64,000 nucleotides of DNA, from NCBI RefSeq assembly GCF_002356115.1, contig NZ_AP014836.1:930001-994000 (forward strand), given 5' to 3'. Below the pieces are notes generated by a model, which saw only the letters and a program-made list of their open reading frames with translations, was not told the DNA's origin and ran no database searches. Numbering within the stretch: the stretch's first letter is position 1; each line of letters begins with the position of its first letter. The translations under genes were made by a program, and so were the position numbers. Shown piece by piece: positions 1 to 64,000 of the stretch. The stretch is from Candidatus Nitrosoglobus terrae (GTDB lineage Bacteria; Pseudomonadota; Gammaproteobacteria; Nitrosococcales; Nitrosococcaceae).

Positions 1-159
1 GAGTACCAGCATAATAAGCTTGATAATCCGGAGCTTTCTCAGGGGCAGCTGATTGCTGGGATGCACGCTCACCCAATACTTATTGAGAGACCCATCGTAC
101 TAGCTAAGGGTAAAGCAATAATTGGGAGACCTCCAGAGAAAGTGCTTGAAATTCTTTAA
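1..159 (+). CDS. Arsenate reductase-like (ArsC/YfgD family) protein, C-terminal 52 residues
   Basis: The gene enters from outside the window, and its frame is open from base 1 to a TAA at 157-159. The visible end contains HPILIERPIV and GRPPEKVLEIL, which match the C-terminus of the ArsC/YfgD thioredoxin-fold family. Those proteins reduce arsenate or act as glutaredoxin-dependent reductases. The catalytic Cys lies in the missing N-terminal part, so true arsenate reductase activity cannot be judged. The wrbA gene follows after 13 bases on the same strand, so the two are probably co-transcribed. Confidence 0.85.
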   Translation, partial: EYQHNKLDNPELSQGQLIAGMHAHPILIERPIVLAKGKAIIGRPPEKVLEIL

Positions 160-172
160 AATGAGGTAGTAA

Positions 173-778
<606 letters not shown>

Positions 779-830
779 TGAAATACGTTTAAGTTATCAG
801 TAAATAGTTGTTGCCTAAGGAGTAGTTCTT

Positions 831-1649
831 TTGCAAGCAGGTATTACGCTTCTTAAATCTCGGCTCATAAGAGCTGCAATGGAAGAAGATAGCTTAAAAT
901 GGCTATCACGATTAGAGATTTATACAGAACTGGATTCTACTAATCGTTATCTCTTGGATCGAGTAAAAGCAGGTAGCGCAAGCAAAGGGGAAGTTTGTTT
1001 AGCTGAAACTCAGCTATCAGGTAGAGGACGGTGTGAGCGGCTTTGGCTATCACCCCCAACGGGTAATCTTTACCTTTCGCTATTATGGTATTTCTCTACG
1101 GGTTCGCAGCTTTTATCTAGCTTAAGCTTAGCTGCTGGGGTGGCTGTATTACGCACCTTACAAGAGCAAGGAGTAACTAGCGCCGGTCTTAAATGGCCTA
1201 ATGATATTGTGCTCTGGGATTATCGTAAATTAGGTGGTATTCTGGTGGAATTAGTATCCAGAGGGGATATTATAGGAGCCATAATAGGAATAGGGCTTAA
1301 TGTTAATATGCCGATCTCCTATAGACAGCAGCTAAATCAGCCTTGCGCTGATCTATCAGAAGTAATGAATAATCGGTGGATCTCCCGTAGCCAGTTAGCT
1401 GGACGTTTAATCCATCATCTTTTATTAATTATGCGTAGATTTGAAAAACAAGGATTAAAAGACGATATTCTTAATGATTGGCGTAAATGGGATATCTGTT
1501 ATCAACGGGAAGTCTATTTACATTCAGATGATCAAATAATTAGCGGTACTGCCTATGGTATCGATAATAATGGCCGTTTATTATTATGGAGAAATGATGG
1601 AATATCTTGTTATTCCTATGGTGAGGTCAGTTTGAGGCCAGTTAAGTGA
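831..1649 (+). CDS. birA: Biotin--[acetyl-CoA-carboxylase] ligase lacking the HTH repressor domain
   Basis: This 272-residue enzyme would form biotinyl-AMP and attach biotin to the AccB lysine. The catalytic core is present: DSTNRYLLDR, the biotin/ATP loop GRGRCERLW, KWPNDIVLWDYRKLGGILVEL, and a C-terminal SH3-like domain. Full-length gammaproteobacterial BirA is about 320 residues and starts with a winged helix-turn-helix of about 60 residues that represses the bio genes. Here the protein begins where that domain would end (ITLLKSRLIRAAM resembles the BirA linker), and only about 50 bases separate it from wrbA. The start is TTG at 831, with AAGGAG 8 bases upstream. It overlaps coaX by 4 bases (GTGA). 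Confidence 0.92.
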   Translation: MQAGITLLKSRLIRAAMEEDSLKWLSRLEIYTELDSTNRYLLDRVKAGSASKGEVCLAETQLSGRGRCERLWLSPPTGNLYLSLLWYFSTGSQLLSSLSLAAGVAVLRTLQEQGVTSAGLKWPNDIVLWDYRKLGGILVELVSRGDIIGAIIGIGLNVNMPISYRQQLNQPCADLSEVMNNRWISRSQLAGRLIHHLLLIMRRFEKQGLKDDILNDWRKWDICYQREVYLHSDDQIISGTAYGIDNNGRLLLWRNDGISCYSYGEVSLRPVK

Positions 1650-2449
1650 TTCTATTAGTAGATATTGGTAATAGCCGGATTAAATGGGCTCAATTACATG
1701 GTGGTAAGCCCGTAGAGATCAAGGCTATGATACGAGGTAAGACGGGTATCAAGCGAGATCTATCTAAAGCTTGGAAGGGACTTGAGAGTATAAGCCAAGT
1801 TATTGTTGCCAATGTGGGAGGATCCAAGGTTGCAGAGCAATTGAGAGAATGGTCACAAAGTAATTGGCAGATAACCCCTGAGTTTTTGATTGCCCGTAGC
1901 AATGGCTATGGAGTACGAAATGCTTACTCTATACCTGAGGATTTAGGGATAGATCGATGGCTAGGTTTGATTGCAGTGCGCCAGCGCTATCGAAATGTTG
2001 ATCATAATAGCGCTATATGTATTATCGATTGTGGTACGGCTATTACCGTTGATGTACTTGCAGCTGGTGGTAAGCATCTAGGAGGATTGATTGTTCCTGG
2101 TTTGGTTAGCATGTCTAAATTATTAGTAGATAATACTGCAGGTGTTAATGAAATTAATGGAAAAATGGAGCACTCTCTCCTTGCTAGCACCACCAGCGCA
2201 GCGGTAAATGCTGGTGCATTATATGCGACTATTTCTTTTATCGATCGAATAAATAGTGATGTAGCCGCTGAAGTTAAAGGAGAGTTTAAGCGTATTATCA
2301 CTGGTGGTGATGCTCTTAGAATATTACCTTTACTACGGGATAAATATGAACATCTTCCCGATTTAGTTTTATGGGGCTTAGCCCAAGTGGCTAGAAACAC
2401 TGTATCTAAAGCTAAGCAAACAACAAGTGTAGATTATGCCACCCCATAG
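1646..2449 (+). CDS. coaX: Type III pantothenate kinase
   Basis: CoaX phosphorylates pantothenate in the first step of coenzyme A synthesis and belongs to the ASKHA fold. The 267 residues show VDIGNSRIKWA at the N-terminus (phosphate 1 loop), the DCGTAITVDVL segment near residue 128, GGLIVPGL, and ITGGDA near the C-terminus, all typical. The GTG start overlaps the birA stop, so the two are translationally coupled. The birA-coaX order is widespread in beta- and gammaproteobacteria. Confidence 0.95.
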   Translation: MILLVDIGNSRIKWAQLHGGKPVEIKAMIRGKTGIKRDLSKAWKGLESISQVIVANVGGSKVAEQLREWSQSNWQITPEFLIARSNGYGVRNAYSIPEDLGIDRWLGLIAVRQRYRNVDHNSAICIIDCGTAITVDVLAAGGKHLGGLIVPGLVSMSKLLVDNTAGVNEINGKMEHSLLASTTSAAVNAGALYATISFIDRINSDVAAEVKGEFKRIITGGDALRILPLLRDKYEHLPDLVLWGLAQVARNTVSKAKQTTSVDYATP

Positions 2450-2496
2450 ACAGCAAATAGTGTAAACTGCTAGGTTAATTTTAATAATTAAGTATA

Positions 2497-2571
2497 GCCG
2501 GGTTAGCACAGTGGTAGTGCAGCGGTTTTGTAAACCGAAGGTCGGGGGTTCAAATCCCTCACTCGGCACCA
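2497..2571 (+). tRNA. tRNA-Thr (anticodon TGT)
   Basis: A full cloverleaf can be drawn. The acceptor stem GCCGGGT pairs with ACTCGGC (one G-U pair), the anticodon loop TTTGTAA carries TGT, the T arm is GGGGG-TTCAAAT-CCCTC, and CCA is encoded at 2569-2571. It would read ACA codons. The base pair at the top of the anticodon stem is a G-A mismatch. The gene stands alone between coaX and the permease gene. Confidence 0.95.
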
Positions 2572-2608
2572 ATCGTAATTTACTCCTAACCATTAAACCA
2601 TAATAACT

Positions 2609-3658
2609 ATGCACCTTGTTCGCGATTGGTTACAGCGATATTTTTCCGATCCCCAAGTAGTAGGCTTAGCGATCCTACTTGTTGCAGGCTTTATCACCGT
2701 TGTCCTAATGGGGCATATGTTAGCACCTGCGCTTGCAAGCTTGGTGATAGCTTACCTGTTAGAAGGGAGTGTAGGCTGTATAGAGCGGTGGCGTTGTCCT
2801 CGATGGTTAGCGGTAACCTTAGTATTTGTTGTCTTCTTGGCTGTTCTATTTTCAGTAATATTTGGGCTGCTGCCTTTGCTTTCGCAGCAACTGACCCAGT
2901 TTTTTAAGCAGCTGCCTACCATGATAATTCGAGGGCAGGAGTTATTATTGGGTTTGCATGAACATTACCCTTATCTATTTTCTGAGGCGCAAGTTAAGGA
3001 GTTAATAAGCGCAATGCGCTCAGAGTTAGCTCAATTAGGACAAAAGGCCTTATCTCTTTCTTTAGCCTCGGTAGTGAGTCTTATTACCCTTGCGATGTAT
3101 CTTATTATTATGCCTATTTTGGTGTTTTTCTTTCTTAAGGATAAGAATCGCCTTATTAATTGGTTTAAGAAATATCTTCCTCAAGAACGGAAATTAGCTA
3201 CTCAGGTTTGGCACGATGTAGATTTTCAGATTAGCAACTATGTTCGAGGTAAGTTTCTTGAGTTCCTGATTGTGTGGATGGTGACTTTTATTACTTTTTA
3301 TTTTATGAATCTACAATTTTCTATGCTCCTGAGTGTATTAGTGGGGGCATCGGTTATTGTTCCCTATGTGGGCGCGTTAGTAGTGACTTTTCCTGTAACG
3401 TTTGTAGCTTATTCTCAATGGGGATTTACTTCTGATTTTGCTTATTTATTAACTGTTTACGGAATTATCCATGCCTTGGATGGTAATGTCTTGGTACCGT
3501 TATTATTTTCAGAAGTGGTAGATTTGCACCCAGTGGCAATCATTATAGCTATCCTAGTTTTTGGTGGTTTTTGGGGGTTCTGGGGGATTTTCTTTGCTAT
3601 TCCCTTGGCTACTTTAGTGCAGGCAGTACTTAAGACTTGGCCTAATTTGCCTCCTTAA
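2609..3658 (+). CDS. AI-2E family transporter (PerM/YdiK-like permease)
   Basis: This 349-residue membrane protein has paired hydrophobic segments near residues 15-55 and 65-90, a hydrophilic central part, and a hydrophobic C-terminal half. The C-terminal half carries VGASVIVPYVGALVV and HALDGNVLVPLLFSEVVDLHPVAIIIAILVFG-type segments, the hallmark of the AI-2E transporter family (formerly UPF0118). Members include autoinducer-2 exporters, Na+/H+ antiporters and PerM-like proteins. The substrate cannot be told from sequence. It starts 37 bases after the tRNA. Confidence 0.9.
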   Translation: MHLVRDWLQRYFSDPQVVGLAILLVAGFITVVLMGHMLAPALASLVIAYLLEGSVGCIERWRCPRWLAVTLVFVVFLAVLFSVIFGLLPLLSQQLTQFFKQLPTMIIRGQELLLGLHEHYPYLFSEAQVKELISAMRSELAQLGQKALSLSLASVVSLITLAMYLIIMPILVFFFLKDKNRLINWFKKYLPQERKLATQVWHDVDFQISNYVRGKFLEFLIVWMVTFITFYFMNLQFSMLLSVLVGASVIVPYVGALVVTFPVTFVAYSQWGFTSDFAYLLTVYGIIHALDGNVLVPLLFSEVVDLHPVAIIIAILVFGGFWGFWGIFFAIPLATLVQAVLKTWPNLPP

Positions 3659-3725
3659 TAAACATAGCAGTAAAAATAGGGTTGGGGAAACTTAACTTTT
3701 ATAAGGGAGGAGTACTGGGTTTTTT

Positions 3726-4526
3726 ATGCTTTTACAGCCAAATGAACTAAAACAGCAACTAGATGATCCTAATCTGCTGGTTGTTGATCTTTCCAATAAA
3801 GAATCCTATCTCTCCGGCCACATACCTAAGGCTGTGCACTTGGATTATATGGATATTGTGGCTGCTCGTCCTCCAGTCATGGGGCTTTTGCCAGATGCGC
3901 ATAATTTAAGCCTAACCCTCTCTCATATAGGTTTTACCCCTGAGCGTCATGTGGTTGCTTATGATAATGAGAGTAATGCTCGGGCTTCTCGCTTTCTTTG
4001 GACTTTAGAAGAACTGGGGCATGAACGGTCATCTCTACTGGATGGCGGTTTAAAGTCTTGGCTAGAGGAAGAACATTTGGTAAGTCAAGGGTCAGAAGAG
4101 ACTAAGGTACCTAGCGATTTTCATGGTCATTATCAAGGTAATAAAGCAGCAGATAGGGAATATATTTTAGCTCGTTTATTTGATCCTAATGTAGTGATAT
4201 TGGACGTTCGCTCTTCAGCAGAATACCATGGTAAGGATGTTCGTGCTAAACGGGGTGGCCATATTCTGGGAGCAGTAAATTTTGAATGGATTCAAGCCAT
4301 TGATCAGGAGCATGGTTTTCGCTTTAAGCCTGAGTCTGAATTACGATTGAGCTTAGAATCTTTAGGAATAACCCCAGAGAAAGAGGTGATTTGTTACTGC
4401 CAGACTCATCAGCGATCAGCCCATACTTTTATGGTATTAAAGTATTTAGATTATCCTCACATTAAAGGCTATCCAGGCGCGTGGTCAGAGTGGGGAAATG
4501 ATCCAGATACTCCCATTGAAGTGTAA
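3726..4526 (+). CDS. Sulfurtransferase with two rhodanese domains
   Basis: The protein is 266 residues with tandem rhodanese domains, roughly residues 5-118 and 135-262. Rhodaneses move a sulfane sulfur from thiosulfate or mercaptopyruvate to cyanide or a thiol via a cysteine persulfide. The catalytic loop of the second domain reads CQTHQRS after VICY, with Cys near residue 225. The first domain lacks a loop Cys (YDNESNAR) and is the usual inactive domain. The loop is not the CGSGVTA of SseA-type mercaptopyruvate enzymes, so substrate preference is open. Confidence 0.88.
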   Translation: MLLQPNELKQQLDDPNLLVVDLSNKESYLSGHIPKAVHLDYMDIVAARPPVMGLLPDAHNLSLTLSHIGFTPERHVVAYDNESNARASRFLWTLEELGHERSSLLDGGLKSWLEEEHLVSQGSEETKVPSDFHGHYQGNKAADREYILARLFDPNVVILDVRSSAEYHGKDVRAKRGGHILGAVNFEWIQAIDQEHGFRFKPESELRLSLESLGITPEKEVICYCQTHQRSAHTFMVLKYLDYPHIKGYPGAWSEWGNDPDTPIEV

Positions 4527-4569
4527 ATGAGAAATAGGGATTGTTTATATATTGATTGAGTTAATTTAG

Positions 4570-5349
4570 TTAGCTACGGCGAACAGTTATTACTGAAGGG
4601 TTAATCTGGCTCATACAGGTTAATACTACGCGATCAAAGCAATCTGTAAGGGATAATGCTATTTCAGCTGTTATTATGCCTTGTTTCTCCCATATTGGAT
4701 TATCTATCATATTAATAAGTGGGATTATTTTCGCGGTATGACTCTTTTTTAGACTGTTTTGGGCGCTAGCCAGTAATCTTGCGAGGTGTAATGGTCTTAG
4801 AGTTTCACCTTCTTTAATCTTAATAATAGATTCAATCTGCCTTACTTGATAGGCAATTTTCTCTGTGAGAGGTTGCCCGATAGCCAACACGGAGAGTATG
4901 GGTATGATAATAGTAGCTTCTTCTGGAATTATGGTTTCTTCGACTATGGGTGCTTTAATCCAATGATTATAAGATTCATCGGCCTTAACTAGACTAATGT
5001 CAAATTTAGCTTGTTGATGGATTCTTGCTACTAAAGTAGGCGGTACTCCTGCAAGATACCCTTTTCTTGCTGAAGGTTGAGCGTAAGCGATTAAACGGCG
5101 GGTGTTGGCTGCGGTTTTTATTAGCATAGGTAGCTGCTTCTCATGGGTAATCACTTGATAAGCAGAGATTTGATCTGGAAAAGGAGTAATATGCGCAGAA
5201 GTTGAAGTGATACCTACTCGACCGGGATAGAGTGTAGCTAAACGATATAGTGTAGTTTTTTTCCCCCCTGCCCCTGCTAAACAGACAATACCTATGCTAG
5301 GCTTAATCTCTAAAGCGTCTAGTAATGGACTAGGCTTGTTCACTATCAT
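4570..5349 (-). CDS. yqeC: YqeC-family protein (putative selenium-dependent molybdenum hydroxylase accessory factor)
   Basis: This 259-residue protein has an N-terminal P-loop (CLAGAGGKKTTLYRLA, residues 23-38), then ITSTSAHITP and a central LVKADES strand, as in the YqeC family. YqeC genes usually sit next to selenium-dependent molybdenum hydroxylase genes (yqeB, xdhD-like). None of those is visible here, so the gene is an orphan in this window. The cellular role is not established. It is convergent with the rhodanese gene (43-base gap). Confidence 0.75.
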   Translation of the reverse strand: MIVNKPSPLLDALEIKPSIGIVCLAGAGGKKTTLYRLATLYPGRVGITSTSAHITPFPDQISAYQVITHEKQLPMLIKTAANTRRLIAYAQPSARKGYLAGVPPTLVARIHQQAKFDISLVKADESYNHWIKAPIVEETIIPEEATIIIPILSVLAIGQPLTEKIAYQVRQIESIIKIKEGETLRPLHLARLLASAQNSLKKSHTAKIIPLINMIDNPIWEKQGIITAEIALSLTDCFDRVVLTCMSQINPSVITVRRS

Positions 5350-5456
5350 ATTAAGGATAAGGTAGTTATTTTGTAAGCGGAGGTAGATCTTTAGGAAAAA
5401 TTCTACTCTATACTAGCTATAAAGTTAGCCAAAATAGTAGAGGAGAATAGGTTTAG

Positions 5457-5693
5457 ATGGAAGCGGTAAATACTTGGGAGGCAATCTTATTGGGTCTTCT
5501 CGTTCTTTTTGTCATTTTATGGTCTCGGCCAGGGATCAAAGCCGCATTTCAGCATGCAGAAAAAATAGAGCAAAAGGACTGGAGGGGATTTTTACTCCCA
5601 ATCATACTAGTAATCTTATTTGTAGTATTTTTAGTTGTTATTTCAATGACGTTGAATAATAACCCTGATTATAGTCAAGGGCTGTCTTTATAG
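5457..5693 (+). CDS. Small two-helix membrane protein of unknown function
   Basis: This 78-residue protein has two hydrophobic segments, about residues 8-24 and 45-66. They are separated by a charged loop (SRPGIKAAFQHAEKIEQKDWRG). A purine-rich site (AGAGGAGAAT) lies upstream of the ATG. I do not recognise a named family. It sits between yqeC and fpr, both on the other strand, so it probably has its own promoter. An inner-membrane location is inferred from hydrophobicity only. Confidence 0.65.
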   Translation: MEAVNTWEAILLGLLVLFVILWSRPGIKAAFQHAEKIEQKDWRGFLLPIILVILFVVFLVVISMTLNNNPDYSQGLSL

Positions 5694-5707
5694 AAGGAAT
5701 ATTACCA

Positions 5708-6541
5708 TTACCAATATTTCTCTACAGATATTTGCCCGGGATGTCGTCGGCGATTTTCAGTAAGGCCTTTTTCCTTGAGTAGGGCGGTAGTATCTCGGAC
5801 CATATCTGGATTTCCGCAGATCATAACTTGAGATAATTTCTCGTCAATGGTAAGCCCAGTGTATTGAGCCATACGGCCATCGGTAATTGACGTAGTAATT
5901 CGCCCATAAATGGCACCTTCGCATTCTTCTCGGCTGACTAAGGGAACCATAATAAACTGATCTGGGTACTGCTTGTAGAGGATTTGAATGAGATCTTGGT
6001 AAACGAGCTCCTCACTCGTGCGCACTGAGTGGGCTAAAACAATTTTAGAGTATCGCTGCCAAGGTTCCTGAGTTTGAAGGATAGAGAGGAAGGGACCGAT
6101 TGCTGTTCCTGTAGATAACATCCAAAGAGTATCAGTGGTTTGAATCTGGGAAAGAACAAGAAACCCCGCAGCTTTTCGGAAAAGCCAAACTTTATCTCCT
6201 GATTTTAATTCTGCAAGGCGAGGTGATAGAGATCCTTCCGAGACTATAATTGAATAAAATTCCAAATGAGGCTTATTAGGAGGATTAACAAAAGAATAGG
6301 ATCGGGTGACAAATTCACCATTAATAATCAAACCTAAGCGGCCAAATTGACCGGCCTCAAAGGTAACCTCGGTGGCTTCCACCTGAAGTGAGTAAAGCCA
6401 TCGAGTCCAATGATGATTAGCAATGACTTGCCCTTCTACCCACTTGCTGGTATCCACCAATGATTCGGTGTTTTCAATTTCTAGTGTTGATATAGTCGCC
6501 ATAAAATTTATTTTACCTGAAGTATTATCTAGCGCAATCAT
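5708..6541 (-). CDS. fpr: Ferredoxin--NADP reductase
   Basis: This is an FAD enzyme that passes electrons between NADPH and ferredoxin or flavodoxin in the cytoplasm. The 277 residues show the FAD-binding FEAGQFGRLGL and TRSYSFVNPP, the NADP-binding LWMLSTGTAIGPFLSIL, and the bacterial Fpr ending in a C-terminal Tyr-Trp (VEKYW). The first ATG (6541) has no clear ribosome site. The ATG at codon 14 (6502) would give a 264-residue protein closer to the typical length, so the real start is uncertain. It lies 19 bases after the SDR gene stop and may form an operon with it. Confidence 0.93.
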   Translation of the reverse strand: MIALDNTSGKINFMATISTLEIENTESLVDTSKWVEGQVIANHHWTRWLYSLQVEATEVTFEAGQFGRLGLIINGEFVTRSYSFVNPPNKPHLEFYSIIVSEGSLSPRLAELKSGDKVWLFRKAAGFLVLSQIQTTDTLWMLSTGTAIGPFLSILQTQEPWQRYSKIVLAHSVRTSEELVYQDLIQILYKQYPDQFIMVPLVSREECEGAIYGRITTSITDGRMAQYTGLTIDEKLSQVMICGNPDMVRDTTALLKEKGLTENRRRHPGQISVEKYW

Positions 6542-6560
6542 TCAAAATAGCTATTTTTTG

Positions 6561-7433
6561 CTAGCAGTGTTCCCAAAACTCCTCATTCCATGGACGAAGA
6601 TCTAGTTCACTAGTCCACGCTGTTTTAGGCTGTTTATGTAAAAATACAATAGATTCTACTATATCGTTTGCGTCAGCATACGGGGAATCACGATGTTCAT
6701 CAGTCTCTTCTCTAATATCAGCATCAATCATAACGTGGCACACATGAATTCCCTTAGGCCGTAGTTCTCTGGATAAGACTTGTGCCAATGCTCGCTGCCC
6801 AAATTTACCTACGGCTAAATTGAGATGCGTTGATCTCCCTACCATTGATGATGTTGAGCCAACTAAAATGATTGTTCCTCTTGTTTGAAGTAACATGGCT
6901 TTAGCAGCCACATGAGAAACTAAGAACGCGCCTAAACAATTATGTCTCCAGCTATTTTCAAATGCTGGAACCTCTACGTTTATACTGTTGCCGGGGCCAA
7001 AGCTTTGAAGACCGTAAACCACGAGATCAGGGGTTCCATGGTGCTCAACTATTTTCTTAAAAAGTGCGTTAACAGAAACTTCCATTGTAACATCACATGC
7101 ATAAGCAGAGGCTGATTTACCTTGCTGCGTAATATCTGCTATCAGAGAATCTAGCTTACTGATATTCCTTGAAATGAGAATAATTTGGAATGATTCTTGC
7201 GCAAGACGATAGGCAAGCGCATAGCCAAATCCTGGGCCAACACCCACTATTACGGCAAGTTTTGAATGAGCTATATTATTAGTCTGATTTATAAATTCAA
7301 GATCGGTATCAGATTTGTAATAGCTTCCACTGCGTAACTTTGTCCGCCTTAGAAAACTAAATTCTAAACAAATTGGTCCTAGCGGGAGTCGGCGCCGTAT
7401 TTTTAATTGCCGCCAGAATTTTTCTATATTCAT
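6561..7433 (-). CDS. Short-chain dehydrogenase/reductase family protein, non-classical active site
   Basis: The protein has 290 residues with an SDR Rossmann fold starting near residue 60. GVGPGFG is the glycine-rich cofactor loop, LISRN follows beta-2, and VGSTSSM carries the catalytic-serine region. The usual YxxxK is replaced: the Lys is present in NLAVGK but the Tyr position is not Tyr. A subgroup of SDR proteins annotated as SDR family oxidoreductases shows this pattern. The first 55 residues are basic and not part of the fold, with no good ribosome site before the ATG, so the true start may be internal. Substrate unknown. Confidence 0.75.
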   Translation of the reverse strand: MNIEKFWRQLKIRRRLPLGPICLEFSFLRRTKLRSGSYYKSDTDLEFINQTNNIAHSKLAVIVGVGPGFGYALAYRLAQESFQIILISRNISKLDSLIADITQQGKSASAYACDVTMEVSVNALFKKIVEHHGTPDLVVYGLQSFGPGNSINVEVPAFENSWRHNCLGAFLVSHVAAKAMLLQTRGTIILVGSTSSMVGRSTHLNLAVGKFGQRALAQVLSRELRPKGIHVCHVMIDADIREETDEHRDSPYADANDIVESIVFLHKQPKTAWTSELDLRPWNEEFWEHC

Positions 7434-7624
7434 ATTCGCTGTAAGTAGTACGCTATATTATTTATAAAAAGCCATATCGTTTACTCCTCAGAAAACTTAA
7501 GAGTAGCTTCAGAAATTTATTTTTATTTAAAGCCGGTAAAATTATTGAATCGAATAGCGATTAGCAATGATTTATTGTTTACTGGTATTTCATAGATAAT
7601 TCTATTTTTTGGATTTTTATTGCT

Positions 7625-7673
7625 AATGTAGCCATAGTAGCTACATTTTACCTGAAGGGGTATTAGGCCTAAT
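7625..7673. promoter_or_regulatory. Two inverted repeats in the divergent intergenic region (7434-7743)
   Basis: The 310-base gap between the divergent SDR and aldo/keto reductase genes contains two inverted repeats. The first is AATGTAGC-N7-GCTACATT at 7625-7647, with perfect 8-base arms. The second is the 12-base palindrome ATTAGGCCTAAT at 7662-7673. Both lie 70-120 bases before the aldo/keto reductase start, where a regulator could bind. The rest of the gap is AT-rich with no gene visible. Regulatory function is inference. Confidence 0.4.
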
Positions 7674-7743
7674 CTCTATCTATAAAGAGCTTATACAAGC
7701 GACTTAGATTCTTAAAATTCTAATCTATTAGGAAGAAGTTCTT

Positions 7744-8700
7744 ATGAATAATATTTTATATTTTGATGATGGTGGAACCATGCCTCAGCTTGGCCTAGGT
7801 ACTTGGAAATCAAAACCAGGTGAAGTCTATGACGCAGTGCGTGAGGCGATTCGTGTAGGGTATCGTCATATTGATTGTGCGCATCTTTACGGTAACGAAG
7901 CAGAAATAGGTCAAGCGCTGAAAGATGCTATGAATGAAGAAGGTATAAAGCGCGAAGCGCTATGGATAACCTCTAAGCTTTGGAATAATGCCCATCATCC
8001 TAAAAATGTCAAACCGGCATTAAGGGTTACTTTAGAGAATTTACGTTTAGATTATCTTGATTTGTATCTCATGCACTGGCCGGTCGCCCAGCAAGAAGAT
8101 TCAATTTTTCCAGAAAATGCTATGGATCTAATCTCTCTTGAAAAATTGCCCCTTACCGAAACTTGGAGTGCTATGGAGGAGTGTGTAGATAATGGCTTAA
8201 CAAGATATATAGGCGTTTCTAACTTCAGTGCTCATAAATTATCACTGATTTTAGAAGAAGGGCGAATGAAACCCGTTATGAATCAGATAGAGCTACATCC
8301 TTATTTGCAGCAAAGTGCTCTATTAAATTTTTGTAAAGAGAATCATATTCACGTGACTGCCTATTCTCCGCTGGGATCAGTAGATCGGCCAGCAATTATG
8401 AAGGCAAAAAATGAGCCGTTGTTGCTAGAAGATCCAGTCATTAAAACAATTGCCAAGCAGCATCATGCTAGTCCGGCACAGATTTTAATTGCTTGGGCAT
8501 TGCATCTCGGTGTAGCGGTCGTTCCAAAATCAGTGAACCCGCAGCGTATTCGGCAAAACTTTGAATCTTCAAAGCTGGTACTGAGTGAATCGGAGATGGA
8601 GGAGATTACTGGCTTGGATCTGCATCGTCGCTACCTAGACGGGAATATATGGGCTATTCCTGGCAGTGGTTATACTTTAGAAAATCTCTGGGATGAATAG
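7744..8700 (+). CDS. NADPH-dependent aldo/keto reductase
   Basis: This 318-residue TIM-barrel enzyme is of the aldo/keto reductase superfamily. The catalytic tetrad is visible: Asp and Tyr in HIDCAHLYGNE, Lys in WITSKLWN, and His in LYLMHWP. The cofactor-binding IPKS-like segment reads VVPKSVNPQRIRQNF. Members reduce aldehydes and sugars; the C-terminus and size resemble the AKR branch close to aldose/alcohol reductases. AGGAAGAAG lies just upstream of the ATG. The gene is monocistronic and divergent from the SDR/fpr pair. Confidence 0.92.
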   Translation: MNNILYFDDGGTMPQLGLGTWKSKPGEVYDAVREAIRVGYRHIDCAHLYGNEAEIGQALKDAMNEEGIKREALWITSKLWNNAHHPKNVKPALRVTLENLRLDYLDLYLMHWPVAQQEDSIFPENAMDLISLEKLPLTETWSAMEECVDNGLTRYIGVSNFSAHKLSLILEEGRMKPVMNQIELHPYLQQSALLNFCKENHIHVTAYSPLGSVDRPAIMKAKNEPLLLEDPVIKTIAKQHHASPAQILIAWALHLGVAVVPKSVNPQRIRQNFESSKLVLSESEMEEITGLDLHRRYLDGNIWAIPGSGYTLENLWDE

Positions 8701-8818
8701 TTTAAACTTAGTATTTCACAAGAGAGAATAGCCTCCTTAAATGCCTATTATTATTCTTTTCTACTAGGGCGTAGGGCAGTTATCTGTAGCTATTGAGCTT
8801 ATTTTATGGGAGTTTTCT

Positions 8819-9283
8819 ATGAATTTTTTAAGGCGTACTATTGATCTTGCAATGAAGAATGTAGAAGAAGGGGGGCGGCCTTTTGCTACCGTTATCGTGT
8901 GTAACGGGGAGGTGATTGCTGAAAGTCCCAATAGGGTAGCTCAAACCCAAGATCCAACAGCCCATGCAGAGATTTTGGCTATCCGGGACGCTTGCACCAA
9001 ACTAGGTACCGAACATCTAACTGACTGCGATATTTATATCTTAGCTAGCCCTTGCCCCATGTGCCTTGGTGCCTTGTATTACTGTAGTCCTCGTCAAGTG
9101 ATCTACATTGTCACGCGAGAGGATTACGCTCAATTCTATCATGATGATCGCAAGTATTTTGAGCTTAATACTTTTTATACTGAGTTTAGCAAGCCAATGA
9201 GTGAGCATCGGCTACCCATAATTCAGCAGCAAGATGATAGAGCACTGAGAGTCTATCAACGCTGGCAGGCGCTTAATAGCTAA
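8819..9283 (+). CDS. Nucleoside/nucleobase deaminase (guanine deaminase-like CMP/dCMP family)
   Basis: The 154-residue zinc hydrolase has the two signature motifs: TAHAEILAIRDA (zinc His and catalytic Glu, near residues 52-54) and SPCPMCLGAL (two zinc Cys). Length and motif spacing resemble the bacterial guanine deaminase GuaD rather than the tRNA deaminase TadA. Guanine to xanthine is therefore the likely reaction, but a related nucleoside substrate is possible. GGGAG precedes the ATG. Confidence 0.85.
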   Translation: MNFLRRTIDLAMKNVEEGGRPFATVIVCNGEVIAESPNRVAQTQDPTAHAEILAIRDACTKLGTEHLTDCDIYILASPCPMCLGALYYCSPRQVIYIVTREDYAQFYHDDRKYFELNTFYTEFSKPMSEHRLPIIQQQDDRALRVYQRWQALNS

Positions 9284-9313
9284 CTAGCCCAAGCGTGCTA
9301 TTAATTTTACTCA

Positions 9314-10531
9314 TTAAAACCTAGGATCAAATAGAGTGATCCAGTGTTTGACCGGCAATGAGGATTGGCTTTGAAGATGGGTTAAGCAGCCAATATTAGC
9401 AGTGGCAATGATTTGAGGAGATCCGGCTTCCAGTGCTACAAGTTTGTTGGCTAGCAAGCGTTGGGAGAGATCTTGCTGTAAAATAGAATAAGTTCCCGCT
9501 GAGCCGCAGCAAAGATGAGCATTCTCCACCTCAGTTAGGTCAAACCCCGCCTCTTGAAGTAGCTTCTCCACGACACCATTGAGCTGTTGGCCATGCTGAA
9601 GCGTGCAAGGCGATTGGAAGGTAATGCGGCGAGGGATTTGGGGAGAGGGTATCAGGGCAGATCGATCCTCTTGAGTCAGAATTTCACTAATATCTTTTGT
9701 GATTGCCGCAACTTTGGCGGCTTTGGTCGCATAAAGCGGATCTTCCTTAAGTAAAATTCCGTACTCTTTAATCATAGCCCCACAGCCGCTGGCAGTAATT
9801 ACAATAGCTTCAGCCCCCGCTTCTATATAAGGCCACCAAGCATCAATATTTCGGCGCATAAAGACTAGTGCTGGCTTAGGATCTGAGAGATGATGGTTAA
9901 TTGCCCCGCAGCAGCCGCTATTAGGGGCTTTTAATAAGCTGATATTGAGTCGATCTAATACCCAAGCGGTACTCGCATTAATTTCAGGAGCAAGGGTGGG
10001 TTGGACGCAGCCTTCTAAAATTAACATTTTACGGCTATGGGGGGTAGTAGGCCAGGGTGTTGGTTGCCCTAGAGAGGGGAGATGTCGCTTCATGGCAGCG
10101 GGTAAAACAGGCGATAACATTCGCCCTAATCGTAATAATGGGGTAAAGCGTCGTGGATAAGGTAATACGGCTCGTAATGATGCTCGGATCAGACGCTCCC
10201 AAAGTGGCCTAGATACTTGAGCTTCAACGACTTCACGACCAATATCCAGCAGGCGGGCATAACGGACTCCAGATGGGCAAGTCGTTTCGCAGGCGCGGCA
10301 GGTAAGGCACCGATCTAAATGTTGCTGTGTTTTACTACTAGGTGTTTTTCCTTCAAGTACCTGTTTGATTAAATAGATACGGCCACGGGGTCCATCTAAT
10401 TCATCTCCTAGTAATTGATAAGTGGGGCAGGTCGCTGTACAAAACCCGCAATGTACGCAAGCGCGTAAGATACTATCAGCTTCCTGTCCTTCAGGTGTTT
10501 TTTTAATAAAGCTAGCTAAATCGGTTTGCAT
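9314..10531 (-). CDS. glcF: Glycolate oxidase iron-sulfur subunit
   Basis: GlcF carries electrons from the GlcD/GlcE flavin part of glycolate oxidase and is needed for salvage of 2-phosphoglycolate. The 405 residues contain two ferredoxin-type clusters, CVHCGFCTATCP (about residues 25-36) and CLTCRACETTCP (about 74-85), followed by two cysteine-rich CCG domains (NSGCCGAINH and HLCCGSAGTYS). glcE lies 17 kb away at 28005 and glcD is not in the window, so the usual glcDEF operon is broken up. Its 5' end was copied into the region around 11.9-12.0 kb. Confidence 0.95.
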   Translation of the reverse strand: MQTDLASFIKKTPEGQEADSILRACVHCGFCTATCPTYQLLGDELDGPRGRIYLIKQVLEGKTPSSKTQQHLDRCLTCRACETTCPSGVRYARLLDIGREVVEAQVSRPLWERLIRASLRAVLPYPRRFTPLLRLGRMLSPVLPAAMKRHLPSLGQPTPWPTTPHSRKMLILEGCVQPTLAPEINASTAWVLDRLNISLLKAPNSGCCGAINHHLSDPKPALVFMRRNIDAWWPYIEAGAEAIVITASGCGAMIKEYGILLKEDPLYATKAAKVAAITKDISEILTQEDRSALIPSPQIPRRITFQSPCTLQHGQQLNGVVEKLLQEAGFDLTEVENAHLCCGSAGTYSILQQDLSQRLLANKLVALEAGSPQIIATANIGCLTHLQSQSSLPVKHWITLFDPRF

Positions 10532-10895
10532 GTTATTCGGTGTCTTAGGTGGCTTTTGATAGCTTAAGTGTATAGCTTTACCTTTGAGATAGGTAGCTGT
10601 TAAATAACATTGAGATGATGATTTACATGAGTGTGCAGGAATAGGTATTTAAAAATAACTAAAGTCATGGATTGGCTATGAAAGAAGCACCGCTAAGAGA
10701 TAGTCAGCAATTACTCTCAGTTTAATCGTCAAAATATCTTACATTAATAAGATATTGATTTATATAAAATAATTTCTATATTTGTGATTAAGTGTTATTT
10801 ATTTTACAGTAGCAAGCATAATCTTAAAAAATATCCATTCATTATATAACTATTTGATTTATAGGCTTTTTATAAATCATGTATTTAGCATTCAA
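10393..10895. repeat. Diverged direct duplication, copy A (glcF 5' end plus upstream region)
   Basis: This stretch is homologous in the same orientation to 11921-12400. Matching blocks include AGTAATTGATAAG (in glcF), TTTTTTTAATAAA at the glcF 5' end, AGTCAG within the purine-rich block near 10700, ATTGATTTATA near 10750 and ATTTGATTTATA near 10850. Identity is patchy but collinear over about 500 bases, with small gaps. Copy A contains the intact start of glcF. Confidence 0.8.
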
Positions 10896-11203
10896 CATAT
10901 TAGCAGGGCCTTCTATTGCCAAAATAATTTACATTACTAGGCCGATGATGGATTGAAAAGCTCTATTTTTAGCTAGATCCCTTAGGCGAGCAAAATAATC
11001 ACTAACATTGAAAAATCCTGTTGGCACCTTCACGTTCTCTCGTTTAAATCACTAGAAGCCCGGAATTATATATCTTCTTTAACCCCAGAGATTTTTCTAA
11101 CCGTTCAAATATTACCCCTTCTAGTTATTGTCAATTAATATTTGGCATGATTATTGCTAAATTACTTATTGTATAATTATAATTATTATTTCTGGAGTGT
11201 TAG
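10532..11203. other. 672-base AT-rich intergenic region between glcF and the first PEP-CTERM gene
   Basis: No convincing gene is seen. The left half belongs to duplication copy A. The right part (about 10900-11140) is AT-rich and unassigned. A sigma-54-type promoter sits at 11143-11158, just before the PEP-CTERM gene. The region must also hold the glcF promoter, which I could not locate with confidence. Confidence 0.6.
11143..11158 (+). promoter_or_regulatory. Sigma-54 (RpoN) type promoter for PEP-CTERM gene
   Basis: The sequence TGGCATG-ATTA-TTGCT matches the -24/-12 consensus TGGCACG-N4-TTGCW. The GG and GC dinucleotides are exactly 10 bases apart. A start site would fall near 11169, giving a leader of about 35 bases to the ATG at 11204. 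Sigma-54 control, often with PrsK/PrsR regulators, is known for PEP-CTERM/exosortase systems. Neither rpoN nor prsKR is in the window. Confidence 0.65.
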
Positions 11204-11809
11204 ATGAAACTTAAGAAGATAGTCTCGATTGCATTAACAGGCAGTGTGATGGCTTTATCGGCAGGGGCGTATGCAATACCGACAGTAGTTGGCGGGGATG
11301 GCAAGTGTAGTTCGGCAGGTATTTTTAACGATGCATCAGAGTGCGCTGGTGGATATAGCAAAAATGCTATAAATAACAGCAGTAGCGGTGTAAGCACTCA
11401 GGTAGCCGCTCTTACATCACTCGGCTTTGATTTTGGTACTGGTGGTTCTAGTAGTTTCGATTTTAATAATTTCACCGTGATTAATGCTAATGGTAGCAAC
11501 GTTTCCGGTAGCAGTATATCGGTAGGCCAGATGATGACAGGTATCACTATTTTTGGTGCCCACTTTGGGAATGGGAGTCCTCTTGGAAATGAGACGGCAT
11601 TCTACAAATATGACGCTGGAACAGTAGGGACATCGACTATTACCTTTAATAACATTAAGGGTATTTCAAATCTTGTGGTCTACTCGACGGGTGGGACTCC
11701 GACAACACCAAGTGTGCCTGAACCGGCAACTTGGACAATGTTGCTCACTGGTTTTGCTTTGATGAGTGTTGTTATGCGTCGCCGTCAAACGGCTCCGATC
11801 GTTTCCTAA
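11204..11809 (+). CDS. PEP-CTERM sorting domain-containing exported protein
   Basis: The 201-residue protein has a signal peptide (MKLKKIVSIALTGSVMALSAGAYA, cut before Ile-Pro) and a Ser/Gly/Asn-rich secreted body. It ends with the tripartite sorting signal: VPEPATW, a hydrophobic helix (MLLTGFALMSVVM) and RRRQ. Exosortase would cleave this signal, and the protein is predicted to be surface or extracellular-matrix associated. GGAG lies 8 bases before the ATG. A sigma-54-like promoter precedes it and a hairpin follows. The body resembles other PEP-CTERM proteins but gives no specific function. No exosortase gene is in the window. Confidence 0.9.
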   Translation: MKLKKIVSIALTGSVMALSAGAYAIPTVVGGDGKCSSAGIFNDASECAGGYSKNAINNSSSGVSTQVAALTSLGFDFGTGGSSSFDFNNFTVINANGSNVSGSSISVGQMMTGITIFGAHFGNGSPLGNETAFYKYDAGTVGTSTITFNNIKGISNLVVYSTGGTPTTPSVPEPATWTMLLTGFALMSVVMRRRQTAPIVS

Positions 11810-11820
11810 CTTTATTTAAA

Positions 11821-11854
11821 GACATGACGCTGTCACTCTCTACAGCGTCATGTC
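11821..11854 (+). terminator. Strong hairpin after the first PEP-CTERM gene
   Basis: GACATGACGCTGT (11821-11833) pairs perfectly with ACAGCGTCATGTC (11842-11854) around an 8-base loop. It starts 11 bases after the PEP-CTERM stop codon. There is no T-run after it, so it may be an mRNA 3'-end stabiliser or a weak terminator rather than a classic intrinsic terminator. Confidence 0.65.
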
Positions 11855-11920
11855 ACCTTCATATGCGCTGAATATATATTTCTGAGCTCTATACAACATT
11901 AGTTAGTTTTAACGCCCCCT

Positions 11921-12039
11921 AGGCTAACTTACCTCCCAGTAATTGATAAGCAGATCAGATCGCTCTACAAAATTGACAGTGCACCCAAGTACGTAAGATA
12001 AGCTGCTATCAGAATTTCTGCTCTATTTTTTTAATAAAA
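11921..12039 (-). pseudogene. glcF: Relic of the glcF 5' end
   Basis: Read on the minus strand this gives LRTWVHCQFCRAI-stop-SAYQLLGGKLA. It aligns with LRACVHCGFCTATCPTYQLLGDELD of intact GlcF. The third cluster Cys codon TGC has become TGA. The bases around the start codon are deleted, and the copy ends after about 40 codons. It is therefore a dead fragment left by duplication of the glcF start and upstream region. Confidence 0.85.
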
Positions 12040-12400
12040 CCGGTGTCTTTGGGATAGGTAGCGTTTAAAAAGCGTAGCAATATAGATATCTAAAATGTCA
12101 GTATTATTTACATGTATTAAAAATACATGATTTTCCTTGGATGACCGATGAAAGGAGGTATTACTAGGAGACAGTCAGAGGTGATCTTAAATTTGATTGT
12201 AAAAATATTTTACATTAAATAAGCTATTGATTTATAAATAATAATTTATATTGCCGCTATTGAATGTCAGTTATTTTTACAATAAAAAAACTTACTTCAA
12301 TACTTAAAACTTAAAAATATCTACCTCTATATTAATAAATATTTGATTTATAACGTTTTTATAAAATGTGCATATTTATTGCATGTTTTGTAGTAAGCGG
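11921..12400. repeat. Diverged direct duplication, copy B
   Basis: This is the second copy of the 10393-10895 stretch, in the same orientation. Collinear matches include AGTAATTGATAAG (11937-11949), TTTTTTTAATAAAA, GACAGTCAG, TTACATTAAATAAGCTATTGA and ATATTTGATTTATAACG. Boundaries are estimated by eye to within about 20 bases. In both copies the segment lies directly upstream of a PEP-CTERM gene. Confidence 0.8.
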
Positions 12401-12469
12401 AGAGCGCAATAAACTGTGCCTCAGCTTTCATACTATTTATTTATGTGCTCTTAGGAGGTAGATATAGAG

Positions 12470-13156
12470 ATGAAACCTGTCAGTCAAAAAGCTTTAAGAT
12501 GGCTTCTATCTTTAATTTTCATGGCAGTTGGATTTTTGCCACTGTTAGCTCAGGCAAATCCAATACAGTCGTTTAATATCAGCGGACAAGCGCAGTACTT
12601 CTTAAGTAATACCAATGATAATAATCCCGTTTCTGTAAGTTTTATGGGTACCATGGGGGTAGATCCTAGTGGTCAGGATCAGAATTTTGGCTCTATTGGT
12701 CAGGTCACTTCAATATCGTTTGAATTTCCAGATTTATCATCCATTCCTACCTTCAATACCATAGTGACTCAAGGCCCGCTAGTAGCGCAGATTGATCAAC
12801 CCCTTGCGTATAGTATCGGGCTTCAAAACACAAATGGTGAAACCGCCACATTTAGTTTTATCACACCTCACTCATCTGCGACTTTTTTTGGTACTGAACC
12901 GATTGGTTCGTTGGTTGATTTTAATGGCGGTAGTATCTTTCAGGGGCAAACTGGATCAGTGAGTACAGCAGGTGGCTCTATTTTTTTGCAAAACTTTAGC
13001 GGTAGTATCGATAGTATCACTCCAAGCCCTATAACGAGTATGCCGGAGCCGGCCACGCTGGAAATGTTTAGCCTAGGCTTATTGTTAATCAGCACATTCA
13101 TAGGGTTACGTCCAAGCGCTAAAGCAAATTACTTAAGCGATCGAAAGGGGGAATAA
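12470..13156 (+). CDS. PEP-CTERM sorting domain protein, coupled to a di-heme cytochrome
   Basis: The 228-residue protein has a signal peptide (MKPVSQKALRWLLSLIFMAVGFLPLLAQA). Its Ser/Gly/Asn-rich body carries no domain I recognise, and the end shows a sorting motif: MPEPATLEMFSLGLLLISTFIGL then RPSAK. The basic cluster after the helix is weaker than usual. The ribosome site AGGAGGT is 10 bases from the ATG. The stop codon TAA shares its last base with the ATG of the cytochrome gene, so the two are translationally coupled. The pair probably works together at the cell surface or periplasm. Confidence 0.88.
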   Translation: MKPVSQKALRWLLSLIFMAVGFLPLLAQANPIQSFNISGQAQYFLSNTNDNNPVSVSFMGTMGVDPSGQDQNFGSIGQVTSISFEFPDLSSIPTFNTIVTQGPLVAQIDQPLAYSIGLQNTNGETATFSFITPHSSATFFGTEPIGSLVDFNGGSIFQGQTGSVSTAGGSIFLQNFSGSIDSITPSPITSMPEPATLEMFSLGLLLISTFIGLRPSAKANYLSDRKGE

Positions 13157-14418
13157 TGAAAGCAAAACTTTTTTCAGCGCTAACAGGTGGGGCATTATTA
13201 GCTATATCTGGAGTGATAAGTTACAGTGTGGCGCAGCAAAGTAATGATTCAACGCCGCAAGATCAGAACGAGGCGCTCATTGCGCAGGGCCAGCAAGTTT
13301 TTCGCTTCAATACATTTGGGGATGAGATTACTTGGACAGATAAGCTGCAATTAAATACTGTTATCAGTCAAGCGGTAGATCCCTTAACTGCCTTAGCTGT
13401 TGGTTTAAAAGTAGATGTGGATGCGTTACCTGAGGCGGTGCAGAAAGGGATCACCGGTGGAAGTATTGATTTATCAAGCCCGGCAACTACCGTTGCCTTA
13501 TTAAAACTAGATGCCGTCGTGGGTGTTAAAGGTACGGTTGAAACAGTAAATGGCACGGATACGTTGACTCAAGTGGGGGTTACTTGTGCGCTTTGCCATT
13601 CAACTGTTGATAATTCATTTATACCCGGTATTGGTCATCGGCTGGATGGTTGGCCTAATCATGATCTAGATCCAGGGAAGATCATCGCTTTATCCCCAGC
13701 TTTTTCCCAAGCAGATAAAGATAAATTAAATTCTTGGGGGCCTGGCATGTACGATCCTCGCTTTAATATTGATGGATTGAGCGATCCGGTTGTAATCCCA
13801 CCTGCGTACGGTTTGGAGGGTGTACATAGCGTTGTTTATACAGGTGATGGTCCTTCACTTTCTTATTGGAATCGCTATGTTGCTGTTACTCAGATGGGCG
13901 GACAAGGGTTGTTTTCGGATCCAAGAATTGGCACTCATATTAATCCGGATCAGCCTGGCTTGAAGCCTGGTTGGCATCCTGGCGTATTTGTGGTGAATGG
14001 TAAGCAGGATCTGGTCACCAGCAATCTAGCTGCATTGCAGGCTTATCAGCTGTCCATATCGGCCCCCTTACCGCCAGAAGGCAGCTTTGATCCTGATGCA
14101 GCTGCTCGTGGCGAAGGGCTATTTGATGGATCGGCAGGTTGTGCCCGCTGTCATAGTGGTCCGAAATTTACGGATGCTAATCAGCGACTCCATCCACCTG
14201 CTGATACGGTAGCTGAAGATAAGCTCTATGTAACTCGTTCAGCCACTGGCATGTGGCGTACTACTCCATTGCGTGGCTTGTGGCAACACCCGCCTTATTT
14301 ACATGATGGCTCAGCACAAACCCTTAGTGATGTGGTGCAGATATACAATGATAAAATGAATCTTGGGCTTACCAGTGCGCAGATGAGTGATCTTGCAGAG
14401 TATCTGAAGACGCTCTGA
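13156..14418 (+). CDS. Di-heme cytochrome c, peroxidase (CcpA/MauG-like) family
   Basis: This 420-residue exported protein has a signal sequence (KLFSALTGGALLAISGVISYSVA) and two heme c motifs, CALCH (about residue 147) and CARCH (about 327). The region TTPLRGLWQHPPYLHDGSAQTL near the C-terminus is typical of the bacterial cytochrome c peroxidase superfamily. Members reduce H2O2 with cytochrome c electrons or carry out oxidative modification (MauG). The spacing of the two hemes (about 180 residues) is longer than in classical CcpA because of an N-terminal extension. It is coupled to the upstream PEP-CTERM gene and followed by a strong terminator. Confidence 0.88.
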   Translation: MKAKLFSALTGGALLAISGVISYSVAQQSNDSTPQDQNEALIAQGQQVFRFNTFGDEITWTDKLQLNTVISQAVDPLTALAVGLKVDVDALPEAVQKGITGGSIDLSSPATTVALLKLDAVVGVKGTVETVNGTDTLTQVGVTCALCHSTVDNSFIPGIGHRLDGWPNHDLDPGKIIALSPAFSQADKDKLNSWGPGMYDPRFNIDGLSDPVVIPPAYGLEGVHSVVYTGDGPSLSYWNRYVAVTQMGGQGLFSDPRIGTHINPDQPGLKPGWHPGVFVVNGKQDLVTSNLAALQAYQLSISAPLPPEGSFDPDAAARGEGLFDGSAGCARCHSGPKFTDANQRLHPPADTVAEDKLYVTRSATGMWRTTPLRGLWQHPPYLHDGSAQTLSDVVQIYNDKMNLGLTSAQMSDLAEYLKTL

Positions 14419-14454
14419 AACAAGATTGATTAAAGTGGGTTATAGATAATCCTC

Positions 14455-14487
14455 AAAAAGGGGTAGCAAAAAGGCTACCCTTTTTTT
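14455..14487 (+). terminator. Intrinsic terminator of the PEP-CTERM/cytochrome operon
   Basis: GGGTAGC (14461-14467) pairs with GCTACCC (14474-14480) around the loop AAAAAG. A run of seven T residues follows (14481-14487), and an A-run before the stem makes it partly bidirectional. It starts about 35 bases after the cytochrome stop codon. Confidence 0.92.
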
Positions 14488-14517
14488 CATTGAAATTTCT
14501 AGTGTTCCTTTGCAACA

Positions 14518-15122
14518 ATGCCTGAGAAATCAGCAGGCCGCCTTCAAAAACTTCCCCCAAGCGAACCTACGCTGCTGCCGGTTACCGATAAAAAGGTCGG
14601 CATCGATGTAGGCATTAAGAATTTATTCGTCACCAGTGATGGCTTCAAATCCGGAAATCCACGCCATAGGATGAAGTACGTCGCCAAGCTTGCCAAATAC
14701 CAACGCCGCCTTGCCAAGAAAAAACTTGGCGGCAAGAACCGGCAAAAGGCAAAGCTCAAGGTGGCCCGTATTCACGCCAAAATCTCCGATTGCCGGATGG
14801 ATAACTTTCCCGCAAAAACCTTGCGGTGAAGAACATGATTAAAAACCCGAAACTGGCAAAGCCCATCGCCGATGCAAGCTGGGGAGAATTTACTCGGCAG
14901 TTGGAATACAAGGCCAAGTGGGCCGGTAGAGTGTATATCGAAATTGACCGATTCCTCCCTTCGTCAAAACGCTGCCACTGCTGCGGGTTTGTTTCTGAAT
15001 CGATGCTGCTTGATGTCTGCTCGTGGATCTGTCTAGAATGCGAGAGAAAACACGACCGCGATGTTAATGCGGCGTGTAATATAAAAGCCGCCGGACTGGC
15101 GGTGTTAGCCTTTGGAGACTGA
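14518..15122 (+). pseudogene. tnpB: TnpB (IS605 OrfB/IS1341-type) nuclease, broken
   Basis: Two adjoining frames hold TnpB pieces. The first (14518-14829) has VGIDVGIKNLFVTSDG, the RuvC-I Asp segment, and the basic linker QRRLAKKKLGG. The second (from 14827, GTG AAG AAC ATG) has VKNMIKNPKLAKPIADASWGEF, the zinc finger CHCCG...CLEC and HDRDVNAACNI (RuvC-III Asp). Intact TnpB has about 25-30 residues with the RuvC-II Glu between ISDCRMD and VKNM. These are deleted here and the frame shifts. The N-terminal half is also missing. The product cannot be an active RNA-guided nuclease. Confidence 0.9.
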
Positions 15123-15204
15123 GTAAGCGGCGGTAGCATTTCGCTGTTGTCGTTCCGCGATCGATGAATTAGGAATCCCCTTCCTTTGGGGAGGGGGATG
15201 TCAA
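14518..15204 (+). mobile_element. Remnant of an IS200/IS605-family (IS1341-type) element with right end
   Basis: The element consists of the tnpB pseudogene plus a right end at 15123-15204. The right end contains a hairpin (CCCCTTCC at 15177-15184 with GGGAGGGG at 15189-15196) and finishes with GATGTCAA (15197-15204), as these right ends commonly do. No tnpA is present. The left boundary is not identifiable and the start given is that of the tnpB relic. In intact elements the region around the tnpB stop and right end encodes the omega RNA; a decayed omega RNA scaffold may remain here. Confidence 0.75.
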
Positions 15205-16710
15205 TGAGAGCTTTCTTATGATTGGCAGCATAGCTGATGCGATTAAGGCACAGCCAAGACCCGCAATACCCAGCCAGTTAAACAGGTAAGTATAGATGGG
15301 CAAGGTCATGATCGGGTCAGTCATCTCTTTAGGAACTGCAGCTAAGGTGGCGATCCAGCCCCCGAAATATTGGGATATTCCCGTGGCGATAAAATAAGTA
15401 CCCATCATAAATCCACCTACTCGTGCTGGCCCATAGCGCGCAATCATCGCTAACCCTAGGCCGCTTATTAATAGCTCTCCTAAGGCGCCAAAGCCGTAAC
15501 CCCAGACTATGACCCAAGAAGAAGTTTTGCCGGCTATGTTAGTAAAGTGCGCCGCAGCGCCATAAATAAAAAAACTGATGGCCATCATCATAAAGCCAAT
15601 TGCAAATTTTCCGGCAACAGGGAGATCTTTTCCTTGATTGCCCGCATGGGTATAAATCCAAGCTAAGATTGGACTGAGAATAAAGATCCAAATAGGGTTT
15701 AGGGCTTGAAATTGGGCCGGTGCCCATGTGAATACATGAAAGCCAAAGACATTAAAATTCCAGTCTACGTTACGTAAAATAAATAGCGCCAGTGAGCTGG
15801 AGGTTTGTTGATAAAAAATAAAGAAAAAAATCACTTGAATCGTGAGTATTAAAGCGATAAGTAGCCCGGATCGTTCATGAGGACGGGCAGTATAAATAAA
15901 AAAGGTAAAAAAGAAAAATATAGCCGCCGTTGCCATATAGATAAACAGACGAGCTATGGTTTCATGCTTAAGTATAAAGGCTGCAAGGAAGGCCATAAGG
16001 ATGCTTAAGCCAATAACTAGCCCTAGCTTACCTATTTTCAAGGGATGGGTATCAGGTTCAGAACCGGTATAGGCGAGAGTGCGGCGCATTAAGAAATAAC
16101 CACCAAGCCCGATGGCAAGGCCAAAGCCACTGACTGTAAAAGCAACATGCCAGCCAAGATCATAGCCATATTGGATATTAATATAATCCTTCACCCATGG
16201 AGTCAGGAGCATGGAAATCATGGAACCCATATTCACGCCCATATAATAGAGGGTAAAGGCGCTATCCATCTTGGAAGGGCTACCCTCATATATTTTACGT
16301 ACCATGTTGCCTGCGTTTGCTTTAAATAGCCCGTTACCTACTATGATCACTCCAAGGGCAAAAAATATGAATTCTACTGGCTGATGGGGCACCCCTAGCA
16401 ACCCATAGCCTAAGGTCAGCACGATAGCTCCTAATAACATGGTACGTCGAGTACCTAGGATCTTATCGCCAATCCATCCTCCTATCGCAGGTGTGGTATA
16501 GATGAGGGCTACACAGGTACTCCAAGTAAGATTGGCATGTCTATCACTAAACCCAAGCTGCTCTATCAAGTAATAAACAATGAGTACTTGCATGCCGTAG
16601 AAGCCAAAACGCTCCCACATCTCCAACAATAAGATCGTGCTAAAGGAGCGAGCTTGGGATATAGGATGATTAACCCTTAAGGTTACATTTCCCCTAATCG
16701 GTGTTGTCAT
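15169..16710 (-). CDS. Proton-dependent oligopeptide transporter (POT/PTR family)
   Basis: The 513-residue inner-membrane MFS protein takes up di- and tripeptides with protons. The family signature is present at the N-terminus: LEMWERFGFYGMQVLIVYYL contains the ExxERFxYYG-like motif. GGWIGDKILGTRRTMLLG is the MFS loop 2-3 motif, and about 14 hydrophobic segments follow. The last residues, TSPSPKEGDS and the stop, are encoded inside the right end of the IS605-type remnant. The natural C-terminus was therefore replaced by the insertion, which affects only the cytoplasmic tail. GTG/ATG choice: ATG at 16710. Confidence 0.93.
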   Translation of the reverse strand: MTTPIRGNVTLRVNHPISQARSFSTILLLEMWERFGFYGMQVLIVYYLIEQLGFSDRHANLTWSTCVALIYTTPAIGGWIGDKILGTRRTMLLGAIVLTLGYGLLGVPHQPVEFIFFALGVIIVGNGLFKANAGNMVRKIYEGSPSKMDSAFTLYYMGVNMGSMISMLLTPWVKDYINIQYGYDLGWHVAFTVSGFGLAIGLGGYFLMRRTLAYTGSEPDTHPLKIGKLGLVIGLSILMAFLAAFILKHETIARLFIYMATAAIFFFFTFFIYTARPHERSGLLIALILTIQVIFFFIFYQQTSSSLALFILRNVDWNFNVFGFHVFTWAPAQFQALNPIWIFILSPILAWIYTHAGNQGKDLPVAGKFAIGFMMMAISFFIYGAAAHFTNIAGKTSSWVIVWGYGFGALGELLISGLGLAMIARYGPARVGGFMMGTYFIATGISQYFGGWIATLAAVPKEMTDPIMTLPIYTYLFNWLGIAGLGCALIASAMLPIIRKLSLTSPSPKEGDS

Positions 16711-16761
16711 CTTGCTTTTAGGGACATTATTTTAGGGAGGAGGGGTCAATAGACTACTAAA

Positions 16762-16959
16762 CTAGCAGCAGCTCATTTTACCTTTGCCGCCATAGCGAGC
16801 TTCTTGGCGCTCTCGGAAAAATTCTGCATAGGACATTACCGGCTGATCTGGATGGGTATTTTTCATATGAGTCAGATAGATATCGTATTCAGGTACACCA
16901 ACCATCAGCCGCATACCTTGACTAAAATAGCGCTTTATTTGCTTGATTTTATTTAACAT
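16762..16959 (-). CDS. ybdD: YbdD/YjiX family small protein
   Basis: This 65-residue protein matches the YbdD/YjiX (DUF466) family: MRLMVGVPEYDIYLTHMKNTHPDQPVMSYAEFF and RYGGKGKMSCC. These small proteins are nearly always encoded directly after CstA-type transporters and appear to assist them. The gene overlaps the end of cstA by 11 bases, which supports coupled expression. Confidence 0.93.
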   Translation of the reverse strand: MLNKIKQIKRYFSQGMRLMVGVPEYDIYLTHMKNTHPDQPVMSYAEFFRERQEARYGGKGKMSCC

Positions 16960-19033
16960 GGCTCAGGGTATCTACGCAGGTGAGTATCTCCGTTTCAAGG
17001 CGGGTTTCTTGAGTGCTGGGGTTGTCTATAGCGCGGGCACGTAAAATAGTTTTAATTCCGAATACCATGATGCTAATGACCACCAGTATAAATATACTGG
17101 CTAGAGCTGCATTCAGATAATCATTAAAAATAACTTGCTCCATTTGCCCAGTGGATTTGGCTGGTGGGAGTAATCGACCTTCAGCTACGGCAATTTTATA
17201 ACTCTCCGCATGGGCTAAAAATCCAATACGGGGATCAGAGTGAAATATTTTTTGCCAACCAGCAGTGAGCGTGCAAATTAAAATCCAGACAGTAGGCACA
17301 ATGGTGACCCAAGTAAATCGATCCTGCTTCATCTTAAATAAGACGCAGGTGGCAAAAATCAAAGCAATACCCGCCAGCATCTGGTTGGAAATTCCAAATA
17401 ACGGCCATAACGTATTAATTCCCCCAAGGGGATCGACCACGCCCTGATAAAGAAAATAGCCCCAGCCGGCAACACAAATACCCGTGGCAATCAGGCTAGC
17501 GCCTATTGAATCGATGCGTTTCATTGCGGGGATAAATGCCCCAAGTAAATCCTGTAGCATAAAACGTCCAGCACGAGTACCCGCATCAACCGCAGTTAAG
17601 ATAAAAAGTGCTTCAAATAAAATGGCAAAATGATACCAGAAAGCCGTCATCGTGTTACCGCCTGTAAGATCTGACAGGATACGCGCCATACCCACGGCCA
17701 AGGTGGGGGCACCGCCGGCTCTAGAGATAATCGTATGTTCACCCACATCTTGAGCAGTCTGGGTGATCATCTCCGGGGTAAGATAAAAACCCCATTGGGA
17801 AATAGTTTGCGCGGCTGATTCCGCTGTACTGCCAATGAGCGCTACTGGGCTGTTCATGGCGAAATATATCCCAGGTTCGAGGATAGAAGCCGCTACTAAA
17901 GCCATAATCGCGACAAAAGATTCCATTAACATTGCCCCATAACCGATAAAGGGGGCATGGCTTTCATTTTCGATCATTTTAGGCGTAGTGCCAGAAGAAA
18001 TCAGAGCATGGAAGCCTGAGACAGCGCCACAGGCGATGGTAATAAATAAAAAAGGAAAGAGACTGCCGGACCACACTGGGCCAGAGCCATCTATGAACTG
18101 GGTAAAAGCGGGCATTTTAAGCTGGGGAGAAATGATAATAATGCCAATCGCTAGGCTGACAATGGTGCCAATTTTTAAAAAAGTAGACAAGTAATCCCGA
18201 GGGGCTAATAGCAGCCAAACAGGTAGTATTGAAGCTACAAAGCCATAGGCAATCAATATCCAAGTTAATTGGATACTCGTTAAGGTAAATAGGGCAGCTA
18301 AAGCAGGAATTTCCTGTATATATTGCCCGCTCACGATAGATAGGATGAGTAACGTAAAACCAATAAGGGAGACTTCGCCAATACGCCCTGGGCGAAGATA
18401 GCGACTATAGATACCCATAAACAGAGCAATAGGAATAGTCGCTGCGACAGTAAAAGTGCCCCAAGGGGATGCAGTCAGCGCTTTAACTACAATGAGCGCC
18501 AATACGGCTAAGAGGATTACCATGATAAAAAAGGTGCCCAATAGAGCAATCATGCCAGGTATTAGCCCCATCTCGGATTTAATCAGATCTCCAAGTGAGC
18601 GACCATCCCGCCGTATAGAGATAAAGAGAATAATAAAATCCTGTACGGCTCCAGCAAAGACAACCCCAACCAGTAGCCACAAAAACCCTGGCATATACCC
18701 CATCTGTACAGCCAATATTGGGCCTACTAAAGGGCCGGCACCCGCAATAGCCGCAAAATGATGCCCAAATAAGACATATTGATTAGTGGGGACGTAATCT
18801 AGGCCATCGCAATGGGTATATGCAGGAGTTTGGCGGGCTGGGTTTAATCTGAGTACTTGTTTAGCAATGAATAAACTATAAAAACGATAAGCGATGAGGT
18901 AAAGACATAGGGTGGCAATGACAATCCAAATTGCCCCGATAGACTCCCCATGGTTTAAAGCGATAAAGCTAAATGCTACTGCGCCAGTGAGGGCAAGGAT
19001 AGTCCAGCCAAGCTTATTGATAGTGCGACTCAC
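16949..19033 (-). CDS. cstA: CstA-family transporter (pyruvate/peptide carbon starvation protein)
   Basis: The 694-residue inner-membrane protein of the CstA/BtsT family has about 16-18 hydrophobic helices. Typical segments are HFAAIAGAGPLVGPILA near residue 90, FHALISSGTTPKMIENE (about 340) and LWPLFGISNQMLAGIAL (about 560). CstA and BtsT import pyruvate and related small molecules. The start is GTG with TAGGAGG upstream. It is followed by ybdD and preceded by an unknown membrane gene and a two-component system on the same strand. The upstream sensor has a Cache domain, which fits carboxylate sensing. Confidence 0.93.
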   Translation of the reverse strand: MSRTINKLGWTILALTGAVAFSFIALNHGESIGAIWIVIATLCLYLIAYRFYSLFIAKQVLRLNPARQTPAYTHCDGLDYVPTNQYVLFGHHFAAIAGAGPLVGPILAVQMGYMPGFLWLLVGVVFAGAVQDFIILFISIRRDGRSLGDLIKSEMGLIPGMIALLGTFFIMVILLAVLALIVVKALTASPWGTFTVAATIPIALFMGIYSRYLRPGRIGEVSLIGFTLLILSIVSGQYIQEIPALAALFTLTSIQLTWILIAYGFVASILPVWLLLAPRDYLSTFLKIGTIVSLAIGIIIISPQLKMPAFTQFIDGSGPVWSGSLFPFLFITIACGAVSGFHALISSGTTPKMIENESHAPFIGYGAMLMESFVAIMALVAASILEPGIYFAMNSPVALIGSTAESAAQTISQWGFYLTPEMITQTAQDVGEHTIISRAGGAPTLAVGMARILSDLTGGNTMTAFWYHFAILFEALFILTAVDAGTRAGRFMLQDLLGAFIPAMKRIDSIGASLIATGICVAGWGYFLYQGVVDPLGGINTLWPLFGISNQMLAGIALIFATCVLFKMKQDRFTWVTIVPTVWILICTLTAGWQKIFHSDPRIGFLAHAESYKIAVAEGRLLPPAKSTGQMEQVIFNDYLNAALASIFILVVISIMVFGIKTILRARAIDNPSTQETRLETEILTCVDTLSHVK

Positions 19034-19036
19034 TAT

Positions 19037-19100
19037 TGTCCTCCTAAAGCGAAAATTAAGATAGTTATATAGTTATCAGCAATCTCGATCTAGGTAGCGC
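19037..19100. repeat. Leader direct repeat, copy 1 (upstream of cstA)
   Basis: This stretch, directly upstream of the cstA start, is about 75 percent identical by eye to 19977-20044, directly upstream of the unknown gene at 19174-19974. Shared blocks are CCTAAAG, AAAATTAAG, GGTTAT/AGTTAT and the AATC-TGATCTA block. Both copies contain the Shine-Dalgarno site at one edge. Confidence 0.7.
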
Positions 19101-19173
19101 CCTAGTAGTAAAGTAATACCATAATAACGAAGTCACAAGCGCAGATAGCAACCGAGGGTAAATAAAACGGGCG

Positions 19174-19974
19174 TTAAGGTGAATCATCTTTTATCATAAT
19201 TCTGGTATAGCTTTGACAAGCAAAAGCAATCGCAGTTTTTCCACCAATCTCTCCCTGCATTACAGTACAGGGCTTTGTTCTTCTAATTCTATGGTTTTCA
19301 TCACGGAGCTTTATGATCTCCTTTATTTTTTCATCAATGGTATCCTTTAATAATGGATTAAACTTATTACCGTCTTTATCAACAGTATATTGTGTAAAAC
19401 CTGTCTGCTCTGAAGCAATCTCAAAGAACCGGCCAGCTAGAGTCCCGTCTTTTTTGATACGAACATACGAATTGTAAATATATCTTACAATAGCGAGTTG
19501 CTCATATTTACCCTCAATAATGGCCTCTATATCAAATGTCGTATCATCTTTACCTTTTAAAATAAAACCTCCTTCATTTTCTGGATCTGGATGACAATAG
19601 GTCTCCCTCCAAGCACCATCGAGAGCCGTGGATCGGGCATCTTTCTTGAGAGTTTCAATAAAAAGATAACTTTGATACAACGAATAGTTTCCTAATAACT
19701 TTTTGCATACGCTCTCACCATCAGGCATTAACTCTTTTAAAAATGAGCGGGCTAGAGGTGTAGATATGAGTACTAAAAAGCCAGACACTACTAATAGTAT
19801 AAGTAATCGTAAGAGCTTCTTATGATTATTCAATTTTTCTTTCAAGACTGGCAATAGCGTCCCCGCTGTCCCCATTGATGATACGAGCTGCGGGTCGAGG
19901 TATATTAATAAGTGTGTAAAGATGGTGAAGAAGACGATATACAAGATATACTCATAATAAATAAAATTCATCAC
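19174..19974 (-). CDS. Membrane-anchored protein of unknown function
   Basis: The 266-residue protein has two hydrophobic segments (about residues 5-25 and 53-72) and a soluble C-terminal region of about 190 residues. That region contains several Cys (SVCKKLLGNY, ETYCHPDPENEGG, TKPCTVMQ, FACQSYTRIM). I recognise no family. The start is GTG-ATG (either codon) with TAGGGG upstream. It sits between the response regulator and cstA on the same strand, and its leader is a copy of the cstA leader. It may belong to the same regulon, but its role is unknown. Confidence 0.7.
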   Translation of the reverse strand: MMNFIYYEYILYIVFFTIFTHLLIYLDPQLVSSMGTAGTLLPVLKEKLNNHKKLLRLLILLVVSGFLVLISTPLARSFLKELMPDGESVCKKLLGNYSLYQSYLFIETLKKDARSTALDGAWRETYCHPDPENEGGFILKGKDDTTFDIEAIIEGKYEQLAIVRYIYNSYVRIKKDGTLAGRFFEIASEQTGFTQYTVDKDGNKFNPLLKDTIDEKIKEIIKLRDENHRIRRTKPCTVMQGEIGGKTAIAFACQSYTRIMIKDDSP

Positions 19975-19976
19975 TG

Positions 19977-20044
19977 TTTTCCCCTAAAGAAGTTAAAATT
20001 AAGGTGGTTATACGGTTATTATTAGTAATCCTGATCTAAATAAC
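19977..20044. repeat. Leader direct repeat, copy 2 (upstream of the unknown membrane gene)
   Basis: This is the partner of 19037-19100. It covers the gap before the 19174-19974 gene and runs a few bases into the 3' end of the response regulator gene. Any promoter in the repeat would therefore drive both the unknown gene and cstA. Confidence 0.7.
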
Positions 20045-20725
20045 ATCTGATCTATCGGGTTTTTTGCAGCCGGTCATCTCGGGAGGAGTCTTATGACGCT
20101 TCCTATATTCAGTAGCAATGTTTATCGCTTGAGGATGGCTTTTAATCTTAAGTTTTCGCCAGATACTCGCCCGGTGGCCTTCTATGGTGCGTGGCTCAAT
20201 GTTAAGTATCCGCGCAATTTCCTTAGTTGACTTAATGTCACCCATGTTCCATAGCACTTGTAATTCCCGATTAGTGAGTAATTGCTCAGGAATGGATGGA
20301 GGCTCAGGTGGAATCAGCGATGAAGGTTCGAGAAAATCAATTTCTTTATCTATGATATTCTCAATTGTGGATACAATTTCTGGCCAAGGAGTCTCTTTCA
20401 GTATATAGCCCCGGGCGCCGGCTAGTTTTGCTTCTCTGATGTATTCTTTCCTATCTTCGTTAGTGAGTATTAGGACGACTACGTGTGGGAATCGAGATCG
20501 AATGAGTTCAGCTAATCTAATACCATTGATCCCGCGCATACAAAGATCCACTATGGCTAGGTTAATCTCTAAGTTATTTTGTAGATGTTGTAAGGCATCT
20601 TCTGCTTTATTGGCTTCAGCTACTAACTTAAATCTAGGGACAGATTCCAACATAAGGCGCAATGTAGGGCGCACCCAAGGATCATCATCGACAAGCAGTA
20701 TTTTGATAAGGGGTAAAGTAGACAT
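20036..20725 (-). CDS. NarL/LuxR-type response regulator
   Basis: This 229-residue cytoplasmic regulator has an N-terminal receiver domain (about 7-125). Acidic DDD lies at residues 13-15, the phospho-acceptor Asp60 is in LAIVDLCMRG, and the conserved Lys follows GARGYIL. A C-terminal LuxR helix-turn-helix runs from about 150 to 210 (LTNRELQVLW, STKEIARILNIEPRTIEGHRASIWRKL). It lies 14 bases after the histidine kinase gene and is its likely partner. Targets probably include the downstream cstA region, by location only. Confidence 0.92.
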   Translation of the reverse strand: MSTLPLIKILLVDDDPWVRPTLRLMLESVPRFKLVAEANKAEDALQHLQNNLEINLAIVDLCMRGINGIRLAELIRSRFPHVVVLILTNEDRKEYIREAKLAGARGYILKETPWPEIVSTIENIIDKEIDFLEPSSLIPPEPPSIPEQLLTNRELQVLWNMGDIKSTKEIARILNIEPRTIEGHRASIWRKLKIKSHPQAINIATEYRKRHKTPPEMTGCKKPDRSDVI

Positions 20726-20739
20726 AGGATAGGAATAAA

Positions 20740-22119
20740 TTAATGATAAACCTTAATGATGACTATGGTCCCTTGCAGTGAAGAGGTAATAGTTAATTCC
20801 CCACCCACAGATTCCACTCGTTCTTTCATATTGTGTAAGCCAAATCCATGCTTTGGATCGCATTTGATATGATCTACATTAAAGCCGATACCATCATCTT
20901 GGATGGTAAGCTGGACGCAGGCAGAATCCTCTTCCAATTTCACAGTTACATGGCGAGCATGCGCATGCCGTTTAATGTTATGTAACGATTCTTGGGTAGC
21001 TCGGTACAAGGCCCTATTAGTCGTAATAGATAGGCTATCTACTTCACCATAGGTACTGAACTTAGCCGCTATACCTACATCATGTATGTTAAGCACAAGC
21101 TGCTCTATGGCTACCTTCAGGCCAAGGTCAAGGGCGAGAGGGTGTAAGTCACGAACAATCCGGCGAAGCTCGGTTAGCGTATCTTTTAGTTTTACTGCGA
21201 TATCCTCTAACCTAACCCGGACTGAATCAGATTGCTCATTCTCTAGTAATTCAATAATCCTGCCTTCGATTCTAAATTTAATACCTACTAGCATATTCAT
21301 GACGCTATCATGTAATTCTCTTGCTACCCGAGTACGTTCTTCCTCCTGTGTATTTATAATCCGCTGGGCTAATATTTTAAGTTTGGCATCGGCTACACTA
21401 AGTTTTGTATCTACCCTGATATTGAGCACCAAGCTTAAAATTATTATCAAAACTACAACAAAGGTAGCGATAATAATTATCGAGAATGTAGTACTGTGGA
21501 TGTTATCCCGTAGCTGAGAATTTACTTTTATTAACGCTCGATCAATATCATCAAGATAAACCCCCGTGCCTAATATCCATCCCCATTTGGGCAGCGTTAT
21601 AACATACGTTCGTTTAGGGGCAATACTATGGCTAGAAGGTTTTTCCCAGTCATAATTTTCGAATCCACCTTTATCGTTTGTCCGTGCGCGGTTAATGAGA
21701 TCTTGGATAACTAATTTGCCCTGATCATCCTTAAGATTCCACTGATTGGTTCCTACCAGATTCCACTGGCGTGAGTGAACAAGGGAATTTCCTTGATAAT
21801 CGTAGACAAAAAAATAGCCATCTTTCCCATATTCCAATTTAGCTAAAATTGCTTTCGCTTCTTCCATTACAGCCGTATCTACTCGACCTGAATCATAGAG
21901 ATGAGTAATTGAACGCTTTGCCAGCGTGATATAGCTTTTCAGCTCTAAATCCTTACTATTAAGGTAGGTTGTTTTAATGACTTCCTGCTGTTGTTTCTCA
22001 AGGGCAATAGCTTGATAGCGTACCGTGTACACAATAACGAAAGTTGAGGCGATAAGTGGCACAATGGCAAGTAGGATAATTTTCCATCGTGACTTTATTG
22101 TTAGCCATAACTGGCTCAT
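20740..22119 (-). CDS. Cache-domain sensor histidine kinase (HisKA_3, NarX/DegS-like)
   Basis: This is a 459-residue inner-membrane sensor. It has a first membrane helix (about 12-34) and a periplasmic single Cache domain (about 40-195) with GYFFVYDYQGNSLVHSRQWNLVGTN-type features and GWILGTGVYLDDID. A second helix lies at about 212-234. A HisKA_3 dimerisation helix carries His270 in EEERTRVARELHDSV, and the HATPase domain has NIKRHAHA, DDGIGF and GFGLHNMKERV. Such Cache domains often bind small carboxylates, consistent with the nearby CstA transporter; the ligand is inferred. Confidence 0.92.
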   Translation of the reverse strand: MSQLWLTIKSRWKIILLAIVPLIASTFVIVYTVRYQAIALEKQQQEVIKTTYLNSKDLELKSYITLAKRSITHLYDSGRVDTAVMEEAKAILAKLEYGKDGYFFVYDYQGNSLVHSRQWNLVGTNQWNLKDDQGKLVIQDLINRARTNDKGGFENYDWEKPSSHSIAPKRTYVITLPKWGWILGTGVYLDDIDRALIKVNSQLRDNIHSTTFSIIIIATFVVVLIIILSLVLNIRVDTKLSVADAKLKILAQRIINTQEEERTRVARELHDSVMNMLVGIKFRIEGRIIELLENEQSDSVRVRLEDIAVKLKDTLTELRRIVRDLHPLALDLGLKVAIEQLVLNIHDVGIAAKFSTYGEVDSLSITTNRALYRATQESLHNIKRHAHARHVTVKLEEDSACVQLTIQDDGIGFNVDHIKCDPKHGFGLHNMKERVESVGGELTITSSLQGTIVIIKVYH

Positions 22120-22176
22120 ATTTTTACTCCTACCCTAATTTCAACTGCTAGTTTACTAAGCTATCGGAGGCATGTT

Positions 22177-22210
22177 TAGACGTATCACTACGTACGTAGT
22201 GATACGTCTA
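22177..22210. repeat. Perfect 34-base palindrome between divergent genes
   Basis: The arm TAGACGTATCACTACGT (22177-22193) is followed immediately by its exact reverse complement (22194-22210) with no loop. It lies between the divergent kinase and subtilase genes, 62 bases before the subtilase start. No T-run follows. It could be an extended operator, a cruciform, or an end-repair product of a former insertion. Confidence 0.9.
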
Positions 22211-22271
22211 GTCTGTAGATGATTGCTACTGGATACTCTGTAAAACCTTTGTAACAAGATCGGAAAAATAA

Positions 22272-24155
22272 ATGAGAATAAAAACTTACTTATGGATTTT
22301 TTGTATCTTTTTCAGCATGATTTTAACTATAGCGATTGCTCAAGACTCCCAGCCAGCACCTGTTGTTGCAGTAGGGGTTATCGTTCGCTTTAAATCCCCT
22401 GAAATCCAAGCTTTAGCCCAAGATAATCTCCCACCCCCGCCAGAGGTGGTAGCTGAACTGGAAGCTGCTCTAGGAGAAAAACTGGTATTTGAGCGAGCAA
22501 CAGTGAATGAAGCTTATGTTTTTAGTTTTTTAGTCCCGAAAGAGGGAGAAAATACTATTGCCGATTTTCTCCAGCCGGCTAAAACATTGCCTTCCATTGA
22601 TTGGATTGAAGCGGATAAGCTAATGAAACTACAGTCCTCACCTGTACAAACCCAGCCGTCAATGATGTACGCCCAGTCATTCTCTAATGACCCTGATTTT
22701 AGTGATCAATGGAATATGATGGATTCCCCCGGTGGAATCGATGCGACCCACGCTTGGGATATTACCCATGGCTCCTCTAATACTGTTGTAGCGGTAGTGG
22801 ATTCAGGTGTATTTTCTCATCCGGAATTTGCCGATCGCTTGCTGGGAAATTATGATTTTACCTCTCGATCTTCTACTTCAAACGGCCCTGATTGTATAGA
22901 TCCTCATGGTACTGGTGTGACTGGAATCATTGCTGCAAGTGGTGATAATGGTATCGGTATCGCTGGGGTCAATTGGCGAACCCGTATTCTCTCTGTACGG
23001 GTGATGGATTGTAATGGTGTAGGGCAAAACAGTATAACAGCGGAGGGTATTCAATGGGCCGCTGGAGTTAGAGTCCCTGGCGTTCTAGCTAACCCCTACC
23101 CAGCTAAGGTCATCAATCTAAGCCTTGGCTCAGATTCTAGAGAACAATGTCCATCTTACACGCAACGCGCGATTAGTGCCGCTTCAGCCGCGGGGGCATT
23201 GGTTGTGGTAGCTGCAGGTAATAGCACTGATAATGTTCAGGATTATTCACCTAATGATTGTAGAGATACCCTATCAGTAATTGCTACTGATCTGAACGGC
23301 GGATTAGCCTCTTATTCTAATTTTACCGATCCTGTGAATAAGAATGGCGCGACTGCTGCCCCTGGTGGAGATAAAGGCAATGGAATCTTATCCACTAGTA
23401 TCGTACCCGATGCTAATGGGAAGTCTGCCTATGGCTATGCATATATAACGGGAACGAGTATAGCGGCTCCCCATGTATCTGGCATCGCTGCTTTGATGCT
23501 TGGAGTCAATCCAAATTTATCGCAGGAACAACTGCTTTTATATTTAAAGGCTACCAGCCGGTCTTTTCCCACCACAAGTTCTTATTGCATTGTAGGATTC
23601 TGCGGCGCGGGCATAGCAGATGCTTATCGAGCGGTAATGGCATCTTTTTACGCTAAGAATTATCAGTTTGTATATGAATTTTATAATACCGGAACGAACC
23701 ATTACATGCTGACCGCTTCGGATGATCAGGCAACTGTTTTATATAACGGCGGGGCGGGGCTAGAGAACTGGGAGGGTACTTTAAAATATTTCTATGCCTG
23801 GCCTAGACCCGAAGAAGGCGCAGTGCCTGTTTATCGATTTTACACCCTTGGGGCAAATTCCCATTTCTATACGGCAAGCACGGAAGATCGCAACCTGCTC
23901 ATCAAGCTCAATCCTTCTAATATATATAGCGAGGATCAATGGACTTATGAGGGTATTGCCTTCTATGCCAAGTTGCCCACGGGGGGTCTTTGCCCTGCAG
24001 GTTCTGTTTCCATTTACCGACTTTATAATAATCGGGCAATATATAACGATTCTAATCATCGTTTTGTAAGCTCATTTAAAGCGTACATGAACATGATCTC
24101 AAAAGGCTGGGTTGGGGAAAACATAGTTTTCTGTGCTGCTGCCGATGATAATTAG
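22272..24155 (+). CDS. Secreted S8 family (subtilisin-like) serine protease with C-terminal repeat domain
   Basis: The 627-residue protein has a signal peptide (MRIKTYLWIFCIFFSMILTIAIA) and a propeptide to about residue 135. The peptidase S8 domain carries Asp177 (VVAVVDSGV), His212 (DPHGTGVTG), the oxyanion Asn317 (VVAAGNS) and Ser396 (ITGTSIAAPHVSG), so it should be active. Residues from about 465 form a DUF5648-like beta repeat region (VYEFYNTGTNHYMLTA, VYRFYTLGANSHFYTAS, IYRLYNNRAIYNDSNHRF), probably for binding surfaces or glycans. The gene stands alone, downstream of the 34-base palindrome. Confidence 0.92.
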   Translation: MRIKTYLWIFCIFFSMILTIAIAQDSQPAPVVAVGVIVRFKSPEIQALAQDNLPPPPEVVAELEAALGEKLVFERATVNEAYVFSFLVPKEGENTIADFLQPAKTLPSIDWIEADKLMKLQSSPVQTQPSMMYAQSFSNDPDFSDQWNMMDSPGGIDATHAWDITHGSSNTVVAVVDSGVFSHPEFADRLLGNYDFTSRSSTSNGPDCIDPHGTGVTGIIAASGDNGIGIAGVNWRTRILSVRVMDCNGVGQNSITAEGIQWAAGVRVPGVLANPYPAKVINLSLGSDSREQCPSYTQRAISAASAAGALVVVAAGNSTDNVQDYSPNDCRDTLSVIATDLNGGLASYSNFTDPVNKNGATAAPGGDKGNGILSTSIVPDANGKSAYGYAYITGTSIAAPHVSGIAALMLGVNPNLSQEQLLLYLKATSRSFPTTSSYCIVGFCGAGIADAYRAVMASFYAKNYQFVYEFYNTGTNHYMLTASDDQATVLYNGGAGLENWEGTLKYFYAWPRPEEGAVPVYRFYTLGANSHFYTASTEDRNLLIKLNPSNIYSEDQWTYEGIAFYAKLPTGGLCPAGSVSIYRLYNNRAIYNDSNHRFVSSFKAYMNMISKGWVGENIVFCAAADDN

Positions 24156-24305
24156 AGCTGTGGCCAATGAGGTAATGATTCCGATTGAGATACCTTTAGG
24201 AAATTCAGGCTATATTCAGCTTAAATAACAAAGCTTCATCTATAATCATTTATGGTAACGCATCCATATCCACTGATAGAGTACCTATAAAGAGGGTTGA
24301 TCACC

Positions 24306-25382
24306 ATGAAAGGGCAAAAGCTTTTATTGTTTGTGACTGCTTTATCCTCTTTTATTCATCGCCGATTTATTTGGTTACTGCTCGGTTCTTATAGTGTAGC
24401 GGCCTTATGGCCAGGGTGGGGATTGTGGATGCAGAATTTTTCCTTAGGGAATCTTAGCTTCATGGAGGAGGAAATACCCTTCAAACTTCCGCTGTTGATG
24501 TTAGCATGGCTGCTATTAGATGCAGGCTTGGAAGCAAAGTTATCAGAATTGAAGTACTTACCCCAGAATCTAGCAATATTAGCGGCTGGGTTTATGGTTA
24601 AACTATTGATCCCGGCTGCATTTGTCATCGGTTTATCGTTACTGATGATGCAATGGTGGCACAATCCAGATGAAGTACAGAGTATTTTAGTAGGATTGGC
24701 ATTGGTAGTGGCAATGCCCATTGCCGGGTCGTCAACGACTTGGTCGCTAAATGCGAATGGTAACGTGGTCACTAGCCTAGGATTAGTCCTGATAACAACG
24801 TTCCTCAGTCCAGTAACTGCGCCACTACTGCTTCATGCTGTAGGATTAGTCACCACAGGCGATTATGCTAAAGAATTAAACGCAATGGCCAGCCATGGGA
24901 TAGGGCTGCTGTTAATTTTAAGCATAGTGATACCCTCGATGGTAGGAATTTTAATCCGCTTTTTTTATGGAGAGAACTGGATTATACAAGCTAAACCCTA
25001 TTTAAAATTTACCCGCTCGGTAGTTCTACTATTGCTGGTTTATTCCAATGCAGCAATTTCACTACCCCAAGCCATTGCTCATCCTGATTATGATTTTTTA
25101 GCAGTGATTATTGTAATCACTTTTGGGCTATGCGCCTTTGCCTTTGCCGCCGGCTGGTGGATAGCTCAGTTATTTCGAGCTACTGTGGCTCAGCGAATAT
25201 CACTCATGTTTGGCTTAGGGATGAGTAACAATGGAACGGGGCTGGTGCTAGCGTCTATCACCTTAGCCAATCATCCCCAAGTAATGTTGCCCCTTATTTC
25301 CTATAATTTAATCCAGCAGCTGATAGCGGGAGGCGTAGGTCGGATGTCGTTGCAAAAAGCATCTACTGCTTTACTAAAATAA
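24306..25382 (+). CDS. BASS-type (bile acid:sodium symporter superfamily) transporter
   Basis: This membrane protein of about 358 residues has about 10 hydrophobic helices. It contains AMPIAGSSTTWSLNANGN and FGLGMSNNGTGLVLASITLANHP, the two conserved substrate/Na+-binding crossover segments of the BASS fold. Substrates of bacterial members are organic anions and vary widely. I chose the ATG at 24306 (AGAGGG 9 bases upstream) over an in-frame TTG at 24297. A copy of its last 60 bases lies downstream at about 26157-26210. Confidence 0.85.
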   Translation: MKGQKLLLFVTALSSFIHRRFIWLLLGSYSVAALWPGWGLWMQNFSLGNLSFMEEEIPFKLPLLMLAWLLLDAGLEAKLSELKYLPQNLAILAAGFMVKLLIPAAFVIGLSLLMMQWWHNPDEVQSILVGLALVVAMPIAGSSTTWSLNANGNVVTSLGLVLITTFLSPVTAPLLLHAVGLVTTGDYAKELNAMASHGIGLLLILSIVIPSMVGILIRFFYGENWIIQAKPYLKFTRSVVLLLLVYSNAAISLPQAIAHPDYDFLAVIIVITFGLCAFAFAAGWWIAQLFRATVAQRISLMFGLGMSNNGTGLVLASITLANHPQVMLPLISYNLIQQLIAGGVGRMSLQKASTALLK

Positions 25383-25503
25383 TGGGTTCTATCATTAGAT
25401 TAATTAGGAGGTAGTAACTTGATTAACGGGGGAGCAATGAACGAATGCTGATGACAATAGCAGATTGCTCTTAATACATTTGATATCGGTGGGTTAAAAA
25501 ACC

Positions 25504-26058
25504 ATGAAATATATTAATATTATTTTTTATAGTTCTATGGCGAGTTTGTTTATCTTAGGTTTTATTGCTGTAGTTGAACCTGGAAAATCAACGACTAGTG
25601 CTACACCAACAAATTTATTAGGGACTATTTCTGATGAAAACGGCTTTATAAAAGATGCTGAACTAAGTGTTACTGATAGTACGGGTATGGTGCGCGCAAC
25701 TGCAAGTCTTAACGGGGAGCAGGGTTATGATTTAGAATTACCTGTAAAAACCGTCTACCCAGTCATTATTTCAGCCACCTACCACGTCTACCAGCACGCG
25801 GCCAAGGCTGTTGGGGCCAAAGAAGATGTGCCAGTGGGAGAGAAGGATGAGGCAGAACTAAGAACTGCTATTTTAGAGTCTGGCAGCACCATCGTTGGTG
25901 TTAGCCTTAGCCCAATATCCACTCAAATCGTCGACATAGCCCGTGCTCGGGGAGGGATTACTCCTGAAAATATTGCCCATGCTTCTGCTGCTGTACTTAA
26001 TCTAGATAGTGGCGAAGAGCCAGAGGAGCCCAGGAGCCGTGGCCATGAAGGTTATTAA
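25504..26058 (+). CDS. Unknown exported protein, paralogue without lipobox
   Basis: The 184-residue protein has an N-terminal hydrophobic segment (SSMASLFILGFIAVV) and a body closely related to the gene at 30465-31010. Shared segments are GTISDENG, ATASLNGEQ, VYPVIISATY and STQIVDIARARGG. The paralogue has a lipoprotein Cys motif (VACTAC) at the position where this one reads VVEPGK. This copy has therefore lost the lipidation site and may be a membrane-tethered or secreted variant. The body may be a beta-sandwich (SDENGxIxxAxLSxTDSxGxVRATASLNG resembles carboxypeptidase-regulatory-like folds), but no function is known. Confidence 0.75.
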   Translation: MKYINIIFYSSMASLFILGFIAVVEPGKSTTSATPTNLLGTISDENGFIKDAELSVTDSTGMVRATASLNGEQGYDLELPVKTVYPVIISATYHVYQHAAKAVGAKEDVPVGEKDEAELRTAILESGSTIVGVSLSPISTQIVDIARARGGITPENIAHASAAVLNLDSGEEPEEPRSRGHEGY

Positions 26059-26093
26059 TATTTATTAATTATTATCTGCTTTAAGAGAAAATC

Positions 26094-26133
26094 GGGCGAG
26101 GTAGATCAGCAGAAAATGTTGATTTCCCTCGCC
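26094..26133 (+). terminator. Hairpin after the 25504 gene
   Basis: GGCGAGG (26095-26101) pairs with CCTCGCC (26127-26133), with a partly paired AT-rich interior. It lies about 36 bases after the stop codon. The paralogue has an equivalent hairpin at 31070-31108. There is no strong T-run. Confidence 0.7.
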
Positions 26134-26220
26134 AGTCATTTGGTTAACGGCACCTGATCCAGCAACTGATAGCGGGGGGCGGATGTCGTTGCGAAAAGCC
26201 GCTTTTTAGCACAGTAGATA
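26134..26220. repeat. Duplicated debris: 17-base repeat and copy of the BASS gene 3' end
   Basis: Bases 26134-26150 (AGTCATTTGGTTAACGG) recur exactly at 30377-30393. Bases 26157-26210 copy the last codons of the BASS gene (25311-25374): ATCCAGCA-CTGATAGCGGG and CGGATGTCGTTGC are shared with small gaps. The segment is non-coding. Confidence 0.8.
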
Positions 26221-27201
26221 TTAGAAAGGGTTAAAGGTTTTGCTCATTGCCAACTGAGCACGGGATAGAAATTTTTCACTCAGGGTTTTTTTAATACTGT
26301 AGTTTATCTCATAGAGATCGGCTGTTTGACTGGCCGCAAACAGATAATCATCGCTTGTTTTAAGATCATCCACCAGATTCAAATCCTTAGCTTGAGTAGC
26401 GTGCCAATATTGACCTGTCCCTGCTTGGGTGATATCTACTTGGGGGCGGTAGTGAGTAATACATTCTTTGAATAACCGGTGAATATCGTCTACCTGCGCT
26501 TGTGCTCGCTGACGATCAGCATCGGTATTATTCCCAAATATGGTCAGCGTACGCTTTAATTCACCGGCTTTAATTTGCTCAAAATCTACCCCGTGTTTAT
26601 CTAATAAGCGGTGAAAATTAGGCAATTGCACTAACGCCCCAATAGAGCCAATAATGGCAAATGGAGCGGCAATAATGCGGTTTCCAACGCAGGCCATCAT
26701 GTAACCCCCGCTTGCCGCTATTTTATCCACTAAGATAGTCAAAGGAATATGCCTTTCCCTAATGCGGCTAAGTTGGGAAGTGGCTAATCCATGTTCGTGG
26801 ACTAAACCGCCCGCATTTTCTAGTCGCAGCAACACCTCATCCTCAGCAGTGGCTACGCTCAGTACCGCCGTAATTTCTTCTCGTAATGATTCAACCGCTG
26901 TGGCTCTGATATCGCCCTGAAAATTAAGAATAAAAATCCGTTTACGCTGTTTTTCTTGTTTTTTCTTTTGGGCTTTTTCTGCTTTCAGTTTTTTTATAAA
27001 TGCTTTTTTAGCCATTAGCTGCATATTCAGTATTTGGCTCAGCTGCTCATAATAGCTGTTAAGGTGCTTAACCTCTAATTTATCCGTAGCCCGGATTTTA
27101 GATTTTAACAAAACGATTAACCCTATCGTGATCAATCCTAACAGCAGGATAGTCAGGGTTTTGGCTAAAAAAAGTCCATATTCAAGCAGGAATTCATTCA
27201 T
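26221..27201 (-). CDS. sohB: SohB-type inner-membrane serine protease (S49 family)
   Basis: The 326-residue protein has one N-terminal membrane helix (about 10-30), a Lys/Gln-rich basic region (KKLKAEKAQKKKQEKQRKR) and an S49 protease domain. The catalytic Ser is in DKIAASGGYMMAC (about 165) and the Lys in IKAGELKR (about 215). These match SohB, which is related to SppA signal peptide peptidase. It is expected to clip membrane or periplasmic peptides. The gene is single, on the minus strand, with divergent debris downstream. Confidence 0.92.
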   Translation of the reverse strand: MNEFLLEYGLFLAKTLTILLLGLITIGLIVLLKSKIRATDKLEVKHLNSYYEQLSQILNMQLMAKKAFIKKLKAEKAQKKKQEKQRKRIFILNFQGDIRATAVESLREEITAVLSVATAEDEVLLRLENAGGLVHEHGLATSQLSRIRERHIPLTILVDKIAASGGYMMACVGNRIIAAPFAIIGSIGALVQLPNFHRLLDKHGVDFEQIKAGELKRTLTIFGNNTDADRQRAQAQVDDIHRLFKECITHYRPQVDITQAGTGQYWHATQAKDLNLVDDLKTSDDYLFAASQTADLYEINYSIKKTLSEKFLSRAQLAMSKTFNPF

Positions 27202-27258
27202 AAGCGAGTGGGTATTTATTTATATTCATATTGGCTGTTTATCTTATAACTAATTCTA

Positions 27259-27846
27259 TCATTGACTGAGGGGAGTGACTTGATTTTTATTCACTCTCAA
27301 ACGATGACGATGCTGAGCTAGATAAGGCTGATGTTGGGGTTCGATCCAGCGTAACTCCATGCCTGGCATAATACCCAGTGGGAATAAATCTACTTCTGCT
27401 AAGGCTGGGGCAATGAGCATCCTACCCTGTTCATCAAAGCTTATTAAAAAACGATCAAATAATGCATCCAGATTAGCCATCAGCAACAAACCATTAAATA
27501 CATCTAATCGTTCAGCATCCGTGACACACTCCGCCCATGGTTTGGCATGGTTGGCACGTAATACCTCTGGGATATTTACACCGGTGACGGCGCAAGCACC
27601 GCCCCAATACTCAAGCATCGCCTCACAAAATTTATCTTGCCCCACTCGCTGAGATACCCAGCGCTCCACTGCTATACCCTGCAACGTATCAGACTTCATC
27701 CGACATACGCAGCGCCTGAGAGTGAGCCGCAGCGCGGCGCAAAAACCGATGCGGATGGCTTCATCATCGCACATAAAATGCTCTGCTGTATCCTGAGCAA
27801 ATTCACGCTGTAACGCTGGCAACACACCAGCCGGTGCCCGTACCAA
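27259..27846 (-). CDS. HNH endonuclease family protein, probably 5'-truncated
   Basis: The 195-residue C-terminal HNH domain shows ACAVTGV, LRANHAKPWAE, RLDVFNGLLLMANLDALFD and FDEQGRMLI, typical of restriction-like HNH endonucleases that follow the pattern CAVTG...HxKPW. The frame is open without stop upstream to about 27973 (HLTILESEHFHRLQYCAEL follows) but has no ATG. The only nearby start is TTG at 27846 without a ribosome site. The piece is thus likely a 5'-truncated gene. Its DNA looks GC-richer than its neighbours, which suggests acquisition. Activity is doubtful. Confidence 0.6.
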   Translation of the reverse strand: MVRAPAGVLPALQREFAQDTAEHFMCDDEAIRIGFCAALRLTLRRCVCRMKSDTLQGIAVERWVSQRVGQDKFCEAMLEYWGGACAVTGVNIPEVLRANHAKPWAECVTDAERLDVFNGLLLMANLDALFDRFLISFDEQGRMLIAPALAEVDLFPLGIMPGMELRWIEPQHQPYLAQHRHRLRVNKNQVTPLSQ

Positions 27847-28004
27847 CTCAGCACAATATTGTAGCCGGTGAAAGTGTTCGCTTTCGAGAATAGTAAGGTG
27901 TCGTAAATCAGAAGAGTTGATATAAAAACAGGAAATGTAATCGCTTTGATATGAAAATTTGTGCGTGAAATATTATCGTGACAGGTTGTAAAAGGCTATT
28001 TACA

Positions 28005-29072
28005 TTAAAGCTCACGATACATTCGCCTTGGATTTAAGATGCCGTGGGGATCAAAGGCTTGTTTTAGTCGTTGATGTAAGATCATTAAATGATGAGGCAA
28101 AGGATGAAAGACTTCACCAGCTCGATCTCCGCCCCGAAAGAGGGTGGCATGGCCATTAAGCTTTTCGGCAGTCGCGTATATTAATTCAGCGGTTAACTCA
28201 TCAGGGTAAAACCAGCGTTGCGCTCCGCCCCAATCAATCATCCATTTTCCTGGCAGATTAATAGGGGGTGTTGCGGCAGGGACGGACCAGCGCCACAGGG
28301 GTTTTGTATTTTGCTGGAAAAACTTATGAGTGAGATCTCTTATCTGTTCCCAAAAACTAGGTTCGCTGTTAATTTCATCCCCTCCAATGTTTCGGCGCGC
28401 AGATTGAATAGCTTCCTCAGACCCTGATAGACGTACATAAAGCCGCTTTCCATCAAAGGTACAAGCTGAAAGCGGAAGACGCTGAGTCATCCAAGTATTA
28501 AATAGCTTGATAGCGTTATCCTCACTCTGTTCTTGGGAGAGGGTGATTTCTCCAGTTGAGTGGGGTAGAACCTTCAGCGAAATCTCTAATAAAACACCTA
28601 GCGTACCTAGGCTGCCTGCCATGAGGCGGGAAACATCATAGCCCGCTACATTTTTCATAACCTGCCCACCGAAATGCAATTTTTGTCCTTTACCGTTAAT
28701 TATCTGTACCCCTAATATCGTATCGCGTATCGCGCCAGCATAGGGTCGTCGTGGGCCGGAAATTCCGCTGGCTACTGCACCGCCTAAGGTGGCGTTAGTG
28801 CCAAAATAAGGAGGTTCAAAAGCAAGCATTTGCCCCTGATCGGCCAATAGCGGTTCAATGATGGCTAAAGGGGTGCCCGCTCGGGCAGTGAGAACAAGCT
28901 CCGCAGGCTCATAGTCAATGATACCTTGGTGTTTACTTATGTCTAGGGCGGTAGCATTGAGCTGGCGGCCATAGAAAGCTTTAGTATTGCCTCCTACAAT
29001 ACATAGAGGAGTTTTTTTGTCACTGGCAGTGAAAATGGCCTCTTGAATAACCTGGCTATAGTCAGTATTCAT
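28005..29072 (-). CDS. glcE: Glycolate oxidase FAD-binding subunit
   Basis: The 355-residue protein with an FAD_binding_4 (PCMH-type) domain is the GlcE subunit that works with GlcD and GlcF. Visible motifs are VGGNTKAFYGR, LTARAGTPLAIIE, FGTNATLGGAVASGISGPRRPYAGAIRD, MKNVAGYDVSRLMAGSLGTLGVLLEISLKV and the C-terminal FDPHGILNPRRMY. It is a single gene here, separated from glcF by 17.5 kb. It likely takes part in photorespiration-like glycolate salvage in an autotroph. Confidence 0.95.
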   Translation of the reverse strand: MNTDYSQVIQEAIFTASDKKTPLCIVGGNTKAFYGRQLNATALDISKHQGIIDYEPAELVLTARAGTPLAIIEPLLADQGQMLAFEPPYFGTNATLGGAVASGISGPRRPYAGAIRDTILGVQIINGKGQKLHFGGQVMKNVAGYDVSRLMAGSLGTLGVLLEISLKVLPHSTGEITLSQEQSEDNAIKLFNTWMTQRLPLSACTFDGKRLYVRLSGSEEAIQSARRNIGGDEINSEPSFWEQIRDLTHKFFQQNTKPLWRWSVPAATPPINLPGKWMIDWGGAQRWFYPDELTAELIYATAEKLNGHATLFRGGDRAGEVFHPLPHHLMILHQRLKQAFDPHGILNPRRMYREL

Positions 29073-29388
29073 ACTAATGCTACCTGTTCAATAATAATCG
29101 GAGCCGACGGTTTACGCTTCGTGACCGGCTAACCTGTATCGGTTAGCCTGAATTCATCCCTGAATTCTCGCTTGCTATGTTTTTCTTGCTTCATCCTAGC
29201 TCTTATTCCCATTTAGCTTATACTTCTGGTTTATGTGCCAATCCACAAGTTTCAATTCCCGTGCTCCTCATGCCTAGAACGGACCACAGCTAATTCGTCT
29301 TGCCTTGAGTGGCTTCAGCGAATCCCAATCGTGCTTTTTAATGATAAGGCCATAGGCGAGAGAGTTCGGTTTCTTACTATTTCATTCT
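29073..29388. other. 316-base intergenic region upstream of glcE with a hairpin and short repeats
   Basis: It contains the hairpin GGCTAACC-TGTATC-GGTTAGCC (29127-29148) and a 9-base direct repeat CCTGAATTC at 29147-29155 and 29159-29167. The rest is plain with no gene I can support. An open frame at 29235-29459 overlaps the cupin gene antisense and shows no family features. Confidence 0.5.
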
Positions 29389-29787
29389 TCAGGCAAGGTA
29401 TTCTTCATCTGTTACCTTCTCAAGCCAATCGGCAAAATTGCCGTCTAATCCTTCTGTAATTGCAATATGGCTCATGCCGGTAGTCGGCGTTGCGCCGTGC
29501 CAATGCTTTTTCCTACATTGGCAGGAAACAACGTCACCGGGGCGAATTTCAACTTTTGGATCACCTTCGCATTGTGTCCATCCCATGCCAGACATCACAA
29601 TGAGATTCTGCCCAAACGGGTGCGTGTGCCATGCTGACCTTGCGCTTGGCTCGAAAGTCACCAGTGCACCACTAACGCGGCTATTTTCAAGGGGCGGAAA
29701 GTACGTTTCAATCCAGACATTTCCAGTGAAATACTCTTCAGGCCCTTTCGTGTAAGGGCGGGAACCGGCTTTACGAATAATTTGCAT
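29389..29787 (-). CDS. Cupin-domain protein
   Basis: This 132-residue single-domain cupin has the two signature motifs: WHTHPFGQNLIVMSGMG (metal His residues and Glu/Gln region) and PGDVVSCQCRKKHWHGATP. Similar proteins (DUF of the (R)-mandelonitrile lyase-like cupin group) are often encoded next to AhpD-like carboxymuconolactone decarboxylase family proteins, as here. The substrate is unknown. The DNA appears GC-richer than surrounding genes, so lateral gain is possible. Confidence 0.85.
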   Translation of the reverse strand: MQIIRKAGSRPYTKGPEEYFTGNVWIETYFPPLENSRVSGALVTFEPSARSAWHTHPFGQNLIVMSGMGWTQCEGDPKVEIRPGDVVSCQCRKKHWHGATPTTGMSHIAITEGLDGNFADWLEKVTDEEYLA

Positions 29788-29905
29788 GTATATTTCTCCA
29801 TTGAGTTTTATGAATGTAAATATTTGATTTAATTAACATTATACAATTTTGTCTGCACCATAGATTGGTGAAGTACTTCAGTTCTAGTCTACTAGGCCCT
29901 CATCC

Positions 29906-30226
29906 TCAAACCTCTTCGAACACCTTCCGCGTGATCGTGAGTGCGGTCATCGCAGGCGGCCAGCCTGCGTAGAAGGCGAGATGCGTAATCGTGGCAATGA
30001 TTTCTTCGCGAGTAATGCCATTCTCAAGGGCCTTTTTCAGGTGGAATGGCAGCTCGTTGACGCGATAGAGAGAGATTAGGCTCGTGATCGTGACGAGGCT
30101 ACGGTCACGGGGAGACAAGGCTGAATTTTCCCAGACATCTCTAAAAAGTACTTTATCGGTGATTTCTGCTAGATGTGGCGCGATATCACCAAAGCTGTTT
30201 CGGGCATTTTGCGGCTCTTCTTTCAT
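29906..30226 (-). CDS. Carboxymuconolactone decarboxylase (AhpD-like) family protein
   Basis: This 106-residue helical protein is of the CMD/AhpD family: DRSLVTITSLISLYRVNELPFHLKKALENGITREEIIATITHLAFYAGWPPAM. The usual AhpD CxxC pair is absent, so it is not a peroxiredoxin reductase of the AhpD kind. It lies 118 bases upstream of the cupin gene on the same strand, a common pairing of unknown metabolic purpose. Confidence 0.85.
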   Translation of the reverse strand: MKEEPQNARNSFGDIAPHLAEITDKVLFRDVWENSALSPRDRSLVTITSLISLYRVNELPFHLKKALENGITREEIIATITHLAFYAGWPPAMTALTITRKVFEEV

Positions 30227-30376
30227 TTCGTTTTCCTCTTTTGGCGTACACTGTTCGGATTTTAAGTTAAAAGTACCAAACGCTATTAATTGAGCATAAT
30301 GCTGTGTCTTGATAAAGAGGTAGAAAATTGCTTAAATTTCGTTACTAAAGTAGTACTTCCTGTCATATGAGAGGGT

Positions 30377-30393
30377 AGTCATTTGGTTAACGG
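30377..30393. repeat. Second copy of the 17-base repeat
   Basis: AGTCATTTGGTTAACGG is identical to 26134-26150. It lies in the upstream region of the lipoprotein gene at 30465. That upstream region (about 30365-30463) also matches the region before the paralogue at 25504 (about 25405-25503). Confidence 0.9.
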
Positions 30394-30464
30394 GCGAGCA
30401 ACGAATGCTGATAATAGCAGATTGCTTAATCTATAATTTAATAATAGCGATGAGTTAAAAATCC

Positions 30465-31010
30465 ATGAAACATATTATGCATTGCTCTACGGTGAGGTTA
30501 CGTTTGTTCATCTTAGGTTTTATTGCTGTAGTTGCCTGTACCGCCTGTAGTGAATCCGGAAAATCAACGAGTAGCCCTACACCGACAAAATTATCAGGGG
30601 CTATTTCTGATGAAAATGGCCCTATTAGAGTTGCTAAGCTTAGTGCTACCGATAGTCAAGGGGTGGTGCGCGCAACTGCAAGTCTTAACGGAGAGCAGCG
30701 TTATAATCTAGAGTTACCTGTAGAAACCGTCTACCCAGTCATTATTTCAGCCACTTACCTGCACGCTGCTAAAGCGGCTGAGTCCAAAGAAGGGGCACCC
30801 GCTGCAGAAGAGTCCCATGAGGCAGAACTAAGAACTGTCGTTTTAGAACCCGGTAGCTCTATTGTTGATATTAGCTTGAGATCCACTCAAATCGTCGATA
30901 TAGCCCGTGCTCGGGGTGGGTTTACTCCCGAAAATCTTGCTCATGCCTCTGCTGCTGCGCTTAACTTAGGCGCTGGTGGAGGGTCCGGAGGCGGCCATGA
31001 AGGTCATTAA
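30465..31010 (+). CDS. Predicted small lipoprotein of unknown function
   Basis: The 181-residue protein has a lipoprotein signal: LFILGFIAVVACTAC, with the lipobox around Cys residues 25/28. The body is shared with the 25504-26058 gene, including ISDENGPIRVAKLSATDSQGVVRATASLNGEQ and the C-terminal STQIVDIARARGGFTPENLAHASAAALNL. It ends in a His/Gly-rich tail (GGGSGGGHEGH) that could bind metal ions. Function is unknown. It is followed by a hairpin and then dnaE. Confidence 0.8.
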   Translation: MKHIMHCSTVRLRLFILGFIAVVACTACSESGKSTSSPTPTKLSGAISDENGPIRVAKLSATDSQGVVRATASLNGEQRYNLELPVETVYPVIISATYLHAAKAAESKEGAPAAEESHEAELRTVVLEPGSSIVDISLRSTQIVDIARARGGFTPENLAHASAAALNLGAGGGSGGGHEGH

Positions 31011-31068
31011 TGTTCGGCAAGTTTTACTAATAACGGGTATTGAGTACTACTCACTTTAAAAGGAAATT

Positions 31069-31108
31069 GGGCGAGGTAGGCTAGCAAAAAATGTTGACTC
31101 TCCTCGCC
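31069..31108 (+). terminator. Hairpin after the 30465 gene
   Basis: GGCGAGG (31070-31076) pairs with CCTCGCC (31102-31108). This is the counterpart of the hairpin at 26094-26133, which shows that the duplication included the 3' flank of the gene. Confidence 0.7.
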
Positions 31109-31236
31109 AAACTTAAATGCCAATCTCTCATTTTTTCTATCTTCAGCTTTATAGCTAGATATTATTAGGTCTTGTAGCCAGATCGGCCATCATCCGCTAG
31201 ATTAACAGCTGTTAATCTATAACAATTAGATTATTT

Positions 31237-34200
31237 ATGGATCCATCCTTCGTTCATCTTCGCTTGCATACTGAGTACTCTATAGTCGATAGCTTGGTGC
31301 GTATTCGACCTTTAGTTCAGGCTGTAAAAGAGGCTGGGATGCCAGCCGTAGCCATCACTGATCAGAGCAATGTGTTTGCAATGATTAAATTTTACCGAGC
31401 TGCTCAGGCTGCCGGTATTAAACCTATTATTGGGGCTGATGTGCTATTAGCGGATTCAATGGGGGGTAATCAAGTGAGCCGCTGCACATTCCTCTGCCAA
31501 AATGAGGTAGGTTATCGTAATTTATCCTGCTTGCTTTCCCGTGCCTATAGTGAAGGTCAAATTAAGGATTCTCCCCGGCTACAATGGGATTGGCTGCTGG
31601 ATCAGAGTGATGGGTTGATTGTTTTATCGGGAGGTCGAGAAGGTAATGTAGGCCAAGCTTTACTCGCAGGTAAAAATGTTCAAGCTAGACAATTAGTGGA
31701 TCGTTGGCAAGCGCTTTTTCCAAGCCGTTATTACTTAGAATTACAACGTACGGGTAGAGAAGATGAGGATACCTACCTGCACTTAGCAATAAAACTGGCA
31801 GCAACAGATATACCTGTCATTGCGACGAACGATGTTCGTTTTCTTCATTTGCAAGATTTCGAAGCCCATGAGGCCCGAGTCTGCATCCATGAAGGGCGAA
31901 ATTTGAATGACCCAAATCGCATACGTCGCTATAGTGAGCAGCAATATCTACGAACCCCATCAGAAATGGCTGCGTTATTTGCAGATCTACCTGAGGCATT
32001 AGAAAATACGGTAGAAGTTGCTAAGCGCTGTAATCTTAATCTTACTTTGGGAGCGTGCCATCTTCCAGATTTTCCAGTGCCAGAAGGTGTGGATATTGGA
32101 GAATTTCTGAAGGCTGAAGCGCTTCGGGGATTGGAACAGCGGCTAGTAAAACTTTACCCCAATGAAATAGAACGAGAAACTCAGCGGCAAACCTATACTG
32201 ATCGGCTTTCAGAGGAGTTGACTGTTATTAATCAGATGGGTTTCCCTGGGTATTTTCTGATTGTGGCTGATTTTATTCGCTGGGCTAAAGAAAACAAAAT
32301 TCCAGTAGGCCCAGGGCGTGGTTCAGGCGCTGGTTCCCTAGCAGCCTATGCCTTGCAAATTACAGACTTGGATCCATTAGCGTTTGATCTGATCTTTGAA
32401 CGGTTTTTAAATCCTGAGCGGGTGTCTTTACCTGATTTTGATGTTGATTTTTGTATGGAGCGTCGGGATCAGGTAATTGACTATGTCAGTCAGCGCTACG
32501 GTCGAGATCGAGTCTCTCAAATTATTACTTACGGTAGTATGGCTGCCAAAGCTGTGGTACGAGATATAGGCCGAGTCTTAGGGCATCCCTATAACTTTGT
32601 AGATCAGATTGCCAAACTGATTCCCTTTGATCTTAAGATGACCTTAGATAAGGCTTTAGCAGAATCTGAGGGATTACGCCTTCGTTATGAACAAGAGGAA
32701 GAAGTTCGCTTTCTGATTGATCTAGCGAGGAAACTTGAAGGGTTAACACGAAATCCAGGGAAACATGCTGGTGGTGTGGTCATTGCTCCTGATCAGCTGA
32801 CTAAATACGTACCTTATTATTGTGAGCAAGGGGCCAGCGGGGTAGTGACCCAATTTGACAAGGACGACCTAGAAACTGTTGGTTTGGTTAAATTTGATTT
32901 CTTAGGCCTACGTACGCTGACGATTATTGATTGGACCTTACAGGCCATTAATCCACAGAGAATTCAGGTAGGTGATACACCGCTAGATTTGACTTGTTTA
33001 CCGACAGATGATCTAGGGACTTATGCATTGCTAAAACGTTGTGCGACTACGGCAGTGTTTCAATTAGAATCTAGAGGTATGAAGGATTTGATCAAAAGAC
33101 TTCAGCCTGATTGTTTCGAGGATATTATTGCGCTAGTAGCATTGTTTCGGCCTGGCCCCTTACAGTCGGGTATGGTGGATGACTACATTAACCGAAAACA
33201 TGGCCGTGCCAAAGTAGATTACCCCCATCCTGAGTTAGCGCCTATTCTCAAGTCAACCTATGGCGTTATCGTTTATCAAGAGCAAGTGATGCAGATTGCC
33301 CGGATTTTAGCCGGATATACGTTGGGAGGCGCTGATTTGCTGCGCCGAGCCATGGGTAAGAAAAAACCTGAAGAGATGGCAAAACAGCGGGCTATTTTTA
33401 TTGAAGGAGCAAGGGTACGAGGGGTTGAGGAAAAGCTATCGGGATCTATCTTTGATTTGATGGAAAAATTTGCTGAATATGGGTTTAATAAATCCCATTC
33501 AGCGGCCTATGCTTTAGTAGCTTATCAAACGGCTTATCTAAAAACCCATTATCCAGCTGCTTATATGGCGGCTACGCTTTCTGCGGATATGGATAATACA
33601 GAGAAAGTCGTCACCCTTATTGAGGAGTGCCGAAATATGGGCTTAGAGATACTACCCCCGGATGTGAATGAAAGCAGTTATCATTTCTCAGCCCAAGGTA
33701 AGCGCGCTATCCGTTATGGCTTAGGCGCAATTAAGGGAGTAGGCTCTGCGGCTTTAGAAGGGATGATCAAGGAGCGAAAATGCCACGGCCCTTATCAAGA
33801 TCTGTTTGAATTCTGTCGTCGTATTGATTTAAGAAAAATTAACCGACGAGTATTAGAAGCCTTAATTCGAGCAGGTGCTTTAGATTCTCTACAGGCAAAT
33901 CGGGCCACCCTAGAAGGCTCTTTAGAGGTGGCGCTAGCGGTAGCTGAACAGCATTCTCATAATGCATCTTTGGGGCAAAACGATCTATTTGGTTTTGGGT
34001 TAATGCCACAAGATGATCAAATAGGAAGTTACTTGGAAACTGAGGAGTGGAGTGAAGATCATCGATTGGCGTTGGAGAAAGAAATCTTAGGACACTATCT
34101 AAGTGGTCATCCTATTGACTGTTATGAGCAAACCCTTAGACAAATTATTCCGTATCGAATAGCTGAGATCCTTGAGCAGGTCAGTGGTGAGAAAAATTAT

Positions 34201-34713
34201 AGCCAACAAGTGATTATAGCGGGTTTAATAGAAGCTGTACGTACCAGCAAAGCTCGCCAAGGAGGATATAATGGCTTTATTACTGTGGCTGATCAGAGCG
34301 CTCGTTTTGAAGTTAAGGTGTTTGCCGAAGTTTTTAATCGCTATCAGGAATTATTACGGCCGGATTGTATTGTGGTGATTGAGGGTACCTTGGGGTGGGA
34401 TTTCTACACAGATAGTGTGGTGGTAACAGCAGAAAAAATATATAGTTTGGCTGAGGCGTTTGAGATTTTTGCAAAAATACTAGAAATTGAGTTTGATGGT
34501 ACCTATGGGGGAGAGGAGGCAGTTAGAGAATTAGCGCAGATTTTAGCTTTTTTCCGGCAGAAAGATGGATGCCCAGTGGCTATTCATTATCGTAATAAAA
34601 TGGCGAGTGCTCACTTTATGGTAGGTGAAGAATGGCGTATCAAACCTAATGAAGAATTACTATCCCGCCTACAGTCTTTACTAGGAACAGAACATGTGTG
34701 TATAAAATATTAA
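31237..34713 (+). CDS. dnaE: DNA polymerase III subunit alpha
   Basis: This is the replicative polymerase catalytic subunit, 1158 residues, close to E. coli DnaE (1160). An N-terminal PHP domain starts [19 protein letters not shown]. The catalytic aspartates are in [13 protein letters not shown] (about 400), and the palm/finger region has [17 protein letters not shown] helix-hairpin-helix and OB fold follow. QNDLFG near residue 915 is the beta-clamp binding motif. It heads a dense group of core genes on the plus strand with accA 76 bases downstream. Confidence 0.98.
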
Positions 34714-34789
34714 CCTATGCCTGTACTCGATAGCTGAGATGGGGAGTGGTTTTCTATTTTTCCTAATGAACTTAATGATACCTAATACG

Positions 34790-35752
34790 ATGAAAATGAA
34801 AACAAGCTTTCTAGATTTTGAGCAACCTATTGCCGAGCTTGAGGCTAAGATTGAGGAATTACGCTTTATAGGTGATGATGCCAAGGTAAATATATCTGAG
34901 GAAATTCAGAAACTTAAATCTAAAAGCAAAGCACTAACTGAATCTATTTTTAGTTCTCTTACTGATTGGCAGATCGTACAGCTTGCCCGACACCCCCAGC
35001 GTCCATACATTTTAGATTATATTGATAGGATATTTACTGATTTTGAGGAACTCCATGGTGATCGCGCTTTTGCGGATGACAAGGCTATTGTGGGTGGCGT
35101 TGCCCGTTTGGAGGGTAAACCAATCGTTGTAATTGGGCATCAAAAGGGGCGGGATACTAAGGAAAAAGTAGCGCGTAACTTCGGTATGCCTCGGCCTGAG
35201 GGTTATCGTAAGGCATTACGACTTATGCAGTTAGCAGAGCGTTTTAAATTACCCGTACTGACTTTTATTGATACCCCCGGAGCCTATCCGGGTATTGATG
35301 CTGAAGAGCGAGGCCAAAGTGAGGCTATTGCCCGTAATCTATATGTGATGGCTGAGCTGAAAACACCGATTATCGCTACGATAATTGGGGAAGGAGGATC
35401 GGGTGGAGCGCTTGCGATTGGAGTTAGCGACCGATTATTTATGCTTGAATACAGCATCTACTCAGTAATTTCTCCAGAAGGTTGCGCCTCTATTCTCTGG
35501 AAGAGCGCGGATAAAGCCCCTGATGCGGCAGAAACCTTAGGTATTACTTCAAAACGATTGAAAGAGTTAGATCTTATTGATCGTATTATAGCTGAGCCTC
35601 TAGGCGGCGCTCATCGAGATTTAGGGGTAATGGCAGAGAAGCTTAAGCGGGATCTAAACGAGCAACTAGGGTATTTAAGCGAGCTGCCTATTGATAAATT
35701 ATTGGAGCAACGGCAACAAAGATTGCGTAATTATGGGCGGTTTCAACAGTAA
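34790..35752 (+). CDS. accA: Acetyl-CoA carboxylase carboxyltransferase subunit alpha
   Basis: AccA forms the carboxyltransferase with AccD, moving carboxyl from biotin to acetyl-CoA in fatty acid synthesis. Typical motifs are [18 protein letters not shown] at the N-terminus, [31 protein letters not shown], and [18 protein letters not shown]-like ([14 protein letters not shown]). The frame opens at 34739 but family alignment starts near [10 protein letters not shown], so I use the ATG at 34790 (34796 is equally possible). The dnaE-accA-tilS order is conserved in gammaproteobacteria. Confidence 0.97.
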
Positions 35753-35761
35753 ATTCCTATT

Positions 35762-37093
35762 ATGGGCTTTTCAGCCAATCGCTTGTTTCAGTTTCTTCAG
35801 CAATTATCTTCTTGTCGTAGCTATCAGATTGCCTATAGTGGTGGCCTTGATTCCCATGTATTACTTTATAGTTTGGTGCAGCTTCGGCTTCAATTTCCGG
35901 AGATTACTCTTAGAGCGGTTCATATAGATCATGGATTAAATCCCGACTCTACCCGCTGGTCAGGTCGTTGCCATGAAGTTTGTACTGCACTTAAGGTTGA
36001 GTGTAAAGTGATTAAGGTAAATGCGCACCCAGCTAAGGGAGAAAGTCCTGAGGCTGCTGCTCGCCAAGCGCGTTATAGTGCGCTTCGTAAGCATATTAGC
36101 GTAGGGGAATGCTTATTAATGGCGCAGCACCAAGATGATCAAGTTGAAACGGTATTACTACAGTTATTACGAGGATCAGGCCCTCACGGGTTAGCAGCTA
36201 TGGCTAAAACCATGGTTTTTGGTGATAGCTATTTATTACGCCCACTGCTCTCTTTTTCTCGATCTGAACTTCAAGACTACGCCAAGAAAGAGGGATTGGT
36301 TTGGATTAATGATCCGAGTAATCAAGATCTTAGTTTTGACCGTAATTATCTACGCCATGAAATCTTACCGCTACTGAGGTGTCGCTGGCCTGGATTAGGC
36401 CAAACTGTATCTCGGGCTGCACGTCATCAGGCAGAGGTCATGCAGTTGCTCGATCAGCAGGCTCATCAGGATTTAAACACGATAAACGCTGATGAGAATT
36501 GGCTTTCAGTGTCAGCATTACGAGCATTACCTCCTCATCGCTGTCGCAATTTGTTGCGCTATTGGCTGAAAAATCAGGGATTACCACTTCCTGATAGTTT
36601 CCATTTACGGCGCATCTTAACTGAAGTATTACCTGCTTTAGAGGATAGACAGCCTGTAATTACATGGTTTGGTGCAGAAGTACGCCGTTACCGAGATCGG
36701 TTATATGCTCAGCTACCTTTGCCGCCCCATAATCCAGCAATAGTCATTATCTGGGAGGCCATTAACCCCTTAACATTACCCGCTAGTGTCGGCGGGATGT
36801 TGGTACTTAGGTTGACTCAAGGGTCTGGTTTGAGTGTACAGCAGCTACAGCAAGGGTGTGTCACGGTTCGTTTTCGACAGGGTGGAGAACGTATTCAGCT
36901 CGTGGATCGAGGCCATAGCCATACTATAAAAAAATACTTTCAGGAGCAGGGTATTCCCCCTTGGCAGCGAGATCGTATTCCAATGGTTTATATTGGGGAT
37001 ACGCTTGTTTTTGTAGCTGGGATAGGGATAGCACAAAGCGCTACTGCTAAGCCCAAAGAGCCAAGTATTATGATTGAATGGATGAGAGGCTAA
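35762..37093 (+). CDS. tilS: tRNA(Ile)-lysidine synthase
   Basis: TilS converts C34 of the CAU anticodon tRNA-Ile to lysidine so that it reads AUA. The 443 residues show the PP-loop SGGLDSHVLL near residue 27, HIDHGLNPDS and HQDDQVETVLLQLLRGSG, plus the C-terminal TilS domain (RFRQGGERIQLVDRGHSHTIKKYFQEQGIPPWQRDRIPMVYIGD). It starts 9 bases after accA. Confidence 0.97.
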   Translation: MGFSANRLFQFLQQLSSCRSYQIAYSGGLDSHVLLYSLVQLRLQFPEITLRAVHIDHGLNPDSTRWSGRCHEVCTALKVECKVIKVNAHPAKGESPEAAARQARYSALRKHISVGECLLMAQHQDDQVETVLLQLLRGSGPHGLAAMAKTMVFGDSYLLRPLLSFSRSELQDYAKKEGLVWINDPSNQDLSFDRNYLRHEILPLLRCRWPGLGQTVSRAARHQAEVMQLLDQQAHQDLNTINADENWLSVSALRALPPHRCRNLLRYWLKNQGLPLPDSFHLRRILTEVLPALEDRQPVITWFGAEVRRYRDRLYAQLPLPPHNPAIVIIWEAINPLTLPASVGGMLVLRLTQGSGLSVQQLQQGCVTVRFRQGGERIQLVDRGHSHTIKKYFQEQGIPPWQRDRIPMVYIGDTLVFVAGIGIAQSATAKPKEPSIMIEWMRG

Positions 37094-37142
37094 CATTGAG
37101 GAAGCGCTCTGATTCTGTTACGTTATACAATTCTGCAGCTAG

Positions 37143-38813
<1,671 letters not shown>

Positions 38814-38816
38814 ATT

Positions 38817-39659
38817 ATGGAACTATGTACGTTTAAGGTTGGGTTAAAACAACCTTTATTTTTAATCGCCGGCCCTTGTGTGATTGAGAGCGAGCAGTTA
38901 GCACTAGATACAGCAGGCAAATTAAAAGAAATCACGGAGCGTCTTGAGATCCCTTTTATCTATAAATCCTCTTTTGATAAAGCTAACCGCACTGCTACAG
39001 AGAGTTTTCGTGGTCTTGGCATTGAACGAGGACTCTATATTTTAGAGAAGGTTAAAAATACTTTTAATATCCCAGTGCTGACCGATGTCCATGAGGATAC
39101 ATCCTTATCAGAAGTTGCAGCTGTAGTTGATGTACTGCAAACCCCTGCCTTTCTTTGTCGTCAGACTAATTTTATTCAAAAAGTGGCTCGCCAAGGCCGC
39201 CCCATTAATATTAAAAAAGGGCAATTTTTAGCCCCTTGGGATATGAAATATGTAGTGGAAAAAGCTAGAGGAGTAGGCAATGAACAGATTATGGTGTGCG
39301 AGCGAGGAGTGTCGTTTGGTTACAATACTTTAATCTCCGATATGCGCAGTCTAGCCATCATGCGTGATACGGGCTGTCCCGTAATTTTTGATGCGACTCA
39401 TTCAGTTCAGCAGCCAGGTGGACAGGGGGGATGCTCTGGCGGGCAACGAGAATTTGTGCCAATACTTGCTCGAGCTGCTGTGGCAGTGGGAGTAGCAGGC
39501 TTGTTTATGGAAACCCACCCCAATCCAGATCGTGCTTTAAGCGATGGCCCGAATGCTTGGCCTTTAGGCGTTATGGAAAGATTATTAGAATCATTAAAAG
39601 CTATTGACCTAGCGGTAAAAATGCGCGGCTTTTCAGAGGAAGTAAAGGAGTTTTATTAG
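38817..39659 (+). CDS. kdsA: 3-deoxy-8-phosphooctulonate synthase (KDO-8-phosphate synthase)
   Basis: KdsA condenses phosphoenolpyruvate with arabinose 5-phosphate to make KDO-8-P for lipopolysaccharide. The 280 residues include [34 protein letters not shown]-like [31 protein letters not shown] and [11 protein letters not shown]. The non-metal or metal type cannot be fixed by eye. It starts 3 bases after pyrG and the enolase gene begins directly after its stop. Confidence 0.97.
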
Positions 39660-40940
<1,281 letters not shown>

Positions 40941-40961
40941 CAATGCTGTTGCCTTGCGTAT

Positions 40962-41243
40962 ATGAGGTTCTGGCTCGTTTTTGGATTGCTGCTAGTGTTG
41001 TTTTTATTGCTCCAACATACCTTATGGATAAGTAAAGACGGCTTGAAAGAATTATGGCGTTTAAGCCAAGCTATAGAGCAGCAAGAACAAGAGAATTATA
41101 TACTTGTTGAACGTAATCAAGTACTAAGCGCGGAAGTTTTGGATCTAAAAAGCGGTCTTGATGCTTTGGAGGAGCGGGCTCGAAACGAACTGGGAATGAT
41201 AAAAAAGAGCGAGACTTTTTTTCAGGTGATTGAGGAGAAATGA
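40962..41243 (+). CDS. ftsB: Cell division protein FtsB
   Basis: The 93-residue bitopic membrane protein has an N-terminal transmembrane helix ([21 protein letters not shown]). A coiled coil (about 30-70, [35 protein letters not shown]) follows, and the FtsB ending [23 protein letters not shown] closes it. FtsB forms the FtsQLB complex of the divisome. It overlaps ispD by 4 bases, the conserved gammaproteobacterial order eno-ftsB-ispD. Confidence 0.96.
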
Positions 41244-41944
41244 GTCTTAAGTATTGGGCGGTAGTACCGGCAGCAGGTATGGGGAAGCGTATGGAATCAA
41301 ATATCCCTAAGCAGTATCTTCCTCTTGCGGGTAAGACGGTGATTGAGCATACTTTGATAAGTCTGTCACAATATCGCTATATTCAAGCCATTGTTATTGC
41401 GCTTTCTAGTGAAGATAGTGGGTGGCCAGAGGGTATTTCAATAGATAATAAGAAAATTATCCGGGTAACCGGGGGTGAAGAACGCTGCCACTCAGTAGCT
41501 AATGGATTGAAATATCTAATGACGCTGGCCTCACCTGATGACTGGGTTCTAGTGCATGATGCGGCTCGGCCTTGCTTGCGAGAGGAGGATCTAAATCGGC
41601 TGATTGAAACGCTTCACGATCATCCTGTAGGAGGTTTATTAGCATTACCAGTTAGTGATACGCTCAAGCGGGACAATGGGAAGAGGGAGGTGCTGGAGAC
41701 GGTTAATCGGGAAGGTTTGTGGCGCGCTATGACGCCGCAGATGTTTCGACTGGGAAAACTCTATCAAGCCTTAATGGAGGCTATTGCTGCAAGTATTTAT
41801 GTGACTGATGAGGCTCATGCTATGGAGCGGGCAGGGTATAAGCCTTGTTTGATAGCTGGGCATCCAGATAATATTAAAATTACTCATCCCCAAGATCTTA
41901 TCCAGGCTGAAGTTTTTTTAAGGCAACGGGAGCAGAAAAGATGA
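41240..41944 (+). CDS. ispD: 2-C-methyl-D-erythritol 4-phosphate cytidylyltransferase
   Basis: IspD adds CMP to methylerythritol phosphate in the MEP isoprenoid pathway. The 234 residues contain the nucleotide loop [41 protein letters not shown] and [27 protein letters not shown]. It overlaps ispF by 4 bases, so the two are coupled. Confidence 0.97.
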
Positions 41945-42414
41945 GGATTGGCCACGGTTTTGATGTTCATCGTTTTGGTTCAGAGCGACAGTTAATACTG
42001 GGCGGGGTAGTGATTCCTCACGAACAAGGCTTAATTGCTCATTCTGATGGGGATGTGGTGATTCATGCCCTATGTGATGCTTTATTGGGTGCCGCAGCTT
42101 TAGGGGACATTGGGCATCATTTTCCGGATACCAGTGCTGAGTTTGAAAATGTGGATAGTCGAAAGTTGCTTCGTCATGTGATGGGTTTACTCAATGAGTA
42201 TGAGTTTAAAGTCAGTAATGCAGATATTACGGTGGTGGCTCAGAGGCCAAAATTGGCACCTTATATTTCTTCTATGCGGGAGTTATTGGCTCCTGAGCTT
42301 GGATTGCTCCATCAACGCTTTAATATTAAGGCTACGACAACTGAAAAAATGGGTTATATTGGTCGAGGAGAAGGCATTGCAGCCCATGCAGTAGTGCTCC
42401 TTGAAGAAAAGTAA
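41941..42414 (+). CDS. ispF: 2-C-methyl-D-erythritol 2,4-cyclodiphosphate synthase
   Basis: IspF cyclises the IspE product with release of CMP. The 157 residues start [12 protein letters not shown] (zinc Asp and His), with [42 protein letters not shown], and [25 protein letters not shown]. The gene that follows in this cluster in other gammaproteobacteria, truD, is present here only as a pseudogene. Confidence 0.97.
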
Positions 42415-42510
42415 TAAATTCAATGTTCCCTAAAGAACAGATTCTTCCTTAATTTAAGTGGAAAAAAAGAACCTGATTGAGTAACAACGCTCAATAGCGA
42501 GACGATCTAG

Positions 42511-43186
42511 GTGGTTAAAAGGATTCGTCATCATCGAAAACTACAACGAGGGGTGCTTAAGGGTAACTGGTTTCTACTCACGTTACGTCAATTTTGTGGT
42601 AGCCATGAAAGGGTAAGCGCAGGTCTTGAGCGGATTAAGGCGGAAGGCGTTCCGAATTATTTTGGAAGCCAGCGTTTTGGTCGAGAAAACCAAAATTTAA
42701 TGCAAGTTGGTCGAGAAAACCAAAATTTAATGCAAGCTTATCAATGGTTTACCAATAGTAAACCTCCTAAAGATCGTCATCTACGGGGTTTGCCGCTTTC
42801 AGCCTGAGCGGGTACGGGTAGCTACTTGGAATCAGCCTATTTCTGGAGATGCCTTAATTCTTAACGGCAGTCGAGGATTTTTCACCACTGAGGATATAGA
42901 TAAATCTGTACAGGATCGCGTTAAATGCTTTGATTGCCATCCGAGTGGGCCTTTATGGGGACAGGGGAAATCTTTTACAATAGGTTTTATCCGTACTTTT
43001 GAGGAGCAGGCGCTGTTAGATTTTGCCCTATGGCGAGAAGGTTTAAAGCAGGAGCGTCGTAGCTTGAGGTTGATGATCACTGATTTAAAGTGGTCTTTTC
43101 CTACAAAGGATAGTCTACAATTACAGTTCTTCTTACCTGCAGGATCTTATGCAACTACAGTGTTGCGTGAATTTGTAAGCATTTAA
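42511..43186 (+). pseudogene. truD: tRNA pseudouridine synthase D, frameshifted and N-terminally deleted
   Basis: The first frame (42511-42807) has RHHRKLQRGVLKGNWFLLTLR and GVPNYFGSQRFGRENQNLMQ, matching the TruD middle region. The frame then shifts. From about 42790 to the TAA at 43184-43186 the reading gives ERVRVATWNQPISGDALILNGSRGFF, HPSGPLWGQG, LKQERRSLRL and LPAGSYATTVLREFV, matching the TruD C-terminus. The N-terminal 130 residues with the catalytic Asp (GxKD segment) are absent, a 30-base tandem repeat disturbs the middle, and the conserved SAARS helix is lost. TruD makes pseudouridine-13 in tRNA-Glu. Its location after ispF is the standard one. Confidence 0.9.
42677..42736 (+). repeat. 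30-base tandem duplication inside the truD pseudogene
   Basis: Bases 42677-42706 are repeated exactly at 42707-42736 and encode GRENQNLMQ-type residues twice. In intact TruD this segment occurs once (QRFG....NL..A). The exact identity suggests a recent slippage event in a gene already without selection. Confidence 0.95.
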
Positions 43187-43214
43187 GGATGATAAAAATT
43201 TTCTGATTTTATCC

Positions 43215-44615
43215 ATGGATTATCTGCCCCTATTTTTAAATGTGCGAGAGCGGCTTTGTTTAGTCGTTGGCGGGGGCGCTGTAGCTGCTAGAAAAGTGAT
43301 CTTACTTCACCGAGCTGGGGCTATTGTCAAAATAGTCGCCTTGAAACTGCATGAGCAATTACAAGAATTAGCTCAGAGAGGAGTAATTACTGTTCAGCAG
43401 ACTGCTTTCAGTGACATTGAAATAAAGGACTATTATTTAGTGATTGCTGCAACGGATGATAAAATTCTAAATACGCAGGTCTATCAAATGGCTAAAGTCC
43501 ATGGAGTGCTGGTCAATGTAGTTGATCAGCCTTCGCTCTGTAATTTCATTTTACCCGCTATTATAGATAGATCTCCTATAATAATAGCTGTTTCAAGTGG
43601 TGGAGCTTCTCCAGTATTAGCTCGCTTGTTACGAGCTCGCTTAGAGACATTAATTCCTCACGCTTATGCTCGTCTTGCTCAATTTGCTGCTCGTTATCGT
43701 AACAGAGTTAAGCAACAGATTAAGGCAGTAAGAGCGCGGCGTATTTTTTGGGAACAGGTATTGCAGGGTAGCATTGCTGAGCGGGTACTCGCAGGTCAGG
43801 AGATGGAAGCTGAAAAGGCGCTAGAAGAGGCTTTAAGCGTTAATAGCGCTCCGAGTCAGGGGGAGGTATATTTAGTAGGCGCTGGACCAGGAGATCCAGA
43901 TTTGCTAACTTTTCGAGCTTTGCGTCTAATGCAGCAAGTTGATGTGGTGCTCTATGATCGTTTAGTCAGCGCAGAGATTCTTGATTTAGTCCGACGGGAG
44001 GCTGAGCGAATTTATGTGGGTAAAAAACGCGCTTGGCATGTGGTAAGACAAGAGCAAATCAGTACTATGCTGGTAGAGTATGCTAAAGAGGGCAAACGGG
44101 TATTACGGCTTAAGGGGGGGGATCCTTTTATCTTTGGCCGGGGAGGAGAGGAGATTGCTTCGCTGGCTGCGGAAAAGATTCCTTTCCAGGTAGTTCCAGG
44201 GATTACCGCAGCTTCTGGTTGTGCCTGCTATGGAGGAATTCCCCTTACTCACCGAGACTATGCTCATACGTGTATCTTTGTTACCGGGCAGCTTAAGGAA
44301 GGGCAGCTAAATCTTAATTGGCAATCCTTGATTCAACCACAACAAACTGTTGTCGTTTATATGGGGTTGGCTGGGCTTGGGCTATTATGTCAACAACTTA
44401 TTGCTCATGGTATGTCTTCCAGTATGCCAGCGGCTTTGGTGCAGCAAGGAACAACCCCCCAGCAACGGATATTTACGGGTACGTTAGCTACCCTGCCGAG
44501 GATGGTGATGAATGAGAAAATTCATGCCCCTACGCTGATTATTATCGGTAAGGTGGTTGCTCTTCATTCACAGCTGGCTTGGTTTCATACTTCCCAAGAG
44601 AGTAGCTGTAAATAA
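43215..44615 (+). CDS. cysG: Siroheme synthase (multifunctional CysG)
   Basis: The 466-residue fusion makes siroheme from uroporphyrinogen III. The N-terminal precorrin-2 dehydrogenase/ferrochelatase (about 1-205) has [24 protein letters not shown] and [40 protein letters not shown]. The C-terminal SAM uroporphyrinogen III methyltransferase (about 215-455) has [51 protein letters not shown] and [22 protein letters not shown]. Siroheme serves sulfite and nitrite reductases. The gene stands between the truD relic and convergent nadC. Confidence 0.97.
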
Positions 44616-44635
44616 TGAGTATTTGAGCTAAGAAG

Positions 44636-45463
44636 TTAGTGGCTAAAACGCATTGACATATCTATCGCCTGAATATCCTTGGTAAGGGCCCCTACTGAAA
44701 TATAATCCACGCCCGTTTCAGCGATCTGACGAATATTTTTTAAAGTAATACCTCCTGATGCTTCTAACTTAGTCCGTTTTTGATTGAGAGATACGGCTTC
44801 AGAAATGGTTGGCAGATCAAAATTATCCAACATGATGATATCAGGGCTCGCAGCCAGCGCTTGTTGCAGTTCATCTAAGTTTTCTACTTCTATCTCTATT
44901 GGAAGATTAAAGCTATAAGCACGTGCTTGTTCTATTGCTTTTGTGATTGAGCCGGCTGCTAAAATATGATTTTCTTTGATTAATACGCCATCGTAGAGAC
45001 CTTGTCGATGATTGTAACCACCGCCACAACGAACTGCATATTTTTGGGCTTGACGTAATCCTGGCAGGGTTTTGCGGGTATCTAATACTTTTGTGGGTAA
45101 ATCAGCGATAGCAGAAGCATAATGATGAACTGTTGTTGCAGTTCCAGATAGGGTCTGAAGAAAATTTAAAGCAGTACGTTCACCCCTTAAAATGGGGCGC
45201 GAGGGTCCTTCTAGCGTGCATATGATATGGTTGGTAGGAATAAAACCTCCATCTGTGTAGGTCCAATGAATTTTAATTTTAGGATCTAGCTGTTGAAATA
45301 CTTCATTAAACCAAGAAACACCGCATAGTATTGCGGCTTCTCGGCATATTACAGTAGCCATTGAATTAGAGGCTTCTGGAATAAGCGTTACAGTCACATC
45401 GCCGGTACCAATATCTTCAGCAAGAGCGTAACGAACGTTCTCTTCAATATAGGCAGCAACCAT
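44636..45463 (-). CDS. nadC: Nicotinate-nucleotide pyrophosphorylase (carboxylating)
   Basis: NadC turns quinolinate and PRPP into nicotinate mononucleotide in NAD synthesis. The 275 residues contain EDIGTGDVT, GERTALNFLQTLSGTAT, DTRKTLPGLRQAQKYAVRCGGGYNHRQGLYDGVLIKENH, IEVENLDEL, IMLDNFD and EASGGITLKNI. It is divergent from ampD, as often seen in gammaproteobacteria, and convergent with cysG (20-base gap). Confidence 0.97.
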   Translation of the reverse strand: MVAAYIEENVRYALAEDIGTGDVTVTLIPEASNSMATVICREAAILCGVSWFNEVFQQLDPKIKIHWTYTDGGFIPTNHIICTLEGPSRPILRGERTALNFLQTLSGTATTVHHYASAIADLPTKVLDTRKTLPGLRQAQKYAVRCGGGYNHRQGLYDGVLIKENHILAAGSITKAIEQARAYSFNLPIEIEVENLDELQQALAASPDIIMLDNFDLPTISEAVSLNQKRTKLEASGGITLKNIRQIAETGVDYISVGALTKDIQAIDMSMRFSH

Positions 45464-45568
45464 AAAATAAAATGCCTCTATGATAATGCTTAACTACTAG
45501 ATTATAGCGATAAATATTAGAAAATTTTGATACTTTTAAAATATTGCTACTGTATCAGGAATTCGTTT

Positions 45569-46132
45569 TTGTTAGATGAATTTTTTATAAATAGGGAGAG
45601 TGGCTGGCTAATAAATGCCCGCCATGTAATTTCTCCTAATCAGGATGATAGGCCATTAAATATGGCAGCAGAATGGTTGGTGATACATAGTATCAGTTTA
45701 CCCCCGGGGCAGTATGGTGGATCGTGGATTGATGAATTATTTACTAATTGCCTTGATCCCAATGTTCATCCTTATTTTCGTGAAATTTACAGTCTACGGG
45801 TTTCTGCCCATGTTTTAATTTCCCGTGAGGGTACGGTAACCCAGTATGTACCTTTTCATCGACGAGCATGGCATGCGGGGGTTTCGTATCTTGATGGACG
45901 TTCTAGGTGTAACGATTTCACAATTGGGATCGAGCTTGAGGGCACTGATTCTGATTTCTATGAGAAGATGCAGTATCAAATGCTAGCAAAGCTTATCAAT
46001 GTTTTGGTTTGTACTTATCTTACCTTGGCGAAAGAGCGGATTGTGGGTCATAGTGATATAGCCCCAGGCCGTAAAACCGATCCAGGATCAGGTTTTGATT
46101 GGGATTATCTTAGATTCTTGTTAGATCAGTGA
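45569..46132 (+). CDS. ampD: 1,6-anhydro-N-acetylmuramyl-L-alanine amidase
   Basis: AmpD is a cytoplasmic zinc amidase of peptidoglycan recycling that also limits beta-lactamase induction. Family residues include WLVIHSISLPPGQYGGSWIDELF (zinc His), RVSAHVLISREGTVTQYVPFHRRAWHAGVS (zinc His), RCNDFTIGIELEGTD and GHSDIAPGRKTDPG. The frame opens with TTG at 45527. The TTG at 45569 with AGGA 8 bases upstream fits the family N-terminus better, and I use it. It ends 2 bases before the convergent mazG gene. Confidence 0.94.
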   Translation: MLDEFFINRESGWLINARHVISPNQDDRPLNMAAEWLVIHSISLPPGQYGGSWIDELFTNCLDPNVHPYFREIYSLRVSAHVLISREGTVTQYVPFHRRAWHAGVSYLDGRSRCNDFTIGIELEGTDSDFYEKMQYQMLAKLINVLVCTYLTLAKERIVGHSDIAPGRKTDPGSGFDWDYLRFLLDQ

Positions 46133-46134
46133 CC

Positions 46135-46566
46135 TTATTCTTGTAGCTTAGCCTGCTCCCAAAGCTTGTTCATCTCCTCTAAGCTGGCTTCTTTCAGCGA
46201 AGACCCTTGTTGATGGAGCGTTTGTTCAATATAGCGGAAACGTTGCTCAAACCTGTTATTACAACTATGAATTGCTGTCTCAGGGTCAACGCCTGTATGT
46301 CGAGCGAGGTTAATACAGGCAAAGATGAGATCACCGATTTCTTCCTGAAGTTTGTTGGGGCTTGAAAACTCAGCTCGAACTTCTTCTAGCTCTTCAGCTA
46401 TTTTTTCGAACACTGATTCAATATCAACCCAATCAAACCCCACCTCAGCCGCTCGATTTTGTAGCTTAAGAGCACGGATTAACGCAGACTGGCTTTGGGA
46501 GATATCAGTGAATATTCCTACTGTCTCTATACTGATAGTTTTATCAACATTTGATTTAGTGTTCAT
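46135..46566 (-). CDS. mazG: MazG-like nucleotide pyrophosphohydrolase, C-terminal domain only
   Basis: This 143-residue protein aligns with the second half of E. coli MazG (263 residues). ALIRALKLQNRAAEVGFDW starts where the linker ends, followed by the metal-binding EELEEVRAEF and EEIGDLIFACINLARH and the C-terminal FEQRFRYIEQ. The first MazG domain (EExxE...) is missing, and upstream DNA shows no trace of it. In E. coli MazG the C-terminal domain carries the NTP pyrophosphatase activity, so this protein can be active. Confidence 0.88.
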   Translation of the reverse strand: MNTKSNVDKTISIETVGIFTDISQSQSALIRALKLQNRAAEVGFDWVDIESVFEKIAEELEEVRAEFSSPNKLQEEIGDLIFACINLARHTGVDPETAIHSCNNRFEQRFRYIEQTLHQQGSSLKEASLEEMNKLWEQAKLQE

Positions 46567-46722
46567 AAGGGTTCGAGTTATCTTTTGTACTAATTGGGGA
46601 TAAAGTAATGCTAGGGAAAGGAGCTGGTATTGTTAAGTAACAACTTCTATTGCCATAGCTTTTATCTTAATGGTTTTTCTCATGGAGTTTGAGTAGCTGA
46701 TCCACATCTTCGTCGATGAAGC

Positions 46723-47118
46723 TTAATCTTTACGGGTAAAGCGTATGATTTGACGGCGATCTCGTTTAGAGGGGCGAGCTTGTGGGACTAAGCCTAAATG
46801 TTTTCGCTCCTCTCTTAATTTCGTAGCGAGTATTTGTCTTTTTAATTGGCTTGCTTCGGTTTCTTGGTATAATAATGCGGCTTCTGATGCCGATCGACGT
46901 TGCTTAGATAGTCCTTCAATTGTAATGCTATACTCAAACTGGCTCCGGTGAATAACGAGGCTATCGTTAATACCTATTCTATGGCTAGGTTTAGCTCGTT
47001 GGCCATTAAGATGAACTTTACCCCCATTAACTGCTTCAGCGGCAAGATTTCGAGTCTTAAAAAATCGAGCTGCCCATAACCACTTATCAATGCGAATCTT
47101 TTCGGTTTCAGCTGTCAT
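46723..47118 (-). CDS. hslR: Heat shock protein 15 (ribosome-associated S4 RNA-binding protein)
   Basis: The 131-residue protein has an N-terminal S4 RNA-binding domain ([41 protein letters not shown]) and a basic C-terminal tail ([27 protein letters not shown]). HslR recycles stalled 50S subunits with peptidyl-tRNA. It lies 4 bases after yheT on the same strand, a pairing seen in other gammaproteobacteria. Confidence 0.93.
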
Positions 47119-47122
47119 ATTG

Positions 47123-48103
47123 TTAAGTAGCCAGTTTTGTTCCTAGGTGTTGGTTGAAAAATGTGATAATTCTCTGCTCTAGCCAGTATTCTGGTTGCCA
47201 AGGCCAGTGGCCACTAATAAATCCTACATGCCCTCCTGCTGTGCTAAGCTCAAGTTGTGTTGTGGGTGAAAGTTCTGAGGCTAAGGGGATAGCATCCTTA
47301 GGTAAAAATGGGTCATCTGTACTATGTAGGATAAGGGTTGGGACTTGAATATTACTTAAAAATTGCCGACAGCTTGAGCGCTGCCAATAGTCGTTAGCAT
47401 CGATGAATCCATGCAGGGGTGCTGTGACTAAATCATCAAATTGCTTAAACGTTTTAGTTTTTTTCAAGGTATTAAGATTAAATGGGCAGTCACGATGACG
47501 AAATTTGCGCTTAAGTGACCGTTGTAGCGATTTTATTAAAGACCATTGGTAGATTTGGGAAAAGCCCTGCTCTAATCGCCACGAAGCTCGGGAGAGATCA
47601 AATGGCACAGAGACACCCACTGCAGCAATGAGCCCTGTTTGTTTGCCTTGATTCCCAAGCCATTTAAATAATACATTGCCTCCTAATGAATAGCCTATAG
47701 CCGCTAAAGGGGTATCAGGCTCCCTTCGGTGCAGGATTTTAAGCACAGTTTGCAAATCGCCAGTATCGCCGGAATGATAACTTCGATCGAGTCGGTTAGG
47801 CTCACCACTGCAGCTCCGAAAGTGCAGTAGCACACCGCGCCAGCCTCGCTGAGCAATAGCTTTAAGGATTCCTGATGCATAGCGAGAGCGATAAGAGCCT
47901 TCAAGACCATGAAGAATAATAATAATAGGCCCCTTATTACCTTGGCCACTCCAAACAAGATCTAAAAAATCTCCGTCGAGTAGTTCCAGTCGTTCCCATA
48001 AGATCCTCACTGAAGGGAGGGGGCGAAAGCGCGCCCCCCATAGCGTTTGAGCATGAGGATTAGGGAGCCACCAAGCCGGTTGAAAGCTGCTGGGGATAAT
48101 CAT
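47123..48103 (-). CDS. yheT: YheT family alpha/beta hydrolase
   Basis: The 326-residue hydrolase of the YheT/EMB8 group has the N-terminal [17 protein letters not shown] signature and a GxSxG nucleophile elbow ([17 protein letters not shown]). DDPFLP and GGHVGF hold the acid and His of the triad. Substrate is unknown; esters are likely. ATG at 48103 (an in-frame TTG at 48109 overlaps the acs stop). It is part of the acs-yheT-hslR run on the minus strand. Confidence 0.92.
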
Positions 48104-48105
48104 TG

Positions 48106-50067
48106 TCAATTTTTTTCTTGAAGCTGAGTGAGGATAGTTTCGCTTTCTAAAGTAGAGGTATCTTGGGTAATTGTTTCACCTCGACTAATCGATCGCAGCA
48201 AGCGGCGCATAATTTTTCCAGATCGCGTTTTAGGTAGGTTGTCTACGAATCGAATTTCATCCGGTTTAGCAATAGCTCCGATTTGATCAGCTACCCAGTC
48301 TCGGAGTTCTATAATCAGTGCTTTATCGCCAATTGAGCAGGTTTCTTTCAAAGTAACGTAGGCGAGGATAGCTTCTCCCTTTATATCATCGGGACGGCCT
48401 ATCACTGCGGCTTCTGCAACTTTAGGATGGGCGAGTAAGGCCGACTCAATCTCCATAGTTCCTAGACGGTGGCCAGCAACATTTAAGATATCGTCAGTAC
48501 GCCCCATAATCCAGAAATAGCCCTCTTCATCGCGGCGGGCACTGTCTCCTGAAAGATAGTATTTACCATCAAATTTACGCCAATAGGTATCGTAATAGCG
48601 CTGCTTATCTTGCCAGATAGTGCGAATCATGGAAGGCCAAGGTTTCGTAATGACCAGGTATCCGCCCTGATCGGGGGCGGTTATCGGTTGCCCTTGTGCA
48701 TTGACTACCGCAATGTCGATTCCAGGTAGGGGAAAAGTACAGGATCCAGGTTTGGCAGTCGTTACCCCAGGGATAGGCGCAATCATGTGGACTCCAGTTT
48801 CAGTTTGCCACCAAGTATCTACAATGGGGCAATGTCCACCCCCAATGACTCGATGATACCACATCCAAGCTTCAGGGTTGATAGGCTCACCTACTGTTCC
48901 TAATAGCCTGAGTTGGGATAAATTATAGGCGGCTGGGATATTATCTCCGGCTTTCATGAGCGCCCTAATGGCTGTAGGTGCCGTATAGAAGACAGTCACT
49001 CCGTGATCTTGGCAGATTTTCCAAAAACGGCCGCTGTCAGGAAAAGTAGGGGCACCTTCATAGATGACTATTGTCGCGCCCACGGCAAGTGGTCCATAGG
49101 TGACATAACTATGGCCTGTAACCCAACCTATATCTGCGGTACACCAGAAGATATCCTCATCCCGAATATCGAACACCCATTTCATAGTAGTGATGGTACC
49201 CAACAGGTAGCCAGCGCTAGCGTGTTGGATTCCCTTGGGCTTACCCGTAGAGCCAGAGGTATACAGCAAAAATAAGGGATGCTCAGCATTGAGCCATACG
49301 GGATCACAGTGGCTAGAAATGCCAGTTTCAGCCTCATGCCACCATAAATCCCGTTCTGTGATCATAGAGATACTATGACCGGTGCGCCGTAGGACAATGA
49401 CTCCTTGGATGCTTTTACACCCTGATTTTAGCGCCCGATCAGCCGCTGCTTTAAGCGCTATGATACGCCCGCCTCGGTAACCACCATCGGCTGTGATGAG
49501 GAATTTTGCCTCGGTGTCCTCGATTCGATCTTTAAGGGATTCAGCAGAGAACCCTCCAAACACTACGGAATGAATAGCCCCAATCCTAGCGCAAGCCTGC
49601 ATGGCAATAACGGCTTCAGGTACCATAGGCAGGTAAATGACAACCCGATCACCTTGAGTAATCCCTTGAGCTTTAAGTACATTAGCAAAGCGGCAAACTC
49701 GCTGATGTAATTGCTGATAAGTAAGTGTAGTTCTATCTCCTGATTCTCCTTCAAAGATAATCGCTATCTTGTCTCCTTTATCCTTAAGGTGACGGTCTAA
49801 ACAGTTAAATGAGACATTCAGTTCGCCATCATTAAACCATTGGTAATAAGGCGCGTTTGTGCTATCTAGGGTAATTTCAAAGGGTTGATGCCAGCTTAGT
49901 TCAGCTCTTGCTTGCTTAGCCCAAAATCCTACATAATCTTTGTTTGCTACTTGAATGAGGGAGTCAAGCGCAGCGCGGTTAGGAATGCGCGCTTTGGTAG
50001 AAAATTCAGCAGAGGGAGGAAAAAGTCGCTCTTCATGTAAGATAGATTCAACATTATTTTCATTCAT
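48106..50067 (-). CDS. acs: Acetyl-CoA synthetase
   Basis: Acs makes acetyl-CoA from acetate, ATP and CoA through acetyl-AMP. The protein has about 650 residues with [18 protein letters not shown], the P-loop [59 protein letters not shown] and the acetylatable Lys region [15 protein letters not shown] at the C-terminus. I use the ATG at 50067, which has an AGGGAAG site about 10 bases upstream, instead of the GTG at 50085. Confidence 0.97.
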
Positions 50068-50329
50068 GATTTTTTCTTCCCTCACCTTATAGAGATAGGG
50101 TACCTATAGGCTTAATTGTCTGGTAGTTGAAAGCTAATCTGCAATAATATATTTGCTTTTATTAAGAAGCTATAATTTAAGTGAGTGGTATGAATCAATA
50201 CACCTTGATACCCTAGTAGTGAAGATAGATAATTAATGCTGGTTGATATCTTAAATCTAATAGCTAAAAATTTATTTAAAGTTTACTAAATGTAACTTTT
50301 AACTGTGTAGTTAAAGTAAGGAGAATATT

Positions 50330-50929
50330 GTGAGTGTATTAGTGACGCAAGCTGCCCCTGATTTTACAGCACCTGCCGTAATGCCTGATGGTGCGATTAA
50401 GGATAATTTCCGCCTTTCTGATCTGCGCGGTAAATATATAGTGCTATTTTTTTACCCACTTGATTTTACTTTTGTATGTCCTTCAGAAATTTTAGCTCAT
50501 AATAATCGTTTGAAAGAATTTAAAGCGCGCCAGGTCGAGGTGATTGGTGTTTCTATTGACTCCCAATATAGCCATTATGCTTGGCGTAATACCCCAGTAG
50601 CAGAGGGAGGAATTGGCGCTATAGGGTTTCCTCTAGTTGCTGATATTAGCCATGACATAACCCGTGCTTATGGGGTAGAGCATCCTAATGGAGTTGCCTT
50701 AAGAGGCTCCTTTTTGATTGATAAAAATGGAGTAGTTCAGCATCAGGTGGTAAATAACCTTCCATTAGGCCGCGATGTGGATGAAATATTACGGGTAGTA
50801 GATGCTTTGCAGTTTACGGAAGAACATGGTGAAGTATGCCCGGCTGGGTGGCAGAAAGGAGAGGAGGCGATTAAGCCTAACGCTGAAGGAGTGGCGCAAT
50901 ATCTAGCGAAGCACGCGAGCGCTTTATAA
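50330..50929 (+). CDS. Peroxiredoxin (AhpC/Prx1 type, typical 2-Cys)
   Basis: The 199-residue thiol peroxidase reduces H2O2 and organic peroxides. The peroxidatic Cys is in FYPLDFTFVCPSEI (about residue 50) and the resolving Cys in EEHGEVCPAGWQKGEE (about residue 170). This is the AhpC/Prx1 pattern. The start is GTG with AAGGAG upstream. It is monocistronic with an intrinsic terminator after it. Reductant (AhpF or thioredoxin) is not in the window. Confidence 0.95.
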   Translation: MSVLVTQAAPDFTAPAVMPDGAIKDNFRLSDLRGKYIVLFFYPLDFTFVCPSEILAHNNRLKEFKARQVEVIGVSIDSQYSHYAWRNTPVAEGGIGAIGFPLVADISHDITRAYGVEHPNGVALRGSFLIDKNGVVQHQVVNNLPLGRDVDEILRVVDALQFTEEHGEVCPAGWQKGEEAIKPNAEGVAQYLAKHASAL

Positions 50930-50948
50930 TAAATAGATTATCATTATA

Positions 50949-50988
50949 AACAGACGCCTAATTTATTTATAGGGCGTCTGTTCTTTTT
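50949..50988 (+). terminator. Intrinsic terminator of the peroxiredoxin gene
   Basis: AACAGACGCC (50949-50958) pairs with GGCGTCTGTT (50973-50982) around a 14-base loop, and CTTTTT follows. It starts about 20 bases after the peroxiredoxin stop codon. Confidence 0.9.
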
Positions 50989-51033
50989 AGGATATTTATA
51001 CTAATAATTTTTTTGATTACAAAAGATATTTTA

Positions 51034-51471
51034 TTAAGATTGTTGCCTCTCTTTAATCTCATCAAGGGTTTTACAGTCAATGCATAAGGTAGCAGTGGGG
51101 CGGGCTTCTAGGCGTTTGATACCAATCTCAGCCCCGCAGGCCTCGCAATAGCCATAATCACCATTATCAAGGGTTCTTAGGCACTCATTGATTTTTCCAA
51201 TCAGCTTACGCTCTCGATCTCTAGCCCGTAGTGCTAATGTAAACTCTTCTTCTTGGGATGCTCGATCGCTTGGATCAGGAAAATTTGCCGCCTCATCTTG
51301 CATATGATGAACTGTTCGTGTGACCTCTTCCATAAGACGTTGCTTCCAGCTTAGTAAGATTCCACGAAAATGCTTGCTCTGCAGCTCGTTCATATATTCT
51401 TCTCCCAATCTTTGTTTGTAGGGAGTAAACTCTTGGGGAGATCGCATTAGATTCTCGTCATTAACAGCCAT
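51034..51471 (-). CDS. dksA: RNA polymerase-binding transcription factor DksA
   Basis: DksA enters the RNA polymerase secondary channel and works with ppGpp to adjust transcription. The 145 residues have a coiled coil with the tip residues [12 protein letters not shown], and the zinc finger [25 protein letters not shown] with all four Cys. The start at 51471 (ATG) has GAGGAG 8 bases upstream. An upstream in-frame TTG at 51486 is less likely. Confidence 0.96.
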
Positions 51472-51575
51472 GTTTTGGCTCCTCAAGTTAGTTATAGAAC
51501 AATCGGGGTATATACCAGAATCTCCTTAAAATCGCAATAATAGTACACCTTTAACGCTAGTGATAATCATAAAAA

Positions 51576-52349
51576 ATGGCTGAACTTCAAACATTAATTT
51601 TTGATTTAGATGGAACCTTAGCTGAAACCGAACGAGATGGGCATCGATTGGCTTTTAATCAAGCTTTTGCTACTGCGGGGTTAAATTGGTATTGGGATAT
51701 TGCCCTTTATGGTAAGTTACTAAAGATAACCGGGGGTAAAGAACGTATTAATTATTATTTAAGTAAATATCAACAAAATTTTCATCCTCCAATTGCGATA
51801 GATAAATTTATTGTCGAATTACATCAGGCTAAAACTCAGTACTATGTAGAATTACTTGAGAGAGAAAAAATACCTCTTCGCCTTGGTATGGCGCGTTTGA
51901 TAAACTCAGCGCGTGAACAGGGGCTGCAATTAGCTATTGCCACAACAACTACCCTAGAAAATGTATTGGCTTTACTACGTACTAGCTTTGATCCCAGAGC
52001 CGTTGATTGGTTTGATTGTATTGCGGCAGGCGACGTAGTTGAACATAAAAAACCAGCATCGGATATTTATGATTATTGCTTGAGACAGCTACAAATACAG
52101 CCTGATCAGTGTATTGCTTTTGAGGATTCAGCAAATGGTGTTCGCTCTGCAGTGGGGGCTGGGATTAAAACAATAGTGACTGTTAATGAGTATACTTGTA
52201 ACGAAAATTTTACCGGAGCGGCGCTAGTATTAGATCATTTAGGAGAGCCTGAAACGCCTTGTAAGGTGTTAAGTGGAGAGAAGGTAGATTACTTTACCTA
52301 TGTAGATATCGATCTTTTACAGAAATTGCAAAGAAATTCTGAAGTATGA
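51576..52349 (+). CDS. cbbY: HAD-superfamily phosphatase, CbbY-like
   Basis: This 257-residue HAD hydrolase has catalytic motif I FDLDGTLAETE, motif II Thr in IATTTT, Lys in HKKPASDIY and motif IV EDSANGVRSAVGAG. The insertion with GLNWYWDIALYGKLLKITGGKERI is typical of CbbY, which removes xylulose 1,5-bisphosphate, an inhibitor of Rubisco. Rubisco genes are not in the window. It overlaps the aminotransferase gene by 4 bases. Confidence 0.88.
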   Translation: MAELQTLIFDLDGTLAETERDGHRLAFNQAFATAGLNWYWDIALYGKLLKITGGKERINYYLSKYQQNFHPPIAIDKFIVELHQAKTQYYVELLEREKIPLRLGMARLINSAREQGLQLAIATTTTLENVLALLRTSFDPRAVDWFDCIAAGDVVEHKKPASDIYDYCLRQLQIQPDQCIAFEDSANGVRSAVGAGIKTIVTVNEYTCNENFTGAALVLDHLGEPETPCKVLSGEKVDYFTYVDIDLLQKLQRNSEV

Positions 52350-53506
52350 TTGAGCAGGTGGCGTATCGGGTGGGGGAGATTAAGCCATTTTACGCGATGG
52401 CGCTATTAGCGCGAGCAAAGGAGTTGGAAGCTCAGGGACGCCGGATTATCCATATGGAAATAGGTGAACCTGATTTTGTAACGCCACAGCCCATCATAGA
52501 GGCTGGGATAGCTGCTTTACGTTCTGGCCAAGTTTATTATACCCCTTCATCAGGGTTGCCAGCGTTACGTGAAGCCATCGCAAATTGGTATAGTATGAGT
52601 GCAGGGATTCAGATCTCACCAGATCGTATTATAGTTACGCCAGGTGCCTCTGGGGCTTCGCTGCTTGCTATGGCAGCTTTGCTTAACCCTAGGGATACTA
52701 TTCTTATGGCAGATCCAGGTTACCCGTGCAATCGCTACCTTGCCCGTATTTTAGAGGGAAATCCGGTTGGGATTCCAATGACGGCTAAAAATGCTTATCA
52801 GTTTACTGCAGATCATATTGAATCCTATTGGAGTTCAATCACTAAAGCGGTATTAGTGGCCTCACCTGCTAACCCAACGGGGGCTATCCTTTGTCAAGCT
52901 ACCCTGGATGCTTTAATTAATAGCGTTGAATCTCGAGGGGGAGCGCTTGTTGTTGATGAGACTTATGGGGGGCTAGTTTATGAGAGTGAGAGTATCACTG
53001 CCCTAACACTCTCAGATCAAGTATTTGTTATTAATAGCTTTTCCAAGTATTTTGGTATGACTGGATGGCGATTAGGCTGGCTGGTGGTGCCTGATAATTT
53101 TATTCAAGTTGCCGATAAATTGGCTCAAAATCTATTTTTAGCCGCTTCTACCCCAGCTCAGTACGCTGCCCTTGCTGCCTTTAGGCCAGAAACTATTCAA
53201 ATTTTAGAGGAACGCCGGATGGCATTTCAGCAGCGACGAGATTTTCTTTTATCTAAGTTACAGGTGCTTGGTTTTTATGTGCCTGCTATCCCTCAAGGCG
53301 CATTTTATATCTATGCGGATTGCTCTAAATTTTCGGTAAATAGTATGGCTTTCTCTCAGAATTTATTAGAGAACGTGGGAGTAGCGGTAACTCCAGGGTT
53401 GGATTTTGGTTGCAATGATCCCCATCGATATATACGTTTTGCCTATACAACATCAATGGAGCGATTACAGGAAGGGATTGAACGATTGCAAACGTACCTT
53501 AGTTAA
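52346..53506 (+). CDS. PLP-dependent aminotransferase, class I/II
   Basis: The 386-residue fold-type I aminotransferase contains MEIGEPDFVTP, SPANPTGAIL, DETYGGLVYES and the PLP Lys in INSFSKYFGMTGWRLGW (about 235). The substrate is not resolvable from sequence; aspartate/alanine-type or methionine-related activity are candidates. It is coupled to cbbY by a 4-base overlap. A 244-base gap with no gene follows. Confidence 0.92.
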   Translation: MIEQVAYRVGEIKPFYAMALLARAKELEAQGRRIIHMEIGEPDFVTPQPIIEAGIAALRSGQVYYTPSSGLPALREAIANWYSMSAGIQISPDRIIVTPGASGASLLAMAALLNPRDTILMADPGYPCNRYLARILEGNPVGIPMTAKNAYQFTADHIESYWSSITKAVLVASPANPTGAILCQATLDALINSVESRGGALVVDETYGGLVYESESITALTLSDQVFVINSFSKYFGMTGWRLGWLVVPDNFIQVADKLAQNLFLAASTPAQYAALAAFRPETIQILEERRMAFQQRRDFLLSKLQVLGFYVPAIPQGAFYIYADCSKFSVNSMAFSQNLLENVGVAVTPGLDFGCNDPHRYIRFAYTTSMERLQEGIERLQTYLS

Positions 53507-53750
53507 GGTTATTTTTAACATTGATAAGTAGATTTACCGTAATTAAGTTTTTTTTCGGGGTTCTAAAGATAATTCTTAACGCCTTTGACGTATAGGTGAA
53601 AAAATAATTACAGAGTTATTTATTTTTATCTTGTACTACAAAATACTAGCCCTTAATTTTTGCTAAAATAGCTCAGCGCAAGTACTGAAATATTAAATAA
53701 ATAGCTTTTAATCTCATTTTTTAGCTAGCTTTTTTGCTGGAAAACCAAAT

Positions 53751-55292
53751 TTGAAGAATCTTCATGTAAAGCTTTTAGCGTTTTCTCTAATTATAATTGG
53801 CCTGAGCCTAGCTTATTACAAAGCAACGATTCTGGGGTTACCATTATTTCCGGCTGAGAAAACTAAAGTGTGGATGGTAGAGGCACGCTTGGAGTTTAAA
53901 TCCAAGGGTGGTCCAGCAAAAATACAATTTCAAATACCCCAAGTATCTGCTGGGTTTACTGCGATAGGTGAGGACTTTATCTCCAGTAAATATGGATTGA
54001 GCGTAGAGGAAGACGGCACTAACCGCATAGCTCAGTGGGCTGTGCGCCGAGCTCAAGGAGATCAGGTGTTATATTATCGAGTGGAATTAGCCCCTGAACT
54101 AACCGCCCCAATACAGTCTCGAGGGGGAGCTACGCCGCCATTTCCAGAGATTCCTAAATATCCTGAACCGATGGGATCGGTGATACTAGCACTGCTAGAT
54201 GAAGTACATAGTAAATCTGCTGATGTTGCCTCTTTTTCCGGAGAACTTCTGAGCCGCTTAAATTCTTCTAACCCAGATGAAAATGCGCTAGTGCTACGTA
54301 AAGGCGTTGAAGATCCAGAAGCTTGGGTAAAACGCGTGATCTACATTTTGGCCGGAGCTAGAATCCCTGCTCGCCCAGTCTATATCCTACTGCTAAAACA
54401 TAGGGTGAAACATGGCTCTTTGATTCCTTGGCTGGAAGTTCACAATGGACAAGAGTGGATAGCCTTTGATCCGAAAACCGGGGAGCGAGGTTTTCCTGAA
54501 AATGCTTTGATCTGGTATGCGGGAGGTCAACCACTAGTTAAGTTAGAGGGTGGAGAATCGCTTAAAATTGGATACTCTGTGTCTAGCCGTTTTCAGGATT
54601 TAGTTTTGGTAGCAGAGCGGCGAGCACGGAAGATGAATTCTCTAATTATGGATTTTTCTCTATTTAGCCTTCCGGTTCAAATGCAAAATGTTTATCGTGT
54701 ACTGTTGATGATTCCCATTGGGACATTTTTAATTGTGGTGTTACGGAATGTAATTGGAGTCAAAACATTTGGGACTTTTATGCCCATCTTAATAGCGTTA
54801 GCATTCCGAGAAACTGAACTTTTTTGGGGAGTTGCTCTGTTTACTGGGATTGTAGCCCTTGGGTTAATGCTTCGTTTTTATTTGGAATACCTTAAATTAC
54901 TGCTGGTACCCCGATTAGCTTCAGTACTGGTGATGGTTATTTTGTTAATGGCAATTATCAGCGTTTTGACTCATAAGATAGGATTAGAACGAGGACTATC
55001 GGTAGCTCTTTTCCCAATGGTTATTTTAACGATGACTATTGAGCGTATGTCCCTAGCTTGGGAGGAGCATGGACCGGCGGAGGCGCTACAGCAAGGGTTT
55101 GGGAGTTTGATGGTGGCTGTATTAGGGTATCTATTGATTACTAATAAACTTCTAGAGCACCTAGTTTTTGTTTTCCCTGAGCTACTATTAATGATATTGG
55201 CTATGACCTTACTATTAGGGCGCTATACGGGTTATCGATTAACAGAACTCTGGCGATTTAAAGAATTTTTGATGAAAGCGGATAAGGGATGA
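53751..55292 (+). CDS. Inactive transglutaminase-like domain fused to seven transmembrane helices
   Basis: The 513-residue protein has an N-terminal membrane anchor (about 5-25), a periplasmic transglutaminase-like domain (about 130-260, VKRVIYILAGARIPARPVYILL, WLEVHNGQEWIAFDPKTGERGF) lacking a clear catalytic Cys, and a block of about seven helices from residue 310. This matches the known 7TM_transglut family whose genes accompany an ATP-grasp ligase. The start is TTG with a GGA-rich site upstream. It overlaps the ATP-grasp gene by 4 bases, so both are translated together. Function is not established in my knowledge. Confidence 0.9.
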   Translation: MKNLHVKLLAFSLIIIGLSLAYYKATILGLPLFPAEKTKVWMVEARLEFKSKGGPAKIQFQIPQVSAGFTAIGEDFISSKYGLSVEEDGTNRIAQWAVRRAQGDQVLYYRVELAPELTAPIQSRGGATPPFPEIPKYPEPMGSVILALLDEVHSKSADVASFSGELLSRLNSSNPDENALVLRKGVEDPEAWVKRVIYILAGARIPARPVYILLLKHRVKHGSLIPWLEVHNGQEWIAFDPKTGERGFPENALIWYAGGQPLVKLEGGESLKIGYSVSSRFQDLVLVAERRARKMNSLIMDFSLFSLPVQMQNVYRVLLMIPIGTFLIVVLRNVIGVKTFGTFMPILIALAFRETELFWGVALFTGIVALGLMLRFYLEYLKLLLVPRLASVLVMVILLMAIISVLTHKIGLERGLSVALFPMVILTMTIERMSLAWEEHGPAEALQQGFGSLMVAVLGYLLITNKLLEHLVFVFPELLLMILAMTLLLGRYTGYRLTELWRFKEFLMKADKG

Positions 55293-56254
55293 TATTTCCT
55301 TGGTGGCATCTACGGCGGCTTGGGGTTTTAGGGATGAATCAGCGCAATGCTGATTATATCTTACCTTATAACCAGCGGCGTTATTACCCTCTCGTTGATG
55401 ATAAAAGACAAACTAAGCACTTAGCCTTAGCAGCGGGAATTGCAGTACCGGAGCTTTATGGTGTGATAGAGATCATTCATCAAATTAAGGCGCTGAACAC
55501 ATTACTAAGCCCCTATGAGGATTTTGTCATTAAACCCGCTCATGGAAGCGGCGGGGAAGGTATTTTAGTGATTACAGGCCGTTATCAAGATCGCTACCGT
55601 AAAGCCAGTGGCATCATCCTGACCGAGGAGGAAATTGGCCACCATATCGCTAATATTTTAAGCGGAATGTATAGCTTAGGGGGACTGCCTGATACGGCAC
55701 TTGTGGAATATCGGGTTAAATTTAATCCCTTATTTGATGCTGTGAGCTATCTTGGGGTTCCAGATATTCGTACTATTGTTTTTCGAGGTGTCCCCACATT
55801 AGCAATGATAAGGTTACCCACTCGCCTTTCGGATGGCCGCGCTAATTTACACCAAGGTGCCATTGGTGTAGGGATTAATTTGGTGACCGGGCATACTAAC
55901 TCTGGGGTATGGAAAGAGCAAGTCATTGAGTATCATCCAGACACTGGAGGGAGAATAAAAAGTTTAAAAATACCTCACTGGGATAATATTCTTGAACTCA
56001 CCGCTCGTTGCTTTGATTTAGTGGGCTTAGGATATATTGGTGTTGATATCGTGTTAGATCGGGATCTTGGTCCTCTAGTTTTAGAGTTAAATGCTCGTCC
56101 TGGGCTCAGTATTCAACTGGCAAATAAGATTGGGTTGTTACCGCGACTGCAACGAATTGAAAATTTTAACCAGATCCCATCCTCTGTTCCAGATCGGGTA
56201 GCGCTGGCAAAAGAGCTGGCTCAGGTTTCAGAAAGCCTAACTAGCGGAGAGTGA
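55289..56254 (+). CDS. Alpha-L-glutamate ligase-like ATP-grasp protein
   Basis: The 321-residue ATP-grasp enzyme of the RimK-like group has RRYYPLVDDKRQTKHLALAAGIAVPELYG, EDFVIKPAHGSGGEGILVI, TRLSDGRANLHQGAIGVGIN and the Mg2+ site LVLELNARPGL. It would activate a carboxylate as acyl phosphate and join it to an amine, presumably adding glutamate or another amino acid to a peptide or metabolite. It is translationally coupled to the 7TM transglutaminase-like protein. The third usual partner, a RimB-like zinc protease, is not adjacent. Confidence 0.9.
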   Translation: MIFPWWHLRRLGVLGMNQRNADYILPYNQRRYYPLVDDKRQTKHLALAAGIAVPELYGVIEIIHQIKALNTLLSPYEDFVIKPAHGSGGEGILVITGRYQDRYRKASGIILTEEEIGHHIANILSGMYSLGGLPDTALVEYRVKFNPLFDAVSYLGVPDIRTIVFRGVPTLAMIRLPTRLSDGRANLHQGAIGVGINLVTGHTNSGVWKEQVIEYHPDTGGRIKSLKIPHWDNILELTARCFDLVGLGYIGVDIVLDRDLGPLVLELNARPGLSIQLANKIGLLPRLQRIENFNQIPSSVPDRVALAKELAQVSESLTSGE

Positions 56255-56892
56255 AGGACCGCTGTGCTAGCGAGCGTAAAATAGGGATGAATAAAATAGA
56301 GGGTTTAACCTCAGCTATTTTACTTGAAGCCGATGGCTTTCTAAGCCATTCCTGTCCAGTAATGGCGAGTTTAATCCGTCAATATGCTCCCTGTACTTTG
56401 ATTAATGGTGCATTTTTCCCGTTTAAAACCTTAGTAAACGCTATCATCAGCCAGCAATTAGCCACTAAGGTAGCTGATAGGATAAAGTGCCAAGTACAAA
56501 TTATCGTATCAGATTTTACTCCTGCTGATTTTTTAGCTACTTCTCCAGAATTGCTACGATCGGCTGGGCTATCAGCCGCTAAGATTCGCTATATTACTGT
56601 GTTAGCGCAGCATGTTAATGATGGAAAGCTGGACTTAGAGACCTTACAGTATCTATCGGATAAGGAGATTATTACTATCTTGGTGGCGCTGCCTGGTATT
56701 GGTCAATGGACGGCAGAAATGTTTTTAATCTTCGGTCTACATAGGCCAGATGTGCTACCTATAGGAGATGTAGGTTTACAGCGGGCGATACGGCTATTAT
56801 TTGGGGATGATGCCAGGATAGAGGATGTTGGGCAAAGATGGCGGCCTTTTTGCTCTGTAGCTTCTTGGTATCTTTGGCGATCTTTAAGCTAA
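56251..56892 (+). CDS. DNA-3-methyladenine glycosylase II family protein (HhH-GPD)
   Basis: The 213-residue base-excision enzyme has FFPFKTLVNAIISQQLATKVADRI and the HhH-GPD segment LPGIGQWTAEMFLIFGLHRPDVLPIGDVGLQRAI, with catalytic Asp in IGDVGL. It is close to AlkA/MAG-type glycosylases that remove alkylated bases. The GTG start at 56251 overlaps the ATP-grasp stop; an internal ATG at 56287 would give a shorter, equally normal N-terminus. Confidence 0.88.
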   Translation: MKDRCASERKIGMNKIEGLTSAILLEADGFLSHSCPVMASLIRQYAPCTLINGAFFPFKTLVNAIISQQLATKVADRIKCQVQIIVSDFTPADFLATSPELLRSAGLSAAKIRYITVLAQHVNDGKLDLETLQYLSDKEIITILVALPGIGQWTAEMFLIFGLHRPDVLPIGDVGLQRAIRLLFGDDARIEDVGQRWRPFCSVASWYLWRSLS

Positions 56893-56912
56893 TCTGATGG
56901 CGCTTTAATCGG

Positions 56913-56940
56913 TTGGTTTTGAGTTTGTGGCGGCTATAAT
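56913..56940 (+). promoter_or_regulatory. Sigma-70-type promoter upstream of folE
   Basis: A perfect -10 box TATAAT lies at 56935-56940, with TTGGTT at 56913-56918 as a -35 box (16-base spacing). A start site near 56947 would give a leader of about 24 bases to folE. Confidence 0.6.
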
Positions 56941-56970
56941 GGATAGCGGTAATAATCAGTGAGAGTTTAA

Positions 56971-57609
56971 ATGGATAAAAAATTAACTAAGCCGTTAAGT
57001 AAAGATCCTTATATGGATAGCTTGGAAATGGAATCCGATGAACCTTATAATGAGGAGCTTGAAGCCAGTATTAGGAAAATGTTGATTCAATTGGGCGAAG
57101 ATCCCTCCCGAGAGGGACTTAGGCGAACCCCGCAACGGGTAGCTAAAGCTATGGATTTTCTCACCAGCGGGTATACCATGACTGTAGAGGAAGCCGTTAA
57201 AGATGCCCTCTTTGAAGATGAGTGCGAGGAAATGGTGATTGTGAAGGATGTAGAATTTTACTCTCTCTGTGAGCATCATATGTTACCTTTTTTTGGTCGT
57301 GCCCACGTGGGTTATCTGCCTAAGAATCGTATTGTTGGCCTGAGTAAAATTGCCCGCGTTATTGATGTTTTTGCTCGACGGCTTCAGGTACAGGAGAGAT
57401 TAACGACCCAGATTGCAAATGGATTGATGTCCGTACTAAATGCGCGAGGAGTGGGGGTTGTATTAGAAGCGTGCCATTTTTGTATGGTGATGCGAGGGGT
57501 GCAAAAACAAAATAGCCAAACAGTAACTAGTGCTATGCTGGGGACATTCCGGCAAGATCCTAGAACACGGGCTGAATTTATGGACTTAATACGCCGTTCC
57601 CCCTATTGA
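56971..57609 (+). CDS. folE: GTP cyclohydrolase I
   Basis: FolE converts GTP to dihydroneopterin triphosphate, the first step of folate synthesis. The 212 residues contain [41 protein letters not shown] (zinc Cys and His), [25 protein letters not shown] and the second zinc Cys in [15 protein letters not shown]. It has its own promoter and is followed by a 215-base gap without a recognisable gene. Confidence 0.97.
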
Positions 57610-57824
57610 AACTTTAGAGAGAAAGGCGCGACTCTAATCACTAAGAGTAATAGAAGCCGCGCTATCGAAGTTGACTGCTTACGTGTCGCAATTGACTTAG
57701 CTCCTACCCCAAGTAGGCTTACTGCGTTATAACAGAAAAACGTCGCAATATTGTACCCTTGCGCTCGATGCTAAAGTATCCAATCCCGCTGGGGAGCGTT
57801 GCGTATCTTTGCGCTTCTTTAATT

Positions 57825-58487
57825 TCAATGTTTTCGCGCTAAAGTGAGGCCATCCGCAATAGGTACCATACTTAGGCTAACTTGTTTATCGTGAGTGCGT
57901 GCTGAATTAAAAGCACGAATAGCACCGGTGTCTTCGTCAGTAAAGCTTGGATCAATCACCCGGCCATCGCGTAATACGTTATCTATGGCGATAAGCCCCC
58001 CTGGGCGTACTAACTCTAGTGTTCGCTGATAATAATCTTCATATTCTGTTTTTTCAGCATCAATAAAAGCAAAATCAAAGCTATTTGACTCTCCAGCTTC
58101 TATGAGCTGATCTAGGGTTTGAATCGCAGGGCCTAGCCGTAAATCAATTTTATTTGCTACCCCAGCGCGCTGCCAATAGCGTTGAGCTACAGCGGTCCAT
58201 TCCGGACTAATATCACAAGCAATTAATTTGCCTTCCGCAGGTAAGGTAAGGGCGGCCCAAAGGGAGCTATAGCCGGTAAAAACCCCTATTTCTAAAATTC
58301 TTTTCGCCCCTAATAACTCAATGAGTAGCGCCATGAATTGTCCTTGTTCAGGCGAGATCTGCATGTTAGCCCTAGGCATGGTAGAGGTCTCTTGCCGAAG
58401 CTCTCGTAAGATATCAGGCTCCCGTAGGGAAACTGAAAGCAGGTAATCGTAAAGGGGATCGGTAATTTGGGTTGGTTTGTTAGACAT
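57825..58487 (-). CDS. Class I SAM-dependent O-methyltransferase (COMT-like)
   Basis: The 220-residue catechol/caffeoyl-CoA O-methyltransferase family protein contains MLISPEQGQF-like MQISPEQGQFMALLIELLGAKRILEIGVFTGYSSLWAALTLP (motif I), DFAFIDAEKTEYEDYYQ and GGLIAIDNVLRDGRV (metal Asp/Asn). It transfers a methyl group from SAM to a hydroxyl of an unknown acceptor. It is on the opposite strand from folE, with a convergent gap. Confidence 0.92.
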   Translation of the reverse strand: MSNKPTQITDPLYDYLLSVSLREPDILRELRQETSTMPRANMQISPEQGQFMALLIELLGAKRILEIGVFTGYSSLWAALTLPAEGKLIACDISPEWTAVAQRYWQRAGVANKIDLRLGPAIQTLDQLIEAGESNSFDFAFIDAEKTEYEDYYQRTLELVRPGGLIAIDNVLRDGRVIDPSFTDEDTGAIRAFNSARTHDKQVSLSMVPIADGLTLARKH

Positions 58488-58572
58488 ATTAACTGTTCTC
58501 CTGATTTTGTTATAAAAGAAAGATTATAGTTATGTACAATAAATACTTATTTAACATATATTATGTATGAAC

Positions 58573-59376
58573 CTAGATCTCAAAGGTATTTACAGTGTGA
58601 GTATGGTTGAGAGGTCCTTGGCCTGTTCCATAACCTTTAGCGGTTCGGATGGCCTCTTGGACATAAACTTGGGCGCGACGCACTGAATCGATTAGCGTGC
58701 GACCTTGGGCGATACCGGTTGCAATAGCGGAGGCTAAGGTGCATCCGGTTCCATGGGTATGAGGGCTAATGATGCGTTGAGATTTAAAACTTTCTGTGTA
58801 ACTTTGAGTGACTAAAAGATCCCATAAATGGTTACCTGTAAGGTGCCCTCCTTTAACGAGTATTGATGTAGCGCCTTGCTCTAATAAAGTAACGGCTGCT
58901 TGCTCCATGTCTTTAAGATCATTGATTTCAAGACCGGTTAAAACCTCAGCCTCCGGAAGATTAGGGGTAATAAGATAAGCTCTGGGAAGTAGTCGTTGTT
59001 TTAAAAGCTTAATAGCTTTAGGCTCAAGTAGCGAAGTGCCATCTTTGGCGTTCATAACTGGATCGAGGATTAAGGGGGTTGCTGCGGCTAAGTCTTCTAG
59101 CATATCAGCCACTACTTGAATAGTTGTTGCCGAGTAGAGCATGCCAATTTTAATACAGTCGGCACCAATATCTGTGAGTACCGATCGTATCTGTTGAGCA
59201 ATGAAATCAGGATCTACTGGCAGCACAGCGAGGATTCCTTGGGTATTTTGTGCTGTTAATGCAGTAATGGCTGTGGCGGCATAGCCGCCGAGGGTAGTAA
59301 CCGTTTTAATATCGGCTTGAATCCCTGCCCCACCGCCAGAATCTGAACCAGCGATGATTAATACCCGAGCGTACAT
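58573..59376 (-). CDS. thiD: Hydroxymethylpyrimidine/phosphomethylpyrimidine kinase
   Basis: ThiD phosphorylates HMP and HMP-P for thiamine diphosphate synthesis. The 267 residues have IAGSDSGGGAGIQADIKTVTTLGGYAATAITALTAQNT, DPVMNAKDG, LITPNLPEAEVLTG, LVKGGHL and HTHGTGCTLASAIA. It is divergent from the TPP-enzyme operon. No TPP riboswitch is visible in the shared upstream region. Confidence 0.97.
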   Translation of the reverse strand: MYARVLIIAGSDSGGGAGIQADIKTVTTLGGYAATAITALTAQNTQGILAVLPVDPDFIAQQIRSVLTDIGADCIKIGMLYSATTIQVVADMLEDLAAATPLILDPVMNAKDGTSLLEPKAIKLLKQRLLPRAYLITPNLPEAEVLTGLEINDLKDMEQAAVTLLEQGATSILVKGGHLTGNHLWDLLVTQSYTESFKSQRIISPHTHGTGCTLASAIATGIAQGRTLIDSVRRAQVYVQEAIRTAKGYGTGQGPLNHTHTVNTFEI

Positions 59377-59586
59377 AGAAATAGCTAAAACTGTATTGCC
59401 ATCATAATGGAATTATAACGCTCAATACTACTGTTAAGCCAGTGTAAATCTTTAATATGATTAATGCTCTTTAGGAAAAGAATAGCAATGTGAACTTTTA
59501 ATTAAAATTGTGATGAAAGTCTAAAGATAGAGAGAAAAAGGGCGCTATATACGCATAAATATAAGCTTAAAAATTTAAGGTGTGCT

Positions 59587-61389
59587 ATGGCGGTAATAAA
59601 TCAATTTGCTGATATCCCTCAAGAAGGGAAATTTCAAAGACCACTGGAAGTAGGCGATCTATTAATAGATTATCTGGCTCAATTATCTGTAGATTATGTT
59701 TTTGGGGTGCCTGGCGGAGCTATAGAGCCTTTATATAATGCTTTAGCCCGTAGTGCTCGTCGTGGAGGCCTAAAATCAGTAGTCGCTCGCCATGAGACGG
59801 GGGCGGCTTTCATGGCGGATGGTTATGCACGTCAGACAGGAAAATTAGCTGTTTGCTGCGCTACTACCGGACCGGGCGCTACCAATCTGATTACGGGAGT
59901 AGCTTCTGCTTATGAGAATCACATCCCTATGTTGGTGATTACTGCCCAGGCTGCATTAAGTAATTTTGGGCGAGGTGCCATGCAAGATTCTTCTTGTACT
60001 GGAGTCAATACGGTTAGTTTATTTCGTCATTGCACCCGCTATAGCACCTTAGTCTCTCATGTAGATCAGTTTGAATATAAGCTCAGTACTGCCATTATGA
60101 CTGCTTATCAAAGCCCTAATGGCCCTGTTCATTTAAGTATCCCGATAGATATTTTGCGTAGCCCGGTTAATGTTCAAGCACCTTCCTTTAACTTAGCTAA
60201 TCTTTTAACTCGCTCTTCTCTAGTAGATGATGAGGCGATAAAAAAATTATGTCGACTACTCGGGCAGGCGCGAAAAGTGGTCTTTGTGGCTGGAGAAGAG
60301 TGTGGTGAAGCGATTAATACGCTGCTAGATCTTGCACTTTTAATGCAAGCGGAGGTAGTGACCACCCCTCAGGGTAAAGGATTAGTGAGTTCCTATCATC
60401 CGCTGTTTCGAGGGGTCATTGGTTTTGCTGGACACTGTAGTGCTAAAGAGACACTTCTTGATCCAGAAGTAGATCTAGTAATTGTAACAGGTACCGGCCT
60501 TGGGGAATGGGCCAGTAACGGCTGGGATACAAAGTCATTGCTTAATCACCGGCTCGTTCATATTGAGGCGACAGAAGGAAACTTAACCGGATCCCCGATG
60601 GCGCAGCTCCATGTACGAGGGAACATTAAGACCGTTTTTGAGCATTTACTGGCGTATGTACGTACTCAGGAGAACCTACAAGGTTCTGCTGTTATACCCC
60701 CCTCGTCTCGGTATTTGCTGGAGCGGCGTTTCCAGTTGGATGAAGAGGAAAAATATAACAGTGATTCTACCCCGATTAAACCTCAGCGGCTAATGAAATC
60801 CTTGACTGATCTGTTTCCAGTCAATACTTACTTTTTAGCTGATATTGGCAATAGTATGGCTTGGGCAGTTCATTATCTACAGCCTTTAGATCGGCGTATC
60901 TCGGGTCGGCGTAGTGGGCGTAATGGGATATTTCGGAGTTGTTTAGAATTTGCCTCTATGGGGTGGGCTATCGGCGCTGCAGTGGGTACTGCTTTAGGTG
61001 CCTCTGGCCATCCAGTAGTGTGTATCACTGGGGATGGTAGTTTTCTGATGAGTGGTCAAGAGATCACGGTAGCAATCCAAGAAAAATTACCAGTAATTTT
61101 TGTTATTTTAAATGATTCCGCGCTGGGTATGATCAAGCATGGTCAGCGATTAGCCCAGGCTGAGTCAATTGGCTTTGAGCTACCTGAGATAAATTATAGC
61201 GACTACGCTAAGGCACTAGGGATCCCAGGCTACATTATCCGTTCTCCTCAAGATTTTCTGGCGCTTGATATTGAGGCTATTTGCCAACGACAAGGACCTA
61301 CTATTCTAGATGTACGGATTGATCCGGAGGAAATACCCCCTATAAAGGTGCGGATAGGCGTATTGGGAAAAGGAGAGAATGATGAGTGA
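59587..61389 (+). CDS. Thiamine diphosphate-dependent enzyme, acetolactate synthase-like
   Basis: The 600-residue enzyme has three-domain TPP architecture. VFGVPGGAIEPLYNAL and the catalytic Glu70 (ARHETGAAFMADGYAR) are in the PYR domain, the central domain runs about 210-350, and TGDGSFLMSGQE (482-484) to ILND (509-510) forms the TPP/Mg2+ site. The best relatives by eye are acetolactate synthase, but the gene is not next to ilvN. It lies with two citrate-synthase-like genes and a TonB receptor, so the substrate could be another 2-oxo acid or acyl-CoA. It overlaps the next gene by 8 bases. An operon of four genes is likely. Confidence 0.85.
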   Translation: MAVINQFADIPQEGKFQRPLEVGDLLIDYLAQLSVDYVFGVPGGAIEPLYNALARSARRGGLKSVVARHETGAAFMADGYARQTGKLAVCCATTGPGATNLITGVASAYENHIPMLVITAQAALSNFGRGAMQDSSCTGVNTVSLFRHCTRYSTLVSHVDQFEYKLSTAIMTAYQSPNGPVHLSIPIDILRSPVNVQAPSFNLANLLTRSSLVDDEAIKKLCRLLGQARKVVFVAGEECGEAINTLLDLALLMQAEVVTTPQGKGLVSSYHPLFRGVIGFAGHCSAKETLLDPEVDLVIVTGTGLGEWASNGWDTKSLLNHRLVHIEATEGNLTGSPMAQLHVRGNIKTVFEHLLAYVRTQENLQGSAVIPPSSRYLLERRFQLDEEEKYNSDSTPIKPQRLMKSLTDLFPVNTYFLADIGNSMAWAVHYLQPLDRRISGRRSGRNGIFRSCLEFASMGWAIGAAVGTALGASGHPVVCITGDGSFLMSGQEITVAIQEKLPVIFVILNDSALGMIKHGQRLAQAESIGFELPEINYSDYAKALGIPGYIIRSPQDFLALDIEAICQRQGPTILDVRIDPEEIPPIKVRIGVLGKGENDE

Positions 61390-62233
61390 GAATCAAGAAA
61401 TTAATCATAGCCAGATTAAGGAAAAGGTTAGTCATAAACAAGAGGTTATTCACAGTCAGATTTGGGAGGAGATTCCAGAGAAAAATAATCCTTTTGCAGC
61501 TGCAGGCTGCTATTGTTGTGGCTATGATGTTTATGGTGATCTGTTAGATAAAGTGAGCTGGATTGAGTATTTATATCTGCTTTTTAAACAGGATCGACCC
61601 ACCGCTGAGGAGGCAAAATTATTAGAGGGATTAGCCATCGCGATTGCTAATCCAGGTCCTAGAGATTACAGTGTCCGCGCTGCCATGTGCGCGGGGGTAG
61701 GCGGATCTACGTATGCCTCTGCTTTAATAGCTGCCCTTGGAGTGGGGGCAGGACAGTATAGTGGCTCTCGGGAAGTCGGGATTGCTATGGCCTATTGGCA
61801 GGAATGTGGAACATCCTTAGTGGCTTGGCAGGAACGATTAAAGCATTTGCCCCAGGAAGAGCGGGCTGATGTGTGGTTGCCGATAGAACATCCGCCAGGC
61901 TTTGATCTTCATGGGGTAAGCTGCGCCACGCCGGTGCAGCAAACCCTTACTTTTCTGGTGAAATTCAGCTCATCAGGCGCCCTTGCTTGGCTGCAAACTA
62001 ATCAATTACAACTTGAGAACGCTGCTGATTGCCCTTTAGCGATGACTGGTGTAATAGCGGCTGCCATGATTGATCTGGGTTTTAGTATTCCCCAGGGGGA
62101 AATGCTCTATCTTTTGCTCCGACTCCCAGGCGCTGCAGTCCATGCCTTAGAGCAGGAAAAATACGGTTGGCGGCGCTATCCGTTTTTTGCTGCTGGCTTA
62201 GAATTAGAAAACGCTTCTGCGGTAACAAATTAG
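61382..62233 (+). CDS. Citrate-synthase-fold protein, citryl-CoA lyase-like, subunit 1
   Basis: This protein of about 283 residues has citrate-synthase-type helices: WIEYLYLLFKQDRPTAEEAKLLEGLAIAIANPGPRDYSVRAA (small-domain like) and GVGGSTYASALIAALGVGAGQYSGSREVGIAM. The latter stands where citrate synthases have the GPxHGG His. The canonical catalytic His is not seen. The N-terminus holds a 15-residue near-repeat (QEINHSQIKE and QEVIHSQIWE). AGGAG is 6 bases before the ATG at 61382 (ATG at 61379 is also possible). It is followed by a homologous second protein after 36 bases, suggesting a heteromeric complex. Confidence 0.75.
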   Translation: MSENQEINHSQIKEKVSHKQEVIHSQIWEEIPEKNNPFAAAGCYCCGYDVYGDLLDKVSWIEYLYLLFKQDRPTAEEAKLLEGLAIAIANPGPRDYSVRAAMCAGVGGSTYASALIAALGVGAGQYSGSREVGIAMAYWQECGTSLVAWQERLKHLPQEERADVWLPIEHPPGFDLHGVSCATPVQQTLTFLVKFSSSGALAWLQTNQLQLENAADCPLAMTGVIAAAMIDLGFSIPQGEMLYLLLRLPGAAVHALEQEKYGWRRYPFFAAGLELENASAVTN

Positions 62234-62269
62234 GCTATTTTACCTTCTACCAATTTAAGGAAGCATGCT

Positions 62270-63073
62270 ATGAAGGGTTATAAATCTCTGATAGAAAGCG
62301 AACATCGTTGGATCTCCCGTATGGGAGCGTGGTTTCCAGAAGAAGGACGCGTTGTCTTTCGAGGTAAAGATCTGTTTCATGAACTTAAAGATCTCTCCTG
62401 GATGGCGCTGCTTTTTTATGGTATGACCGGTCGGATTTTTAATGAAAAGCAAATGCGCCTGTTTGAAGGTATTTGGACTTTGTGCACTAGTTATCCTGAG
62501 CCAAGAATATGGAATAATCGTATTGCAGCTTTGGCAGGGACTACTAGAAGTACAGCTACACTGGCAATTAGTGCAGCTACTGCGGTTTCAGAGGCCACTA
62601 TTTATGGTCATCGACCCATTGTCCAAGCGATTGATTTTTTATTTAGGGCTCAGGAAAAGCTAGAAACAGGGGTTAATCTTGAAGAATTCATTCGGCTAGA
62701 GCTGAAACAATATAGAGTGATCCCTGGCTATGGCCGTCCTGGTCCGCGCAAAGACGAGCGGATAGAACCGGCTATGGCGTTGGCCTCAGAATTAGGGTTT
62801 GCCAGTGGCCCGTACGTTAAGTTAGCTTTTGATATTCAAAAAATTTTATCCCAAGGGCGCTGGCGTTTGGATATGAGTATTGCGGCGCTTTCTGCAGCAT
62901 TACACGCCGATCAAGGCATATCTACCCAAGAATATCGTCTTTTTGCCGTTTTAAATTTTTCCGCTGGAATGTTTCCTTGTTATCTCGAAGCTTCAGAGAA
63001 AACAGTAGGTACTTTTTTTCCACTGTCCTGTCATCGTATTCAATATGAAGGTAAACTTCACCGCGTTTGGTAG
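62270..63073 (+). CDS. Citrate-synthase-fold protein, citryl-CoA lyase-like, subunit 2
   Basis: This 267-residue protein is of the same fold. It has VVFRGKDLFHELKDLSWMALLFYGMTGRIF, an alanine/threonine-rich helix leading to SEATIYGHRPIVQAIDFL, PGYGRPGPRKDERI (aligned with GFGHRVYKxxDPR but with Arg in place of the catalytic His), and RLDMSIAALSAAL (aligned with the catalytic Asp region NVDFYS). The usual catalytic triad is thus incomplete. It follows subunit 1 and precedes the TonB receptor. Role unknown; citryl-CoA, malyl-CoA or a related CoA thioester reaction is possible. Confidence 0.75.
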   Translation: MKGYKSLIESEHRWISRMGAWFPEEGRVVFRGKDLFHELKDLSWMALLFYGMTGRIFNEKQMRLFEGIWTLCTSYPEPRIWNNRIAALAGTTRSTATLAISAATAVSEATIYGHRPIVQAIDFLFRAQEKLETGVNLEEFIRLELKQYRVIPGYGRPGPRKDERIEPAMALASELGFASGPYVKLAFDIQKILSQGRWRLDMSIAALSAALHADQGISTQEYRLFAVLNFSAGMFPCYLEASEKTVGTFFPLSCHRIQYEGKLHRVW

Positions 63074-63111
63074 CTAAAGTAAGGTCAGAGTTTATCATTC
63101 TATTTTTTTAC

Positions 63112-64000
63112 ATGGGGTCAATTGCTCGCGTTATATTGTGTTTATGGGTGGCATCTATAGGGAATGTAATGGCACAAAGTTTGGGAAAAGAAGAAGAAGC
63201 GCTTTTAGGCATCTATGGGGATGAGGAGATGATTAGTCTGGCTACGGGCAGTAAAAAACCCATATCCCAAGCCCCGTCAGCTGCTACGGTGATTACGGCA
63301 AGAGAAATTAAAGAAATGGGGGCGACTGAGCTGGATCAGGTACTGGAAACAGTGCCTGGACTCCAAGTATCAGTCAATGCTTTAGGTTACGATCCGATTT
63401 ATACTTTCCGAGGAATGTATTCTCAATATAATCCTCAAGTGTTGATGTTGGTTAATGGTATTCCGATTACCAGCGTTTATTTAGGCAATCGAGGTCAAGC
63501 ATGGCCCGGGATGCCGGTGCAGTCCATCGCTCGAATTGAGGTGATTCGAGGGCCAGGTTCAGCCCTTTATGGTGCCAATGCTTTTGCTGGGGTGATTAAT
63601 GTAATTACAAAAACTAAAGAGGATATTGACGGCACTGAACTTGGGGGTCGTGCTGGGAGTTTTAATACTTGGGATGGCTGGGCCCTTCATGGAGGCACTT
63701 GGGGAGGCTTTGATGTTGCGTTTATGGCGCAGTACCATAATACTGGGGGTTCGGGGCAAATCATTAATGCGGATGCCCAAACGCTTTTTGACCAAGCCTT
63801 TGGTACTCATGCCTCTCTGGCCCCGGGTCCAGTAAATTTACAGCGACAAAATATTGATGTCCGCTTGGATATCTCTCGACAATACTGGCGCTTTCGCGCC
63901 GGTCTGCAGCGGTTACAAAATGCTGGGGACGGAGTAGGTTTAGCCCAAGCCTTGGATCCCGTAGGTCAGTTTGGTAATAATCAGGTCAATGCGGATCTCA
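63112..64000 (+). CDS. TonB-dependent outer-membrane receptor, N-terminal part
   Basis: Translation from ATG 63112 runs open to the window end (at least 296 residues). It shows a signal peptide (MGSIARVILCLWVASIGNVMA). A short TonB-box-like stretch and a plug domain follow: ISQAPSAATVITAREIKEMGATELDQVLETVPGLQVS, and IARIEVIRGPGSALYGANAFAGVINVITK. Strands of the barrel begin after about residue 165. It lies 38 bases after the citrate-synthase-like pair. The ligand is unknown; siderophores, metal chelates and cobalamin are usual for the family. Confidence 0.9.
   Translation, partial: MGSIARVILCLWVASIGNVMAQSLGKEEEALLGIYGDEEMISLATGSKKPISQAPSAATVITAREIKEMGATELDQVLETVPGLQVSVNALGYDPIYTFRGMYSQYNPQVLMLVNGIPITSVYLGNRGQAWPGMPVQSIARIEVIRGPGSALYGANAFAGVINVITKTKEDIDGTELGGRAGSFNTWDGWALHGGTWGGFDVAFMAQYHNTGGSGQIINADAQTLFDQAFGTHASLAPGPVNLQRQNIDVRLDISRQYWRFRAGLQRLQNAGDGVGLAQALDPVGQFGNNQVNADL

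Follow-up and report, generated by a model that had tools for sequence, protein, structure and literature searches.

The window analysed here, a 64 kb stretch of the Candidatus Nitrosoglobus terrae genome, contains an intact, leftwards-transcribed glcF gene (9314-10531, minus strand) and, to its right, two genes transcribed on the plus strand that encode a PEP-CTERM protein, PEP1 (11204-11809), and a PEP-CTERM-like protein, PEP2 (12470-13156). The 405-residue glcF product matches the NCBIfam GlcF equivalog at 658 bits (cut-off 333), and its orthologues in five genomes are 69-79% identical. PEP1 (201 aa) scores 39 bits against NF035944 (PEPxxWA-CTERM; cut-off 35), and no full-length relative was found in the family. 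A perfect 13 bp inverted repeat 3' of PEP1 (11821-11854) is a possible transcription end, but it lacks a T-run and is therefore not called a terminator. PEP2 (228 aa) has a 63% identical counterpart in a genome of the sister genus (G002) and is PEP-CTERM-like, with MPEPATLEMFSLGLLLISTFIGLRP near its C-terminus followed by a few polar residues; no model is matched above cut-off (best E-value 0.0075), and the G002 orthologue exceeds the cut-off of TIGR02595 (17.2 versus 16 bits). The PEP2 stop codon overlaps by 1 nt with a gene encoding a cytochrome c/MauG-like protein (13156-14418, plus strand; 420 aa, 75% identical in G002). Further rightwards, at 14518-15122, is a degraded IS200/IS605-type TnpB gene, of which two incomplete frames survive and the N-terminal region is missing.

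A direct repeat is present at this locus. Copy 1 (10369-10892, 524 nt) comprises the 5' end of glcF together with about 360 nt of upstream DNA, and copy 2 (11899-12385, 487 nt) is defined by its local alignment to copy 1. The two are identical at 344 of 452 aligned columns (76%), with numerous small gaps, and the alignment score of 253 compares with a mean of 48 and a maximum of 75 in 300 shuffles. BLAST recovers the repeat as two pieces, one of 77 nt at 75% identity (E 3e-7) and one of 202 nt at 70% (E 9e-14), and genome-wide the strong matches are just these two copies, with one additional weak match of 40 nt. A preliminary description of this DNA had proposed a duplication of about 500 bases spanning the glcF start and its upstream DNA, a proposal that a pairwise alignment lacking significant similarity could have overturned; the alignment bears it out, and each copy does lie 5' of a gene whose product ends in a PEP motif, PEP1 being supported by its NCBIfam score and PEP2, weak by itself, by the score of its G002 orthologue. 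The direct repeat is a real segmental duplication. It was also considered as a simple duplication of a PEP gene, which we rejected because PEP1 and PEP2 are alike in the PEP tail alone.

Copy 2 contains a relic of glcF corresponding approximately to codons 7-46 (11921-12040, minus strand), recognised by codon comparison and found independently in a six-frame protein search (residues 7-46, 48% identity, E 5e-4). The relic has two TGA codons and one TAG. A TGA replaces the TGC of Cys35 (11955-11957), in agreement with the earlier report of an in-frame TGA at a cluster cysteine, and the TGC of Cys25 has become TGG (Trp); the area of the glcF start codon, which had been described as deleted in the second copy, is indeed gapped in the alignment. 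These features bear on whether the non-coding similarity could have arisen without any duplication, through convergence upon the regulatory motifs described below in AT-rich DNA. The PEP-CTERM box and IHF motifs are common features of the regulon, as such convergence would need, but the motif sites fill only a small share of the 452 aligned columns and the repeat runs colinearly from glcF codons 7-46 into non-coding DNA; with a glcF relic present and order and orientation identical, convergence is already refuted and we assign it almost no weight. The duplication had also been called ancient, and it is old, but its age is relative only: the relic is 75% identical to glcF of its own genome and 64-69% identical to glcF of the others, as expected if the two other genera had already diverged when the duplication took place, over a segment (77 nt) too short to give a firm date.

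Haft et al. (2006) described a 17-nt motif ending in TTTACA upstream of PEP-CTERM genes, sometimes repeated and followed after 32-92 nt by a sigma-54 site, and proposed PrsR as the activator (PMC1569441). In 369 genomes belonging to the class we looked for TTTACA placed at this distance from a sigma-54 site, and the matches that precede PEP- or PxP-CTERM reading frames read mostly TGTCRG-N5-TTTACA. A box matrix was built from 11 sites of other Gammaproteobacteria, the window itself being excluded; only sites starting with TGT or [TC]G[TC]C were admitted, and the matrix is therefore somewhat idealised. Its five best locations on both strands of the 64 kb are, in order, at 12096, 12265, 10917, 12198 and 10727, all of them upstream of PEP1 or PEP2; in 2000 shuffles of both intergenic regions the mean number of sites that strong is 0.008, and never more than one occurs. 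The DNA upstream of PEP2 carries three of the sites, all on the plus strand in copy 2. Those at 12096-12112 (TGTCAGTATTATTTACA, 21.7 bits, the best in the window) and 12265-12281 (TGTCAGTTATTTTTACA, 21.3 bits, second best) match the consensus exactly, and the site at 12198-12214 (TGTAAAAATATTTTACA, 17.2 bits) is a box-like palindrome in which TGT-N8-TTTACA is exact on both strands. Two of the three copy 1 counterparts are lost, and the one remaining, the counterpart of the palindrome, is a weak box at 10727-10743 (CGTCAAAATATCTTACA, plus strand, 15.6 bits, fifth best). Just outside the repeat and upstream of PEP1, a 17-nt motif ending in TTTACA is found at 10917-10933 (TGCCAAAATAATTTACA, plus strand, 17.6 bits, third best). 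The 2.02-Mb genome has three exact matches to TGTCRG-N5-TTTACA (TGTCRGNNNNNTTTACA), two of them in copy 2 and one within a long coding frame, and the reversed-pattern control has none. We also note an isolated box-like palindrome (TGTAAGATATATTTACA, minus strand, 14.8 bits) at 19473-19489, inside the open reading frame at 19174-19974, which is probably due to chance.

The window contains 13 exact IHF-consensus sites, four of which are in the repeat, two per copy at corresponding places and all on the plus strand. Copy 1 has TAAGATATTGATT at 10748-10760, an exact match to YAANNNNTTGATW, and TAACTATTTGATT at 10847-10859; copy 2 has TAAGCTATTGATT at 12220-12232, identical to copy 1 at 12 of 13 positions, and TAAATATTTGATT at 12336-12348. 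The boxes in the non-coding part of the repeat are predicted enhancers to which PrsR, a sigma-54 activator, would bind.

The -24/-12 promoter of PEP1 (TTGGCATGATTATTGCT, 11142-11158, plus strand) agrees with the consensus at 16 of 17 positions and is the sole exact TGGCAY-N5-TTGCW within the 64 kb. It is 45 nt before the ATG, within the 23-221 nt expected of such promoters, and lies about 250 nt beyond the end of the repeat; the nearest PEP1 box ends about 208 nt before it, with none closer, a spacer longer than the published 32-92 nt. Upstream of PEP2 there is a degenerate sigma-54-like site (TGTGCATATTTATTGCA, 12367-12383, plus strand), a weak match at 9 of 11 consensus positions in which the GG of the -24 element is replaced by TG; 7% of shuffles score equally well and it is possibly there by chance. 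Its position is right for a promoter, with 85 nt separating it from the preceding box and 86 nt from the start of PEP2; copy 1 has two 2-nt gaps here. A pattern combining box and sigma-54 site at the spacing of Haft et al. has no match in this genome, because the PEP1 spacing is longer and the PEP2 site is degenerate, and the count of sigma-70-like promoters (13 versus 8.5 expected) is uninformative. Since the strong sigma-54 core is outside the repeat and that of PEP2 is degenerate, enhancers were copied and not a whole promoter. The suggestion that the duplication spread an upstream control region from one of these genes to the second is thereby sustained for the enhancer part, in that boxes of the PrsR type and IHF-like sites stand at matching places in the two copies, but not as a wholesale copying of a promoter, and nothing indicates the direction of transfer.

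Components of such a system are encoded in the genome, namely PrsR (738 bits, cut-off 503), PrsK (663 bits, cut-off 300) and an exosortase of the EpsH family (PF09721, 258.6 bits, cut-off 25.7). A PEP-CTERM gene beside prsK-prsR (locus L193, 3177-3959, minus strand) is preceded by two boxes about 135 nt apart and then by TTGGCCTATCTATTGCA, the same promoter layout as at the present locus. The single exact box in G001 likewise precedes a PEP-CTERM gene, and G004 has an exact box near a TPR-like gene. In G002 no PrsR exceeds the cut-off, and the three PEP-CTERM loci inspected there lack boxes. Besides its exosortase, G002 (loci L144 and L183) carries PEP-CTERM genes and a sigma-54 site that is near-perfect (TTGGCATGATTTTTGCT), and another activator may serve there.

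Six genomes were compared, comprising this one, G002 of the sister genus, and four of a third genus including G001. The arrangement is absent from the inspected loci of the sister genus and of the four third-genus genomes, and among the six genomes it is therefore specific to this lineage; comparison with relatives, which had been suggested as a way of dating the event, thus gives absence at the inspected loci but no firm date. In G002, glcF is directly behind glcE without a PEP gene, and the PEP2-cytochrome pair is located elsewhere, adjoining a POT transporter gene as it does here but with a ferrochelatase-like gene upstream. The G002 cytochrome partner of PEP2 (locus L141, 4268-5521) is broken by an in-frame TAA, and its second haem motif is CANFH, not CARCH. 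The DNA upstream of PEP2 has no convincing homology to G002 beyond the ribosome-binding region. The gene order in G001 is glcF, a cystathionine gamma-synthase-like gene, a peptidase gene, glcE, a small lipoprotein-like gene and dnaE, and a search of the four third-genus genomes for PEP1 and PEP2 gave at most one weak match with stops. No remnants of the repeat's upstream DNA were found at the related glcF loci, where matches are limited to glcF coding DNA.

Within the window, glcF and the peptidase gene enclose a segment at 10.5-26.2 kb that runs from PEP1 to a second lipoprotein-like gene, and glcE is at 28005-29072. The two glc genes, adjacent in G002, are thus separated here by 17.5 kb (10532-28004) that holds PEP1, PEP2, the cytochrome gene, transporters, a two-component pair and a subtilase-like gene. 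We also note a second direct duplication, that of the small lipoprotein-like gene (25410-26134 and 30374-31109, 72% identity over 771 columns), of which G001 has one, between glcE and dnaE. On either side of the extra lipoprotein gene stands a copy of the 3' end of the neighbouring transporter gene (25311-25361 and 26157-26200); the two form a direct repeat and are nearly identical save for one 7-nt gap. Both PEP1 and the extra lipoprotein gene are added genes lying between two copies of a neighbour's end, and perhaps the same mechanism inserted both.

A plausible scenario, and the one we consider on balance to be the better supported, is that an old segmental duplication copied the 5' end of glcF together with a PEP-CTERM enhancer region, such that boxes are now positioned 5' of two unrelated PEP-CTERM genes, on which PrsR and sigma-54 are proposed to act. 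The glcF fragment would have been a passenger that later decayed. What is directly seen is the repeat with its relic, the boxes, the sequence of the PEP1 promoter and the genes for PrsR, PrsK and exosortase; PrsR binding, activation, and control of PEP2 and the cytochrome gene by PrsR are inferred. In outline, PrsK kinase would phosphorylate PrsR, PrsR would bind the 17-nt boxes, and with IHF or AT-rich DNA supplying a bend it would contact sigma-54 RNA polymerase at the -24/-12 site. At PEP1, activation would proceed from the box at 10917, possibly joined by the one at 10727, to the promoter at 11142-11158. For PEP2 and the cytochrome gene, the three copy 2 boxes (12096, 12198, 12265) would act on the weak site at 12367-12383; PEP2 may be activated weakly, or through a promoter that escaped detection. 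The scenario is weakened by the want of a good sigma-54 site at PEP2, by the long spacing at PEP1 and by the decay of two of the three copy 1 boxes. Two orders of events fit equally. In the first, a tandem duplication of truncated glcF, the upstream region and PEP1 would have been followed by loss of the second PEP1 and fusion of the upstream region to PEP2; in the second, a molecule bearing PEP1 would have been inserted by recombination into the truncated glcF and upstream region.

Two other interpretations accept the duplication and differ as to what the copied boxes do. Copy 2 could be junk, its boxes being remnants of the ancestral PEP1 enhancer and PEP2 having an ordinary promoter or none. 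The dead gene fragment inside copy 2, the lack of an intact sigma-54 site at PEP2, and the ease with which AT-rich DNA yields numerous sigma-70-like matches all favour this; the copy 2 boxes are, however, the better kept, two of them retaining 12 of 12 consensus positions beside a relic that has lost about 25%. Retention of 34 of 36 box positions has p of about 0.003 by our own post hoc estimate, which assumes about 25% neutral loss per site and perfect boxes in the presumed ancestor. We regard a neutral copy 2 as rather unlikely, though deserving of attention. Alternatively, the copy 2 boxes could serve PEP1 from about 1 kb away, or both genes, instead of PEP2 alone. Sigma-54 activators are able to act at a distance and from downstream, and the sole strong sigma-54 promoter belongs to PEP1. 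However, PEP1 has a 17.6-bit box 208 nt upstream of its own promoter, and in known PEP-CTERM promoters the boxes are 32-92 nt upstream (PMC1569441), so that we find service to PEP1 from downstream improbable.

Returning to the duplication of an enhancer region with its glcF passenger, a stronger version can be put forward tentatively, and we would not ourselves bet on it. The copied PrsR boxes may have recruited the PEP2-cytochrome pair, which has no boxes in G002, the one other place where it is known, to the regulon of PEP-CTERM genes. Selection would have kept the copy 2 boxes, whereas of the three originals two would have decayed after PEP1 acquired a box and a promoter of its own, and the glcF scrap would be a fossil of the event. 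Entry of bacterial genes into regulons usually goes unseen, because regulatory DNA carries no trace of its origin. Here the truncated glcF marks the source of the enhancer, so that the spreading of such an enhancer among PEP-CTERM genes through duplication becomes traceable and testable. That this fossil makes the history of the duplication readable is the main interest of the locus, and the outcome includes a sequence-defined, predicted PrsR box, TGTCRG-N5-TTTACA.

The locus resembles the PEP-CTERM box/PrsK-PrsR/sigma-54 promoters of Proteobacteria (PMC1569441) in its repeated TTTACA motif, its sigma-54 site before PEP1, and the presence of PrsR, PrsK and exosortase. It differs from them in the 208 nt spacing at PEP1, in the degenerate sigma-54 site of PEP2, and in that its enhancer shares a direct repeat with a piece of glcF. 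The binding of PrsR to the box is likewise a prediction in PMC1569441 and in the accessible text of PMC9850573. According to the latter text, pepA of Aquincola tertiaricarbonis is RpoN-dependent, its -24/-12 promoter has been mapped and an enhancer is predicted upstream of it, and it is thus similar to PEP1 as a PEP-CTERM gene with a -24/-12 site and a predicted upstream enhancer; it is a single promoter beside prsT for which that text reports no duplication, and its support is experimental, whereas ours comes from sequence (PMC9850573). As an ordinary segmental duplication with a truncated pseudogene would, the locus has direct repeats with one intact and one decaying gene copy, but here the non-coding half carries regulatory sites, which seem better kept in copy 2. 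The regulatory system is of a known kind, and the repeat adds a further case of it, one that was spread through an ordinary duplication.
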